Translations under genes and position numbers: made by a program
Assembly (NCBI GenBank): GCA_963669155.1
Contig: OZ022580.1
Location: 21,773,696-21,837,695, forward strand
DNA length: 64,000 nt
Source: Arbacia lixula
Taxonomy: Eukaryota > Echinodermata > Echinoidea > Arbacioida > Arbaciidae
Reading direction: 5' to 3'
Shown here: positions 1 through 64,000 of the stretch, in pieces
Layout: each line of letters begins with the position of its first letter
Numbering within the stretch: the stretch's first letter is position 1
The notes under the pieces: model-generated
The model's database searches: none
What the model saw: only the letters and a program-made list of their open reading frames with translations
What the model was told of the DNA's origin: nothing

Positions 1-162
1 GTGGGGAAAATGGCCAGGTGTACCAGTGTTAAGTTTGAAGTGACTAATTTCAGAGCTGTTCATTTTGTATTTAATCTTGTTGTTATATGAGCTGCATACA
101 GCAAAGCACAATGTCATAACTGATTTTCCTCTTTGTTTGTTTCATCCCTCTCTTTTCACCAG

Positions 163-181
163 AAGCGGAGAGACAAGTCAA
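163..181 (+). CDS. FCHO2: FCHO candidate 19-nt microexon
   Basis: A pyrimidine-rich tract and CAG precede AAGCGGAGAGACAAGTCAA, followed by the donor GTGAGT at 182. It reads KRRDKS and leaves one base that completes an Asn codon with the exon at 3237. Phase fit and both splice signals support it; it is too short to support by homology. Confidence 0.5.
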
Positions 182-3100
182 GTGAGTAGCCCTGCCCGGA
201 TGGTATTTGTTTGATGTGATTGTCCTAATAAAGTACTGGACTCTATAGCTCTTCTCAGGTCTTTGGTCCAGTTTCTTCATTCCAGACTGAATCAGGGCTT
301 GACAGTACTAAACAGGTTCACCAGGAGCCCAAACGCCCACTGTATGTCCCAGGCTGACACATGAATCAAGTCTTGGTGCCTGGGAGTACAAGCCAGACAC
401 TGCAATGTCCCACACAGGAAGGATCACATTGTGTTTACTACATGTATGCTACTGCATTCTGTACCATTACATTTCTACAAATTATTGACTATTCTGACGA
501 AACCAAGCATTGCCATGATTAGAAAAATGTTCATTCATGCATGAATGGCTGAAACCTTAATTTTTAGTTTGATCAGTGTTGTCCCATACAGTTGTATGTA
601 TTAGATACTCAGAATGCACAACAGACCTGCTCCTTCCATACTTGAGTATGCCTAGGTGTGTGTGCATCAGCATTGAGGCTGATTAGATAGTTAGCTATTG
701 TCTAATGAGGAAAGTTAGCCTCAAGTTGAAATCTAGTCTTTATCAGACTGGAGCAGAGAAAGAGTGCACTACTTTGCCTGCCCATTTTGTGGCTGATTAG
801 CTGTCAGCTGTTGCAGTGATGTAATGCAGTCAAGTGCCCGATGCACACTTCTGTGCAGAGTGAGATTGCAGCCTTGGGCTAGATTTTGGCCTGATGAAGA
901 TGGTCCACAAGAACATTTCTAGATTTGAGTGAAAGGGCTTTCTGGGGTAATTTCAATTTTGAAAGGAAATTTTAGGAATACACCCAGTATGCCAGTAAGG
1001 ATAGTGTGGTCCACCCTGTAAATTAATGAAAAATGAATTTCTGGCTTGTATTTCATTCATTTACAGGATGGAGCACATTATATTCCACATACTAAGAATG
1101 TAACTGTATGATTGGTCAAGAGTTGATCACGTGATGAGGCGTAGTTTTTCCTATCACATCACCTGAGAATAAAAGTTCGTTACACTCTAGGTGATAGTAC
1201 TTTTTGGTTTCGCTGATCTCTTCACTCCTCACAGTCCTAATGCGTGATTAATATTTTGAGTACACGCTAAATAGAAGTGCGTTACACTCGGATTATCAGT
1301 TTTAGCTCGAAGCAGACGACGCCGCGGTGTGTGGTTTTGCAAATTTGTGGTTATAGCGCGCTGCACCGCGCGCGTACGTACAAAGCAGTGCAAGCCTTCC
1401 ATTTCCCCCACACAGTATTTCACCAAAGCAAGTGTGCAATTCTCTACAATCTCGTACCAAAACTGACCTAGAATTTCACTTTCCTGCATTTTATTAGAAT
1501 TATGAAGGGTATTCTCGGAGGATCTATGTTTTCACCGATACCGCACAGGTAAGTGAATTTCGATTACTTCTTGCTTTTCCGACAAAATCTTACGAATTAG
1601 CGTCACTATGGCATAGTGTTCGTTGGAATTTGTAGAGTCTATATCGCAACGTGCACAAAGGTGTGTGTACGTATGTACACATACTCGCAGTGCAAGCCTT
1701 CCATTTCTCGGTACATTTCCCCACACAGTATTCTACCAAAACAAGTGTATGCAATACTCTATCACCTCGTACCAAAATTGACCTAGAATTTCACTTTCCT
1801 ATATTTTATATGAATTATGAAAGGTATTCTCGGAGGATCTATTTTCTCACCGATACCGCACAGGTAAGCTAATTTCGATTACTTCTTGTTTTTCCGTCAA
1901 AATCTTACGAATTAGCGTCACTATGTCATTGTGTTCGTTGGAATTTGTAGAGTCTATATCGCAACGTGCACAAAGTCAATTTGCTTCCGGGTTTCGGAGC
2001 GTCGCGTGAATATGAAACCAAAATGTACGATCATGTAGCCGCACTGACCTTTTGTACGTTAAATTGTCATTTATTTCATAGATTGTTAGTATCAGATGTG
2101 GAATATAAAGCAAATAATCAACTTTTGGTTTCAGGCAATGAGACGAACTATCACTTCCTCGGCGATCTGAATGTATACGCTATCTTTCCTCAGCTAAAAG
2201 CTTCGGAAAGATAGCTACATCCAGATCGCCTCGGAAGTGATAGTTTGTCCCATTACCTTCACCGACACTGATTATTTGCTTACTATCATTTTTTTTAGTA
2301 CTGGGTGTATGCCTAAAATTTCCTTTCAAAACAGAAAAATTGCTGTGGAGCACAATTTTTGTTTTTGTTTCCTGACCAAAGAACGAGCTATGTTGCTATG
2401 TTGCTATCTTGTGATCTGGCTAGCTAACTTGGTAATGAGATATCTGGTCATCTTGTGATCTGGCTAGCTAACTTGGTAATGAGATATCTGGTCATCTTGT
2501 GATCTGGCTAGCTAACTTGATAATGAAATAGCTGGTTATCTTGTGATCTGGCTAGCTAACTTGATAATGAAATAGCTGGTTATCTTGTGATCTGGCTCGC
2601 TAGCTTGATAATGAAATAGCTGGCTATCTTGTGATCTGGCTAGCTAACTTGATAATGAAATAGCTGGTTATCTTGTGATCTGGCTAGCTAACTTGATAAT
2701 GAAATAGCTGGTTATCTTGTGATCTGGCTAGCTAACTTGATAATGAAATAGCTGGCTATCTTGTGATCTGGCTAGCTAACTTGATAATGAAATAGCTGGT
2801 TATCTTGTGATCTGGCTAGCTAACTTGATAATGAAATAGCTGGTTATCTTGTGATCTGGCTCGCTAACTTGATAATGAAATAGCTGGCTATCTTGTGATC
2901 TGGCTAGCTAACTTGATAATGAAATAGCTGGCTATCTTGTGATCTGGCTAGCTAACTTGATAATGAAATAGCTGGTTATCTTGTGTTTTGGCTAGCTAAC
3001 TTGATAATGAAATAGCTGGTTATCTTGTGTTTTGGCTAGCTAACTTGATAATGAAATAGCTGGTTATCTTGTGATCTGGCTAGCTAACTTGATAATGAAA

Positions 3101-6100
3101 TAGCTGGCTATCTTGGGGCTGATAGAGATGGCAGGGATCACCAGGAGTTGACACTTAAAGTATGTCTGTGGGATATCTTCATGGTCAGTGCTCCTGGTCT
3201 TGATATTGACTTAGTTTGTGGTTGTTTGTGTTTCAGATGGGGACCTGCAAACCAGAAGACAACCTGCACTCAACAGGAGCAGGTAAGTGGCTGCTAGCTT
3301 GTATACAAACATACACAGTAAGACCTGGCTATAAAGACCAATCAAGGGAGACCTGAAATGTGGTCTTTATTTGAAGGTGGTCTTAAATGAGAAATATTGT
3401 TAAAAAAAAAACAGACAATGAAGTCATTTTAGGTAGGGGATCTTCCTCTACACTGTTAGGTGGTCACTGGAGCAGGGTTCATTATACATATATTAAGTAA
3501 ACTGAAGTAAACACCATACACAGAAGTTATTATTTTACTTAGCTATTGTTGTTGTTATTATTATAGATCGAGTGTGTTTGTTATTTGTGCCCATTCCTAT
3601 TCATGTATTTTGTGTTGGAAATTTGCTTCAGGGAAAATTGTGATGATACCTGTGATGTATTCAAACATAGACTAAGTGGCCATTTGTGTGTTGAATTTTC
3701 AAATCAAAGGTATATTGAAAAATGTTTACATGTGTTCTGGCACCAAAAGTAAATATGGACTGAGCTTCACCTACACAAGCACAATAGATGATGCAAAGGC
3801 TTATTTTATGGGTCAGGACAATTGTGTACATGTGGTAGCTCTGGATTTTGCCCCAAACCAGCTCGGCTTTGCCTCATGGTTTCAGGCAATTCAGAGGTAC
3901 CTTGTGTGCACAATTCCTACTGACCTACTGAAACCTGGGCAACATTTGTGTACTAATACACATGGACATCAGTCAACATGTCACTGGATCTTGATGAAAC
4001 AAAAGGAGAAACGTTTGTGTGTTTAAATCTTTACAAGTTAAGTCAGTGAGATATGTCAATTCTTCCAGTTGTTGGTACTTTGACCAAATACAGGTGAGCC
4101 TGCTCAATCAGCAGCCTGATAGAGGCAAGAGTGTTTACACAGGAAACAATCCTTAAAGCTGATTTGGTGCCCCAAAACAGATCGCCAGTCATGCATAAAG
4201 TCTTGCTTAACTTTTGCACATCTTGGTGAAACACCCCCCAGGTACCATTCTCCTTGTCAGGAGCTTACTGTACCATGGAATTGGCACATTCTCTCTGTGG
4301 ACAAGCTGTCCCTGTCATGTTGTGGCAACTGAGCTATGACTTGTAAAGTCACAACAGTCTGGAACATAGCCTCTAGACTGCCACAGGGCCCTTGATCTGA
4401 TACTGTATACATGTACATGTACCTCTGTGTGAGTGGTAGATTATGACCAGTCGCTTATTATTTGTGAAGGGGGGGGGGGATTATACTTGAATGACACCTG
4501 TGTTGTTTCTCCATGTTGCAGTGTCATTTTCTTCTCCTTTCTCTTCCCCACCATTTTCTCCAACTCTACTCCCTGTACCCTTTCTCTGTTCAGATCTCCA
4601 AACCTGTATTGTAAAAAGTACAACCGATTGAATAGTAACCCATGGTTACCAAAAAGGTGTGGTTTTTGAATGTCTGACTGTGTGTCATATGCTCTGCCCT
4701 CTCCCCACCCTCCCCCTGGTCTTGTCATGTCCATCTCACCACTTCCTACTTTCCCTGCATGTACATTTACAAATAACCAAATGCCTGGTATGGTTATGAA
4801 TGTCAGATTACTTGTGTTCCAGTCCCTACCTGCCATGTTCCTTGTCCTTTCTCATCCCTCACCCTACCCCACCCTACCCCACCCTACCCCACCCTACCCC
4901 ACCCTACCCCACCCTACCCCACCCTACCCCACCCTACCCCACCCTACCCCACCCTACCCCACCCTACCCCACCCTACCCCACCGTACCCCACCCTACCCC
5001 ACCGTACCCCACCGTACCCCACCCTACCCCACCCTACCCCACCCTACCCCACCCTACCCCACCCTACCCCACCCTACCCCACCCCACCCCACCCCACCCC
5101 ACCCCACCCCACCCCACCCCACCCCACCCCACCCCACCCTACCCCACCCTTCTCCACCCTACCCCACCCTACCCCACCCCACCCCACCCCACCCTACCCC
5201 ACCGTACCCCACCGTACCCCACCCTACCCCACCCTACCCCACCCTACCCCACCCTACCCCACCGTATTCCACCCTTCTCCACCCTACCCCACCCTACCCC
5301 ACCCTGCCCCACCCTACCCCACCCTACCCCACCCTACCCCACCCTGCCCCACCTTACCCTACCTTACCCCACCCTTGTCCATCCCATCATTGCCTGTGGA
5401 TAGTTTATGACTGAGGGATACCTTTGTATGCCTGGTTAATAGAATGAAGAGATTATTAGACCTTTGTGTACTGATATGCGCCCCTTTTAACTCCACCCCC
5501 CACACATATACCTTTGCCACTTATATGATTTTTGTGTGAATGTGGTAGCCCCACATTCCTTGTTCTCCCTTTCTCTTCCTCTCTACCCTCCTTCCTATTA
5601 CCTGCACCCCCTCATTCCATTGTTTGTTCTTCTGTCTGCCAAGTTTTACTTAACCCATTCTTTATTGAGACCCCATATTTGCTGGCTGGCTTTTCTTCAC
5701 TCAGATACTGAGCAGTGTGACTCCCACATAATTTGCTGTATAGGCAATAGATGACAGGCCATGAATAAACAAATTCTATATAGGGCACAATTAAGCCACA
5801 TCCCTTTGGTTATTACAATTTTATGGCAAATGTTGACATCCTAGTGTGGACCAAGACTCACATAGCCCCAAAGTCTAATTGTGAGCAACATGTAAAATAG
5901 TTTTGCTAATTGTATCATAGTGTCATATGTATTTTTTGCTATGACCATGTATCTGTAGAGGGTGACTCCATATATAGTATACCCCACCCTCCTGCTCTCT
6001 CTTTTTCATGGCCTTGGTATGTCATGCACAGATGTTCCCCCTTCTAAGCCCTAATCAGACCGGGCTTCCTGAAGTCTTCCTATTACTGGGGGTAGTCCTA

Positions 6101-9100
6101 GGTTTGCATAAGTACATGTACAGTAGGGCCTGAGATCAACATCACAGCTGATTGCAAGCAAATGCAATCAGCTCCATACATTTACTGCAGTCTGACTGCA
6201 ATAGATTGCAATCAGCTGTGATGTTGATCTCAGGCCCAACTGTATGATTGTAATTAAAATATGCTCAATATTCATTCATTATGCAAATTTATGCATATAT
6301 TGCATGTCCGTATGATCAGCGTGATTAGGGTTACTCTGATCCCTATCCATATGTCCTCCTGCCCCACACCTGATCCGGAATGTAGGATTGGACTATACCC
6401 ATTCCTATTGTTTTTCCTTTTATGCGCCCCTTCTTTAACTGACTGTTTCACATGTTCGCTGTGGATTGTTTGAGAAGCCTTCATCCTGCCTCTTGTGCCT
6501 TGTCTACCACGCATGTGTTCCTATTCCCCATCCTACCCCACCCCAACCCAACCCTGGTTTGATATGCCTGCCTGTCAATGGGGTATGCTTGTGAAACACT
6601 CCCTGTGTCTTTGAATGTCTGACAGGGGCTCTTGATTTGTAACATTAACTTCATCTTGATTGCTAGGAGTTCCACCTACATAGATTCTTGGTTTGAGTAA
6701 AGGTGAGGAGTGCTAGTGGTAAAGACTACAGGATCCATCACCAATGGAGTGCCATTCTAATTTGAATGCAGGTTACCAGGAAGGAACCATCTCAAAATGG
6801 TTCAGTGGTTGAGATTCCATGAAATCGGGACACTAGTGATGATGGCAGAAGAGTTCTTTCATGACCTGTACTCAATATCACTCCTACCTCTTACCTTCAA
6901 GGACATGCAGTGTCTCTAAAGTACTTGTAGCCCACCTCTCATGCCTGGAGTAGATTAGTCAGCATTTAGCATCATTTCAAGAACTTCCAGCCCATGTTGT
7001 ATTGAGTGGAGTTGAGTTTGATAACACGTAATCCAGCATGAGACCACTCTCAGTACTCTACTTGCCTGTGCACACCTTGGGCCTGTATCACAAAAAGTTA
7101 CAAATAATCATACCATTGATAGATCAAATGTACGACTGATCTATCGATTGTACGATGGATATCGATCATAAATCTGTATCACAAAGAACCTATGATCGAT
7201 ATCAATCATAACTTGTAATTGATATTAATAGTAGCTTGTGTGGAATGGTCATAACATTACGATTCCAAAATCATGCATAGACTTGGACTTGCAATAGGTA
7301 GCAGTGATGATTTGTGATATGGTGAATTGCAATAGATAGCAACTCACTTTTTGTGATACAGGGCCCAGGACTGTCAAAAGACTGAACATTGGTTCAGGTT
7401 TTGCCATTGTGTTTCTGTGGATTACAGTGGAGGCAGCGATCAACTTTTCCAGCCCGATTGCAACCCAGTGCAGTCAAATGCAGTCAGCTCCTAACATTAC
7501 AACAGTGATGGCAGTCAGGTGGCAAGTGGATCTGTGGCCCCACTGCACACCATACTGATAGTAGCACAGGCAAATAGAAGTGGACAAGAAGCATGTTAAT
7601 CTCCTCAGTACCAAGCATATAAAATTGTATTGACGTACTGCACACACTGTCATGTGGACAGTCCTGAAGGGGCTAAATGAATGCCTATCCTAGTGCAGGT
7701 GTTGCGGTCTTGTGATACAATGGATGACATAAAATAATTTTGGCTTTTGATTCATGTACAATTAACGTGACTCAATGCATTTTGCAAGTCATTTTCCATG
7801 CCCTTTACCAAGGAACATGTTAAATAGAAAAGAGCATCAAGCAATGTCCCCATGGTGGGTAGATGGTGCACATATTTTCTCTGATCTTGTTCTTGGAATG
7901 GTTTTGATTGTAATAACTGAAGCAGTTGAGATTAACTGAAAGTATTAGAAACAGATTCTGGTATTACTATCTATTCTAATATATTGTCATTTTAAAAACA
8001 TGTTATTACAGACATAAACACAAAACTGAATCAGTATATATTCCAGGAGAAAAGGGACACCTACATGTATGCTTATTAATCAGTTTGGACTCTGTAGACA
8101 GCGGGAAACAAATGAAAAGTATTGACAGGGCCACTTGACAAGCCTGTTATCTATTTCTATTAACTTTGTTTTACTTTTACACTTCATACATTGCAATCCA
8201 TTTTCAAACAAACTTAGTATAAAGATAGATCACTACATGGAGATAGACTGTTAAGAGTTGAGGTTAAAGTTAACACTTAATGAACTTAAAAGGTCAAAGG
8301 TTATTGAAAAAGAAAGAAATACAGCTAATGATTTTTCATCAAAGGTCCAGTAGCATTGAAAGATGAACTCAAACCACTGGCAGCAGACATTGAGGTGGAG
8401 GCATATTTCTTGACTGTGTGCAATGTAATAAGCTGGTCTTGCTTCAGTTTTTTTTAAGTAGATCTTGTCATTGTTTAATGAATGCACTCGGTCATGTGTG
8501 AATGCTCCCATCTGAATCATAACTTTCTATGAGTAGAGCCTGAAGTTTTCCTCATTGAATGGGCCCCAATCAACTCGATTTGAAGCATCTTAATCTAATC
8601 ATTGTCCACAGTATAGTTCAGTTCAAAGCTTTTTTTTTTATCAATTGCCTTGTTTTGCATCTGGATAGGGTCTAACAATTTTCTGTGCAACTTTTTAGTC
8701 TTCATTTGTAAACACAAGTTCTCTTTTCTCTGTGATTTATCCTGTATAGCCTGGGTGTATCACCTACACATTACTCGCGAGTCTATCGTAACTCTTGGTT
8801 GCGATTCAGGTTCGATTTTTTTTATATCAACCATAATTGACGCTTTTGTGTTTACTGTTTCACCAACCCCATGGAATGCACACCACATGCTTCTGTATTT
8901 CTTTGGTAGTCTTCATGTTGGCCTTGAAGGTTTATTTCATGTAGCTTTGTGACATGAGTTCCTGCACAAAGAAGTGGCACTGCTTATTTAAAGATTAAAA
9001 AAGGAAACAAAAATTACCTTAATACACTAAAGGATTCTGTTGAAGTCTTGCCCAAGCGAGGGCAGCTGTAATATAAACTATATTTCTTTTGTATGATGCA

Positions 9101-12100
9101 CTTTGGCAACATGTACAGTATGTTTATAAACAGTTTGCATATAAAACAGGATGAAGAACCCATATACATGTATTAAATCACAAATTGCACAGCTTCATTT
9201 TTTTTTATTTAGAAAAAGAGCTATCAGTTTACTATAAGTTATAAAAAGTGGCTTTAAATTCTCCTTTTGTGACTGTATTCTGTGCCGTCCACATATCCAC
9301 TGAATCTGTGGAGTTGGCTGGCCCTGACCCCGCCCTACCTTGCTCATTGTGTGTGCCAATGTGTACACTCATGCATGCTTCCAACTAGCAAGGAAAAAAG
9401 AGCTGACTATAAGATGATCCATCCATGGAATGCTTGATGCAACAGGGCAATCTTTTTATCCATACTTTGAGGGGGGGGGGGGGGGGGGGGGAGGGTTGGA
9501 AAGTCTTTGGTCATGCATGTGTACAATATCATGATTGAGTGCCCACCTCTTCCCTGGCCAATTTCGGAGTGATAAGTGTGAGATATGATTATATTTTATT
9601 TTAGGAGATCAGTTCTTTCAGGGCTTTTCAGTGTTTTCCTCATTTGTGGTTTCAACAATGAAACAATTTAATATTTGTACTAAACTCATCATGTATGAGA
9701 TTTGAGATTTGTTCACTACTGGAAGTCAGTTATTCTTTAGATTGAAATGATAATGTGCTGATTATTTATGATTTTGATTATGGTATGGACTCTTAAGGTT
9801 GCTCATGATCAGTTGTCTTTCTTACACATTTGTCTTGGTTTCCCAAAAGAGTGCTAGGGAGGACACATATGAGTCCAGTCATGATTGTTCACAGGTTAGG
9901 TTAAAATGTAAAAAATCTTCTCTCACTTTGCTCCTACAAGAACATATGAACTCCAAGTGAATCCAAACTTGGGTCATTTGCGCAAAGAGGGAACCTTCAT
10001 CTTTAACCTCTTTTAAAGGTCCTGTGCCAAGGTTAAAGGTCATTTAAGGTACAACTTTCTCAAAGTGCTGTTGCTGGAACATTGCAAGCCCAGTTTCAGA
10101 AAGAGCTTTAATCACACGTCAGTTTGGAAGATACAAGTTGATCTAATGGTCATATTTGGCAACCTGCTAATTTTCTTTTAAATGATTTGTTTAATTATTA
10201 TTTATTGCAATATGGGCAACACTCAATAGCCTTGTATTGGATAGTTGTGAGACAAATGGGTAAGAAATTGCAAAGTCATTGAACAGAGTTTTTATTAAGA
10301 TTTATCCATTACATGAACTTTTTTTTCCTTTTTTGAATGGTTACACTCTAAAGAACTGTTTTGTTTTTATTGTGCATTATCAAAACTCTCATAATGTTAT
10401 CCTCAACTGTGACTGGGAGCCTTTCTGTTTGTTCTCTGCAATTATTGCAACTCTAAAAAGTTATGTAATTACATGTAAAGTGTGCCTGTCACGACAACAA
10501 AATGCACTCCAGGGTAGTTGTAATATATATATAAATATAGAAAATCTATATTTCTTATAAGAAATAAACAAAAGTGAAATAAATATCTGTCAAGGTTTCA
10601 TTGCAATATCTTGGACTCTCTTTCAGATGGGGATTGTAATGATTGAGAACTGTTGCTGCAAGAATTGTTACATCTAGGAATTTTAATAAATCAAAATACA
10701 TCACAGGAAAGTAAAAACTAAACCATTTTAAAAAGATAGACAGATTGAATAGAGAAATGATTAAAGGTTTTGCTACCTACAGTCATTAACCTGTTGGTTG
10801 GCCATTGTGACCATCACCTTAATATGCAAATTGATTGTGAAATAGAAGCTTATAAAGATATATTTTAGAGTATTGTTTTGTATGTTGTGAATGCTTTGTA
10901 AGGAATCAACTGACTTTGATCATTCAGAAATGTGGAAATCCTGGGCATTAAACAATTGTTTGGATATGTCTATGTCCCTATGATATCATAGTAAACAAGT
11001 CAGTGATCAGTGAATTAATGTGCAGTTAAAAAATATGAATAAAAATAAGTATCTTGTGCAGCTTCACGGCAAAGCCCAGATAATTACGTTTCAATTCAAA
11101 CATTGAAGAGAGAAAGGAAATATAAGGCACATTATACAATGATTTCATTAACTCTACTTGAAAGCAACTGCATCTATGGCATGGGCAATTGGTTTTGTGA
11201 CCATATGAGGAAAAAAAAAACATTGGACAGTGAAGACTGAAGCGTGTTAAATCTTACAGTAAATTGAGTGTGTTCTATCATTTTGAAAGACAATAGCAAG
11301 TTTGTATGCATGAAACTGGTTTCTTTATGAATTGCTTGCTCATATACTTGTGGAATGGAAATGCACTGTTGACAGTCGGTTTGATTTGAAATTTGGACAT
11401 TGTCCTTGTTGTTTAAACTGTTCTGTTTACTATCTATACACAAAGATTGGTTTGAGTGTTGAAGTTGTATACTCCCTTGCAGTGGGTTATGATGGCAAGA
11501 CTATTTCTCTCATTAAATTTTTTTGGTCATGATTTTTATCATTATTGCAATTACAAATTATATATTTTTTATTTTACACCCCTTTACAACTCCTATTATT
11601 GGTAATATTTACATCAGTACCTATAATCATATTATTATGTTTACATGTTGCATTCCTAGTATCATGATATTTCTTAAAATTTGTTGAACTTATTCTTAGA
11701 CGTGCACAGTTGAGAAAGTATGAGCTTGTCTAGTCTAGGACATTTTAGCATCATAATTCATAATTATATTTATGTCTTAAGTTGTATTAACCAAGACATA
11801 ACGTGATTTTAGACCAGAAATATATTTTGTTGTTCACTTAAAAAAGGGAAGAATCTAACATCAATATTTGTTAAGAATGAGAGAGAGACATATGTTTAAG
11901 TTTGCTTGATAGCAAAGTCTTCAGTGATGATGTTTGTTAGAGTTTCCAGTGTTGATTTCTTTCTATTTCTTGCATGTTTTGTATCCATAGCAACCAGTCA
12001 AATTCTGCAGGGAACCTGCTTGACCTTGACCTTGATTTCACGAGTCCCTTCTCCAACTCTGGTGGCATCTCACCGTCTCGCAACCACACCAGTAACACCA

Positions 12101-14692
12101 CCACACCAGACAGTAAGTATCTACCACTCTCCTTGAGCTGCTGTCACTTCAAACCAACTCACACATATAACTTCAACTTCTCAGTCCCATATTCAATGAA
12201 TGGTGTTATACTTCACATGGGGCTATCATTGGTTGGTACTGAGAGGATTGATACAAGTAATGGGTAGATGGTGACATGTCTTCATGTGAAATGTTTACTC
12301 TAGGAATGTGGTGATGTATTAAGGTGATACCATGTTGACTCTCTGCACATGAGGGATCTTCATGGCCTAGCTGGTGTGTGTATTATGGCTAGGAGTGCAG
12401 TCACCCCATGCTTCTTACCCAGGTGATACCAGCTGAAGACCAGAGGTGGGCAGGGGGGTGCCAGGTTGTTATTCTGACCCTAGTTTGCAGTGCTTCTCTG
12501 CCCATGTATTGCTAAAATGTTTTGTAATCAAGGTACCTTTATTCAACTAATTGCACCAAATTAACATTCTAGCTGTGAAGTGATATGCATGTTTGACATG
12601 GCACAATGCATAGGTATACATGGCACATCACCAACTAGTCTACTTGGTGCCACTTTGGACTGAGGCACATGGAATCGCCGGTTAATACATCAATTCTGTA
12701 TGTTTCAGGACATCTGCTTGGTGCATGCTAAGTGTATGCATGTACATGTACTGAAGGTGGGGGCTGTTAAGAAGCATTGAATCATAATTATGTCAGGTAT
12801 CTTGGAAACCTATAGATGCCCACTACCCGCCCTATATGTAGTAAGCCTGCAGCAACATCTGTTGTCTTGGTCTAGCAGGGAAAGAGAGGAAGTGGGCTGG
12901 AACCTTAATGAAGCCAGGCAGAAGGACAACCTTAATGAGATTTAAGATGTTAATGAGAGATTGACAGAACTGTCCAGAGAGGGCATGTGAGATTCGGTGG
13001 AGAAGAGAAGAGAGGGAGTGGGAGAGAGATAAGGGAGGGAAGGGAGGGATTCATTGATAGTTCATTGTTTAGCTGTTATTCATGGTGATAGACATTGTTT
13101 AACCCTTTGATTGTGCTGCTTAGCTGTGGTATTGTAAGACATTGTTTACCCCTATTGAATCCACTGTTTAGCTGTGGTATTCAGGGTGACTTTCCTCTTG
13201 TAAGACAGGACTGCTTTGATAGTACATCGTTTAGCTCTGTTATTCATGGTGACTTTTCTCTGTATAAGACATTGTTTAACCCTTTGACTTTGCTGCTTAC
13301 ATGTAGCTGTGGTATTCAGGGTGACTTTTCTCTTGTGAGGCATTGTTGAAGCCTTTGACTCTGCTGCTTAGCTGTGATATTCAGGGTGACTGTCCTCTTA
13401 AAAGACATTGCTTAACCCTTTGAATCCACTGTTTAGCTGTGGTATTCAGGGTGACTTTCTTCTTGTAAGACAGGACTGCTTTGGTAGTACATTGTTTAGC
13501 TCTGTTATTAATGTGACTTTTCTCTCATAAGCCATTGTTTAACCCTTTAGCTCCACTGCTTAGCTGTGGTATTCAGGGTGACTTTCTTCTTATAAGACAT
13601 TGCTTAACCCTTTGAATCCACTGTTTATCTGTGGTATTCAGGGTGACTTTCCTCTTATAAGACATTGTTTAACCCTTTGACTCCACTGTTTAGATGTGGT
13701 ATTCAGGGTGACTTTCCTCCTGTAAGACATTGTTTAACCTTTTGACTCTGCTGCTTAGCTGTGGTATTCAGGGTGACTTTCCTCTTGTAAGACATTGCTT
13801 AACCCTTTGACTCCACTGTTTAGCTGTGGTATTCAGGGTGACTTTCCTCCTGTAAGACATTGTTTAACCTTTTTACTCTGCTGCTTAGCTGTGGTATTCA
13901 GGGTAACTTTCCTCTTGTAAGACATTGTTCAACCCTTTGACTCTGCTGCTTAGCTGTGGTATTCAGGGTGACTTTCCTCCTGTAAGACATTGTTTAATCC
14001 TTTGACTCTGCTGCTTAGCTGTGGTATTCAGGGTGACTTTCCTCTTGTAAGACATTGTTTACCCCTTTGAATCCACTGTTTAGCTGTGGTATTCAGGGTG
14101 ACTTTCCTCTTGTAAGACAGGACTGCTTTGATAGTACATTGTTTAGCTCTGTTATTCATGGTAACTTTTCTCTGTATAAGACATTGTTTAACCCTTTGCC
14201 TTCGCTGCTTAGCTGTGGTATTCAGCGTAACTTTTCTCTTTTTCACAATAAAACCAAATCCAAGGATGGAAGATCAGATGTTAAAGTTCAAAGAACTTTG
14301 CAAAAATTTGCTAAAAAGTCCCCCAAAATTGATATTTTTTTTTTTATCCCAAATGAAATTTTTTTCAGCCCAAATCCAAATCCAAATCCGATGGTGCGAT
14401 TCTAACCAAACATGGTACAGAGATTTATCACTTCATGGCTGAACATGGAAAAACAGAAAATATTTTCATTTCCCATAGGAATTCAATGGTACACTGCCCA
14501 CCAAACATACACATTTTCTGAGAATAAATGTAAATCGAGCTAGCAAAGAGGCGGAGGCATATTTATCGACTGTGTGGCAGTCAAATTGCTCTAGTTTGTG
14601 TATGTCTCTGTCTGTCAACATCTGTGTATAAAGTCTCTGTGTCTCTCTCTGTCTCTTGTCTTTCTTGTTTCCCCCTTCTCTGCTTTGTTCAA

Positions 14693-14760
<68 letters not shown>

Positions 14761-17700
14761 CCCCTCTCTCTCTCTCTTTGTGCATGTTTCTAAGTGCAAG
14801 CTTCAGACATATGTAATGCATGATGTAACAGGGCAAAGCTCATTATAGGCACGCTCATTAATCTCTCTAACACTGCTACCAATCCGCCACTTGATGAAAG
14901 ATGTTTGAGTGGGAGAGAAGAAGACAAACATGTTATTACCATACCCATGTCCGGGCACAGGAGGCCATGCGGTACTAATGAACCTTCTAGATACAAGAAA
15001 ATGAAGACATTGTGGTGAAGAGTAGCTTTGATGCCAGGAGGAGGCTATATTTACTCACTGAATTTAAATGAAAGGACAATGGTAATGTAATAGTAACAGA
15101 CAAGACTTGTAAGAGAAAGAAATGACTCAAGGCTTTGGCTGAGGCTACCATCGGGTGGATAGAAGACCCAATATATGTTGCTACTTAATAGTACAAGGGT
15201 TTGGATAACAGTGTGTGTGAGTGTATGAGGGAAGGCATTGGACAAAGAAATCTCCATTTTTAGGTAAGATGTGAATCAATTTCATGCTTTCTATTCTCGA
15301 CAGCTTAGTCAAGTGTTCATGGATAAATGCAGCCTTGTTTTAATAAAATAGCTTCTATATGAGAAATGAGGGTTCTGACATATGTTGGGCTTAGATAATT
15401 GAGAAGTTGAGACATGCTACATTGTGTGCTGAAGTGGCTGATGTGGATTGGGTGTGAATGAGAGTATTAGGAAAAGGGCAAAGAAGAGTTAGTGTTAGTG
15501 CTGTGTTAGTGCTGGGTTAGTGCTGTGTTATGGTGGAGAAGATGGTAGTCTAGAAATGTTACAGGAATATGTTGTTTTGTGTGGTAGTATCAATGATGAA
15601 TGTTCTTCCAGTACTCCTGGCTCAATATGAAAGAAACAAACAGTAAACAAACGAGTAAAACAAATCCAGCTAGAGATTTTAACCTTGTATCTACTATTCA
15701 ATGGAATATGTGCTTTGCTGAGAGACATGCCATGACTCTGAGTGCGTCATGTGCATCCTGCAGTGCATTGTTTTCATGCTAATTTGTGAACTACTCTAGC
15801 CTAGTAATCAACAATGTGAAACACTCTGAGGGGTATAGATAATTATATACAGACACAAGGTGATCTGAAGGCCATTTATGACATAAGGGGCAGCCGAGGG
15901 TGTAGAGTCTAGATTGGTGTACAGTACTAATGAAGTACATGTATTTTGGGGCTTTGTAATGTCGATAGATAAAACGAGGTCGTGACTTTCAGCCGATCAT
16001 ATCACAGGATTCTTTATGTAAAACCTGATGACCATGACGCTGTAATCCTAGTAGCAATGGACATGCATGAATCTTGTCTACAGTTAGCTGTGTAGAGTGT
16101 GTGTATTCAGTACAAGTTAATTTAATCCAGCACAATTGTGTACCGGTAGTGTGCGATTTATATTTTGCCCATATTGAATAAGGTTCTTTTGTGCAGTGAA
16201 GTGATATTTTATATAGATAAATTGAATGCATAGTCATTCATGTTAACTGCATCTTTTGAATGATGCAATCTTGATAGATTATAGTTTTAATACTTTGCAA
16301 TTAATATATCTACCATTTACAAAACGTCACTGCATTGCACGAAAGGTTATGGAAAATCACTTAACCCGATTGATAACAATGTTTGTGAGGGACTGAATTG
16401 ATGGTGCAAAATAATTTGCAGGCATGGGGAAAACAGATTGATTGTGTTTTCCCTTGAAGACTGGTAGCAGCTTGGTGTAATAACCACATTGACCACAATA
16501 ACTGCTTGTGCGTTCACATTGCCTGATTTACAATACATTGCCTGAATCACCCACACTAATATTCTCTCCTGCCCGCTTGACCCTCATATCTAACCTGAAG
16601 GCGCCTTGAGTCCAGACCTCTTTAGCAGTTTTGGCGGCGACTCCTTCACGAGCCCCCAGACTCCGGTCTCTGCGGGCGAGGCTACAGCCCGCCCTCACTC
16701 GGCATGTAAGAAACAGTCATTTCAGAACAACTTGACTCCATTCATGTTCAGTAGCAATAGCAGTCTGTGTAGTGATATGGCCAGTCTGGGTGTGTAGAAG
16801 TTCTTACTGGAGTCTTAATTGCTTGAATGTTGTGCTTCAATCAATATTCCTTACTCTTCCTTTAAAAAAACATATTACCGTTATGTTATAATGTCAATGC
16901 TTTTAAGATTTGGAAACTGCTCACTTCAATAGACTTAATTGTTTTGCTTCAACATTTATAGTTGAATATATTTTATTGAAGATTTCCCTTTCCTTAATGC
17001 ATTTTTGCTTGAAAGGAAGAAGAAACTGGATTGGTCAACTTATTGCACTGACAATCATAGCATTCTCACACATACCTGCATATGGCCCAGTTGTACATAC
17101 ATCCACTCCCATTTATACCTACATGTATACTCATCATTGTTTGTTATTAATGCTTCCATGTGTATTACCCTTATATAATACATGTGTTCCCTTGTTACCT
17201 TGTATTTCATACTCCTTTGAACAGGTCATATTTATTTAAGTTCACTCTTGTTTCTCAATGCATTACACCTAACTATTTTTGAGTAACATCTGTTTTCTTT
17301 TGACATGTAGATTTCCTGTTTCAGTGCAATTGTTGTAAAGCTCCTGCTTGCTGGTTACATAGTGCACTAATCCCAACAGCTTTCTTATTATACATGTAAT
17401 GTATTATACTCTCTATGAAACCACCAGTGACTTGTAGTTACAGCAAACCAGGAGGATGTACATATATCTTCTTGGGGTAAAGAAAAACTTAGCAGAAAAC
17501 TGGCGAAGTTCAACTGTTTGCCTGAAACATAGATTAGCATGTTCTGGAGTAGTGTGAGCTCTGTTATATACAGTGTACCTGTGATTTCTCGTTGTCATGT
17601 GCATGCATGGCAGACCTGTAAAAGTTATGTTTCCATGCTTCAATTTCAGGTTTAGTGATGTAAGATGAGGGATGGGAGTTGGTATGATTATAAGCCATGA

Positions 17701-20700
17701 TCATGGATGAACTGTTCTGCTGTGGGTCTCTTTTGTGTTCATTTTCAATGATTTTATCATTTAATATATGGTATATTATATAATATATGATATATTATAT
17801 AATATATGATATATTATATAATATATGATATCCTATATAATATGGTATCCTATATAATATATGGTATCCTATAATCCAACGCAGATCAGGCCCATGGTCA
17901 TGGCAGAAGCTTTTGGAGTTATCACGGGTCACACATTAGTAGTATTTACTTCTACTGCCATTACAGCATTTTGAAAGGAAAAAATGATGTATGTACTATA
18001 ATTGTATGTCTTTATTTTATTGTGGTGGACATATTAGAAATGTTGTTGAATGCTATGTCTAGAAAGTCTAGATATAGAAATGTGCATGTAATCTACATTA
18101 TAGAGGTAGTGTATCCCTTTTGCAAGTAAGAAATGTAAAGTTGCAGAAATAGCATCATATATAGACAAAAATACCATCGTACATAGACAAAAATACCATT
18201 AAATACTATCCTCAGAAGAACAGAACTTGAAAACTGACCTCCTGTTGATATTGACCATTAGATTATGAAAGGACCTTCCAAAAGTCACCAGGTACTATAG
18301 CCTAGATTGTAGATTCTAAGTGTGTGGCACAACGTTGCACCATTGAGATGAGTAGTGACTATATACACTGACGAAGCTTCCTGTGATACACATGGTATAT
18401 AAACTTACTCATTAAGAATTTGTCAGGTCAATGATAACAGAAATACAGCCACTGTCTGTCTGAGTTTTGAGATTGAATTTAAGAAAAAAGAGACCTGACA
18501 GGAAATCAGCAATTAAGCTATGACTGTAAAGATTTTACAGAACATATCTTTAGATACTGATTTATACATACATATTGGTATATTATTGCAAAAGGCATAC
18601 ACTCCCTTTCATCCACGCAATGTAGTAGATACAGAAATGTGCATAAAAAATCTGCCTGGTCTCTGTTCATTCATTTCTATGTACTTGTTTCTTTTTATTA
18701 TAAGGCATTTTCAGATATACTCGTGAATTCATTCCTCGCCCACGATCGCATACAGCAAGTAAGGAAGACTTGGTCAAAATAGCAATAACATATCACTACC
18801 TATTTATACTTTGACTCATATTTATTCAACATTTATTTTCTCCTGCATGCATGCTGGTCTTAGTTTTGCAGTGCTATTGGTACCTCAGCTATCCTTGGCT
18901 GTCTAATGGAATGATTTCAATATGATTTGGATGTGATAACTGTAGTTGTTCACCCATAGATTGGTAGCTGTTACACAGCACTCGAGCATCACTATAGTAG
19001 GCAGCAGTATAGCATTGTTATTTAACATGTGCACTGAAATATGACTTATGTATCAGTTGCAACCTAGAATCTTGGAGCACTGGTAGAAAGATCTTGATCC
19101 TTCAGGGAAATGTGGGAATTAAGCCCTGTCCTGTCTCGGGTGGATCAGTCTGCAGCAAAGTGTATTGCTCATGCTTGTCCATCTCAACTTGCATAGATGT
19201 AGTAATGGGTGCCGGTACTTCAAAAAAGGAAGCGATGTACATGTGTATTCCTAATCTAATTAGATTAACCGAATATGGCTTCTCTTGCTGAATATGGCTG
19301 CTTGGTTGCAGCCAGGTGAACCATTGAGCTTGTTAAAGGTGTTCTTTGTTCTAGAAAAAGCTATATAAAAACAATTATGTTTATTGCAATTGTGATGCTT
19401 ACTTTGCGTTGATTTCTGTTCTTTTTTGGATTTCATGTGATTACCCTATAGATGTTAACAGTATTTGTTGAAACTTGGTAGAAAGATAATGTATGACAGA
19501 ATGATTAATCTAGATAAGATTTCTCACCAAATACTTGTATTATGAAAGTCAAAGGTCAAGGTCAACAAGTGACACCCTCAGAATGCACAAAAGCCCCATA
19601 CATTACCCCATGTCAGAAACAAAAGTCTCTAGGGGTTAATTCACAGCACGGGTTTATTTCATGACTGACTGTCCAAGAAGTAGCCCCTGAAAAATGATTC
19701 TTTCAGGCCAACATCAGAGGTCAGTCAGTAACATATTACAAATGTTTGCCCCTCTGCTAGGACTGGTGTTTACAAGTCCATGAAACATGATACAAATATT
19801 TAACAACAACATTTATTGATTTGATGTTGAGCACTTTGATGAAGCTCAAATTTGTAAATGTGATTGTTTATGGCCTTATTCAGAAGTATTGGACTGAATT
19901 TGATCAAATTTGATAGAAAAGTAAAGTAAGACAAAATAATGAACCAATTTGTCCAGGGGCCCAATCTGAGAAATGTTAATCCCTGTATGCCAATGGTCTA
20001 GAGTAATCTCTTATTGGTTACACAATAACTAAAGAGATACTTGACTAAATTCCCCCAATCTTGTTAGGTTTATTATGCCGGTACAATTTAATCATGAAAG
20101 GTTACAAATCTATGGCCATTTTATACATGTAGGCATAGGATAAAATGAAAGATATTATGAAGGATTATGGCAATTGCGATTATTATACCTGAAGGAGCCT
20201 GTATACAGTAGAATGTATACTTACTAATCAGTTGTTATGTTAATATAAATGAAAAGCTGATATTACTGTAAATATCAAGTACACCGCTTGTCTTTTGTTC
20301 TGTAAGATATGTAATGTGTTTTATTTTACATTGTATCAGTGGTAACTGTAAAAGTATATGTGAGCAATGGGGGGGGGGGGATGAAATGTATTTTTTGTTC
20401 TTAAGTATCACCATCACTATGACTTGTATGATGACATTTTAATAATTATACCTCAAACATTGAATATCCTGACATGCTCATGTCAATTTGTAACACACTA
20501 CACCTGTGTGCATTGGGGTGCATGGTTCATGATATTATAGGAATGTGGAAGATTGTTATGTCTATGATAGTTGCCAGTGGCTGGGCTACATATAGCTTTT
20601 CCCTTCTTCCGTCATGTTCTCATTTTTGCAATAACTCCAGAAATAGTTCACCTAACTTCACCAAACTTCTACAATATAACCTCAGTATGACATCACCATC

Positions 20701-23700
20701 ACATTTGTATGATGTATGACCAATTGAATTTTTAGTAAGCTTTGTCCAAGATAAAAGTATCTCTTCATTAAGTTGTATATCCTAGACAAAGGTCAACCTT
20801 AGTCAATAGTTAAAGAGTAACTTTTCCAGCCATGAAGTATAAGGACATGTTGGTCTTTGACATTACGACTATATACTTCAGTCTCTGTACAGGAGGGTGG
20901 ATACATACAAGTCTGCCTGGGCACTGTCAAGTTTCTCTACTTCTGTTTTTTTTTATTTTACAAAAACCTTTCTAACTTCAGAAATTACACTCATCTCATC
21001 TCTGTATTTGTCTCATAATGTATTATATTGTAGAAGTGTCATCTTCATCTTTATTCCTCTATTAGATTGGATGTTTAAATAGAAATCAAAGTCCACAGGT
21101 TAATCTTTGCAAAATGCTATATGTGCACTGAATTTGAAGGTAGATGAACTTTCAGCTTCCACTTGATCCATTTCTTGCACCACATATGTCACATCAATGA
21201 GTATATTGTTCTTGAAGACAAACATGTGCAAAAGAACCCTTTCGCAGGTTTTGGGAAAATCAAAAGTAGGGGCTAATAATTAGATGCGAAACTGTTTTTT
21301 GCTTTGTTTTTATGCCTCAAACACAAATTGGCCAGGTTGTATGACCCTCATGGAGTTCAGGTTTCTTCCTTTGATCTTCTTCATGAATTGTTTTGAATGA
21401 ATTTGCTTGTTTGTAATTTTGTTATGCAGAGTATATGTAATGGATGTTGAACCTCCCTATATGTAGTTGTATCATTTGGTTGTTGAGCAGATAAACAAAT
21501 AACATGAATGCAACCCATATTTGTTGTACCTATATTATCTTTTACCTCTCTCTGACACACTCACATACACACTCTTGCTCCCTCTCTCTGTCTTTATATA
21601 TCTCTCTTTTTTTCATCCCATCCATCTCTCTCTTCACACAACCTTTGCCCACTTTCTCGTGCTGTCTTTGTGTAAGCATCGTATATTTTGCTGAATCAAT
21701 CAGATGTGACATTTACATTGTATTTCATACAATTTTGTGCCTAAGCTGTTTTCAACTTCGTCACATGAAAGTTTATGCTGTCATTCAGTGTAGCCAAGAA
21801 AGTGTAATGATTTGATGATGATACAAACATTTCATTATAACAATTTGACCAGAAAATATACAAGAGACAGTAGATTATGATCATTTCTAGAGAGCCATAG
21901 TTCAGACATGAGTCTGCAATGTTGATACCATCACAAAACTTGTATTAATGACAACCTTTCCCCCTTCTTCTTGCCCTCCGTTATTTTGACATCTTGATCT
22001 GATTCCCTTCCCCACCTTCTTTCTCCCCACCTACTCACTTCCCACTTGATTGTGACTCCCATCTCTTGTAACTATCCCCTCCCACTCCCAGTAGATTTGC
22101 TTCAGAGTCCCACCACCCTCAGTGACTCCTTGCCCCCTGCCCTCCCAGCCAAACAGAGGCACAGTATAGGCAGCACCCTGGCTGCTATGTCAGGTGGTAC
22201 TGGTACAACAGTCCCCAGCAGACCCCCATCAAGGCCACGAAGTGGTATGCAAGTGAGTATTTACCTGCCGGATGAAAACAAAGTCAAAAGAAGAAGAAAG
22301 TAACAAAGTTTGGCATGATGTAAAATTGCAAATGATGTTCTGAATTTACTCTGTTTTACCTACGATATTTTTACATTCATGAACTATGTGTCAAGTATAT
22401 ATTTATTCTTGAATGCCCCTACTTCTAGTAGTTTTTCCATTTCTAAAGCCTATTTAAAATGAAAGAAAAAAACCAGTTTAGATTGTAAAGAAAACAAGTC
22501 ATTTTTGTCAAGTAGAACTCCAAGCTCTTTCCAGTTAGCTTGTGTTTCAGCTCATTTTGCCCACAGAATATTCAGACTGGTTGTGAGTCAATGTATGTGC
22601 CTGGTAGCTTTGTGTAGCTAGTGTGAGAAGCAGTGTTTGATGCAGGCATGTCTCTCCCCCACTGCAGTCCCCCACACCAAGCAGCGGTGACGGCCCTGGC
22701 CTGCCCCGCCAGGACAGCAACTCCTCCCTGACCACCGCCCACTCTCCCTTCGGTAGCAGCTCAGTGTTTGGTGGTTCCCGGGGCCCCTCCCCCCTCACCC
22801 TAGGCATGAACGACACCATCCCCATCGCAGCAGCCTTTACAGAGTCTGTCAACGCATACTTCAAGGGCAATGATCAATCAAAGTAAGCTTCTCTTCTCTC
22901 AATTTCGTCTCTAATTCTGTACAACCCAATATTTTTTCACGATGATGGGGTCAATGTCTCCAAGATAATGAATTGAACAAAGATGTATAACAAGTCAACA
23001 ATTTTTGTCTTGCCTGAACAAAGTTCAGTAGAGACCTAGTGATCACTTTTCCTGTTAGTCTGTTGGTCTGTTACAAAAATTTTAAAGTTTTTCTTTTACT
23101 TGCTCTCATTTCTTTATTTCTGCATCAATTGTGACCAAACTTGGTACAAATGATCCTTCGGTAATACTATATGTGGCTTCATGAGGCTGATGGGGTCAAA
23201 GGTCATCTAGGGGTCAAAAGGTCAAATGATATGAGACCATGTGCATCATTTTTTCTCAAAGTTTTTGTTTGACTTGCTTTTATTTCTTTTTTTATGCCTC
23301 CGCCACGAAGTGGCCGGAGGCATTATGTTTTCGGGTTGTCCGTCCGTCCGTCCGTCCGTCCGTAAGTCCGTCCGTCCGTCCGTCCGTCCGTCCGTCCGTC
23401 CGTCCGTCCCGAATCCGTTTAGGCAATATCTTGAGAACCGTTCAGCAGATTTGTTTCAAACTTGGTACATGTATGTATTGCATGAAACTTATGAAGTGTG
23501 CAAATTTGGGGTCAAATCTGATTTAGGTCAAAGGTCAAAGGTCAATGAACTTTGTAAAAATTGCCCCAAAATGACCTTTTCCACAATAAATCCAATAATA
23601 AGGATGCAATTCTCATTAAACATAGTACAAAGATGGATCACCCTTTGGGGATAGACTGGTGAAATTTTTGGTAAAATTCCTGAAAGGTCAGAGGTCAAAG

Positions 23701-26700
23701 GTCAATGAAATTTGTGAAAATTTGCCAAAAATTGACCTTTTTCACAATAAATCCAAATCCAAGGATGCAATTCTCATTAAATATGGTACAAAGATAGATC
23801 ACTACTTGGGGATAGACTCGTGACATTTTTGGTAAAATTCCTGAAAGTTCAGAGGTCAAAGGTCAATGAACTTTGCCCAAATTGGCTAAAAATTGCCCCA
23901 AACTTTAAATTTTTCACAATAAATCCAAATCTAATGGTGCAATTCCAACCAAACATAGTGGAACGATGGACACTACTTGGGGTAGACTGGTGACATTGTT
24001 GGTGAAATTGCTGGAAGGTCAGAGGTCAGAGGTCAATGAACTTTGCAAAAATTGATATTTTTCACAATAAACCCAAATCCAAATCCAAATCCAATGGCGC
24101 AATTCTAACCAGACATGGTACAGAGATGTATCACTTCATGGAGGTAGACTGGTGAAAGTTTGGGTAAAACTCCTGAGAGTTCGAGGGTCAGAGGTCAATG
24201 AACTTTGCCAAAAATTAGCTAAAAATTGCCCCCAAAGTGATAATTTTTAAAATATATCCAAATCCAATGGAGCAGTACCAACCAAACAGGGTGCAAAGAT
24301 GGATCACTACTAGAATGATGACATTTTTGGTGAAATTTCTCAAAGGTCAGGGATCAAAGGTCAATGAACTTTGCCAAAATTGGCTAAAAATTGCCCCCAA
24401 ATAGATATTTTTCACATTGAATCCAATACTAATGATTCAATTCAAACCAAGAGGTCAAAAGTCAATGAACATTGCCAAACTTGGCTAAACTTGAAAAAAC
24501 AGAATGTTTCATTTCACATTGGAGCAATGGTACATTGCCCACCAAACATACACATATTCTGAGAAAAGCAAAGAGGCGGAGGCATATTTATCGACTGCGT
24601 GGCAGTCGAATTGCTCTAGTTCTACATCAATTGTGATCACACTTGGTACAAATGATCCTTGGGGACTACCACATGTGTCTCTTCATGAGGCTGATGGGGT
24701 CAAAGGTCATCTAGGGGTCAAATGGTTTGAAAAAATATTTGAAAAAAAAAAAACTAAGCACTGTTTATCGATTGCGAAATCAGGCGAGACTCATGGTTCG
24801 CGAACTACCTTGTTGAAATGATAGAAGAAAATAATCTTGAGTGTAGCAACATTGGCTCAATAAATCTTTTGGTACATTATTTTCATGTCCTGCTAGTTAA
24901 CCTTTAATAATGTACATTTATTTTTTGCCTTGTTATGCCAGGTGTATGGTGAAGATCACTGGTGACCTGATGATCTCCTTCCCAGCAGGCATCATTCAGG
25001 CCCTAACGTCTAACCCCCAGCCAGCCATGCTTGCCTTCAAAGTCAAGAACACCAGCCGCTTAGAGCAGGTCCTCCCCAACAAGCAGCTCATCTCTGTGTA
25101 AGTGCCCTGCTTTGCTCATATCACAACCAGTCAACAAACTACAATATGTGCTCTTGGTGATTCAGTCCTGGAAATGCCCCCAGAAAGCCCATGTGACAAC
25201 TCATTTTGCTTGATAAAATATTCTGCTTGCCGATGTTCATGTCATGATGTCAGGCACGTGCAATATTTCTTGTTTTCAGTTGCAGACAATGTTAGTTAAG
25301 ATTCAATGCAACCAATAGGAAGTCAAATATGATTATTCAATTAGAACGTCAGTCTTTAAAGCTTATGTGACTACTATCAAAACCCCAAAGAAACTTGATT
25401 GTCATCACTACAAAAATAATGGACATATTTGAGTAGGTGAATACCAATTGCCTCCACAAGTTCACTTTGGCATGATTTCAACATATGAGGTGCAGCTGAG
25501 TCTGTTTTGGGCCATGCCAAAGTTACCACATACTTCAGTTGGATCCTAGTAATTTCCCCTACATTTCATTTGCTTGTTTAAATACAGAAGGCAGGCATTG
25601 TTTGGAATATGATCAAATCAATAATTAAAAAAAATCTGTGTGCATCACTGCTAGATTTATCATTCTATTGCATTGCTCTGAACTGTCCTGATCAAACAAT
25701 GAACTACCATGATATAGAGTGTGAGAGACTCTCTCACCAAAACCTCCAGCATCTCCGCGGCCTAGTGGCTAAGGCTGCTCTATGATTGGCCAAGTTTGAT
25801 TCTTGGTGGAGATAGTTTGGAATATTGCTTCACCCTGTTGTCCTTACATTTCCTTTGCTTATTTATATTTCTCAGCGGGAAAAAGTGAAGTTGATGTTAT
25901 TAGTACTATATTTCTTACAACATATTATTATCTGTTTAATGTTCCTAGCGATGCGACACATACAACCAGTGAATGTACTGCATACATCTTTAACATGGCA
26001 AACCTTGTCACGTTATTGAGACAACAAGTAGAAGCCAATGCCTCTGCATCATACTTCAATGTTGATATACTCAAATATCAGGTGAGAAATGTTGCTGCTC
26101 AAAATCACATCATCTTCTATCTCTTTCTTATGTTTAATTGTGTACTACCAGTTTATGTTGAATTGTGTAAAACAAGATAAGGGGTATTTGTGTAATCTGT
26201 ATACAATACATTCAACCTTTTTTTTATTATGAATGTTCATTAGTTACTCTATTTCTGGAAAAATAATTTAATTTCTTCTTTCTAGCTAATACTTTGAATA
26301 GAATAGAACAAAACCACATGGTGCTACCATTTGTCATTTGTTTGTAACTAGTATTACTGGAGGCAAGTTGTGATGGATGTACTTGACACTTGGTACCTGC
26401 ATGTGATTTCTTGAACAGAATATCCCACCAATGGCTCCAACCAATGCTCAAGTTCAACATGAAAATATTGTAAGCACGAGCTCAGGGCTGATATGATTGA
26501 GTGAGTTCATGCTTCTTTTTTTATTTTTACTTTTCAAGGTGAAAGCAGAGACGGAGGGCAAATCTACCCCCTTGCACCTGTGCAGCTACTGGAAGTGTGA
26601 GCCCACAACCACAGATCTGCGAGTGGACTATGCTTACAACCCTGCGGCCATGGACAAGGCTCGGCCGCTGACCAGCGTCTCCCTGGTGGTGCCGGTAGAT

Positions 26701-28578
26701 GGAGGAGTGACCGTTATGCAGTCCAAACCCGCAGCAACCTGGTCAGTGTCCGTCTGGTCAGATAATTCAAGAAATGATTGATCATATTTCAACAAACTCA
26801 GTTCAGTGAAAACATGGGTCAATAGGTTTAACATTAAGGTGTTATACCAAATGTCCCTGTTTGTGTGATAACTCGGAAATATTTAACCAAATTTCACCAA
26901 TATCATGTTTGCATTAATTCTTTATTGACTGGCATAAATCTTGATGTTTGAAATGAATATAAGTGACAATTTTTAAAGTGATTAATGACCCACATAAATT
27001 TTTGCAAATGAGAGTAATTTTTGCAAATACTGTACTGACGAATGAACTGCTTTTATATTTCCTTTTTCGCTCTGTCTCTCCTACCATGCAGGTCATCAGA
27101 AAACAAGAGAGTGTTGTGGAAGATCGGAGAGATCTCTGCTAGCAGTGAGCCAGGAACCTTGAGGGCCCGCTTTGAGCTGTCGGAGGGGCCCAGCAAACCG
27201 GCCACCATGGCAGTGCAATTCAGCAGTGAGGGCGCCACATTGTCTGGAGTGGATATTGAACTACTCAACACCTTCTACCGGCTGTCTCTGGTCAAGAAGA
27301 GGTTTTGTACAGGTAGGTATTGCTAGGGCTGCATGCTGATGACACAGCACCTCTTGCTCAATTATAATATTATACAACGTGAACTTCTTTGAATATTGCC
27401 CAAAATGCAAGGGTTCCGTACATGATGTTGAACTCTGAATCATTAAGTGGTACACATGCTATAGAATATATGAATATGACTGGATGTTGGAAATTCATGA
27501 GTACTTATTTAACATTTTGTTTAATTGATTCTATGGGTATAAATGGGTATATGAAAATAAAGTCACTAAATTAATTTTAAATATCTTTTACCGAATATCA
27601 ACAAATTCGGTACAATGAAAGCTGACAGGTTTCTCTCAATTTATCTGGAGCCAACTAGCAAGTTTTTCAGGCTTTGGAAGATGAAATGTTTCTATTGGAA
27701 ATTTTGGCAATACATGTACGTGAGTTTCTGCACAGGAGGGTGGAGACATATCAGTCGACAGTGCACAGTCAAGTTTCTCTTACTAGTTTATTTTTTCCTT
27801 TCTACTAAGTTAATTGTGAGCTTTTTATCACATTTTGTGAACACAAAAGTCCATAATTTTAACATTCGTAGATATCCTCCTAAAAGGAGAAAATCAAGTA
27901 TCCAATATTGACTGTAAGCTGTGTTGCCCCTTAATTTTAAACCCTTAGTATATTCAATAAATCATTTCTAACATCTAATAGTCATGTGACATGTGAAATG
28001 ATTATGCTGCAATAATGGGCAATTGCAAATACGGAAGGGAAATGTATCACAAGAATTGTAATAGAAATATGTTAATTTTAACAGCAGGGTTAAAGGGAAT
28101 ATACTCTACTGGGAAGACAAAAAGCTTTCAAACAGGTGATCTTGAGCAATCTTCTTGCCAGTGGTCTTAAATTAATGTATTGTCCATTTCAGAAACTTAC
28201 TGAAAGTTATTTGTCCTCAAATGATCCAAATTAAGAATAATCAATGATTCAATCACAAATCATGAAGGCCGAACAATTTGAGGATTTGTGATTTAATCAC
28301 TAATTATTCCTCATTTGGATCATTTGAGGGCAAATAACCCATAATAATGCAAAATAAGACGATTGGTAAGAAGGTTGTTCAAGATCACCCGTTTGAAGGA
28401 TGTTTGTCTTCCCAGTACAGTATATCCCCTTTAATTCCTTCTGATGTAACGATCAGTATTTCCAACTGATAATCATGTTTTGAGAGCTGTATTACTTCCA
28501 GTGATATGTTTCATGTCACCTAAGGCAGTGTATTTGTTTTCTCCTTTCCTTTCAGGAAAATACTTGTCTGTGAGCTAA
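163..28578 (+). CDS. FCHO2: FCHO1/FCHO2-type muniscin, 3' part of gene (11 exons)
   Basis: Endocytic adaptor of the muniscin family; known members pair an N-terminal F-BAR domain with a C-terminal mu-homology domain (muHD) and act at the plasma membrane with Eps15, intersectin and AP-2 to start clathrin-coated pits. Exons seen: 163-181, 3237-3282, 11991-12112, 16616-16705, 22092-22252, 22668-22882, 24942-25097, 25949-26081, 26539-26741, 27092-27312, 28556-28578. They sum to 1389 nt (462 residues plus stop) and every junction keeps phase. The first five and a half exons encode a Ser/Pro/Thr-rich linker. The muHD starts near [15 protein letters not shown] and runs through [56 protein letters not shown] and [12 protein letters not shown]. 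This order and wording match FCHO proteins; SGIP1 is the next best candidate. The F-BAR exons lie left of the window. FCHO1 and FCHO2 cannot be separated in an invertebrate, so the symbol marks the family. Confidence 0.9.
1385..1975. repeat. Tandem duplication, unit about 304 bp
   Basis: The stretch from CAGTGCAAGCCTTCCATTT at 1385 to GCAACGTGCACAAAG near 1660 recurs from 1689 to about 1975 with few substitutions. Both copies include the phrase CGCACAGGTAAG, which looks like a 5' splice site. Confidence 0.8.
2134..2257. repeat. Fold-back inverted repeat
   Basis: Arms 2134-2169 and 2223-2257 are near-perfect reverse complements (core ACTATCACTTCC / GGAAGTGATAGT). Inner arms GCTATCTTTCC / GGAAAGATAGC lie between them. 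Weaker pairing (GATTATTTGCTT and its complement) extends outward to about 2095 and 2300. Probably a MITE or hairpin element; no target duplication could be fixed. Confidence 0.7.
2404..3117. repeat. 44-bp minisatellite, about 16 copies
   Basis: The unit is built from ATCTTGTGATCTGGC, TAGCTAACTTGATAATG and AAATAGCTGG. The first two or three units differ (TTGGTAATGAGATATCTGG), so the array has an older left edge and a homogenised body. Confidence 0.95.
3237..3282 (+). CDS. FCHO2: FCHO linker exon (46 nt)
   Basis: Acceptor TTTCAG at 3231-3236 and donor GTAAGT at 3283. In the frame linking both neighbours it reads [14 protein letters not shown], a basic, disordered linker stretch. The two leftover bases AG plus C from the next exon give Ser. 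Support comes from phase and splice sites rather than strong homology. Confidence 0.55.
4861..5370. repeat. 10-bp satellite (CCCCACCCTA)n, about 51 copies
   Basis: Uninterrupted 10-mers with mostly single-base variants (CCCCACCGTA, CCCCACCCCA, CCCTTCTCCA). The complementary strand is (TAGGGTGGGG)n, a dense run of G-tracts able to form G-quadruplexes. The 10-bp period opens long Pro/Thr-rich reading frames that are repeat artefacts. Confidence 0.97.
6121..6242. mobile_element. 122-bp palindromic MITE, Tc1/mariner-like
   Basis: Begins CAGTAGGGCCTGAGATCAAC and ends with its near-perfect reverse complement; arms are about 37 bp with one or two mismatches. TA flanks both ends (6119-6120, 6243-6244), fitting a TA target duplication. 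Confidence 0.75.
7079..7366. mobile_element. 288-bp MITE with GGGCC-type terminal inverted repeats
   Basis: The left end GGGCCTGTATCACAAAAAGT pairs with ACTTTTTGTGATACAGGGCCC at the right end with a one-base length difference. Internal GATCGATAT-type palindromes also fold. The target duplication is unclear, so the superfamily is not assigned. Confidence 0.7.
9471..9491. repeat. Homopolymer G run (21)
   Basis: Uninterrupted G tract within the large FCHO intron; a shorter G run of about 15 lies at 36147-36161. Confidence 0.95.
11991..12112 (+). CDS. FCHO2: FCHO linker exon with clathrin-box-like LLDLD
   Basis: Acceptor ATAG at 11987-11990, donor GTAAGT at 12113. It encodes a Ser/Asn/Thr-rich segment containing [18 protein letters not shown] fits the type I clathrin-box pattern (L-hydrophobic-x-hydrophobic-D/E) known from amphiphysin. 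It starts at codon position 3 and ends at position 1. Confidence 0.75.
13053..14594 (+). mobile_element. Helitron/Helentron-like repeat with 65-bp minisatellite
   Basis: About 18 copies of a 65-bp unit (GTGGTATTCAGGGTGACTTT, CCTCTTGTAAGACATTG, TTTAACCCTTTGACTC, TGCTGCTTAGCT) run to about 14240. Non-repeat sequence shared with 24000-24619 and 39889-40140 follows. It ends with GGCGGAGGCATATTTAT, an imperfect hairpin CGACTG..CAGTC and CTAG at 14591-14594 followed by T. The left boundary is not defined. Confidence 0.6.
14694..14777. repeat. CT/AG microsatellite
   Basis: (CT)n with a few interruptions. The Ser/Leu and Arg/Glu-rich ORFs across it are artefacts. Confidence 0.97.
16616..16705 (+). 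CDS. FCHO2: FCHO linker exon
   Basis: Acceptor CCAG at 16612-16615, donor GTAAGA at 16706. It encodes [19 protein letters not shown] and a short Ala/Arg-rich tail. It is GC-rich relative to its introns, as are the other exons. Aromatic F..F and DSF motifs resemble endocytic short linear motifs; this is inference only. Confidence 0.75.
16706..22091 (+). other. FCHO intron (5.4 kb)
   Basis: No exon recognised. It has an AT-rich tandem array at 17763-17873 and a CT-rich patch near 21545-21640. Nothing else supportable was seen. Confidence 0.5.
17763..17873. repeat. AT-rich tandem repeat (about 20-bp unit)
   Basis: Repeats of ATATGATATATTATATAAT, later diverging to GGTATCCTATATAAT units; strongly self-complementary. 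Confidence 0.9.
22092..22252 (+). CDS. FCHO2: FCHO linker exon, proline-rich
   Basis: Acceptor CCCAG ending at 22091, donor GTGAGT at 22253. It encodes [20 protein letters not shown], a Gly/Thr-rich part and [14 protein letters not shown], a possible SH3-binding stretch. The first codon is completed by T from the preceding exon; it ends on a whole codon. Confidence 0.85.
22668..22882 (+). CDS. FCHO2: FCHO exon: end of linker and start of muHD
   Basis: Acceptor ACTGCAG ending at 22667, donor GTAAGC at 22883. It begins [20 protein letters not shown] and ends with the muHD opening [19 protein letters not shown], a strongly conserved FCHO/SGIP1 signature. It starts in phase 0 and ends after two bases of a Lys codon. 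Confidence 0.92.
23293..24619 (+). mobile_element. Helitron/Helentron-like non-autonomous element
   Basis: Starts TATGCCTCCGCC right after a T-run. An imperfect hairpin TGCCTCCGCCAC/GTGGCCGGAGGCA and a (CCGT)n microsatellite (23339-23408) follow, then about seven degenerate units of 120-140 bp (AGGTCAATGAACTTTGCC, CACAATAAATCCAAATCCAA). Near the end it has the exact complement GGCGGAGGCATA (24575-24586), a perfect 7-bp hairpin CGACTGC/GCAGTCG (24592-24608) and CTAG (24616-24619) followed by T. No Rep/helicase is encoded. It split one copy of a flanking duplicated sequence (GCATCAATTGTGACC at about 23123, ACATCAATTGTGATC at about 24624). Confidence 0.65.
24942..25097 (+). CDS. FCHO2: FCHO muHD exon
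   Basis: Acceptor CCAG ending at 24941, donor GTAAGT at 25098. It encodes [31 protein letters not shown], then [14 protein letters not shown], closely following the FCHO mu-homology core. Confidence 0.95.
25098..25948 (+). other. FCHO intron with tRNA-like relic
   Basis: No exon recognised. A degenerate tRNA-like sequence lies at 25753-25813. Confidence 0.5.
25753..25813 (+). pseudogene. tRNA-like relic, possible SINE head
   Basis: TCTCCGC at the left can pair with TGGAGA at the right (acceptor-like). CCTAGTGGCTAAGG looks like a D-arm/box A. CCAAG TTTGATT CTTGG is a perfect 5-bp T-arm with a 7-base loop and degenerate box B. The anticodon arm does not fold and total length is short, so this is not a functional tRNA. 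Confidence 0.4.
25949..26081 (+). CDS. FCHO2: FCHO muHD exon
   Basis: Acceptor CCTAG ending at 25948, donor GTGAGA at 26082. It encodes [20 protein letters not shown], a helix-like segment, and [12 protein letters not shown], the hallmark YYNVDxLKYQ of FCHO proteins. It ends in phase 0. Confidence 0.93.
26539..26741 (+). CDS. FCHO2: FCHO muHD exon
   Basis: Acceptor TTCAAG ending at 26538, donor GTCAGT at 26742. It encodes [19 protein letters not shown] and [21 protein letters not shown], the conserved centre of the muHD. The final Trp codon is split across the intron. Confidence 0.94.
27092..27312 (+). CDS. FCHO2: FCHO muHD exon
   Basis: Acceptor TGCAG ending at 27091, donor GTAGGT at 27313. 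It encodes [48 protein letters not shown] and [12 protein letters not shown], the last beta strands of the muHD. Confidence 0.95.
28094..28430. mobile_element. 337-bp fold-back MITE with TTAA target duplication
   Basis: TTAA at 28090-28093 and 28431-28434 flank an element whose two halves are near reverse complements: AGGGAATATACT..GGGAAGAC at left, GTCTTCCC..AGTATATCCCCT at right, with pairing continuing inward through CAAATGATCC / GGATCATTTG. TTAA duplication fits piggyBac or Kolobok. It sits in the last FCHO intron. Confidence 0.8.
28556..28578 (+). CDS. FCHO2: FCHO terminal exon
   Basis: Acceptor TTTCAG ending at 28555. It completes GKYLSVS and the TAA stop at 28576-28578. Known FCHO proteins end at a similar RF..GKYLA position, so the C-terminus is normal in length. 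Confidence 0.9.
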
Positions 28579-31500
28579 CAGTGTTAAACATCCCAGGATC
28601 TTGCTGCTAGGTACTTATGTTCAAGCTTGATGTGTGGGGAAACCTTCCTGGATGCTGTACTGAGGATGAACCTCATTCAACCAACCAAGAACACTCTGAA
28701 ATCACTTCTTGTTATAGTAAACTCAAGTCTGCAGGGCCTCTACGTGTACCAATCCTTGCGTGCATGTTTGGTATAGGAGGGTCACACTTGTTAAATTTCA
28801 TATGGATTGGTCAGTGATTCCCAGAACTATTTGTGTAGTCACAGCTTCTCCTCCACACCTCTCTTTGGATATTGGCAGATCTTCACCTGGGTTTTACAGA
28901 GTTTGCATATGATGCAACCACAATTGGATTTAACCCTTTTTGGACAGACCTTTTTGAGAGTAGGTTGTGATGCAAAAGTTTGCATGGCTGGCTGGGCTCG
29001 ATCACAGACTTGGCAGGCAATATTCACATTAGGCATGGCAGGTTCCTCTTTGTACTTAAGGAAGAAGACAAGGAATTTCTGTTAAAACCATGATACAAGT
29101 AGTATCATATGAGGATCATCATATTAGTGCAAACTGGCTCTGTGGGAGGAATCTGTTCAGGTATACCTCATACAAGCTATAACTCATCAGGAGAATTTCC
29201 CATATTCCCAAGCCTCCCTTCATGTGGTGGCTATTACCTTTTTCTCTGACCGTACTTTATCTCTGCAGGCAGTTCTTTTTTTCTACATGACTGAAAACGG
29301 CTTTAAAGGGAGAAATCAAATGAAATTAAGTATTTGTTGTGAGCTTAAATCAGTGTATTGCAGGCCACAGTCCATTTACAAACCATACCTGAACTTCTAT
29401 CTCAATGCAAATGTCTCTCCCTAATGAATTCAAATGCAAGAAGTGTGTCATGATGGAAATAGTTCTTTCACAAACATTTTAATTTGCCCAAATCAAAACA
29501 GTTTAACAAATTGGGTGCCAAGTCATTCACTGCATTGCTTTGGTAATGCAGCAGTAGTCAAAGGACTGAAGCGTGATTGCAACACATGTCTCATTTTAAC
29601 AGACAAGGGTGATTTTTTTCTTTGATAATATATCTGGGTTTTGTACTGAATGTCAACTACATCACACATAGCTGGTTCTGCTGCAGATGTTAATGTGTAT
29701 TCAATAAATATTTCTTTCAAGCAGATTTCTTATTTGAAACCTTTTTTTCTCTTCAAGTTCACTGATTACTACATTTATGCATAATTGGGCTATAACATGT
29801 GGAATGTGAAGTCAGTTTCAGTTGTTAACACAATTACAGTTTTTTTTCTCCATACTGTTTTATTAAGGTTGAACAAGTATAATAGTAATTCAATGTATTT
29901 TGCAATATATTTAACAATATATTGACAAGACAGTGTGTCTTTACCTATCAAGCATGATTACTTGCACTGCATTTCTTTGGAATGGGATGTGTTAGTGTTG
30001 TGTTTCTCTTCACATTTGAAGAGAGAGTTGATTTTCAAGCTGCAGCCAATGTTGTGTAATTACTATTATTTGAGAATGACTCACACTGAATGGGCAAATA
30101 TATTATACAAATGTGACAGAGATGCACTGTATAAATCTTTAAAGAGAAGTGTCTAAATTTGATATATGCCACCTGTAAGATATGTACCATTGACCAAAGG
30201 AACACTACAGATTTGTACAAACTAATGCCGATAGACTAAATTTACGATCATCATTGCCTTCATGCTAGTTGCTAATATGAAGCTTCGACGCATGTGTTAG
30301 AACATACTTTTTGAGATTACTGTGCACTCTTAGACGGTGCCAGCTACTTGATGTAAATCTTAAAAGTCTGCATTATGTTATGCACTGTGTATTTAGTATA
30401 TTGTTATTAAGAATGAAATCATCGTTACAATTTCTGAGAGAAAACAAAAACAAAATCAAATGTCAGTGCACATACAGTGTCACAATGGTATGTTCTGACT
30501 GAATGGTTGTGAATAGTTCAGTTGGGGTGATAGCCACATTATTTCAATGAATAACATGTTTCTATGTGTCATTATTCCTGTGTGTACATAATGTTATATT
30601 CCTCTCCATACACTTGTGTGTTTGCATTATTCAAATGTTTATAAAAGGTTTTCAGCCTAGATATAGAGAGAACTCTCATCATCAGTCTGAGGGTTGATAT
30701 TCAGTGCATGTCCTATTCCATGTAGAGATAGGAACAGAGTACCTATTTCTGATCACAGACTCACTACAGTACAGGAGGCTGTTCTGTACACTAGTATGTG
30801 TGTTCTTGCATTGGGGCTTAGTAGGGCCAGATAGGAGAAACAGCAATGAATGGAGTCGTTCTTACAAATTCTGTCTCCAACAATTTTCACCTTTCAAATT
30901 AATGTTAAGTGTGGAACAACCTGCATGTGTCATATTCAGAGTCTTGTAATAGATGTTGATCATCAAGAGGAAATGCCCTTCCTTTAATAAACAGAAGCAA
31001 TGATTTGTCCATATGGGACTTCCTTTGCAATGAACAGACAACGGTTTAATTCAGGCACAGACATTTTAGACAGCTTCATCACATGTATTGCACCTTTTTC
31101 CCACAGCTCCATGTTTTATTTTAGAAGTGTTTTTTTCTTCTCCAGAATTGTATAATGTGACCTATTTTTATATAATCTATGTTTGACAATATTCAGGTGA
31201 TTGGATTGATATACATGGCCGACACATTGTTTGGTGTGTCTTGCACATACCTCTTCTGTCACAGATTTGTTGTTGAATTTTGGTTGGGCTGCAATGCCTC
31301 GTGGTCTAGGACAGGCTTATTAACAATGAGATTTTCTTTGCTTTATTCTTGTTATACTAATATAATGTATTCACATTAAAATATGTTCATGCATTAAGGG
31401 ATTAAGCTGATGATAACGGATTTAATAGTAGGATCAACTTAAAATAAAAGAATAACATTACTATTCAGAAATCAAGTCAAAAGACTTCCCAATTGAAAAT

Positions 31501-34500
31501 TTAGATGATAAAGGTTCATCTAGTAATTGATAATACATTATTGTAACCACTGTAAGAAGACATGGATTACCTGTTACAAATGATAAAGTATAATGATAAA
31601 ATGCCATGTATTGTTTTGATTTATATTTGTAATGAGAAGACAAGCAAATGAGCAGATATTTATGAAATGAAAACATTAATAAGTAATGAGATACTTCCAT
31701 CAATACCTTTGAAAAATGAGAACATCGACAAATGCTTGTAATGTAGATGATTTGGCTCTATATTTTGCAAAACACTCTTTTTGATACCTTATTTGATTAT
31801 GGGGCTGGCTCCCTTAAAAGTGATTGAAAGTTCTGTCAAACGCTTGCTGCAGATAACTGTGTTATGTATCTGTTGTCATGCAAAATTAGCTTCTTAAAGA
31901 TCATCCACTATTATGTTTGGGGATGTGACATTTGCATCAGAAACTGTGAATGGGTGCTTATGGAGAGACTGCAAACTATGATTGTTTGTGCCTGTTTTCA
32001 GAATACAAATCAATCTATAATCCAAGTATGTCAAGGTCAGGGGTACTAGTGGTCATGGTTACTGGTAGAATTGTTCTGTCGTCATCACAGGAATCCAGAG
32101 TTTGTTTGATTCCAGTGATTACATCTTTTTTTGATGATCTTTGTTCTGGCATCCCTGACCTAGATTGGGACCCATGATCATTGCAGACAATCACTCCATT
32201 GATCACAATTCCAGTAGCCAGTAGTCTTTACCAATACTACCATGTACAGTTCAGTGGAGATAGCACAGAGGAGTTTTCCAGCCCCATCTGGCATCTTCTC
32301 ATATTTGGGGTTCCACCTACAAATACCACTGAAGGAAAACACTGGTACTCAGCTTGTGTTGTTTTAAAAACTCTTACTCAGCACATTAAAGTTTCAAGTG
32401 TGGGTATCCATTGCCAAGTGCTTTGTGATTACTGTTGTGATAATAGATAGACCATGCTATTGGTTCGCCGTATCATTGTATTACCCTTTCAACAAGAACA
32501 ACAGATTGCAAGATCTAGCTGACAGCTTGTTTACATGTACCTCTGTATCTACCACATGTGATTGTATTCACAACTGATAGAAACGATCCCATAGAGCTTC
32601 ATGTTGTCTGGAGTACACTTACTTGGTTCTCAGATGCATGCGATTAATCTAAAAAAATCTTCTGTAGTCATTGAAATACAGAGATCACCAATAATGTTGG
32701 TAGAAATTATAGCCATTACGTAGACATACTTCTGGTTGCAGTTGACAAGCTTTTCTCTGCATTTGTGATGAAATGATGAAGTATGTGTACAGACTCCATA
32801 GTAATTCATGTATGCATGCAAGTTGGAAAAGTGGGATAATGCAGCATATAATGTCTCTTAGATCAAGGGATTATAGATATTGAAATCAACTTTTCACATT
32901 AAATATTAATATTTTAGACTTCAACAAATACTGAGAAAAGAGGTGAGAAACTCTCACTGAAAGGATTACCAGCATTTGTTTGTATGCATGATTTAGATTT
33001 ACTTCCTAGAATATCAACATTTCAGTGATCCCTTCTCATACTTTATACTGCCTGAACATCATTGTTATTCATGAACGTAAATGTCCATGTCAACTATCTG
33101 GAAGAGAAGAATTGTGGTTCCACACATCAATATTACATTTGATGATCTGAATTTGTATAATAATTAACTGTTTTATCGTATATCTCCTTCTGAAGTGAGA
33201 GAAATGAGTTGGAACAAAGCCTATGAAAGACTCATTTATCTTTTGAAGTATTCTCTGGCATGGATGCCCTCAGAATGAATAAATACATTTTAATTTGAAA
33301 CCCTTTTTATATGTGTATATTGAATGTAGATAAATATTTACAAGAGAGTTTAAAGATAAGAGAGAAGGCCAAACAAATGTGAAATGCTATGCTAAACATG
33401 TTTATAGTGTCATTATCTGTCATATAAGGTATATATGCTGTCCAAGTATACACATTGCACATATTGTATATGAATATAAGAAAGCATCAGAAAATTATAT
33501 GATCACTCCTAGAATAAATATGCGATTGTAATATTGTACTGTATGTAGGTGTATGGCTGTGTAATATACACACACAACATGCATAGATGGAATTATAATT
33601 CAAGCTAGCTCTTGAGTTTTCTTATTACATCTGTTTAATTGGTTGGTCCTGTGATTTCTTGTCTGTGTTTGTCTGTGTTCCTGTGAAAAAACCTTCACGG
33701 AAGGTGAAATGTATAAAAGCAAAGGAATCAAAGAAGGAAAATTTGTAGTGTACACACATCATTTACAACACTCGGTACAAAAATTATGACTGTAACAGGA
33801 AATATGCCTGGATAATTCTCGCCATCTGCTAATAGGCAAAAGAATCCAGAAGCAGCCTTTTTGCTGAACAAATTGATCAACTCCCAGAATCACATACATC
33901 TGGTACATGAATCACAAAGCACATTCTAGAGGCAAGCAACTATTTCAAGAGCCCATATTTTCCTATTTGAGCTGATGCGAAGAGTGTGAGTGAACTTAAC
34001 ACAGAGTTGAACAATGTGTTGAGTTTAGCTGGAAGAGAGCTTTTTTCTGTGCACTCATTTCTTTGAACATGCACTAATTTGCAGAAAGTGTCAGGGTCCT
34101 AACAGCTTCCGGTCTTGTAGTCCAGCACTACATGTTTTGCGTAGGTGCAGTGAACTATTGAAACATGTTGTACGAACTCTCCATCATACATTGTAGTAGC
34201 AGATATAAGACAATATTTTTTTGTTGAAAGTGTCAACGAAAGTGCGATCGTTTGCGCAGATGTACTGATATAGCTGGAAATGCCCAGTTCACTACTTAAC
34301 ATGCCAAAAATCCAAAAAGTGCTAAGAGCGCCATGCGGGGTGATGTATAATTATTTGCGATATCAACCTGCATCTGGGTGTTTTGCTGTATTGCCGATAG
34401 GGAGGACTGAATCTGTATCACTAGGCTGTCGGTGAGACATGAAGCAAGCAAGTATATATCGGTACACATCATCAAAAATGATTACCTATATTTAGGCCCT

Positions 34501-34570
34501 AGATGGACTCATCAATTTTAAGAAGAAATGCTGAAATGAAGAGCGTACAAGGGAAATCAAAGAGGGGAGA

Positions 34571-34574
<4 letters not shown>

Positions 34575-34667
<93 letters not shown>
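34575..34667. repeat. GA/CT microsatellite
   Basis: (GA)n with one AAGA interruption near 34627, followed by a GT/G-rich tract to 34703. Confidence 0.97.
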
Positions 34668-34668
<1 letters not shown>

Positions 34669-35187
34669 AGTGGTGTTTTGGTGGTGGTGGTGGGGGGGGG
34701 GGGAATGTATGTCGTGTATCAGATAATTCAGACAATACATTCTTTGTGCACCATAAATGTCATCCACCATACCTTGGTGGCACAAGAATTGTGAATAACA
34801 ATTGACACTTCAAAGGAAATCTACTCTCAGTAGAATTTATGTTTTTCAACACAACCCAAATGTGAAGCGAGTCAAATATTCTGTCAGAAAGATCTAGAAA
34901 TTTCACCAAGAGTGATAAATAATTGATTGGCTAAGACACTGTGAATTGGCTGGTGTATTGCACAAAGTTCATTGTTCTGTTTTGAACAATTATTTCATGG
35001 ATCTTTCAAACAGTGGGAAATGTAATTAGCATACAGGTGAATATTTAAAGGATCATATAAAAAGTATCAATTGACGGCATTTCTTAAAACATGCACCCAT
35101 AACATTAGATATTCACCAGCTTTACAATTTGTAAATTTTAGCTTGATTTAAGTTGTAACATTGAAGTTGTCGCAACGCTTGCTATTA

Positions 35188-35767
35188 CACATAACGTACC
35201 ACATCACTGATCCTAACACTTGCCATCACACATACCACATCACTGGTCACAACACTTGCTACCACACATACCACATCACTGGTCAAAACACTTGCTATTA
35301 CACATACCACATCACTGGTCACAACAATTGCTATACCACATCACTGGTCACAACACTTGCTATTACACATACCACATCACTGGTCACAACACTTGCCATC
35401 ACACATACCACATCACTGGTCACAACACTTGCTATTACACATACCACATCACTGGTCACAACACTTGCTATTACACATATCACATCACTGGTCACAACAC
35501 TTGCTATTACACATACCACATCACTGGTCACAACAATTGCTATTACACATATCACATCACTGGTCACAACACTTGCTATTACACATACCACATCACTGGT
35601 CACAACAATTGCTATTACACATATCACATCACTGGTCACAACAATTGCTATTACACATACCACATCACTGGTCACAACACTTGCTATTACACATACCACA
35701 TCACTGGGTTACAACACTTGCCATCACACATACCACATCACTGGTCTCAACACTGGCCACCACATAT
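35188..35767. repeat. 36-bp minisatellite, about 16 copies
   Basis: The unit is ACACATACCACATCACTGG plus TCACAACACTTGCTATT. As 36 is divisible by three and the unit lacks stops in several frames, long repetitive ORFs arise on both strands; they are not genes. One unit is truncated near 35330. Confidence 0.95.
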
Positions 35768-37190
35768 TCCATTTAGTAATGTTAAATTCAATTTATTAAT
35801 GAACACAGATGCTGTGAACAAACCAGTTTGATCACATTTACATGTACAATTATTCACATTTCATGATTCATCAATGAAGCATGAGATGAGTTGTACCTTC
35901 CTTAATATTTTACATTATTTGTGCACCACTTACCTTATATCTGTTATATGCATCCATTTTTTACCACTGACAATTAAACTTCTTTACGTATAAACTATTA
36001 AGAATGTTATTCAAAGAAAAGATATGTGTGGGATGTTTGCATGCTTTCTTCTATCCATTGCCTTTGGGTGTGACAGGTCCAATGCTCCTTGTGTAGGAAT
36101 GTAGTTTGTGGCTTTTGATGTGTTGATCTCCCATGGAGATGAAAGAGGGGGGGGGGGGGGGCAATAGATAGAGAATAGCTATCCCTTTACTAACTTAACT
36201 AGTGAAACACAAATATTTATACACACATAGCACATTAAGTACACATAAAATTACAACAAACAAAACTCAAAAGTGACAATCTTCTTTGTCATGATTTTTG
36301 TTGGTGTCCATATGAGATGGTTAGTATTGAACAATTGCACATTATATTTCTAAACCACCTCATACCATATGAATTTCCATTGCTTTAATCAAAGTCATTC
36401 TTTTAATAAATCAACATGAGGTCATATGACATTGTGCAATAAAATATCAATGTAAATATGATTCTTTGTGGCATCATCCTTTTAAATATTCAAAATGATT
36501 TTAATTAATGCTTATGCTGTTTGATTTGGCATTTGAAAGCATAATCAGCACTAATCTAAATCAATATAGTAACAATTCACCAATTGGCTGCAAATGTGTA
36601 CATGAACTTAGTATAGGAACACAGAACACATGTATATGTACATAAATACACACATATGCATTGGCCAATGCAATCATATAACAAGCATTGTCATGATAAC
36701 TGTTTGATCACAAGATTTGCTATTTCATTTACTCATGAATTTGTGTTTCCAATATATTGAAAATGTGGTTTATAAACTGTAACATACCTATAATACCTGG
36801 ATTATCAAAAATCTATGATAAATTTTGAAATATGGTACTACTAAACACATTTCTTGTTAATGAAAATATTTGTGACATATTGTGGGATGGGTTTGTGATT
36901 ATTGAAATAGCTCAACTATCCTGTTTGAATAATTGTTGCACAACATAAAATATATAGACACAAATACCATGCATAATGAAGAGAGCTTTTCATACTTCCC
37001 CCTAGTTTAAAGGTTAAATCTTTGCTTAATTCATACAAAATACCATTTTATCATACAAAATAACCTTGTCACTTTTCATGCCATGAATCAATGCAATACA
37101 ATAACTTCATATTGGTATGTGTTTACTCCTGTGCAGTAACCTGTGGAATGCCCTATATGACACTGTGGAGGAGCCGTATGTGAAGAGCCA

Positions 37191-37274
37191 CTAGCAGCAC
37201 TGCTGAGCTGTACCACAGGACTCGTTGCTGGAGGCCTCGCTGTACAAGTATGGGTCGATTGGACAAGGCTTCAT
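37191..37274 (-). CDS. AS3MT: AS3MT terminal exon 8
   Basis: Acceptor GCACAG on the minus strand, then [16 protein letters not shown] and a Cys-rich end SCGTAQQCC before TAG at 37191-37193. The cysteine-rich tail is typical of animal AS3MT. Confidence 0.85.
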   Translation of the reverse strand: MKPCPIDPYLYSEASSNESCGTAQQCC

Positions 37275-40200
37275 CTGTGCAGATAAGACAGGGCAAACAA
37301 AGACACTCAATTCTTCACATATATTTGATTATGTATATATATTCACCAATATGATATTGTTGCTTTCTCATTTCCTTAACTCAGATGGTAAGAAGTTCAA
37401 AACAGACTCTCTTCCCAGGTTCTTCCTCATGCCTAGTCCGGCGGAAGTGTTGTGGCTCTCACAGCTTTTCTTATGCGGACTTTGTCCTCCATCCTGCATC
37501 CACCATTGATCCCAATCCCTACTTGCTGGTGGCTTCTCAACTAGTTCTTGGAAGGCCTCTGCCTCTGTTTCCTTGTAGTTGCATTTTAAGATGTTTGTTT
37601 CCAACCCCTCGTGTCACTATATGTGACCAATTAAAATGACCTTCTGCTTCTTTTATGGACAAGCCATTTTTCTTGCCAGTTACATTATGAAAAGTATGAA
37701 GATTACTTCAAAGACACTTTCTTTACATCTCATTGTTCAATTCTAATATTTGTTCCAATGGTATAAGGGGCCAGACTCATTGCAGTCCTCAGATGGAATT
37801 GAGATGGACATTACAATGAAAGTCCTGCTCACAAGATACAGGTATATATACTGCACACAAATATGAGTCTAGCCAGTATGAAGTTGCCTCAAGGACTCCT
37901 GACATGCTAACTGAGTTGTAGCTTTTCTGTTGACTACAGCACACACAAAACAGTCTTACAATATAACTGAGTGTCACAAGATCATTGACTCAACATCGGG
38001 ATATCACCCAGTTAGCTTTACCCAAGCTGCCAATAGATGTAGATAAACAAAAGCTTTATACACTGCAATAACATAACATTTACTGTCTGCTGACTATATC
38101 CTTACTTTGCAGTGACATGTCAATGTTGCTCACTTATTCTAATAAGATAAAGAAAGTGAGGTTATAATAGACTGCACAATCAGCTTACCTCTTCTGCAGA
38201 GTCTACAGCGCTATCTTCAAACTTGAAGACCTTGCTGTACCTAGATGCCTTGAGGATGGCTGCCAGCTCACCATTCACCTTCACTGGGATGCCAGTCTGT
38301 GTGTCATCAGGGTGGGAGTGGGGTCGGATGGCATGGAAGAAATGGGGGTTGCCAGGGAGATTAAATTACATACGAACAACCTCCAATATGACAAGCATCA
38401 TATACAACATGGTTTTGCCACAGTGAAGTGATTGTATTCCAACTGAAAACATGCACAATGCTCTGAGGCATCAGCGGCTTACGAGTATGGTTCAATGATC
38501 CTAGGTTCTTGATTATACAGCAAGGCACAGTGACAACACAGCCAGACATAAAGGAATCAGCTGCACTGATTACACAGAGTTAACATTTTAGGTTAAAGGT
38601 TTTAAAATGGGGTGATAACATCATTTTAAGCAAAAAGATTGCAGCTACAGACTGGATATGCTAGGTGGTGTCCATGCAGAATGCAGGAGCTATAAGAGCC
38701 AGGTTCACAGGGAGTCAAGGTGATGCACCTACTATCTCACCAGGGTCTAATCTGGAAGAGAGTGTGATATCGCTAGCCTCAATGACCAAAATATCACTCA
38801 TTTTGTATTATTTGTTATATAAAACCAGTCCAACCACTGAACATTAACCTGTGGTGTGCCAGATTAACTGAAACTCAAGGGATTTTGTGTGTATTACTTG
38901 TGCAAAAATTCATTAATGGCCTTTAAGAGTTAACGCAAATTCAATGGTTTTTCTACTTACTGAATTATATATTATACTTGCACACATCAAATAGGTAAAA
39001 CTAGACCAGAGGCCCATTTACACTGGCCAGCAAAAAAAATCGTGATTTTTCTAAGATCGCGATCTTAGGGTGTAAGTTGCTAGGCAACTTACATCCAAAC
39101 AGCCAAAACATCGCGCCAGAAAAATCACTTCCCGGAGTGTGATTTTTTTAAACATCGCGTGAAAAATCGCGAAGTTTGCTAGTGAGCATAGAAAAATCAT
39201 GATTTTTTGCCACGTGACTTGCAGCACTCCCGGCGGGTTGACTTTGATATTACTCTGTAAAATTACGCGCGCATTTTTGTCATTGTCAAAAGGTGCTCTA
39301 CTTATGACATCATAATAACCATGCACCAGCCTCCTTTGGATGACCGGTGGACATACGCAGTACCTAGCAAAAAATCATGATTTTTCAGATCACGGTTTTT
39401 TGGGGAAAGTGTAAATTGTGAGACATAAAATCGAGATTTAAAAAATCTTGATCTTAGCAAGTGTAAATGGGGCTCATGATGATGATGGGGTTTGACATAC
39501 CTTGAATGTATGTTCCTTGTCAAATGGAAGCTCCTTCTCATACTCATTGAGTGTACCCAGGTATGTGGCTACAGTTGGACTCCTGGGGGCGTCCTTTGCA
39601 AGCTTGAAGAGACGATATGTGACTGACATGAACACAATGTCACCTGCATGGCAAACACAATATGAACAATTGCATTCATATAATCACACTTTGAATAGTA
39701 AAATATACTATTTTTAACATTGCTAACTTAAAAAAAAATCATAACTTGTTCTGAATTCAAAGCTAAAAAACCTTAAGCGGCTGAGTAATGGGCAGGTTGC
39801 TTTACATGTTGTTGAGAGGACAGAGAGCAAATGAAGTCTATGCGATGGAGATAGAAGATGGGAGAAAGAAGAAGAAACTAGAGCAATGCGACTGCCACAC
39901 AGTCAAGAAATATGGCTCCGCCTCCTCTGTTTTTCCATGTTTAGCCATGAAGTGATAAATCTCTGTACCATGTTTGCTTAGAGTCGCACCATTGGATTTG
40001 GATTCGGATTTGGGCTGAAAAATATCAATTCTTCATTTGGGATGAAAAATATCAATTTTGGGGGACTTTTTAGCAAATTTTTGCAAAGTTCTTTGAACTT
40101 TGACCTCTGATCTTCCATCCTTTGATTTGGTAACAATGAACTATCAATGGAATTAAAGGGGTAAACAATGTCTTACAAGAGGAAAGCCACCCTGAATACC

Positions 40201-43200
40201 TCAGCTAAGCAGCGCAGTCAAAGGGTTAAACAATATCTTATAAGAGAAAAGTCACCATGAAAAGCAAAGCTAAACAATGTACTATCAATGCAGTCAAAGG
40301 GTTAAACAATGTCTTAAAAGAGGAAAGTCACCTTGAATACTACAGCTAAGCAGTGGAGTCAAAGGGTTAAACAATGTCTTATACAGAGAAAAGCCACCAT
40401 GAATAACAGATCTAAACAATGTACTATCAATACACTCAAAGGGTTAAACAATGTCTTACAAGAGAAAAGTCACCCTGAATACCACAGATAAGCAACAGAG
40501 TCAAAGGGTTAAACAGTGTCTTATAAGAGGAAAGTCACCCTGAATACCACAGCTAAGCAGTGGAGCTAAAGGGTTAAACAAGGTCTTACAAGAGGAAAGT
40601 CACCCTGAATACCACAGCTAAATAATGGAGTCAAAGGGTTAAACAATGCCTCACAAGAGAAAAGTTACCCTGAATACCACAGTTACGCAGCGAAGTCAAA
40701 GGGTTAAAGAATGTCTTATACAGAGACTAGAGCAATTCGACTGTCCCGCAGTCGATAAATATGCCTCCGCCTCTTTGCTATTCTCAGAAAATGTGTATGT
40801 TTGGTGGGCAATGTACCAATTGCTCCTTTGTGAAATGAAAATATCACATTCTGTTTTTTCAAGTTTAGCCAAGTATGGCAATGTTCATTGAACTTTGACC
40901 TCTTACTTCTTTGACTTCCAATCTAACCAGTCTGTCTAAATCCATCCTTGTATCAAGTTTGTTTAAAATTAGCCAATTTTCGGTTAAGTTCATTGACCTT
41001 TGACCTTTCAGGAAGTTTACCTAAACTTCACCAGTCTATCTCCATGAAAAGATACATCTCTGTACTAGGTTTGGTTTGAATTGAATCATTAGTATTGGAT
41101 TCAATGTGAAACGCATTGTTGTGGTTTACATCTTATTTAACAGGTAGAAAACAAAGTACAATAATACAAGGGTCAAGGTCTGAGGTGCAGATACTTCCAA
41201 CAGGGGTACCTCAAGGCTCTATACTTGGGCCCCTGCTATTTACATTGTTTATGAATGATTTGCCCTCCTCAGTTGTACAGAGTGAGGTGATTATGTATGC
41301 CGACGACACAGCCATCATGTTCAGTGCTTCAAATCCCAAAGAAATTGAGTGTGCCCTGAATAGTGATTTAATTAGGCTAAATTTGTGGCTAAAACATAAC
41401 CACCTCACTCTGAATACCGTTAAAACCCAGTTCATGCTAATAGGAACCCCACAAAAGTTATCTTACATGCAGGAAAACATTGATATTATTGTTAACAATA
41501 TGCCTATCAGACAGGTGGAAAGCACGAAGTATCTTGGTATTTGGCTTGACCATCACCTAAACTGGTCGGAACATGTCAACTACACATCTAATAAAATTGC
41601 ATCAAGATTAGCACTTCTTCGAAGAGTGAGGAAATATCTTACTGTGGACAGTGCAAAGTTGCTCGCAAAGGAATTGGTGTTACCCTTTTTTGATTACTGT
41701 TCTATTTCATGGACAAACTGCAATTATCGGATAAAAGACATTCTTATCAAACAACACAAACAGATGGCCAGAATTGTTTTACAGACCAATACACTCACAA
41801 CAACCTCTGAAATGTTTAGAAGCCTAAAGTGGATAGATATGGAAAAACGCTGGCAATTTCAAAAAGGAAAACTCATGTTTGACATTTTGAGTGGCAATGC
41901 GCCCTCATATTTACAAAACATGTTTACACCTTCCATTACAGTGCATCGCTATAGGACAAGAAACGCTGAAAACAAAGGCTTACTAGTTCCCAAAACAAGA
42001 ACAGAGAGTGGAAGGAAGGCTTTTTCTTTTGAGGGTGCAGTTCTTTGGAACGCTCTTCCAAACCAAGTAAAGAATGCCCAATCCAAGAACACATTCTGCT
42101 CTCACTACCTGAAATTTTGTGAATTATAATTGTTTAACATCTACCAGTCTAATGATTCATGTTAATGACATACCATGTCAGACAAATTATCCTTCAATGT
42201 TACTTTATGTGTGACTTGATTTTTTGTATGACCATCTCTTTAGTTTCGATGATATTCAATCAAAATATCTGTAGGATAATCCTTGAAATTGATGCTCGAT
42301 TACTCTTTGATGGGAGAATGTTTTGATCAAACATGATTTATGTTTCTGTGAGCTCTTTATTTTTGGTACAATACATTTTATACTTACACTTTGAAAAGAC
42401 ATATTATTGATGCTCGATTACGTTTTACTGGGAGAATGTTTAACACAAGTGATCAAACTGTAATGATCAAGCTGTATGTTTACACCCTCTATCGTAATTC
42501 CTGTTTCCGTTCTCTTTATTTTTGGTGAAGTACAGGTATACTTTGCAAAAATATATTTCCTCATGATCACATTTACTGTCATTTAATTAAAGTATAACTC
42601 GGTGTCAGATATATGTCATCTGCTATTTATATTTAGCAGGTATACATGAAATGGTATCAACTTTTATTAAGACTTGATGTTAATAGTCCTTTCGAAAGAA
42701 GATTTGTATTTATACTTTTTGTATATCATCCTACATATTAGCGAGGCATAAATATTAGTATCAATCACATAATTTTTAGTCAGAAAATGTACAAGGTTTC
42801 GCTTGTGTCATGCATGTGGAAGCATCGGTTCGCCTTCTTCTTTTTGTTATGTTCCTTACTAGATGACCTACGCTGCTTTTTGGTTTACAGCATTTGTTTG
42901 TGTAATCTATGTCTCTATTTGTTTATCTATTCATGTTACTCTATATTATTGTGTTATTTGTACACAGGGCCCCCAGGGAGAACAGTGCCAAGCTCACTGA
43001 TGGGGCTACCCATAAATAAATAAATAAATAAATAAATAAAAAATAAATAAAAAATATCGAGATTTGGGGGCTATCTCTAGCCAATTTGGGCAAAGTTCAT
43101 TGACCTTTTACCTCTGAACTTTCAGGAAACATAATGCCTCCGGCCACTTCGTGGCAGAGTCATAAAAAAGAGGAAACAAAGATGACGGAATAAAAAGCCA

Positions 43201-46200
43201 GGAGGTAGAATGAAATGTTGGAACAGCACCAGATGATTTTATTAAACTTAATGAAGCAAATTTGAATACTGACCTTCTTGACATGGCAAAAAGATTTTCA
43301 TACACATCGATGTGCATTTAACATTTCAATTTCTCAGGTTTAGTATTATGCTTGCTGATATTTATTTGGGCAGGATAATAATAGAATGGGAAATACTTTG
43401 CTGCAAGTTTGATGCTTCCTAAGTTCAATATGTGTGTTACTTCATTGTAGTCAGACTTAACTGATTTGTGTATTTTGTCAAAGCACAACTCTGTGACAAT
43501 ACATTCATTAAACCTTGCTATTTATTGATCCTACTTCAATGCAAGTTTTACAAGAAAGTAAAGACTCTCACACTAATCGTTTTAAGAGCCATGTTTTGGA
43601 ATAACATACATTGCAATATATAAAGACACAGAGAGAAAGAGAGAGTGCCCCTGGTTGAGGTGGCAGGTGAAGAGTCATTGGTAAGGGGGAGAAGAGGGAT
43701 AGAGTGAGAGATCAATGGAGACAAATAGAACAAAGAGAGGGAAATAGCATGATTAGTCAGTGTGTGGATGGTGTGCATCTCCAGTCAACAGGAACATATA
43801 CGTTAAAGTACCAGTACTGATACAGAACAGGTTATTTGAATTCTCTCTATTGCATATAGCCGATATCAAGCGATATCACCTAGCATACCTATATCTGCTC
43901 AATTGCTCTTGGGACGTATACTTACGGTAAGAGTTTGGTAAGCATTCAATTCACGCAATACCGCACAGAATCTGTGATTTTGACCCTCGTAAAACCTCGT
44001 AATATTAAAATGGAAGGGTTGTTACATGGACAAAGGACTTGGAAAAAATACATGTACATGTACCACCAATCACTCCCGGCAATGTTTTCGCGTACCTCAA
44101 CATTGATTGTGGATGGACTAATGAAAGAATGAAAAGACACAAGCAAGACGATGGCTATACAATGTCCGTGAACTGGAAGTTCATATCCCAAGAATTAAAG
44201 GTAGAAAAATTAGAGCGCCACACGCGTTCAGATTTGGAGAGCTATATGCGAAAGGGAGAATTTACAGAAGTGACCTCTACTAGAACTATACAAAATGTAT
44301 TACAGATCAAACAAAATTGGGGGAAAAAACACTTAGCTAATGGAACCCAAGCTGAGAAAGAGAACATCCACAATGTAACTGGTCCCTACCTGTAACTTTC
44401 ATCAGTTCTTTATCCTGTATGTTGACTTTATTTGCTGTGACAATTCTGGGTGGTGTGAAGCCAACCTCCGCTGCGTACTTCACCAAGTCCTTCCAACAGA
44501 GGGCACCAGCCAAGCACTCGCCTGCAAAGGAATTAGGTCATTCTTGTGACTGCTTGGACCACCAATATCAGCTCTTAGCATGATCAATCAAATAACAATA
44601 TAAATCTACACACAAGTACTGGAATATTTTATCAGTAAATGTATGTATGTGATATGTCCATACGAGTTTTGGAGGGCACATGAGAGGAATGTGCACACAT
44701 GGTTGTTATGAATTTGAATCTTCATATTTGCACTATCAGTAACTGTGACCACAGCATTACATGTACACTGTACCTATGTGACCATGGACATTAGCTGATC
44801 ATATACAGTGAAACCTGTCTTAGCAGCCACCTGTCTATAGCAGCCAACCTGTCTAAAGTAGCCACTAAAATAATTCCCCTGGAGAGAAATCATGTGTTAA
44901 AGAACCTGTCTATAGCAGCCACCCGTCTATAAAGGCCACAATTTTTGTTTCCCTTGGGTGGCCACTATAGACAGGTTTCACTGTAGTAATATCAGCTCTA
45001 TCAGCTCATCTGCTCAGAGTGTATCTTTTCCCACAGAAGGTAGATGGTTATTTGAGGTCATGAGCATTACAATTAAGGTTTGCCAACTTGAGAACATTCA
45101 CACTTTCCCTATTGTAAATAACTGTGACAACATCATTAGTTATATTGCAACATTATTTTATTATGTAGTAACATCTCAGAATAGTTTGTAAATAACATGA
45201 CTATTCTACGAGACTATCTGCATTGTAGGCACCACTCTGTGACGAACATGTTAAAAGATGTGTTATGAGTAAAGATACACACCCCATAATACTTTGTGTT
45301 TGAGAACATGCTCAGGGAGGGGTTCCTTGGAGTAGATATCGCTGAAGTAGAATTCCCCGCCCTCCTTCAAGACACGATGAGCCTCTCGGACCACAGAGGG
45401 TTTGTCCGGAGAAAGGTTGATCACACAGTTAGATCTGCAAAGTTACATGTATTACTAATGAGTGAGAGTGGGCTTCATTGTTAATTGAATTAAATATAAT
45501 CATTAACAAATGTGATTTACCTGAGAAACAAGCTTGAAAATCTCCTTTGGTACTGGCCGACAGTTTTGCTTGACAACACCCTGTTAAACATTTCTTGAGT
45601 TGTGTTTTAATGAAATGCATGGGCAACCCTTACACACAATATGTATGGCTCCCTTGCTACAGACGCACAAATATATCTCAGATTTATAGTAGTCATAATG
45701 ATTACTTACACAACTACATCGTAGTGATCATCTTCCACTTTGGCATCCCGGAGGTTCTCAATGTACCCCTTTCGAAATTCCACGTTCGGTTTTGGGTAAC
45801 CAAACTTCTCCTGATGATACTTTTCATATTTCCTTGCAAGTTCAAGCTGTCAGCAAAATATGGATGAAGAAAAGTATATTGCGCAATTAAGTTTGATACA
45901 TACTCAAAGAAAATTCTGTAATTTCTCTTCAAGGATGACATAATTACTCTACTCTAAGTGCTAATAAATGTGTGGATTATTGCACAGATATATACCTGGA
46001 CAAATATCATGTTATTTACCACTGTTAACCTGTTTTTTATTGAGTCTGCATACGGGTTGACTTATATTTACGCAGATACTAAGCAGCACAACTCTAGCCT
46101 AATTTGCTATATGGGCAATAGAAAACAGGATATGGATATAGCAATTTATTGTCCAATTGGAAATTTCATTTTCACTGGTTTACATTGATACAAACAAAGA

Positions 46201-49200
46201 ATGTGACATCACATAAGGTACATATAAACAGAAAGACATATACAATTATACAAATTCTGAAGGATACATGATGTTTATGTTAGCTTTACAATTACTGAAA
46301 CTGAGCAAAACAAGGCTTCTATTGGGTTGTACGAAATATACACTTATTACACCAATATTACAAAACCTGCATTGGTTACCAATGCGGCAGAGAATAGCAT
46401 TCAATGTCATACGAATTATATACAAAACACTTCTTGGTCAAGCTCCTGGCTACATTACAGAAACAGCCCATGAATAAACTTAAAATTCCCTTTAGGGTGC
46501 AATCAGACTAGTCGTGCCATCTCAAATGCTAAAGGTGCATAAAACTGAGCTCTTGTTGCCCGATATTGTTCATAGAGGGCTCTGTGATTGACGGCGTACA
46601 GTGGCGGTTTTACCAGCCCCGCCCTCAAGGTCTGCAAAACTTTGATGATGGTGATCTCACGAGCGTGTGCTACTAGCAGCAGTCTTGATATGGTACATGT
46701 ACACAAAATGAGCATATATGTATCACATGTAAAGTCGCCCGTATCACTGCAAATTGCTTGTTTACAGAAGTTGTACAGATATTCCTGAATGTTCCTCAAG
46801 CCAGCCACATTGCAGAACACCTTGATTTGTGATTGTGATTTGTGACTTGTGATTTATGATTTGATTTGTGACTTTATCAAGTCTATCAAGACTATCAAGT
46901 CTATCTCTATCAAGACTGCTGCTACTAGCAGCAGTCTTTGACATGTTATGGTGCATGTAAACAAAATGAGCATATATATGTATCACATGTAAAGTCGCCC
47001 ATATCACTGCAATTGCTTGTTTACAGAATTTGTACAGACATTCCTGAATGTTACTCAAGCCAGCCACATTGCAGAACACATTGATTTGTGACTTTACGCT
47101 CCCTTCAACATACTTTAAGTGGACCACGGTTCTTGAAGCCAGAAAATCAATCTGCGACCAACATGTTAAGTGAAGGAGGGATGGTTAAACAGAATGCTCC
47201 CATCTAAAGAAGTGGGGTAGGCTTCCCATCCTGCATCTAGGCTGTTCAATGTCAACTATACCAAGACATATGGGTTTTCACAACCATAGGCCACAGATAG
47301 GAATCTATGCAGGATTCAATGGCAACTATACCAACACATTCATATTGGTTTTCACAACCTTAGGCAATAGATTCCTTGCAGGATTCATTTTGTGAGAGCT
47401 TACTTGTTCATCTGTCATGTCAATGCCTACCACAGCCCCATCAGGCCCAACCAGCTTGCTGATTGCGTAACAGTCTCGCCCCGTCCCACTTCCCAGGTCA
47501 ACCAGTTTAGCTCCCTCTATCATGGATGGGATGCACAGTCCACAGCCATAGTACCTGAAATGAGATGGACATTTTCCTGATTGCAATCCAGTCAAATATA
47601 TTAAAGACATTCTCATACAACTAAAGTGGTGTACATGTGACATCTATATACATGTACTTTTTCCTTTCACTTTCCATCATTACAATATCTCAATCTAAAT
47701 GAATTGAGTGGCATTTCATTTGCCAAAGATAAAAAGACACCAATGATTTCACTGCAGCTGAATTTTGTATGCAACAAGCATACCGTACACGTATGCCAGA
47801 AAGACCTGTCAGGTCTGTACCAAAAGGCATTATTTGCCACCGATTAATTGCCTGAAATACAAGGGGTTAACCTTATCATTGCATATTGCATATCACGATG
47901 TGGTTCTAATATATGGTAAGAAGTAAGACTTCTGCACTGTGTAATGGTGTCAAATATGTACTGGCCTTAAAAATCTGAATGTAGAGTCATGTAGACTATA
48001 CATGTCTTATTTATTTTGTTTTATGCAACTAATTTTTTTTTACATATTTGTGAGGTTTTGAAAAAAACTCCAAAGACTCACACTAAGTTTTCTCGGAAAA
48101 GATGCGCTTTAGAATTCTGAAATTTTGTGCAATCTTTGGTGCATTAAAATATAGATAAAGATAAAGATTGGGTGCTAATGTTAGATGTGCTTTTGATAGT
48201 TTTGTATCCCACAATATGTAATATTATAGATACTCTTGGGTTTTAGGGGTCTAAATCATTTTAGGTTGCTAATTTCAGCTTAAGGGTAACTTATATGCTT
48301 TTCACACTGGCAAAAATTAGACACGTACTATCCTTAGCCCCGTACTATCCCTAGCCCCGTACTATTTTTTGAAGCTTTTCACACTGGCATTTCTTAGCCC
48401 CGTACTATTTCTTAAACCCGACTAGCTTTTCACACTGTTCTCACTCGAAATCGTTAGCCCCGGACTTTCTCGACAGCTTATGAATATTTATGAGTGTACG
48501 TCTTGCACATCGGCTCTTTACCACTCCGCACCAAGGTCACTCGCCCGTCGGGCCTTATCTGATTGGTCTCGGCGTTTCGGCCTTGAGAGCTGACATCGCA
48601 TTTCCTTAGCCCCGTACTATTTTTCGTTTCTGTTCACACTGGCGCTCTTAGCCCCGGACTATTCGGCTTGGCCCTGCAATTGTGGTGTTAGCCCTGCTTT
48701 TTTGCAGGGCCAAATAATCCCGGATTATTGGTGGGGCTAGCCTACTTTGGTAAAAACCAATGTGAACAGAAAGTGGTCTAAGCTTAGCCCCGTACTATAG
48801 GTGGGGCTAAGGCCCCCCTTAGCCCCACCTATAGTACGGGGCTAAGGAAATTTTTGCCAGTGTGAAAAGCATATTAGAATAACTTTTTTGGGGGGTTAAG
48901 ACACCGTAACCCTACCCCGGCCTAACCAGGATAGTGTTAGGGCTAAGATGTTTTAACCGTCACCATGGCCTAGGCTGACATTAGTAAATAATTTTTAGGC
49001 CAGCACTCACAGCCTAAAACCAGATTATTTTGGGGTATCCAGTCACCGTACAGTGTGGGCCAGGCTATTGATAAACAAAGGGTGAATACCTATAGCAAAT
49101 GGTTGCTAGCAAGCATTGCTATTGTCTGTCTGCTTGAAATTTCTCATTGTAGCTAAATGGTGCCGCCAGTGCAAACAATGTGTAATGTGGTCTTTAAACC

Positions 49201-52200
49201 TAGCTATAAAAAAAAAGAAATATTTACATAGCTGGCATATAACTGTAAGATTATCAGGAGAAAGTTTATTTTTTTTAGAAGAAAGTTCAGTAATATTCGG
49301 CGATAATCAGGGTGAAGCACTGCTGCTGGCATGGGACATGCACGGGACTCTCGGTATACAGTGCAGCACGGCCCAAAATGCAGTGTAACTTACACTGTAA
49401 GATTTCTTCCATTCCCGAAACAAACAAACAAAAAACTCAAAAAGTGCAAACTCTGTGTCAAGGCATGTGGAAGAAAAGATTTGATGACAACAGACAAAAT
49501 CACAAAAGACAGCTACATTTGCTCCAAGTATTTTTTTTATAGGAATGGGCCGACATTCACCCCGGTCAACCCCATGTACCCGACCTGCCGCAGTCTCCGC
49601 GAAACCCGTATCGTACCGTGCGGCCAGCTCCTCGAGAGAGAGTACTGTATAAGCTGTTATTTTCGCGTACATATATTTTCGCGAATGGCGGCTTCTGCTA
49701 CATATTCGCGTGTTGTTAAATACGCGCCGGGTCGTGCTCATGCTTAGTAGTCAGTACGTACTACTAGTAGTACATGTGTGTGAGGCATGCGCTGTATGCT
49801 GCTGCATTTGTTCGCCATGCGTGTTAGTACTTAGTATAATCTCGTAATGTTGCAAGTTGATATGAGAATATTTTCGCGCGTTGTTAAATTCGCGTTTGCT
49901 CGTTCATTCGCGAAATTCGCGAAAATAAAACCCTCGCGAAAATAACAGCTTATACAGTATACGGTCATCGGTCTACTTACCAAACGGCAGAAAGTTACCG
50001 AACCATCTATCAGTTTGCTGAACACATACTCCCATTAAAAAACAAGATAATATCATGTAACTGCAACTTCATACAGTATACCTTATTATGAGTGAACCGT
50101 GTAGGTTTTATGTGAAATTATTCCTTTACATAGGTTTACATTTATTTTTTTTTAGAGGATTATCCTTGCATCTTCACGTATCGTCAGCTCCACGCTGTGG
50201 GACGGGACGGCGAGGTCTGGGTCTGAGGCAAGGTGTGCACGCTGCTGCTGCTTTCGCTAGCTGCAAAAGCCCACCCTTCGAATACCCGGTGGTAGAAACA
50301 CCCTTATCCTTCAAAAAATTCTGGAGCTGCTTGACAGTCATGCCGTCAAAAGGTCCTGTTGATGTCGACGACATCACAAAACTCCCTCTTATAAAAATAA
50401 TGCTCTTTCAGGTAATATACGACTGAGAATAAAATGAAAACCTCGGAACTAAAGACCCGCTAGATTTGAACGCGGCGCTATGCAGACAAGATGGCGGATA
50501 GCGAAAGCTTGACTGAGGAAGCAACAGTAGTGTAGTAGTTAGCGACCCCACCCCTCCACAAGCCCCGCCGATAGAGGGCAGCAGGGCTGCATATATAAGC
50601 CCTGCGCCGGGGAGAGGTCGACAGACCGAATCCTGACAGAGACTGAGACAGAACTGATAGTACAAGACAGCTACAAACAAAGGTTGGTTTGTCGTTTTGT
50701 ATTCGTGGTCTGTTTGGTCTCTTGGTCTGACCAAGCGTTTCAGAGTGAACCGCTTCATTGGCGCTTGCGAGCAGAAGCTGTTCGCTGCTTTTGCGGCCTT
50801 TTTATTTAATCGATTTGTGGTGAGACTTTGCAGGTTCGCCGTGAGCTAGGCCTCTCATTGCGCATTAGATGCGTTCCCTGATGCGTGGGGGGAAAGTGCT
50901 CACGGCAGCCGCGTAGTCAAGCCACGTTTTTAGTTTCGGATCACATTAGTGTTTTGTTCGGTAGGGTTGCCTAGTCAGCCTTACCAATCGTAGTCCTAGT
51001 TTATTGCCATCTTTATAATTTTTTGTAGTGCGTGGTGTGTGTGTCCTGAGTCAGGTTCTTTTTAGTAGCCAGATTCGGGGCAATTTTTAGCTCGTTTTCG
51101 TACGGCATTTTTTCGTTTTCGCGTGGGGATATAGTTCCGGCCGCGGGCTGGAAATTTCCACGAGGGAGCGGGGATCGTGCGTAAATCGTTGCACCTACGA
51201 TTGGGTGATTGTGTGTTCGAGCGTGTGTGGCTGATCTGTCGGCTGCGCACTAGTTTAGTCTCGCGTCCGCGGGCTTTTACATCACTCGGTGGTGGGGCCT
51301 GCGCAGTGCGCGGCGCATAGTTGTTTTTCGTGTCGGGGACGGGCGGAGGGATACTTATTATCCTCCCGCAAAAGTTTCCGGCGCCATCTTTGGACCGTGT
51401 CGATCGTGGACCAAACGTTGCACGCGTCTTCGGGACAGCGGTGATCTATCATCTACCCGAGATTGACGGAGCGGTACGGAAAAGTGAGTTTTTGTGCTTT
51501 GATCTCCGTTTTATTTTGGATTTATAGATCTGAATCCGTGAGTTGTATATTTGTGTTCCACTATTGGAACGGATTTTTAGCCAGTTTCGTATTTTCATCT
51601 TATATTTAAGTAAACATTTTGTGTGTGTGTGTGAGTGCATATTTGGGAGTGTCACGTGTGGACCCACCCGTTCGTAGTAGCGGGGAGTCCGTTCAAAAAA
51701 AAAAAAAAAAAAAATAAAAAAAAAAAAAAAAAAATTGTGCGGGTGTGAGGTGATTGTTGAGGTTGATTGTTTTTAGAGTTTGTTGAACTTCACAAATTGT
51801 GAGGTGCGTTTGTTTTTGTATGGCCGGTGAGGGGGAGGATTTTGAAATCCAAATCCAAGGCAAACTTAATTTTTTATTATTTGTCATTGAGGCGTACAAG
51901 GCAGATATCATTACACTGCCGGAGCTTGTACAGCTGTTGGTCGATATTGTTTTCCAAGAGGGAATGCAATACGAATTTTAAGTTTTACCATTTTTGTACA
52001 CCCTATGGTTGGCCATTTGCGCCGACTTGTACAATTTTTGTAAATTTTATAGTTGGCCAGTCGCGCCAAAATTTATAATTTTGGTAAAGTCTATAGGTGG
52101 CCAGCCGCGCGAAGTTTTATAACTTTCGTGCGTTATATAGGTGGCCAGTTACTCCAATACTTATAAATTTTGTTGTGTATAGTCTAGGTTGGTTCCAGAC

Positions 52201-55200
52201 AAGCTTTGTCCAGAACCAGTAGGCCTAGAGCGTAAACTCGAACGATGGATAGGGACACTAAAATCCCTATCAATCTGTGCTCCTTTGAGGAGCTTCATGA
52301 GGTGCCAGGGCTATCCCCAGCCCAGGCAGGGATCCTATTGGGTCTTAGAATTGAGCATGGAAACGTGACTCCCGAGCTCTTTGAGAAGTCTCCCGGACTT
52401 GTAGAGTCCAGGGGGCTACTCGACAAGTTTGATTACACACCCAGGAGTACGTCGGGGCTCCAGGGTCAGAGTGGGGAAGGCCAAGGCGTTTTTTCCACTC
52501 CGATGGGATACCGGGTCCCAAACACTAGCACTCCTAGGGGGGCCCAAGCCCCGCTGGCGGAAGGGTGGGCGCCGCAGGGCGCCTGCACGTACCCGTATGA
52601 TGTATACCCGCCTCCGTCGACACTGGAGACTACACGAAGGTCTCCGGGTCGCACACCAGCGCCCTCGCATGCACAACCTCGAGATGCGTATGGGTTGAGA
52701 GAGTCCTCTCGGATGGGGGACGCCCTCGCCGATAGGCAGGGGCGTCGTGGCCCCACCGTCCGGGATTACTCGCTCAGCTCCTGTGCAGCCAGCGCGAATA
52801 GAGGAAGCGTAAGTGGAGGGCGGGGCCCACAGGCCTCGCTACCACCACCTGATTTCGGGTCAAGAGATATTCGGAATTATCGCGAAAGTCAACCTGGACT
52901 CTTCTCTAGTTCAATCCCGATAGGGCAGGGGGGTGGCAGGTCTATGTACCAGCCTCTCCCCAAGGCCATAGCCTTTGACGGACAGGGGAGCTGGAGAACG
53001 TTCCAACGAAAATTCACGGTCTACGCCGACCAACAAAGGTGGACCTGGGCTGAACGGGTCTATCAGTTGCATTGGGGCATGACTGGGAAGGCTGGAGACT
53101 ACCTCAGCCTGGTTCTTGAACAAGAGCCGGACTTGGGGTATCTCGATATCCTTGAACGAATGGAGCAGCGTTTTGGCGAGGGTGGATTACCTGAATCCGC
53201 CCAGCTGGAATTTGCTTCAGCCAAGCAGGGGCAAGACGAGTCCCTGCCGGAATGGGCTGACCGGATACTACGGTTGGCACTGAGAGCGTTTCCGGGGGTG
53301 GAAGGGCACTACCCACAGCAGCAGGCAGTCCTCCGCCTGTGCCAAGGGTGTGCCAATAGGGAGGCAGGGTGTCACGCACTCACCCAGCATCCCGCCACCA
53401 TTAGGGAGGCTCTCCAGTCAATAGAGTGGCACCAGCATGTCCATCGGGCCATGTATGGTCGTGCCCGCGCTATCAAGCCAGTCGCGATGACTACCGTTGA
53501 GGAGGGAGAGGTCCGTAAGGTCGATCTCTCTCCCCCCGCGTCCACAAGATCTACTGAAGAGGGAAGATATGCTGCCCCGGAGCGTCGCTTAATCGCGTCG
53601 GAGCGCCGATCTTCCGAAACGGAGCGCAAACTAAGCGAACTGGAGCGAAGGACTGGGGAGCGCTTAGACCAATTAGAGCGCGATATGAAAAAAGTTTTGG
53701 AGCTGCTACAGCCCAAGTCTGAAGCTTCCAGGGAACGGCCAAAGTCTCCTGGAGGTGACAGATGCTACGGCTGTGGGGGGTATGGGCACTTCCGCCGACA
53801 ATGCCCAAACCCCAAGGAAAACAGAGCGAAGGTACAGGTTTCCTTTGTTGAAGGTTTGGAGGAGGAAAACTGCAGCGGGTCGGAGGAAGAGGCCAACCTC
53901 CGACCCACATCGCCATAGGGCCACAGCTAGACAGGAACGGTTGCACGTTCCAGGATAGCGTGGATGGGCCGCCCATAGGCCCAACCAAACCAGAGGAAGA
54001 ACCTGGGGTGCATTCATGCATAATTACTCTAGGGGATCCAGTGGTTAAAAGTCTAGCACAGTATGTAGAGGAGATCACGGCTCCTGAAGCTGATATCGGC
54101 ACCTCGGACATCCGGTCATTTGACCGGATAGGGGAGGGTCCAGAAATTATTCCAGACCACCCCCCGGGGGCCGAAAAGGCTGAAGAAGTGGTGGTATGTA
54201 GGTTGGAGTCCGGCTCCACCCTCAATGCTTCCGTGATAGTCGGGGGCCAGCCAGTTAGCGCAGTGGTAGATACGGCCGCGGAGGTATCACTTATCTCGGA
54301 GGAAATGTTTCAACTACTGTGTCCACGCCCGCCCAAGCTGCGAAACGTTATCCTACACGCGGCGGGTAAGGATATGAGGATGAAAGGGACAGTAGTCGGA
54401 CCTATCTCTGTGAAGTTGGGAAACCAAACATATCTCGAGGAGATTTATGTGGCACCGATAGCGGGCCGCATGCTCCTGGGATTGGACTTCCTGAGTAAAC
54501 ACAAGGTAACCATTCATCTTCAAGAGCCACACTTACGAATAGGAGAAGAGACGGTTCCTCTTTGGTTTGAGCACGATCCAGGGCGTCGTGTCGCTCGGGT
54601 TCATGCACGCAAGCGTGTGGTGGTACCACCGAACGCAATCAAGAGGATCACAGGAATTATTGACCAGCGGTTAGGAACAGGTATTTTCGAACCGCAGGTG
54701 GATCTTCCAGTCATGATTCCCAGTTCCATCCACGGGGCAGGGGAAACGGTAGAACTCTATGCCATCAATCCCACGGATAGACACCAGGAAATCACTTGTT
54801 CAGGTGTCTTGGGGGAGGCTGGACAACTGCAAGACATGGAAATCCAGGAACTTAGCTTGGGGGATGCAAGGGTTTCCCAAATTAAAACGGGGGGCTAACT
54901 CCTAGTCTCCACATAGACAAATATTGCCCTCTCTGTGTAGGTAGGGAGAAGTAAGGGCAGAGAATGTGGAATGATTGGGTCTTCTTGGTTAGATACTAAT
55001 TATGTTTTCTTCTTTTCTCTTGTTCTCCTTGCTACAGATGACTGAGTTGAGGGCAGAGGACCTTCCTTTGCCCTCAGATAGTGATGAGGACTGGCTACTC
55101 GGCGGTGAGGAGCCGGGGGCCGTGGAGGGTGGGATGGAGCCGGCGGAGCTGCGTCCCACGGAAGTGGAGGAGGGTGGGGTCGACCGGCCTGACTCTACAC

Positions 55201-58200
55201 TCCCCACTCGAAATCAGGTAATGGGTTTGGGAGGGGCCCCTATGGCTCAACCCAATCCCGCAGAAGACCTGGGAGGAGCTCAAAGTGCGCCTTCCGAGGT
55301 GGTGGTGGAGGAAGGGAACCTTGCGGTTGCCTCACCAGCCCCCGAAGGGGAAACCTGGGCGGGACAGTTGGTGAGGTGGCTAGTGGGGGGACCTTCTCTC
55401 CCCTACCCTAGTTTTGTGGTCCGCTTGGCCCCGTCTGAGCTGCCCTGGGACTTCGTCCTGGCGCACTTGGACATGGTGTACACGCGGGCCGCAGAGTCAT
55501 GTGATGCGGGCTGGGTCAGTTGCCTGCATGAGTACCTCAGGGGACGCCTGTCTCCAGAGGACTATGTCAACAGGTACCCTTTGCTGGGGTCAGAGGAGGG
55601 CGCCGAGGAGGGGGCTGAGGGATTAAGATTCTTCGACCCCCCCACTCCTTGGTGGGAGCCGGGCATGGAGAAAAGTCAGCGTTTTCACCGCAGCCTGGCC
55701 CACCTTTCGCCCTTCTCGTGGCATACTCCAGTGGGGTCCTCAGGATTTGGGGCAAGGCCTCAACCAGAGGTTCAGGGCAATTTGTGCCTCGAACCTGCAC
55801 CAGCTGACTTACATCCAGCTGGGGTTGGGCCAACCTCAAAGGGTCACTCCGAGGCTCCCATGGAGGCAGAGGAGGCTATGGACACGGGGGATTCGTCTCC
55901 TGTGCCTAGCTCCCCTCCTTCGAGCACCCGGGTGACACCGCCTGAGGAGCTGACTCGTTCTCAGCTTCCCCAGGCCGAAGTGGGAGCCACTCGGGCAGGT
56001 GTCACATCCCGCCCGGGTAAGCGACCAGGGGGAGGGTCCGTAGATGGGCCTTCCCGCAAACGCAAGGCGAGGGGCATGTGTCCCCTTTGCCAAGCTAGGC
56101 CGGCGGGAAAGTTGAGGACGCATGTCTATCGACACATGCCGCCAGCGTTGCGCTTGTGCCAGGGCAAGGATGCCCCTGAGAAATTGCCGCTTCTCGGGGT
56201 CAAAGGATGCCTCAGGTTCATGTCGCAAGCGCTGACTGGGTCAACTGAACTGGAGAGCCTCATGCGGTTTGTGGACAGTGGGGCACCTGAGGACTGGGAT
56301 TGGTCTATCCCGGACGTCATGGAGGAGGATATGATTCGCCTCCATGAAGGTCTGCGGATTCCGGTCCCTCCTCAACTGTCCGTCCGGCCCATGAGCTCTT
56401 TCGTGGTGCTGCTGCACTGGAGGGTGTTAGCCTGGCTCGTGCCTCAACTGAGCACTGAGCAGAGGGACAGGCTGCACTTTCTGGGAGGGTCTCGCCCAAG
56501 GCAGACCACAGCAACCACCACAGGAGTTGAGTCAACTCAGGCAGGTGGCGACACGCCATCCGCACCGAGCGTGGCACCATCATCTGATGGAGGTGGGAAT
56601 ACTGTTCCCGCCGCTGCTGCTTCGGCTGCGGGGGCGGCCCCGCCTCCTGCGGCGGCTGGAGCTTCTGCTCCGGTTGCAGGGTCCTCCACAAAGGGTTCGG
56701 GTGTATCGTATGCCCGGGCCACATCTAAGCCACCTGTCCCCTTAGCTTTCGATAGCCATTTCCATTTGGATAGGCTAGAGGCGAAGACAGGAAAGGCGGG
56801 GCTTGGGTGTGTGGAGACTCTGGCCGGCAGGGAACCGCGGGTTCCGGTGCGACTCTGCGGGGGCGTGGTCAATTACTGCGACCCCAAAGGACACCGGAAC
56901 ATCAAGTTCCCTGCGGACCGGAAGTGGAAGGTGTCGGTGGGGGTGCACCCCAAGCATGCCCCCACCTTCGATGAAGTGGATCTGGACGTTATGGGCAAGC
57001 TTGCCTGTGACGCCAGAGTTTGTGCCATAGGGGAAGTGGGGCTCGACTACTCCGTTCCCCCTAAGGCCTGGCCGAGGCAGCTGAGCGTCTACAAGACGAT
57101 TCTTGAGAAGCTTGGTGCGTCCGGCCAGGTCTTGGTCCTTCATCTCCGGGGTGAGCAGGGAGCCCCGGATTCTGACAAGCCCTCTCGCGTCTGCAGGGAG
57201 GCAACTGTCGGAAGGGTCAATAAGCACCAGCGGATTCACATCCACTCGTGCACATTGAGCCCTTCTGAGGCCAAGGCGTGGGGGAAAGCATTCCCAAACG
57301 CCTACTTCGGCTTTAATGCCTTGGTCCGGTCGTTTTCGAAGGCCCAGTTGTCCGCCCTGCGGGCGATCCCTCCGAGTCGGGTTCTGTTAGAGACCGACTC
57401 CCCTCATCTGCCCTTAGGTGGGGGCATCACTCACATGACCCCTGCTTATATAGGGGAGGTGGGACTGCTTGTCGCCAAGGCACGGCAAGAACAGTTCCAC
57501 CCCTTCATGGAGAGAGTTAGGGCAAATGCCCTGACGCTCTATGGAGCCTAAAAGCAGGGGCATAGGGTACGGTGGGAAATTGTTTTCCGCCGGCCACCGA
57601 GAAGTGGGTATCATGTAAAGATCCTACTTCTTTTTCTGTCCATCTGAAGGTGGAATCCATCAGGGATTCCACTTTCTTAAATTCTATCGGTAGGTGGGAT
57701 TCATTTAGGATTCTATCTTTCCAAATTCCTCATTTCCATTGGTAGGAGGAAACCATTTGGGATTCCACCTTTTCGGTTCCAATGGTATGTAACGGGTCTC
57801 AAAATGGCCTGCTCCGTTTAATGGCGACGCTGGCGCCTCCTGGCCTACGCCTGAGTTACCTAGGTGGGCTTCCATTATGTGGATCCCACCGATAGTACCC
57901 GAGTAATGAACATCTCGCACTGGTAAGATGGCGTCCTAGCCCGGGCAGGATAAGCGGATAGCTCACCGCCATGGGAGCAAGGAGGATTTTGGGCAAAAGG
58001 GGTAGGGGGGACCCATAGGGAAAATACTTTTTTTTTTCTTCTTATTGGGGACCTTGTTTTTTAAAACGGGGGGGAGTGTAGTAGTTAGCGACCCCACCCC
58101 TCCACAAGCCCCGCCGATAGAGGGCAGCAGGGCTGCATATATAAGCCCTGCGCCGGGGAGAGGTCGACAGACCGAATCCTGACAGAGACTGAGACAGAAC

Positions 58201-60646
58201 TGATAGTACAAGACAGCTACAAACAAAGGTTGGTTTGTCGTTTTGTATTCGTGGTCTGTTTGGTCTCTTGGTCTGACCAAGCGTTTCAGAGTGAACCGCT
58301 TCAGTAGTATGAATTATGTCCTTTTGCATACATTAGGAAAACAGTTTATTGTAGAATCTTGTCGAAAGTCATTTATTCTTGTCTGCAGATAATGAACATT
58401 TAAAATTTGCAAAAACATAATATCTAGTTTTTTTCCGTAGCTTTCTTGTTTATTGTTACAGTGTGCAACTACTGAACTAGAGTCTACATGATAGTTACGT
58501 ACGTGGACAAGATGTCATCGTGGACTGCAGCGATGGCTTTGCGAACACTAAGCTTCGTATCGGCTGTCGCCTTGCCGAGCTGGCAAGTGTCGGTGCGCAG
58601 GTCATCGACAGTTTGAATTGTCTTTCCGTAGTATTCTTTCACATCCTCGTGAACTGAATCTGCTGTCGTCGTCATGTTGCAACAATTGAACAGCTTTTCC
58701 AATGTCATGAACAGCAGGCTACTAGCTCCAAATTAAGCGTGCCTAGCCTGGTCCTTGCTGTTAATGTTCGCGTTTATACTGAATAGCATACGTAGTAAGG
58801 CGGCGATTTGCGTGCTGATACATGTATGAGCCTACTGTGAGTGTGCACTGCACTGATGCACGAGACAAAAGTGTGCGCTCTTCTGAACTATTGCATTTTT
58901 AATGTATCACATTCTTCTGAGCTATTGCATTTTTATCCGCTTTAAAAATGCAATGGCTCAGAAGAAATTTACAGAAAAGTATACAAATACACAATACAGA
59001 AAATTCAGAAAATGTAACAGAAGTGTAAGCGTATTAAAGGTGATATTCATAGAAAATCATATTCATCTACAGAAAGCTTATAAGCCATATAATGAGCTTG
59101 GATGACATTGAAACAATACATCACTTCCGAAAAAGCGAAATTAGGGTGAAAACAGTCACCCTATTCTCTGGGATAAAATTGCCATACTGTCGTCCGAAAC
59201 GGCCTTTAGGTTTGACCAGGGATGTGTTATGGAAGGATATGAAACAACTTTCTTTCTTTGAACCCATGCGTGGTACCGCCGAAGAAAAAAATGTCTTCTC
59301 AGCATGTGCTTTTTAGGTGTTTTAACAATAACGAACAGGATTGCGTAGCAACGGTTTCTCAGATAGAATAAACGAAATGTAGAGTCTTATTTCGCTTGTC
59401 CAGTTCTGTTGGATTGAATCAATACCTTTGTGAGGAAAAGAGATATCAGCGAACAAAAATAAAGGTGTTTTTTTTCTTCTAAAATATCTCAGTTGTACGC
59501 AAATGCACGCAAACTCTGTAAATGGAAATAAACAGCCTAAGATATAATTTTGATAATGATTGAATCCCACATTTTCGGAAATTGAAGAAATTTGTTAATT
59601 GTGTAAGTAAAAAATATTATCTTATATCTCCGTTTGTGCATCATTCAACAATTATTTAAAAGAAAACCGAGTACAGGATCTCTAGTGGTGTTGCCCGTAA
59701 CTTTCTTGAAAATTGCACAAAAATGTGATAAGAAACATGCGGCTTCCAGAGACAAAACAGTGAATTAAAGATATTGCTTTCCAAGTTCACAGCAGCTAAA
59801 TGTCGGTGCCGTGCATGGGACATCAAAGCATTGCAGTGATTGTGGAATGCTTTTGACATTCATTAACACGCTTTAGTATCCATACAGATGTTTGAATATA
59901 CATGTATTATGCTCGACTTGCTTCTCCTTCCTATAGGCATCCCTGGTTTGGCGTAAGAAAAGGGAGGCGTTATTGTGCATCACACATGCCAATCCGCAGC
60001 TTCTTTTCCGCCAGAAGCATCATGCAATTATTAATGAAACTGTGATGGCAGTTGCTAGTGGATTAACAGGTGTGATACACAATGGTCATTGTGAACATTT
60101 GTGTGTAGATTGCCGCTCTATAGCTGCGTGAAGCATAATCCCAGCTGTGACGTACATACAAAGCCTGGCGATTTCGTAGGTCAGGAGAGAGTAATTTAGT
60201 GAAATTTTCATAAGACACAAATCTGAACACTTTTATGGCAAGTTAGCTGCATAAATTGCGTTAATAACTCATGCAATCATAAATGAACTATATTTATTTG
60301 ATTTTATTTCCTATGAAGTATCACCTTTAAAGAGAATGATAATAACTAGTATAGAGAAAATGCAGATGGAATTGAACCTGACAGTTTCCTCACAAAATGA
60401 CATTTCCCTCATAAAATGTAAAGAAATGTGCAACTACATGATTTATTAATAATACATGATTTATGTTACGTACGTGGACAAGATGTCATCGTGGACTGCG
60501 GCGATGGCTTTGCGAACACTAGGCTTAGCATCCGCCATTTCAGTGTCGAGCTGGCAAGTGTCGGTGCGCAGGTCATCAACAGTACGAATCGTCTTTCCGT
60601 AATATTCTTTTACATCCCCATAAACTAAATCTGCTGTCGACGGCAT
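37191..60646 (-). CDS. AS3MT: Arsenite methyltransferase (8 coding exons, two alternative first exons)
   Basis: SAM-dependent enzyme of the AS3MT family that methylates trivalent arsenic in the cytosol. Coding exons in transcript order: 60474-60646 (1a) or 58503-58675 (1b), 47404-47554, 45710-45846, 45283-45434, 44390-44521, 39501-39643, 38189-38296, 37191-37274. They total 1080 nt, 359 residues plus stop, close to the vertebrate enzyme (about 375), with every junction in phase. Cys31 (TDTCQ), Cys62 (YYGCGL), Cys157 (SNCVINL) and Cys207 (WGECL) match the four cysteines known to handle arsenic. The SAM motif I is [12 protein letters not shown] (76-87), followed by [10 protein letters not shown]. 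The C-terminus is cysteine-rich (SCGTAQQCC). Intron 1 holds a 7.8-kb LTR element in antisense orientation. Confidence 0.92.
38189..38296 (-). CDS. AS3MT: AS3MT exon 7
   Basis: Acceptor CACAG, donor GTAAGC. It encodes [28 protein letters not shown] and SAVDSAEE, matching the family's VDEETAAILKxSRF segment. Phase 0 at both ends. Confidence 0.9.
39011..39474. mobile_element. MITE with CCCATTTACACT termini
   Basis: GGCCCATTTACACT at the left and AGTGTAAATGGGGC at the right are inverted repeats. The interior is packed with ATCGCGATCTT / AAAAATCATGATTTTT palindromes. The target duplication is not clear. It lies between AS3MT exons 6 and 7. Confidence 0.65.
39501..39643 (-). CDS. AS3MT: AS3MT exon 6
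   Basis: Acceptor ATGCAG, donor GTATGT. It encodes [38 protein letters not shown] and KEHTFK. The residue aligned with human Cys250 (GDC) is Ile251. Confidence 0.92.
39889..40726 (-). mobile_element. Helitron-like repeat, minus copy with 65-bp minisatellite
   Basis: Reverse orientation copy of the element at 13053-14594. CTAG and hairpin CGACTGC/CAGTC sit at about 39889-39915, then shared non-repeat sequence, then about nine to ten units of the same 65-bp minisatellite (40143-40726). Confidence 0.65.
41112..43055 (+). mobile_element. 5'-truncated non-LTR retrotransposon (CR1/L2-like)
   Basis: Starts inside the reverse-transcriptase palm, contains the C-terminal domain and a 3' UTR, and ends with an (AATAAA/AAAT)n tail at about 43013-43055. 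It interrupts a Helitron-like element: sequence GGATTCAATGTGAAA at left resumes as ATATCGAGATTTGG at right. Confidence 0.85.
41116..42129 (+). pseudogene. LINE ORF2 fragment: C-terminal reverse transcriptase
   Basis: 337 codons without a stop. [22 protein letters not shown] is RT block 4, MYADDT at about residue 60 is the catalytic YxDD box, and KYLGIWLD and [16 protein letters not shown] are typical of the CR1/L2/Jockey-group C-terminus. The endonuclease and the first half of the RT are missing, so it is dead on arrival. The frame is undamaged, which suggests recent insertion. Confidence 0.88.
44390..44521 (-). CDS. AS3MT: AS3MT exon 5 (Cys207)
   Basis: Acceptor TTTGCAG, donor GTAGGG. It encodes [20 protein letters not shown] and [20 protein letters not shown]. 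Cys207 corresponds to human Cys206. Human Cys226 is Thr here (GFTPPR). Confidence 0.93.
44804..44985. mobile_element. 182-bp MITE, Tc1/mariner-like
   Basis: Perfect 17-bp terminal inverted repeats (TACAGTGAAACCTGTCT at 44804, complement ending at 44985) including a TA at each end. The interior repeats CTGTCTATAGCAGCCA four or five times in both orientations. Confidence 0.8.
45283..45434 (-). CDS. AS3MT: AS3MT exon 4 (Cys157)
   Basis: Acceptor TTTGCAG, donor GTGTGT. It encodes [31 protein letters not shown] and HKVLWG. Cys157 corresponds to human Cys156. Confidence 0.93.
45710..45846 (-). CDS. AS3MT: AS3MT exon 3
   Basis: Acceptor GACAG and donor GTAAGT on the minus strand. It encodes [32 protein letters not shown] and EDDHYDVVV, aligning with the family's helix after motif I and the motif II strand. 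Confidence 0.93.
46268..46477 (+). pseudogene. Non-LTR retrotransposon C-terminal relic
   Basis: [40 protein letters not shown] and APGYI match the conserved CR1/L2-type C-terminal pattern (TPILxxLHWLPxxxRIxFKxxxLxYKxLxGxAPxYI). No RT block upstream; a short remnant. Confidence 0.7.
46671..47100. repeat. Tandem duplication (about 250-bp spacing)
   Basis: The block from TACTAGCAGCAGTCTT through AAAGTCGCCC, GAATGTTCCTCAAGCCAGCC to TTGATTTGTGACTT occurs at 46671-46860 and again at 46922-47095 with few changes. Short simple repeats (CTATCAAG)n lie between. Confidence 0.8.
47404..47554 (-). CDS. AS3MT: AS3MT exon 2 (SAM motif I)
   Basis: On the minus strand the acceptor TTTCAG is followed by [36 protein letters not shown] and [11 protein letters not shown]; donor GTAAGC. 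It contains the arsenic-binding Cys62 and the glycine-rich SAM loop. Confidence 0.95.
48294..48873. mobile_element. 580-bp MITE, PIF/Harbinger-like (TTA target duplication)
   Basis: TTA at 48291-48293 and 48874-48876 flank TATGCTTTTCACACTGGC and its reverse complement (about 27-bp TIRs). The interior is built from many direct and inverted copies of TTAGCCCCGTACTAT, including an arm pair at 48785-48845. No transposase. Confidence 0.8.
49430..49590 (+). pseudogene. Degenerate THAP-like zinc-finger fragment
   Basis: In-frame [20 protein letters not shown], then [16 protein letters not shown] and NPMYPT. This resembles a THAP-type C2CH finger as found N-terminal to DDE_Tnp_4 transposases, where the last pair is CxxH followed by GPTxxNPxP. 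Here the His position is Tyr (CSKY), so the finger is probably broken. Family assignment is tentative. Confidence 0.45.
49643..49959. mobile_element. 317-bp MITE with perfect 25-bp inverted ends
   Basis: TACTGTATAAGCTGTTATTT at the left continues to TTCGCG; 49935-49959 is its exact reverse complement. TA borders both sides. The interior is rich in TTCGCG / CGCGAA. Confidence 0.85.
50174..50377 (-). CDS. Small ORF with SAP-like motif (68 codons), status uncertain
   Basis: [20 protein letters not shown] continues [20 protein letters not shown]. The [25 protein letters not shown] pattern fits a SAP helix-extension-helix (DNA-binding) motif near residues 12-42, followed by a basic Arg/Pro tail. 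It sits in AS3MT intron 1 in the sense direction, next to the LTR element and a THAP-like relic. Probably a transposon-derived exon or fragment rather than a stand-alone gene. Confidence 0.4.
   Translation of the reverse strand: MMSSTSTGPFDGMTVKQLQNFLKDKGVSTTGYSKGGLLQLAKAAAACTPCLRPRPRRPVPQRGADDT
50531..50757 (+). repeat. 5' LTR (227 bp)
   Basis: Starts TGTAGTAGTTAGCGACC and ends GAACCGCTTCA. It contains ATATATAAG (50591-50599), a likely TATA box, between inverted arms GCAGGGCT and AGCCCTGC. Confidence 0.95.
50591..50599 (+). promoter_or_regulatory. LTR TATA box
   Basis: ATATATAAG inside the 5' LTR, about 160 bp before its end; duplicated in the 3' LTR near 58137-58145. Confidence 0.65.
50759..50776 (+). 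promoter_or_regulatory. Candidate primer binding site
   Basis: TGGCGCTTGCGAGCAGAA begins one base after the LTR. TGG is expected because tRNAs end in CCA. I could not match it to a specific tRNA. Confidence 0.5.
51484..51489 (+). promoter_or_regulatory. Candidate 5' splice site in retroelement leader
   Basis: AAA|GTGAGT is the best donor-like sequence I saw between the PBS and gag. It could pair with the acceptor at 55037 to make a subgenomic mRNA for the TatD ORF. Inference only. Confidence 0.35.
51820..51981 (+). CDS. Leader small ORF (53 codons) of the LTR element
   Basis: ATG at 51820 opens [20 protein letters not shown] and ends QEGMQYEF. Acidic start, then an amphipathic Leu/Ile/Val-rich segment. 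No family recognised. It lies upstream of gag in the leader, so it could be a uORF affecting gag translation, or chance. Confidence 0.35.
   Translation: MAGEGEDFEIQIQGKLNFLLFVIEAYKADIITLPELVQLLVDIVFQEGMQYEF
51990..52190 (+). repeat. Leader tandem repeats (about 50-bp unit, 4 copies)
   Basis: Four degenerate units share TATRGKTGGCCAGYCGCGC flanked by T-rich and ATTTATAA-like stretches (GTTGGCCATTTGCGCC, GTTGGCCAGTCGCGCC, GTGGCCAGCCGCGCG, GTGGCCAGTTACTCC). They lie just before the gag start. Confidence 0.75.
52245..53918 (+). CDS. gag: Retroelement Gag with zinc knuckle (557 aa)
   Basis: Structural nucleocapsid protein of the LTR element. Residues 1-230 are Pro/Ser/Arg/Gly-rich and disordered. 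About 240-380 form the capsid-like retrotransposon gag domain ([58 protein letters not shown]). About 445-490 are a heptad-like Glu/Arg coiled coil ([17 protein letters not shown]). Cys507 opens a CCHC knuckle, [14 protein letters not shown] (C-x2-C-x4-H-x4-C). The Glu-rich C-terminus overlaps the protease frame. The ATG at 52245 is the first in frame after the leader repeats. The gag domain suggests a Ty3/Gypsy-type lineage. Confidence 0.92.
   Translation: MDRDTKIPINLCSFEELHEVPGLSPAQAGILLGLRIEHGNVTPELFEKSPGLVESRGLLDKFDYTPRSTSGLQGQSGEGQGVFSTPMGYRVPNTSTPRGAQAPLAEGWAPQGACTYPYDVYPPPSTLETTRRSPGRTPAPSHAQPRDAYGLRESSRMGDALADRQGRRGPTVRDYSLSSCAASANRGSVSGGRGPQASLPPPDFGSRDIRNYRESQPGLFSSSIPIGQGGGRSMYQPLPKAIAFDGQGSWRTFQRKFTVYADQQRWTWAERVYQLHWGMTGKAGDYLSLVLEQEPDLGYLDILERMEQRFGEGGLPESAQLEFASAKQGQDESLPEWADRILRLALRAFPGVEGHYPQQQAVLRLCQGCANREAGCHALTQHPATIREALQSIEWHQHVHRAMYGRARAIKPVAMTTVEEGEVRKVDLSPPASTRSTEEGRYAAPERRLIASERRSSETERKLSELERRTGERLDQLERDMKKVLELLQPKSEASRERPKSPGGDRCYGCGGYGHFRRQCPNPKENRAKVQVSFVEGLEEENCSGSEEEANLRPTSP
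53852..54898 (+). CDS. pro: Retropepsin (aspartic protease) in the -1 frame after gag
   Basis: The frame is open from 53852, overlapping gag by 67 nt, and has no ATG near its start, so it is expected to be made as a Gag-Pro fusion by -1 frameshifting. After an acidic spacer, [20 protein letters not shown] holds the catalytic triplet DTA (Asp codon at 54269-54271). [17 protein letters not shown] is the retropepsin hydrophobic-hydrophobic-G-x-D strand. Its active form is normally a homodimer that processes Gag. The remaining C-terminal part ends at TAA 54896-54898 without any RT sequence, where Gypsy elements would continue into pol. Confidence 0.88.
   Translation, partial: RFGGGKLQRVGGRGQPPTHIAIGPQLDRNGCTFQDSVDGPPIGPTKPEEEPGVHSCIITLGDPVVKSLAQYVEEITAPEADIGTSDIRSFDRIGEGPEIIPDHPPGAEKAEEVVVCRLESGSTLNASVIVGGQPVSAVVDTAAEVSLISEEMFQLLCPRPPKLRNVILHAAGKDMRMKGTVVGPISVKLGNQTYLEEIYVAPIAGRMLLGLDFLSKHKVTIHLQEPHLRIGEETVPLWFEHDPGRRVARVHARKRVVVPPNAIKRITGIIDQRLGTGIFEPQVDLPVMIPSSIHGAGETVELYAINPTDRHQEITCSGVLGEAGQLQDMEIQELSLGDARVSQIKTGG
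54994..55037 (+). promoter_or_regulatory. Branch point, polypyrimidine tract and 3' splice site before TatD ORF
   Basis: TACTAAT (54994-55000) resembles a branch point. A T/C-rich tract (TTTTCTTCTTTTCTCTTG) then leads to CTACAG ending at 55037, directly followed by ATG at 55038. Confidence 0.65.
55038..57551 (+). CDS. TatD-family metallo-hydrolase ORF of the LTR element
   Basis: 837 residues from the ATG that follows the splice acceptor (the frame is open from 55002). Numbering from 55038: 1-340 acidic, Pro/Gly/Ser-rich; about 348-366 a C2H2-like finger CPLC..H..H (C-x2-C-x10-H-x3-H); about 380-470 an unidentified helical domain; 520-560 Ala/Pro-rich linker; 570-837 TatD domain. All expected TatD metal ligands are visible: FDSHFH (His574, His576), [10 protein letters not shown] (Glu666), VLVLHLRGE (His702), IHIHSC (His736) and [10 protein letters not shown] (Asp787). 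TatD proteins are Mg-dependent DNases/3'-5' exonucleases. Vertebrate TATDN2-like proteins are the nearest type I can name. The position corresponds to env in retroviruses. Confidence 0.88.
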   Translation: MTELRAEDLPLPSDSDEDWLLGGEEPGAVEGGMEPAELRPTEVEEGGVDRPDSTLPTRNQVMGLGGAPMAQPNPAEDLGGAQSAPSEVVVEEGNLAVASPAPEGETWAGQLVRWLVGGPSLPYPSFVVRLAPSELPWDFVLAHLDMVYTRAAESCDAGWVSCLHEYLRGRLSPEDYVNRYPLLGSEEGAEEGAEGLRFFDPPTPWWEPGMEKSQRFHRSLAHLSPFSWHTPVGSSGFGARPQPEVQGNLCLEPAPADLHPAGVGPTSKGHSEAPMEAEEAMDTGDSSPVPSSPPSSTRVTPPEELTRSQLPQAEVGATRAGVTSRPGKRPGGGSVDGPSRKRKARGMCPLCQARPAGKLRTHVYRHMPPALRLCQGKDAPEKLPLLGVKGCLRFMSQALTGSTELESLMRFVDSGAPEDWDWSIPDVMEEDMIRLHEGLRIPVPPQLSVRPMSSFVVLLHWRVLAWLVPQLSTEQRDRLHFLGGSRPRQTTATTTGVESTQAGGDTPSAPSVAPSSDGGGNTVPAAAASAAGAAPPPAAAGASAPVAGSSTKGSGVSYARATSKPPVPLAFDSHFHLDRLEAKTGKAGLGCVETLAGREPRVPVRLCGGVVNYCDPKGHRNIKFPADRKWKVSVGVHPKHAPTFDEVDLDVMGKLACDARVCAIGEVGLDYSVPPKAWPRQLSVYKTILEKLGASGQVLVLHLRGEQGAPDSDKPSRVCREATVGRVNKHQRIHIHSCTLSPSEAKAWGKAFPNAYFGFNALVRSFSKAQLSALRAIPPSRVLLETDSPHLPLGGGITHMTPAYIGEVGLLVAKARQEQFHPFMERVRANALTLYGA
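57605..57780 (+). repeat. Series of hairpins upstream of the 3' LTR
   Basis: GTGGAATCC/GGATTCCAC (57650-57672) is a perfect 9-bp stem with a 5-base loop. Diverged versions follow (GTGGGATTC..GGATTCTATC, GAGGAAACC..GGGATTCCACC), and GAAGTGGGTATC/GATCCTACTTC precedes it. Confidence 0.75.
58063..58076 (+). promoter_or_regulatory. Polypurine tract
   Basis: AAAACGGGGGGGAG lies immediately before the TG of the 3' LTR, as expected for the plus-strand primer. Confidence 0.8.
58077..58303 (+). repeat. 3' LTR (227 bp)
   Basis: Same length and, read base by base, same sequence as 50531-50757. Confidence 0.95.
58503..58675 (-). CDS. AS3MT: AS3MT alternative first coding exon 1b
   Basis: Starts [20 protein letters not shown]; an in-frame upstream ATG at 58706-58708 would add 11 residues ([11 protein letters not shown]). 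It carries the same GTACGT donor as 1a and differs at about a dozen of 57 residues, mostly positions 2-10 and 34-42. It is 200 bp from the LTR element. Confidence 0.85.
58676..60473 (-). other. Region between AS3MT exons 1b and 1a
   Basis: Contains the presumed 1b promoter with its hairpin. No other exon recognised; short ORFs lack recognisable domains. Confidence 0.45.
58912..58966. promoter_or_regulatory. Long hairpin upstream of AS3MT exon 1b
   Basis: The 24-base arm TTCTTCTGAGCTATTGCATT(TTTA) pairs with 58943-58966 with one mismatch. A partial extra copy of the arm (TTCTGAACTATTGCATTTTT) begins at 58881. It lies about 240 bp upstream of the exon 1b ATG. Confidence 0.7.
60474..60646 (-). 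CDS. AS3MT: AS3MT alternative first coding exon 1a
   Basis: Starts [20 protein letters not shown] and ends AVHDDILST with the Thr codon split; the donor on the minus strand is GTACGT, slightly weak. Exactly 173 nt, the same as exon 1b, and either joins the exon at 47554 in frame to give STYYGCGL. A TATATA-type sequence lies just upstream of the ATG. Confidence 0.85.
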
Positions 60647-60978
60647 GTTTATATATTTTTGTTGCTTCAGTAGCCTATATATCTAGAGTAGTTTTTGTGT
60701 AATGTAGCACCAATGAAAGCTGTCTTAAATCCAATGTCGCAACAGAAGCAGTCGGCCAGTTCAAGCTCTCAATTGATTATGCTTGCCTAACATTGGCCTT
60801 GGAAGTCTTATATGCACTCATATCATACTATAGCTCTATGACTCATACTTTTCTCGAAGGTACATGACTTGTACTGAAATGTGCTAGCCTGCACAGATAC
60901 ATACATGTATCGTGCATATCTACTCGATCGATCTACGCGAGTGGGCATTCTTCTGAACTATTGCATTTTATGTGCTTC

Positions 60979-61033
60979 ATTCTTCTGAACTATTGCATTT
61001 CATCCCTTTGAAAGTGCAATAGTTCAGAAGAAT
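60979..61033. promoter_or_regulatory. Long hairpin upstream of AS3MT exon 1a
   Basis: ATTCTTCTGAACTATTGCA (60979-60997) and TGCAATAGTTCAGAAGAAT (61015-61033) are perfect 19-bp complements. As at exon 1b, an extra copy of the arm precedes it (60950-60967). It is about 330 bp upstream of the 1a ATG. Confidence 0.75.
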
Positions 61034-61718
61034 ATTTACTCTCAACTGTTCCCGAATATTCTAGATTGTTTTCGTCCATACATCAAATTTCAGCCTAGCT
61101 AGCCAGTCGCTGGAAAGGTGATCCGGGTAGGCAATGCTTTGGAACATCTAGGGGTGTTTTATTTTACACTTCCTTCACGTACCGGACAGTAATTTCCCCT
61201 GCTGGAATGTCTATCAATAATTAGGCTAAATTAAAAATAATGTTGAATTCAGTAATTATGTCTAACTTGTTGTTATATAAACACAACCAAAAAGGTAAGT
61301 CCCCCCTGAGCAAAAAAAAACACAACTTTTTATTGAAGAAGATGTGGGCAGAATAACTTGGCAAGATTTTTCCTTTACGTAATCACTAACTTCCATGTGA
61401 AAATCATATTAATCCACTCAGTCACGCATGAGTGTGCAAACATTAAAGAGAAAATTGTCACTTTTCACAAGTCACAAGAATTAGTTTTGTGGGTCTTTAA
61501 AACACGACTTGCTGAATTCTGTTTCTGGTGTACGTTGAAGTGTTGTTGTTGTTTGATCATCCATTGCTTGACCCTTTCACACCTATTTTGACACCTATTT
61601 TTGACTGAGGCACAATTTTTTATGTTGAACCCTTGTAATATGACGATATCCGTTCACTTTATCAAATGATTTGACATCAGATATGGTTAACAACATGTAT
61701 CATCGCAAGCTGTGTTAA

Positions 61719-62029
61719 CCCTAATACTCCCGGAGCCCCCCCCCCCCCCCCCCCCGTCGAATTTTTGTCGGTACTTCCGAACGCCTCAATATTTCGGAAC
61801 GAAATTTCACCTTTTTTTTCTGATCCTTCCCGCACATATTGATACCAAATTTATGGTGATCGAACCTACCGTTTGGGTGTCAGATTACGTTTACCGAACA
61901 CATGCCACTGAAATTTCGCTGTTTTTCTATAATACTGTGTATAACCCTATGGACAAAATCTGGAGCTTTTCCATTTTATGTAAATACTTTCCTAGTAAGT
62001 ATCATTGTTTCAAATAGTGTAATTAATTA

Positions 62030-62071
<42 letters not shown>

Positions 62072-62510
62072 ACACACACACACACACACACACAAATTCA
62101 CACACACCCACAACGCTTGACGAAAAACAAAGTATAAGAAAATTGAAAAACAATAAAATACACAAGAAACAATCACCACTTATCTTTTTCTTTCAAGAAT
62201 TGATGAGGAAGTTATGAAAGACATTTGTTTCGAAAATTGCTATTCCTGGGGCTTTATTTAGTGAGAAATACCAAAATCTATGATTTCTCGCGTAATTTAG
62301 CATAAATCAATTAATAAAAAAATAAAAGGATTTTTCGTAAATTTAGTTTTACAAGTTTGTAAAATACATACTTCTTGACCCTTGTGCAAGATTTTGAGGC
62401 AATCGGGCGTGGCGACCCGTGGCGGAGATCTCGGTGGGGGGGGGGGGGGGGGGCATAATGCCCCCTCCCCCGGTAATAACAAGCTTTGAAATACTCTGCG
62501 AGTATTAGGG
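61719..62510. mobile_element. 792-bp piggyBac-like MITE
   Basis: TTAA at 61715-61718 and 62511-62514 flank CCCTAATACTC and its exact complement GAGTATTAGGG. TTAA plus CCC ends fit piggyBac. The interior has a C run (61736-61755), a CA microsatellite and a G run (about 62434-62453), and no transposase. Confidence 0.75.
62032..62095. repeat. CA microsatellite
   Basis: (CA)n with a single CGTA interruption, inside the piggyBac-like MITE. Confidence 0.95.
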
Positions 62511-62984
62511 TTAACATATTAAGAGGAAGTCAACGTGTCATGGTGGAGTGAGCACACTTTAAAGATGAAGCAAACAAGCCGTGGAAATTCAAACGTGAAA
62601 TGTCAGTTACAATATCATACATTGTGTGAGGAAGTCATTACAGGCATAGAATTACATCTTAATTAAAAAATCCTAAATTAGCCTTTCTCTCACCACGTTT
62701 GATATTTATTCTATCATTCAAATGTGAGTTTTTGATGTATCTACTCAAGCGTGATATGATAAAGAAAATGAATGACACACATTCAGCAAGATAGGTGTAG
62801 TTCACCTTTTATTTTGCCTGAAAATATGCCATAACTATCATGCTATTGAATACCTCCATTGTGCTTAAAAAAGTGTGTTCACTCAACCATGCAGTATAAG
62901 GTTTGAGAGAGTTTATAATGGCTATGATGATTCACATACAATGCATAAGTCAGCATTTAATTCCATGATTTGTTTTGCTTAGTG

Positions 62985-63087
62985 ATAGTAGTAGTTGCAG
63001 CAGCAGCAGCAGCAACAGCAGCATCAGCAGTAGCAGTAGTAGTAGTACTACTACTAGTAGTAGTAGTAGTAGTAGCAGCAGTAGTAC

Positions 63088-63142
<55 letters not shown>

Positions 63143-63237
63143 TGCAGCAGCAGCAGCAGCAACAGCAGCATCAGCAGTAGCAGTAGTAGTAGTACTACTA
63201 CTAGTAGTAGTAGTTGTAGTAGCAGCAGTAGTACTAC

Positions 63238-63268
<31 letters not shown>

Positions 63269-63355
63269 TGCAGTAGTAGCAGTAGTAGTAGTAGTAGTAG
63301 TAGTAGTAGCAGTAGTAGTAGTAGTAGCAGTAGTAGTAGTAGTAGTAGTAGTAGC

Positions 63356-63387
<32 letters not shown>

Positions 63388-63388
63388 C

Positions 63389-63432
<44 letters not shown>

Positions 63433-63510
63433 CAGTAGTAGTAGTAGTAGTAGTAGTAGTAGCAGTAGTAGTAGTAGTAGTAGTATAGGAGTAGTAGTAG
63501 TAGTAGTAGC

Positions 63511-63555
<45 letters not shown>

Positions 63556-63647
63556 TGCAGCAGCAGCAGCAGCAACAGCATCATCAGCAGTAGCAGTAGT
63601 AGTAGTACTACTACTAGTAGTAGTAGTAGTAGTAGCAGCAGTAGTAC

Positions 63648-63689
<42 letters not shown>

Positions 63690-63690
63690 C

Positions 63691-63722
<32 letters not shown>

Positions 63723-63768
63723 CAGTAGTAGTAGTAGTAGCAGTAGTAGTAGTAGTAGTAGTAGTAGC

Positions 63769-63803
<35 letters not shown>

Positions 63804-63804
63804 C

Positions 63805-63836
<32 letters not shown>

Positions 63837-63867
63837 CAGTAGTAGTAGTAGTAGTAGTAGTAGTAGC

Positions 63868-63922
<55 letters not shown>

Positions 63923-64000
63923 TAGGAGTAGTAGTAGTAGTGGCAGTAGTAGCAGTGGTAGTAGTAGCAGTAGTAGAAGTAGTAGTAGTAGAAGTAGTAG
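62985..64000. repeat. (AGT)n array with higher-order structure, runs off the window
   Basis: More than 1 kb of AGT triplets with scattered AGC. A complex block AGTTGCAGCAGCAGCAGCAG followed by CAACAGCAGCATCAGCAG and TACTACTACTAG occurs at about 62992, 63140 and 63554. TATAGGAG interrupts at 63483 and 63920. Poly-Ser, poly-Val and poly-Leu ORFs here are artefacts. Confidence 0.97.

What the first reader, a model, noticed from the sequence alone, without database searches (positions are those of the whole stretch)
50531..58303. LTR retroelement that carries a TatD-family nuclease-like gene and no polymerase or integrase
Seen: identical-looking 227-bp LTRs, gag, retropepsin, polypurine tract and a large ORF with all TatD metal ligands, with no RT, RNase H or integrase anywhere between the LTRs. 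Known: non-autonomous LTR elements usually lose coding capacity rather than keep gag-pro and add a metallo-nuclease. Inference: the TatD protein may process cDNA or target DNA, counter a host defence, or replace env. The identity of the LTRs and intact frames argue for very recent, presumably functional, mobilisation.
Basis: partly seen in the sequence, partly recalled or inferred. Interest (0 to 1): 0.88.

Follow-up and report, generated by a model that had tools for sequence, protein, structure and literature searches.

The report
Pol-deleted retrotransposon retaining TatD gene
A recently moved, polymerase-less copy of a sea-urchin-type LTR retrotransposon has led to whole families of such elements that carry a DNA-cutting (TatD-type) enzyme gene where retroviruses carry their envelope gene.

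Summary
Window 50531-58303 is an LTR element with identical 227-bp LTRs, a 4-bp target duplication, gag, protease, PPT and a large ORF ending in a complete TatD domain (Pfam E 3.6e-25). No RT, RNase H or integrase was found inside. TatD was not added to a gag-pro skeleton: the element is an internal-deletion derivative of a gag-pro-RT-RH-IN(PHD)-TatD, Ty3/gypsy-type element. A pol-bearing copy on C12 has a 96% identical LTR, the same PBS and a near-identical PPT, and 23 codons of its PHD finger remain in the window. The deletion joins two G-runs; its junction occurs at three genomic places, so the deleted form was mobilised, presumably in trans. A second family has one fully read copy with open gag, pol and TatD frames. 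Pol lies directly upstream of TatD at 12 places. Related proteins occur in sea urchins, bivalves and Lingula, with metal ligands invariant in 30 of 30 aligned rows. A splice-acceptor-like site abuts the ORF3 start. The nuclease's role is inferred. Enzymatic ORF3s are known in rotifer LTR elements (DEDDy, GDSL); my paper searches listed none with TatD.

The parts
50527..50530 (.). target site duplication GTAG (left)
   Evidence: flank comparison
50531..50757 (+). 5' LTR, 227 bp, TG...CA
50759..50776 (+). primer binding site-like TGGCGCTTGCGAGCAGAA
   Evidence: position after the LTR; the same in the pol-bearing copy L035/L036; tRNA match not tested
51481..51492 (+). splice-donor-like site (AAAAGTGAGT) in the 5' leader, the only match of the donor pattern scanned between LTR and gag
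   Evidence: pattern scan; inference only
52245..53918 (+). gag ORF, 557 aa; N-terminal HhH-like, PNMA/capsid-like, CCHC
   Evidence: weak Pfam hits, below cut-offs; 27% identity over 83 aa to the gag part of P0066
53852..54898 (+). protease frame, -1 relative to gag, overlapping the gag end
   Evidence: PF13975 E 1.1e-9; frame and range
54890..54905 (+). junction of the pol deletion (G-run of the pro/RT boundary joined to the GGGG of the PHD-finger region)
   Evidence: comparison with L036; the same junction in 3 places genome-wide
54892..54951 (+). remnant (23 codons) of the integrase-linked PHD finger
   Evidence: tblastn
54987..55037 (+). 3' splice-acceptor-like region: TACTAAT branch-like motif, polypyrimidine tract, CAG
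55038..57551 (+). ORF3, 837 aa from the ATG after the acceptor (the listed ORF starts at 55002, 849 aa)
55338..55592 (+). ORF3 N-terminal helical domain (residues 101-185)
   Evidence: AlphaFold2 model, pLDDT 76-93 in blocks from 101 to 180
56070..56492 (+). ORF3 C2H2 zinc-finger plus helical domain (residues 345-485)
   Evidence: C348 C351 H362 H366 invariant in 30 of 30 aligned rows; pLDDT blocks mostly 89-97, dipping to 63-77 between and at the ends
56706..57548 (+). TatD metallo-nuclease domain (residues 557-837); ligands H574 H576 E666 H702 H736 D787
58063..58076 (+). polypurine tract AAAACGGGGGGGAG
58077..58303 (+). 3' LTR, identical to the 5' LTR
58304..58307 (.). target site duplication GTAG (right)

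Best explanation
The window holds a young non-autonomous copy of a Ty3/gypsy-type LTR retrotransposon whose normal gene order is gag, protease-RT-RNase H-integrase(-PHD finger), ORF3. ORF3 is a zinc-finger protein with a C-terminal TatD-type metallo-nuclease, and it sits in the env position. SHOWN by sequence: one deletion between two short G-runs removed RT to the middle of the PHD finger and left gag, protease and ORF3. The deleted form stands at three separate sites. Other pol deletions arose at other junctions, and some of them also kept TatD. INFERRED: RT and integrase come in trans from pol-bearing relatives with matching LTR, PBS and PPT. INFERRED: ORF3 is made from a spliced subgenomic mRNA using the acceptor at 55037. 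INFERRED, least certain (about 0.5 on its own): ORF3 is a nucleic-acid-processing accessory. Its zinc finger and basic stretch would bring the nuclease to element RNA/cDNA, where a class II TatD (TATDN2/3- and YcfH-like) trims 3' ends or nicks abasic or hybrid structures during or after reverse transcription. Confidence 0.8 is for the deletion-derivative and third-ORF account as a whole.
For: Pol-bearing copy: L035/L036 (C12:802367-817561) has gag, pro-RT, RNase H, integrase H2C2/rve, PHD (E 1.5e-9) and an 852-codon ORF3 frame, with an identical 223-bp LTR pair, 96% identical to the window LTR. It has one in-frame stop in RT and a 4.3-kb insert in its leader. Deletion: junction compared; pattern found in exactly 3 places; the pol-retaining pro/RT boundary found in 4. 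Mobility: 6 of 6 LTR pairs measured have 0 mismatches and each has its own 4-bp duplication. Other pol deletions: L034 (different junction, GGTTAG at the join, gag and ORF3 open) and L033 (TatD fused in frame behind the integrase H2C2 domain, 1324-aa frame). Generality: pol directly upstream of TatD on the same strand in 12 places, and in a 13th (C5:25153326) upstream of the ORF3 N-terminal part only; L133 of family B has gag 813, pol 1394 and ORF3 580 aa frames, all open. Elsewhere: P0066 (no species name; 99% identical in TatD to Lingula P0044) joins gag, CCHC, protease, an integrase part (54% over 122 aa) and TatD; P0067 joins the PHD finger to ORF3. Selection: NG86 omega 0.12-0.39 in the comparisons that gave a value; six metal ligands invariant in 30 of 30 rows. 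Fold: best PDB matches are TatD nucleases. Acceptor: AG within 0-2 nt of the ORF3 ATG in 9 of the 9 loci where it could be placed, out of 10 tried.
Against: No RNA data: splicing, expression and trans-mobilisation are inferred. No enzyme data: TatD activity is inferred from ligands and fold. L031, 1 of 3 same-junction copies, has a frame break in TatD, and the three copies are too young to show selection after the deletion. Six LTR pairs of more distant copies have 1-3 mismatches, so not every related copy is as fresh. A sibling pol family with a PHD finger (64% pol identity; 4 places) has no TatD match listed nearby, so TatD is not essential to every relative. In family B and L135 the pyrimidine tract is weaker (0.68, 0.64). 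P0066 has no RT or RNase H and may be a fused gene model. For the bivalve proteins only the protein was seen, not its surroundings. A strict motif scan fitted all five ligand patterns in only 37 of 66 sequences; 29 miss at least one pattern.
Confidence: 0.8

Rival explanations
1. TatD is a counter-defence: an AP-endonuclease/3' exonuclease that repairs or edits cDNA damaged by host cytidine deaminases and uracil excision, as dUTPase does for some retroviruses.
For: TatD enzymes of both classes cut AP sites in dsDNA and trim 3' ends (PMC10085689, abstract and passages). AID/APOBEC-like deaminases are reported in Strongylocentrotus purpuratus and Lingula anatina (PMC5956068, abstract and passages), two of the animals whose ORF3-TatD proteins were found.
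Against: The overlap of taxa is a coincidence of two broad lists and was not tested for correlation. No C-to-T signature was measured. TATDN2 could not be assayed in PMC10085689 (solubility).
Confidence: 0.15
2. The pol-less form is a retrocopy of a spliced subgenomic RNA, that is, the 'deletion' is an intron.
For: A convincing acceptor precedes ORF3.
Against: The junction is not at that acceptor. It joins G-runs inside the pro/RT boundary and the PHD finger, leaves the acceptor and 23 PHD codons in place, and the upstream side reads GGGGGAATGA with no GT. The other deletions seen (L033, L034, L041, L044) have yet other junctions.
Confidence: 0.03
3. ORF3 replaces env and mediates entry or exit of particles.
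For: It occupies the env position after pol, with an acceptor before it.
Against: The highest 19-residue Kyte-Doolittle mean in the window ORF3 is 1.28 (1.65 in L135, inside its TatD domain), and the TatD active site is complete.
Confidence: 0.03
4. TatD is a passively captured host gene without function in the element.
For: One same-junction copy is broken; a sibling family lacks it.
Against: ORF3-TatD proteins occur in several element families here and in named proteins of three animal phyla, with purifying selection and invariant ligands.
Confidence: 0.05
5. The arrangement is an assembly artefact (collapsed or misjoined repeat).
For: LTR pairs are perfectly identical.
Against: Same structure at three sites with different flanks and different 4-bp duplications; copies differ from each other by a few bases.
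Confidence: 0.02

Closest known systems
Bdelloid rotifer LTR retrotransposons with enzymatic ORF3 (Juno, Vesta; DEDDy exonuclease or GDSL esterase), PMC5408684 (passages read)
   Same: gag, pol and an enzyme in the env position without transmembrane domains; the nuclease is of the RNA/ssDNA 3'-end type; that paper also names a non-autonomous family (TelKA2n) that lacks the end of gag and most of pol but keeps its env-like third ORF.
   Different: The enzyme here is a TatD metallo-hydrolase fused to a zinc-finger module; hosts are sea urchins, bivalves and brachiopods; the pol-less form keeps whole gag and protease.
TatD nucleases (TATDN1-3, E. coli TatD/YcfH/YjjV)
   Same: Pfam PF01026 over its full length, HxH class II motif, TIM-barrel fold; best PDB matches are TatD enzymes.
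   Different: Encoded by a retrotransposon, with about 550 extra N-terminal residues including a C2H2 zinc finger; forms its own branch apart from the bacterial and host TatD rows used.
Cer1 (C. elegans LTR element) with CERV, PMC10309623 (passages read)
   Same: Protein in the env position, made from a spliced mRNA, not an envelope.
   Different: CERV is an RNA-export factor, not a nuclease; splicing is shown there and only inferred here.
Non-autonomous LTR elements mobilised in trans (LARD/TRIM-type; recalled)
   Same: Identical LTRs, no pol, several copies.
   Different: Keeps intact gag, protease and ORF3 instead of losing coding capacity.
QatD of the Qat anti-phage system
   Same: TatD domain in a conflict setting; weak NCBIfam match (38.2 bits against a cut-off of 230).
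   Different: Bacterial defence system; score far below cut-off, so no membership claimed.

Membership tests
Ty3/gypsy (Metaviridae) LTR retrotransposons | pol order protease-RT-RNase H-integrase | tested here: met
   met in L036 by Pfam (in two pieces either side of a stop) and read by eye in L133; pol itself is deleted from the window copy
Ty3/gypsy (Metaviridae) LTR retrotransposons | TG...CA LTRs, PBS after the 5' LTR, PPT before the 3' LTR, 4-5 bp target duplication | tested here: met
   the tRNA behind the PBS was not identified (searches unanswered)
Ty3/gypsy (Metaviridae) LTR retrotransposons | RT falls in the Ty3/gypsy clade of a reference tree | not tested
   no reference RT set was at hand
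TatD nuclease family | PF01026 over cut-off, full length | tested here: met
   89.2 bits against a cut-off of 27, positions 1-253 of 253
TatD nuclease family | complete metal ligand set HxH, E, H, H, D | tested here: met
   H574 H576 E666 H702 H736 D787 invariant in 30 of 30 rows
TatD nuclease family | TatD TIM-barrel fold | tested here: met
   pLDDT blocks 75 then 89-98 over the domain; the first 17 PDB chains are TatD-family structures, 3e2v and 3gg7 among them not so titled but also matched by sequence
TatD nuclease family | nuclease activity | not testable with these tools
   -
[quoted passage not shown]
   L036 with LTR pair; L133 has the ORF after pol but its LTRs were not found in the 9.5 kb read
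LTR elements with an enzymatic ORF3 (bdelloid type) | DEDDy or GDSL enzyme | tested here: not met
   the Pfam scan shows TatD only
Non-autonomous LTR element | no pol, yet several independent insertions | tested here: met
   3 places with the same junction and separate duplications
env-bearing retroelement | transmembrane glycoprotein in the third ORF | tested here: not met
   no 19-residue window above 1.28 Kyte-Doolittle in the window ORF3

The most novel reading that the evidence does not exclude
An old animal-wide lineage of Ty3-type elements carries its own DNA-repair-type nuclease as a counter-measure: ORF3-TatD removes abasic, deaminated or hybrid structures made in cDNA by host AID/APOBEC-like enzymes. 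Selection for it would be strong enough that pol-less derivatives keep gag plus TatD while borrowing RT and integrase.
Probability: 0.12. Interest if true: 0.85.

Novelty: new variant of a known kind. Interest (0 to 1): 0.62.

Why it matters
It shows a TatD nuclease as a long-kept third gene of LTR retrotransposons in a sea-urchin-type genome, with related proteins in brachiopods and bivalves, beside the DEDDy and GDSL ORF3s of rotifers. Capture of nucleic-acid enzymes in the env position thus looks recurrent. It offers a natural test of what such a gene does, because families with and without TatD and with and without pol lie side by side in one genome. It also warns annotators: some 'TATDN2-like' or 'TatD family hydrolase' genes in marine invertebrates and in MAGs associated with them may be retrotransposon ORFs.

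Tried and rejected
Spliced-retrocopy origin of the pol-less form: rejected, since the junction is not at splice sites. Env: rejected on hydrophobicity. Bacterial capture: not supported. In the tree (54 rows) all 17 bacterial rows (17 of the 80 loci were used) form one group (100/100), and 31 of 36 rows labelled retro form another (100/99). Five labelled retro fall outside it: P0050, P0056, P0058, P0061, P0063. P0056 (Acanthaster) groups with the exon-split host gene at C1:45327253-45329464, so it is probably a host gene that I mislabelled. The root and the donor of TatD are unresolved. The name TATDN2-like for that host gene is recalled, not tested.

Scans of viral contigs (2 loci, 28-30% identity, not read further) and genome contigs (80 loci kept of 375 confirmed, 24-33% identity, all with bacterial titles) gave only distant TatD relatives. 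Third protein search with the zinc-finger part: 2 hits among 89 candidates, both with TatD, so no TatD-free zinc-finger relative was found. RT clade and PBS tRNA were not settled. LTRs of family B were not found in L133. Viral fold library: one hit below 1e-3, a Yasminevirus protein.

Paper searches for this element type. None listed a paper whose title or abstract start speaks of a TatD-bearing retrotransposon. Of the papers that these searches listed I opened four, by passages only: PMC3286476, PMC6962438, PMC5408684, PMC10309623. Only open-access PMC text is held. Searches looked for enzyme and deaminase background; from these I saw passages of PMC10085689 and PMC5956068 and the outline with abstract of PMC12709183.
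Full report
1. What is there. Window 50531-58303 is an LTR element on the + strand. The LTRs are 227 bp, TG...CA, with 0 differences, flanked by GTAG on both sides. Inside are a leader with a PBS-like start, gag (52245-53918), a protease frame in -1 relation to gag (53852-54898; PF13975 E 1.1e-9), and ORF3, whose C-terminal third is a complete TatD domain (E 3.6e-25, profile 1-253 of 253), then a PPT and the 3' LTR. Four pol queries from three relatives matched nothing in the element beyond the protease and 23 codons of a PHD finger.

2. Where it came from. The genome that holds the window (607 Mb, 590 contigs) was searched with the LTR: 38 matches. The nearest ORF3 relatives in the protein database are sea urchins (Lytechinus 60-61%, Diadema 50-55%, Strongylocentrotus 49% and 39% over the TatD part), so the host is probably a sea urchin; this is inferred. 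One copy, C12:802367-817561 (L035/L036), still has pol between protease and ORF3: RT, RNase H, integrase H2C2 and rve, and a C-terminal PHD finger. It has an in-frame stop in RT and a 4.3-kb insert in its leader. Its LTR is 96% identical to the window's, its PBS the same, its PPT different at one of 14 bases. The window copy lacks the stretch from just after protease to the middle of the PHD finger. The ends of the deletion are a G-run at the pro/RT boundary and GGGG in the PHD finger region. The exact junction occurs at 3 places (C5 window, C16, C19), each with an identical LTR pair and its own 4-bp duplication. In all, 6 of 6 LTR pairs measured are identical; six pairs of more distant copies (L040, L041, L042, L043/44, L047, L050) have 1-3 mismatches over the best aligned stretch. 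The three same-junction copies differ by 0-5 substitutions per segment, but L032 carries a different LTR variant (223 bp), which suggests mixing of LTRs between co-packaged RNAs (inference). ORF3 is open in two of the three and frame-broken in L031.

3. Other losses. L034 has a different pol deletion, ending at a GGTTAG shared by both sides, and keeps gag and ORF3 open. L033 has lost the integrase core and the ORF3 N-terminus, and its TatD is fused in frame behind the integrase H2C2 domain in a 1324-aa frame. L041 and L044 keep much of pol, with breaks, but only the later part of TatD. L040 and L047, about 70-87% identical over matched segments, keep only about 180 bp of TatD. So deletion, probably during reverse transcription, is frequent here, and TatD is kept in some products and lost in others. 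The recent copies give no proof of selection after pol loss.

4. TatD is the third gene of pol-bearing elements. From the two position tables (ORF3 search, 63 matches, 53 of 86 candidates scored; pol search, 83 matches, 52 of 1218 candidates scored), pol lies directly upstream of TatD on the same strand in 12 places: C12:811623, C17:21232061, C18:15024172, C10:1184460, C17:16688547, C10:16297088, C15:6956038, C15:19638808, C9:11415123, C16:6670484, C7:15804970, C12:12935147. In a 13th, C5:25153326, only the N-terminal 297 residues of ORF3 were matched after pol. Both lists are capped, so these are lower bounds. Family B, read in one copy (L133), has open gag (813), pol (1394) and ORF3 (580) frames; a repeat search of those 9.5 kb did not show its LTRs. 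Of the seven places that I group as family B by score and frame length, five have pol frames of 1392-1394 aa without stops, C16 is shorter, and C7 has a stop. Four places of a sibling pol with a PHD finger (64% identity) have no TatD match listed nearby; in the one I read (L134) no sense ORF of 150 aa or more follows pol within 2.3 kb.

5. Beyond this genome. Sixty-five proteins matched the TatD part; those with names come from sea urchins, Pinctada, Saccostrea, Pecten, Lingula, Acanthaster, Littorina and MAGs, and most have no name. In 30 aligned rows (window plus 29 of the 65) the six metal ligands and the four zinc-finger ligands are invariant. A strict motif scan of all 66 sequences fitted all five ligand patterns in 37 and a zinc-finger pattern in 61. 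P0066 (1810 aa, no species name; TatD 99% identical to Lingula P0044) carries gag, CCHC, protease, an integrase part 54% identical over 122 aa, and ORF3-TatD in one predicted protein, without RT or RNase H. P0067 (no species name) carries the PHD finger and ORF3 in one frame. The linkage of element genes and TatD is therefore not confined to this genome. For the bivalve proteins the surroundings were not seen.

6. How ORF3 may be expressed. Upstream of codon 13 of the listed ORF lies TACTAAT, a pyrimidine tract and CAG, then ATG (55038). An AG lies 0-2 nt before the ORF3 ATG in 9 of the 9 loci where the start could be placed (10 tried; L141 not placed), although the tract is weak in L133 and L135. 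In the window at large, AG|ATG with a comparable tract occurs at 3 of 1436 + strand ATGs (this one included) and 0 of 1378 - strand ATGs. One donor-like site lies in the leader at 51481. Splicing is inferred.

7. What ORF3 is. The model (837 aa, 30 rows, mean pLDDT 69, pTM 0.44) has three ordered parts: a helical domain 101-185, a zinc-finger/helical domain 345-485 and the TatD barrel 557-837; 330 residues are below 50. Foldseek's first 17 PDB chains are TatD-family structures (3e2v and 3gg7 are not so titled but also match by sequence). The HxH motif puts it with class II (TATDN2/TATDN3, YcfH, YjjV) as defined in PMC10085689 (passages), where TATDN1, TATDN3 and the three E. coli paralogs cut AP sites, the two human enzymes also trimmed 3' ends, and TATDN2 could not be assayed. 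PMC12709183 (abstract) ties tatdn2 to R-loop removal in fish germ cells. NG86 omega: 0.39 and 0.35 against close copies L036 and L034 (39 and 37 changes in all), 0.26 against L138, 0.21-0.32 against L139 pieces, 0.12-0.37 against L141 pieces. Comparisons with family B were saturated and gave no value.

8. Mechanism. I commit to an accessory nuclease made from a spliced RNA that acts on the element's own RNA/cDNA, with pol supplied in trans for the deleted copies. Shown: gene order, deletion, several insertions, conservation. Inferred: splicing, trans supply, substrate. The deaminase counter-defence reading rests on enzyme chemistry and on two shared host taxa (PMC5956068, abstract and passages) and is a lead only.

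9. Known or new. Enzymes in ORF3 of LTR elements, including a nuclease, and a pol-poor family that keeps its third ORF, were reported in bdelloid rotifers (PMC5408684, passages). None of the papers listed by searches speaks in its title or abstract start of TatD in such a place, within the open-access library only. I file it as a new variant of a known kind. Surprise lies in the nuclease type, the breadth of hosts and the layered deletion derivatives.

Noticed in passing
window 41116-42129 (+): Open frame of 337 aa with an RVT_1 match (E 6.1e-17), not part of this element; looks like the end of a non-LTR retrotransposon.
   Followed up: no
window 13132-14240 and 40155-40726: Tandem arrays of a 65-bp unit; the second array's unit reads as the reverse complement of the first.
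   Followed up: no
window 2405-3115, 4860-5375, 35197-35754, 63029-64000: Further tandem arrays with units of 44, 10, 36 and 3 bp; the last runs to the window end.
   Followed up: no
L042 (C7:27561198-27566989): Element sharing the first 98 bp of the LTR and the leader, but with different ORFs; one reads like an RRM (my reading, no profile search), so the same LTR/leader may carry other cargo.
   Followed up: partly
L136 (C5:1667000-1671900): 1383-aa frame with two zinc-finger/helical modules, a repeated middle and one TatD domain.
   Followed up: partly
L137 (C2:5464800-5469000): Three TatD copies in tandem in a repeated unit of about 1.4 kb.
   Followed up: no
C9:1247511-1255863: Row of TatD fragments, the last three about 2 kb apart.
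   Followed up: no
C506:12125-12868: Strongest TatD match in the assembly (257 bits); probably a bacterial contaminant contig.
   Followed up: no
P0012-P0014, P0017, P0059: 'TatD family hydrolase' in Sedimenticola MAGs matches retroelement ORF3s (2 of the 5, P0012 and P0013, were in the tree and fall among them); the MAG contigs may hold animal host DNA (inference).
   Followed up: partly
PMC6962438 (one passage): A 'TATDN2' gene in the giant squid Hox cluster, beside transposon-like genes, may be such an ORF3.
   Followed up: no
L133 gag-pro overlap, about 2770-2780: GGGAAAC, a typical -1 slippery heptamer (recalled), in the gag/pro overlap; the window has GGAAAAC in its gag/pro overlap.
   Followed up: no
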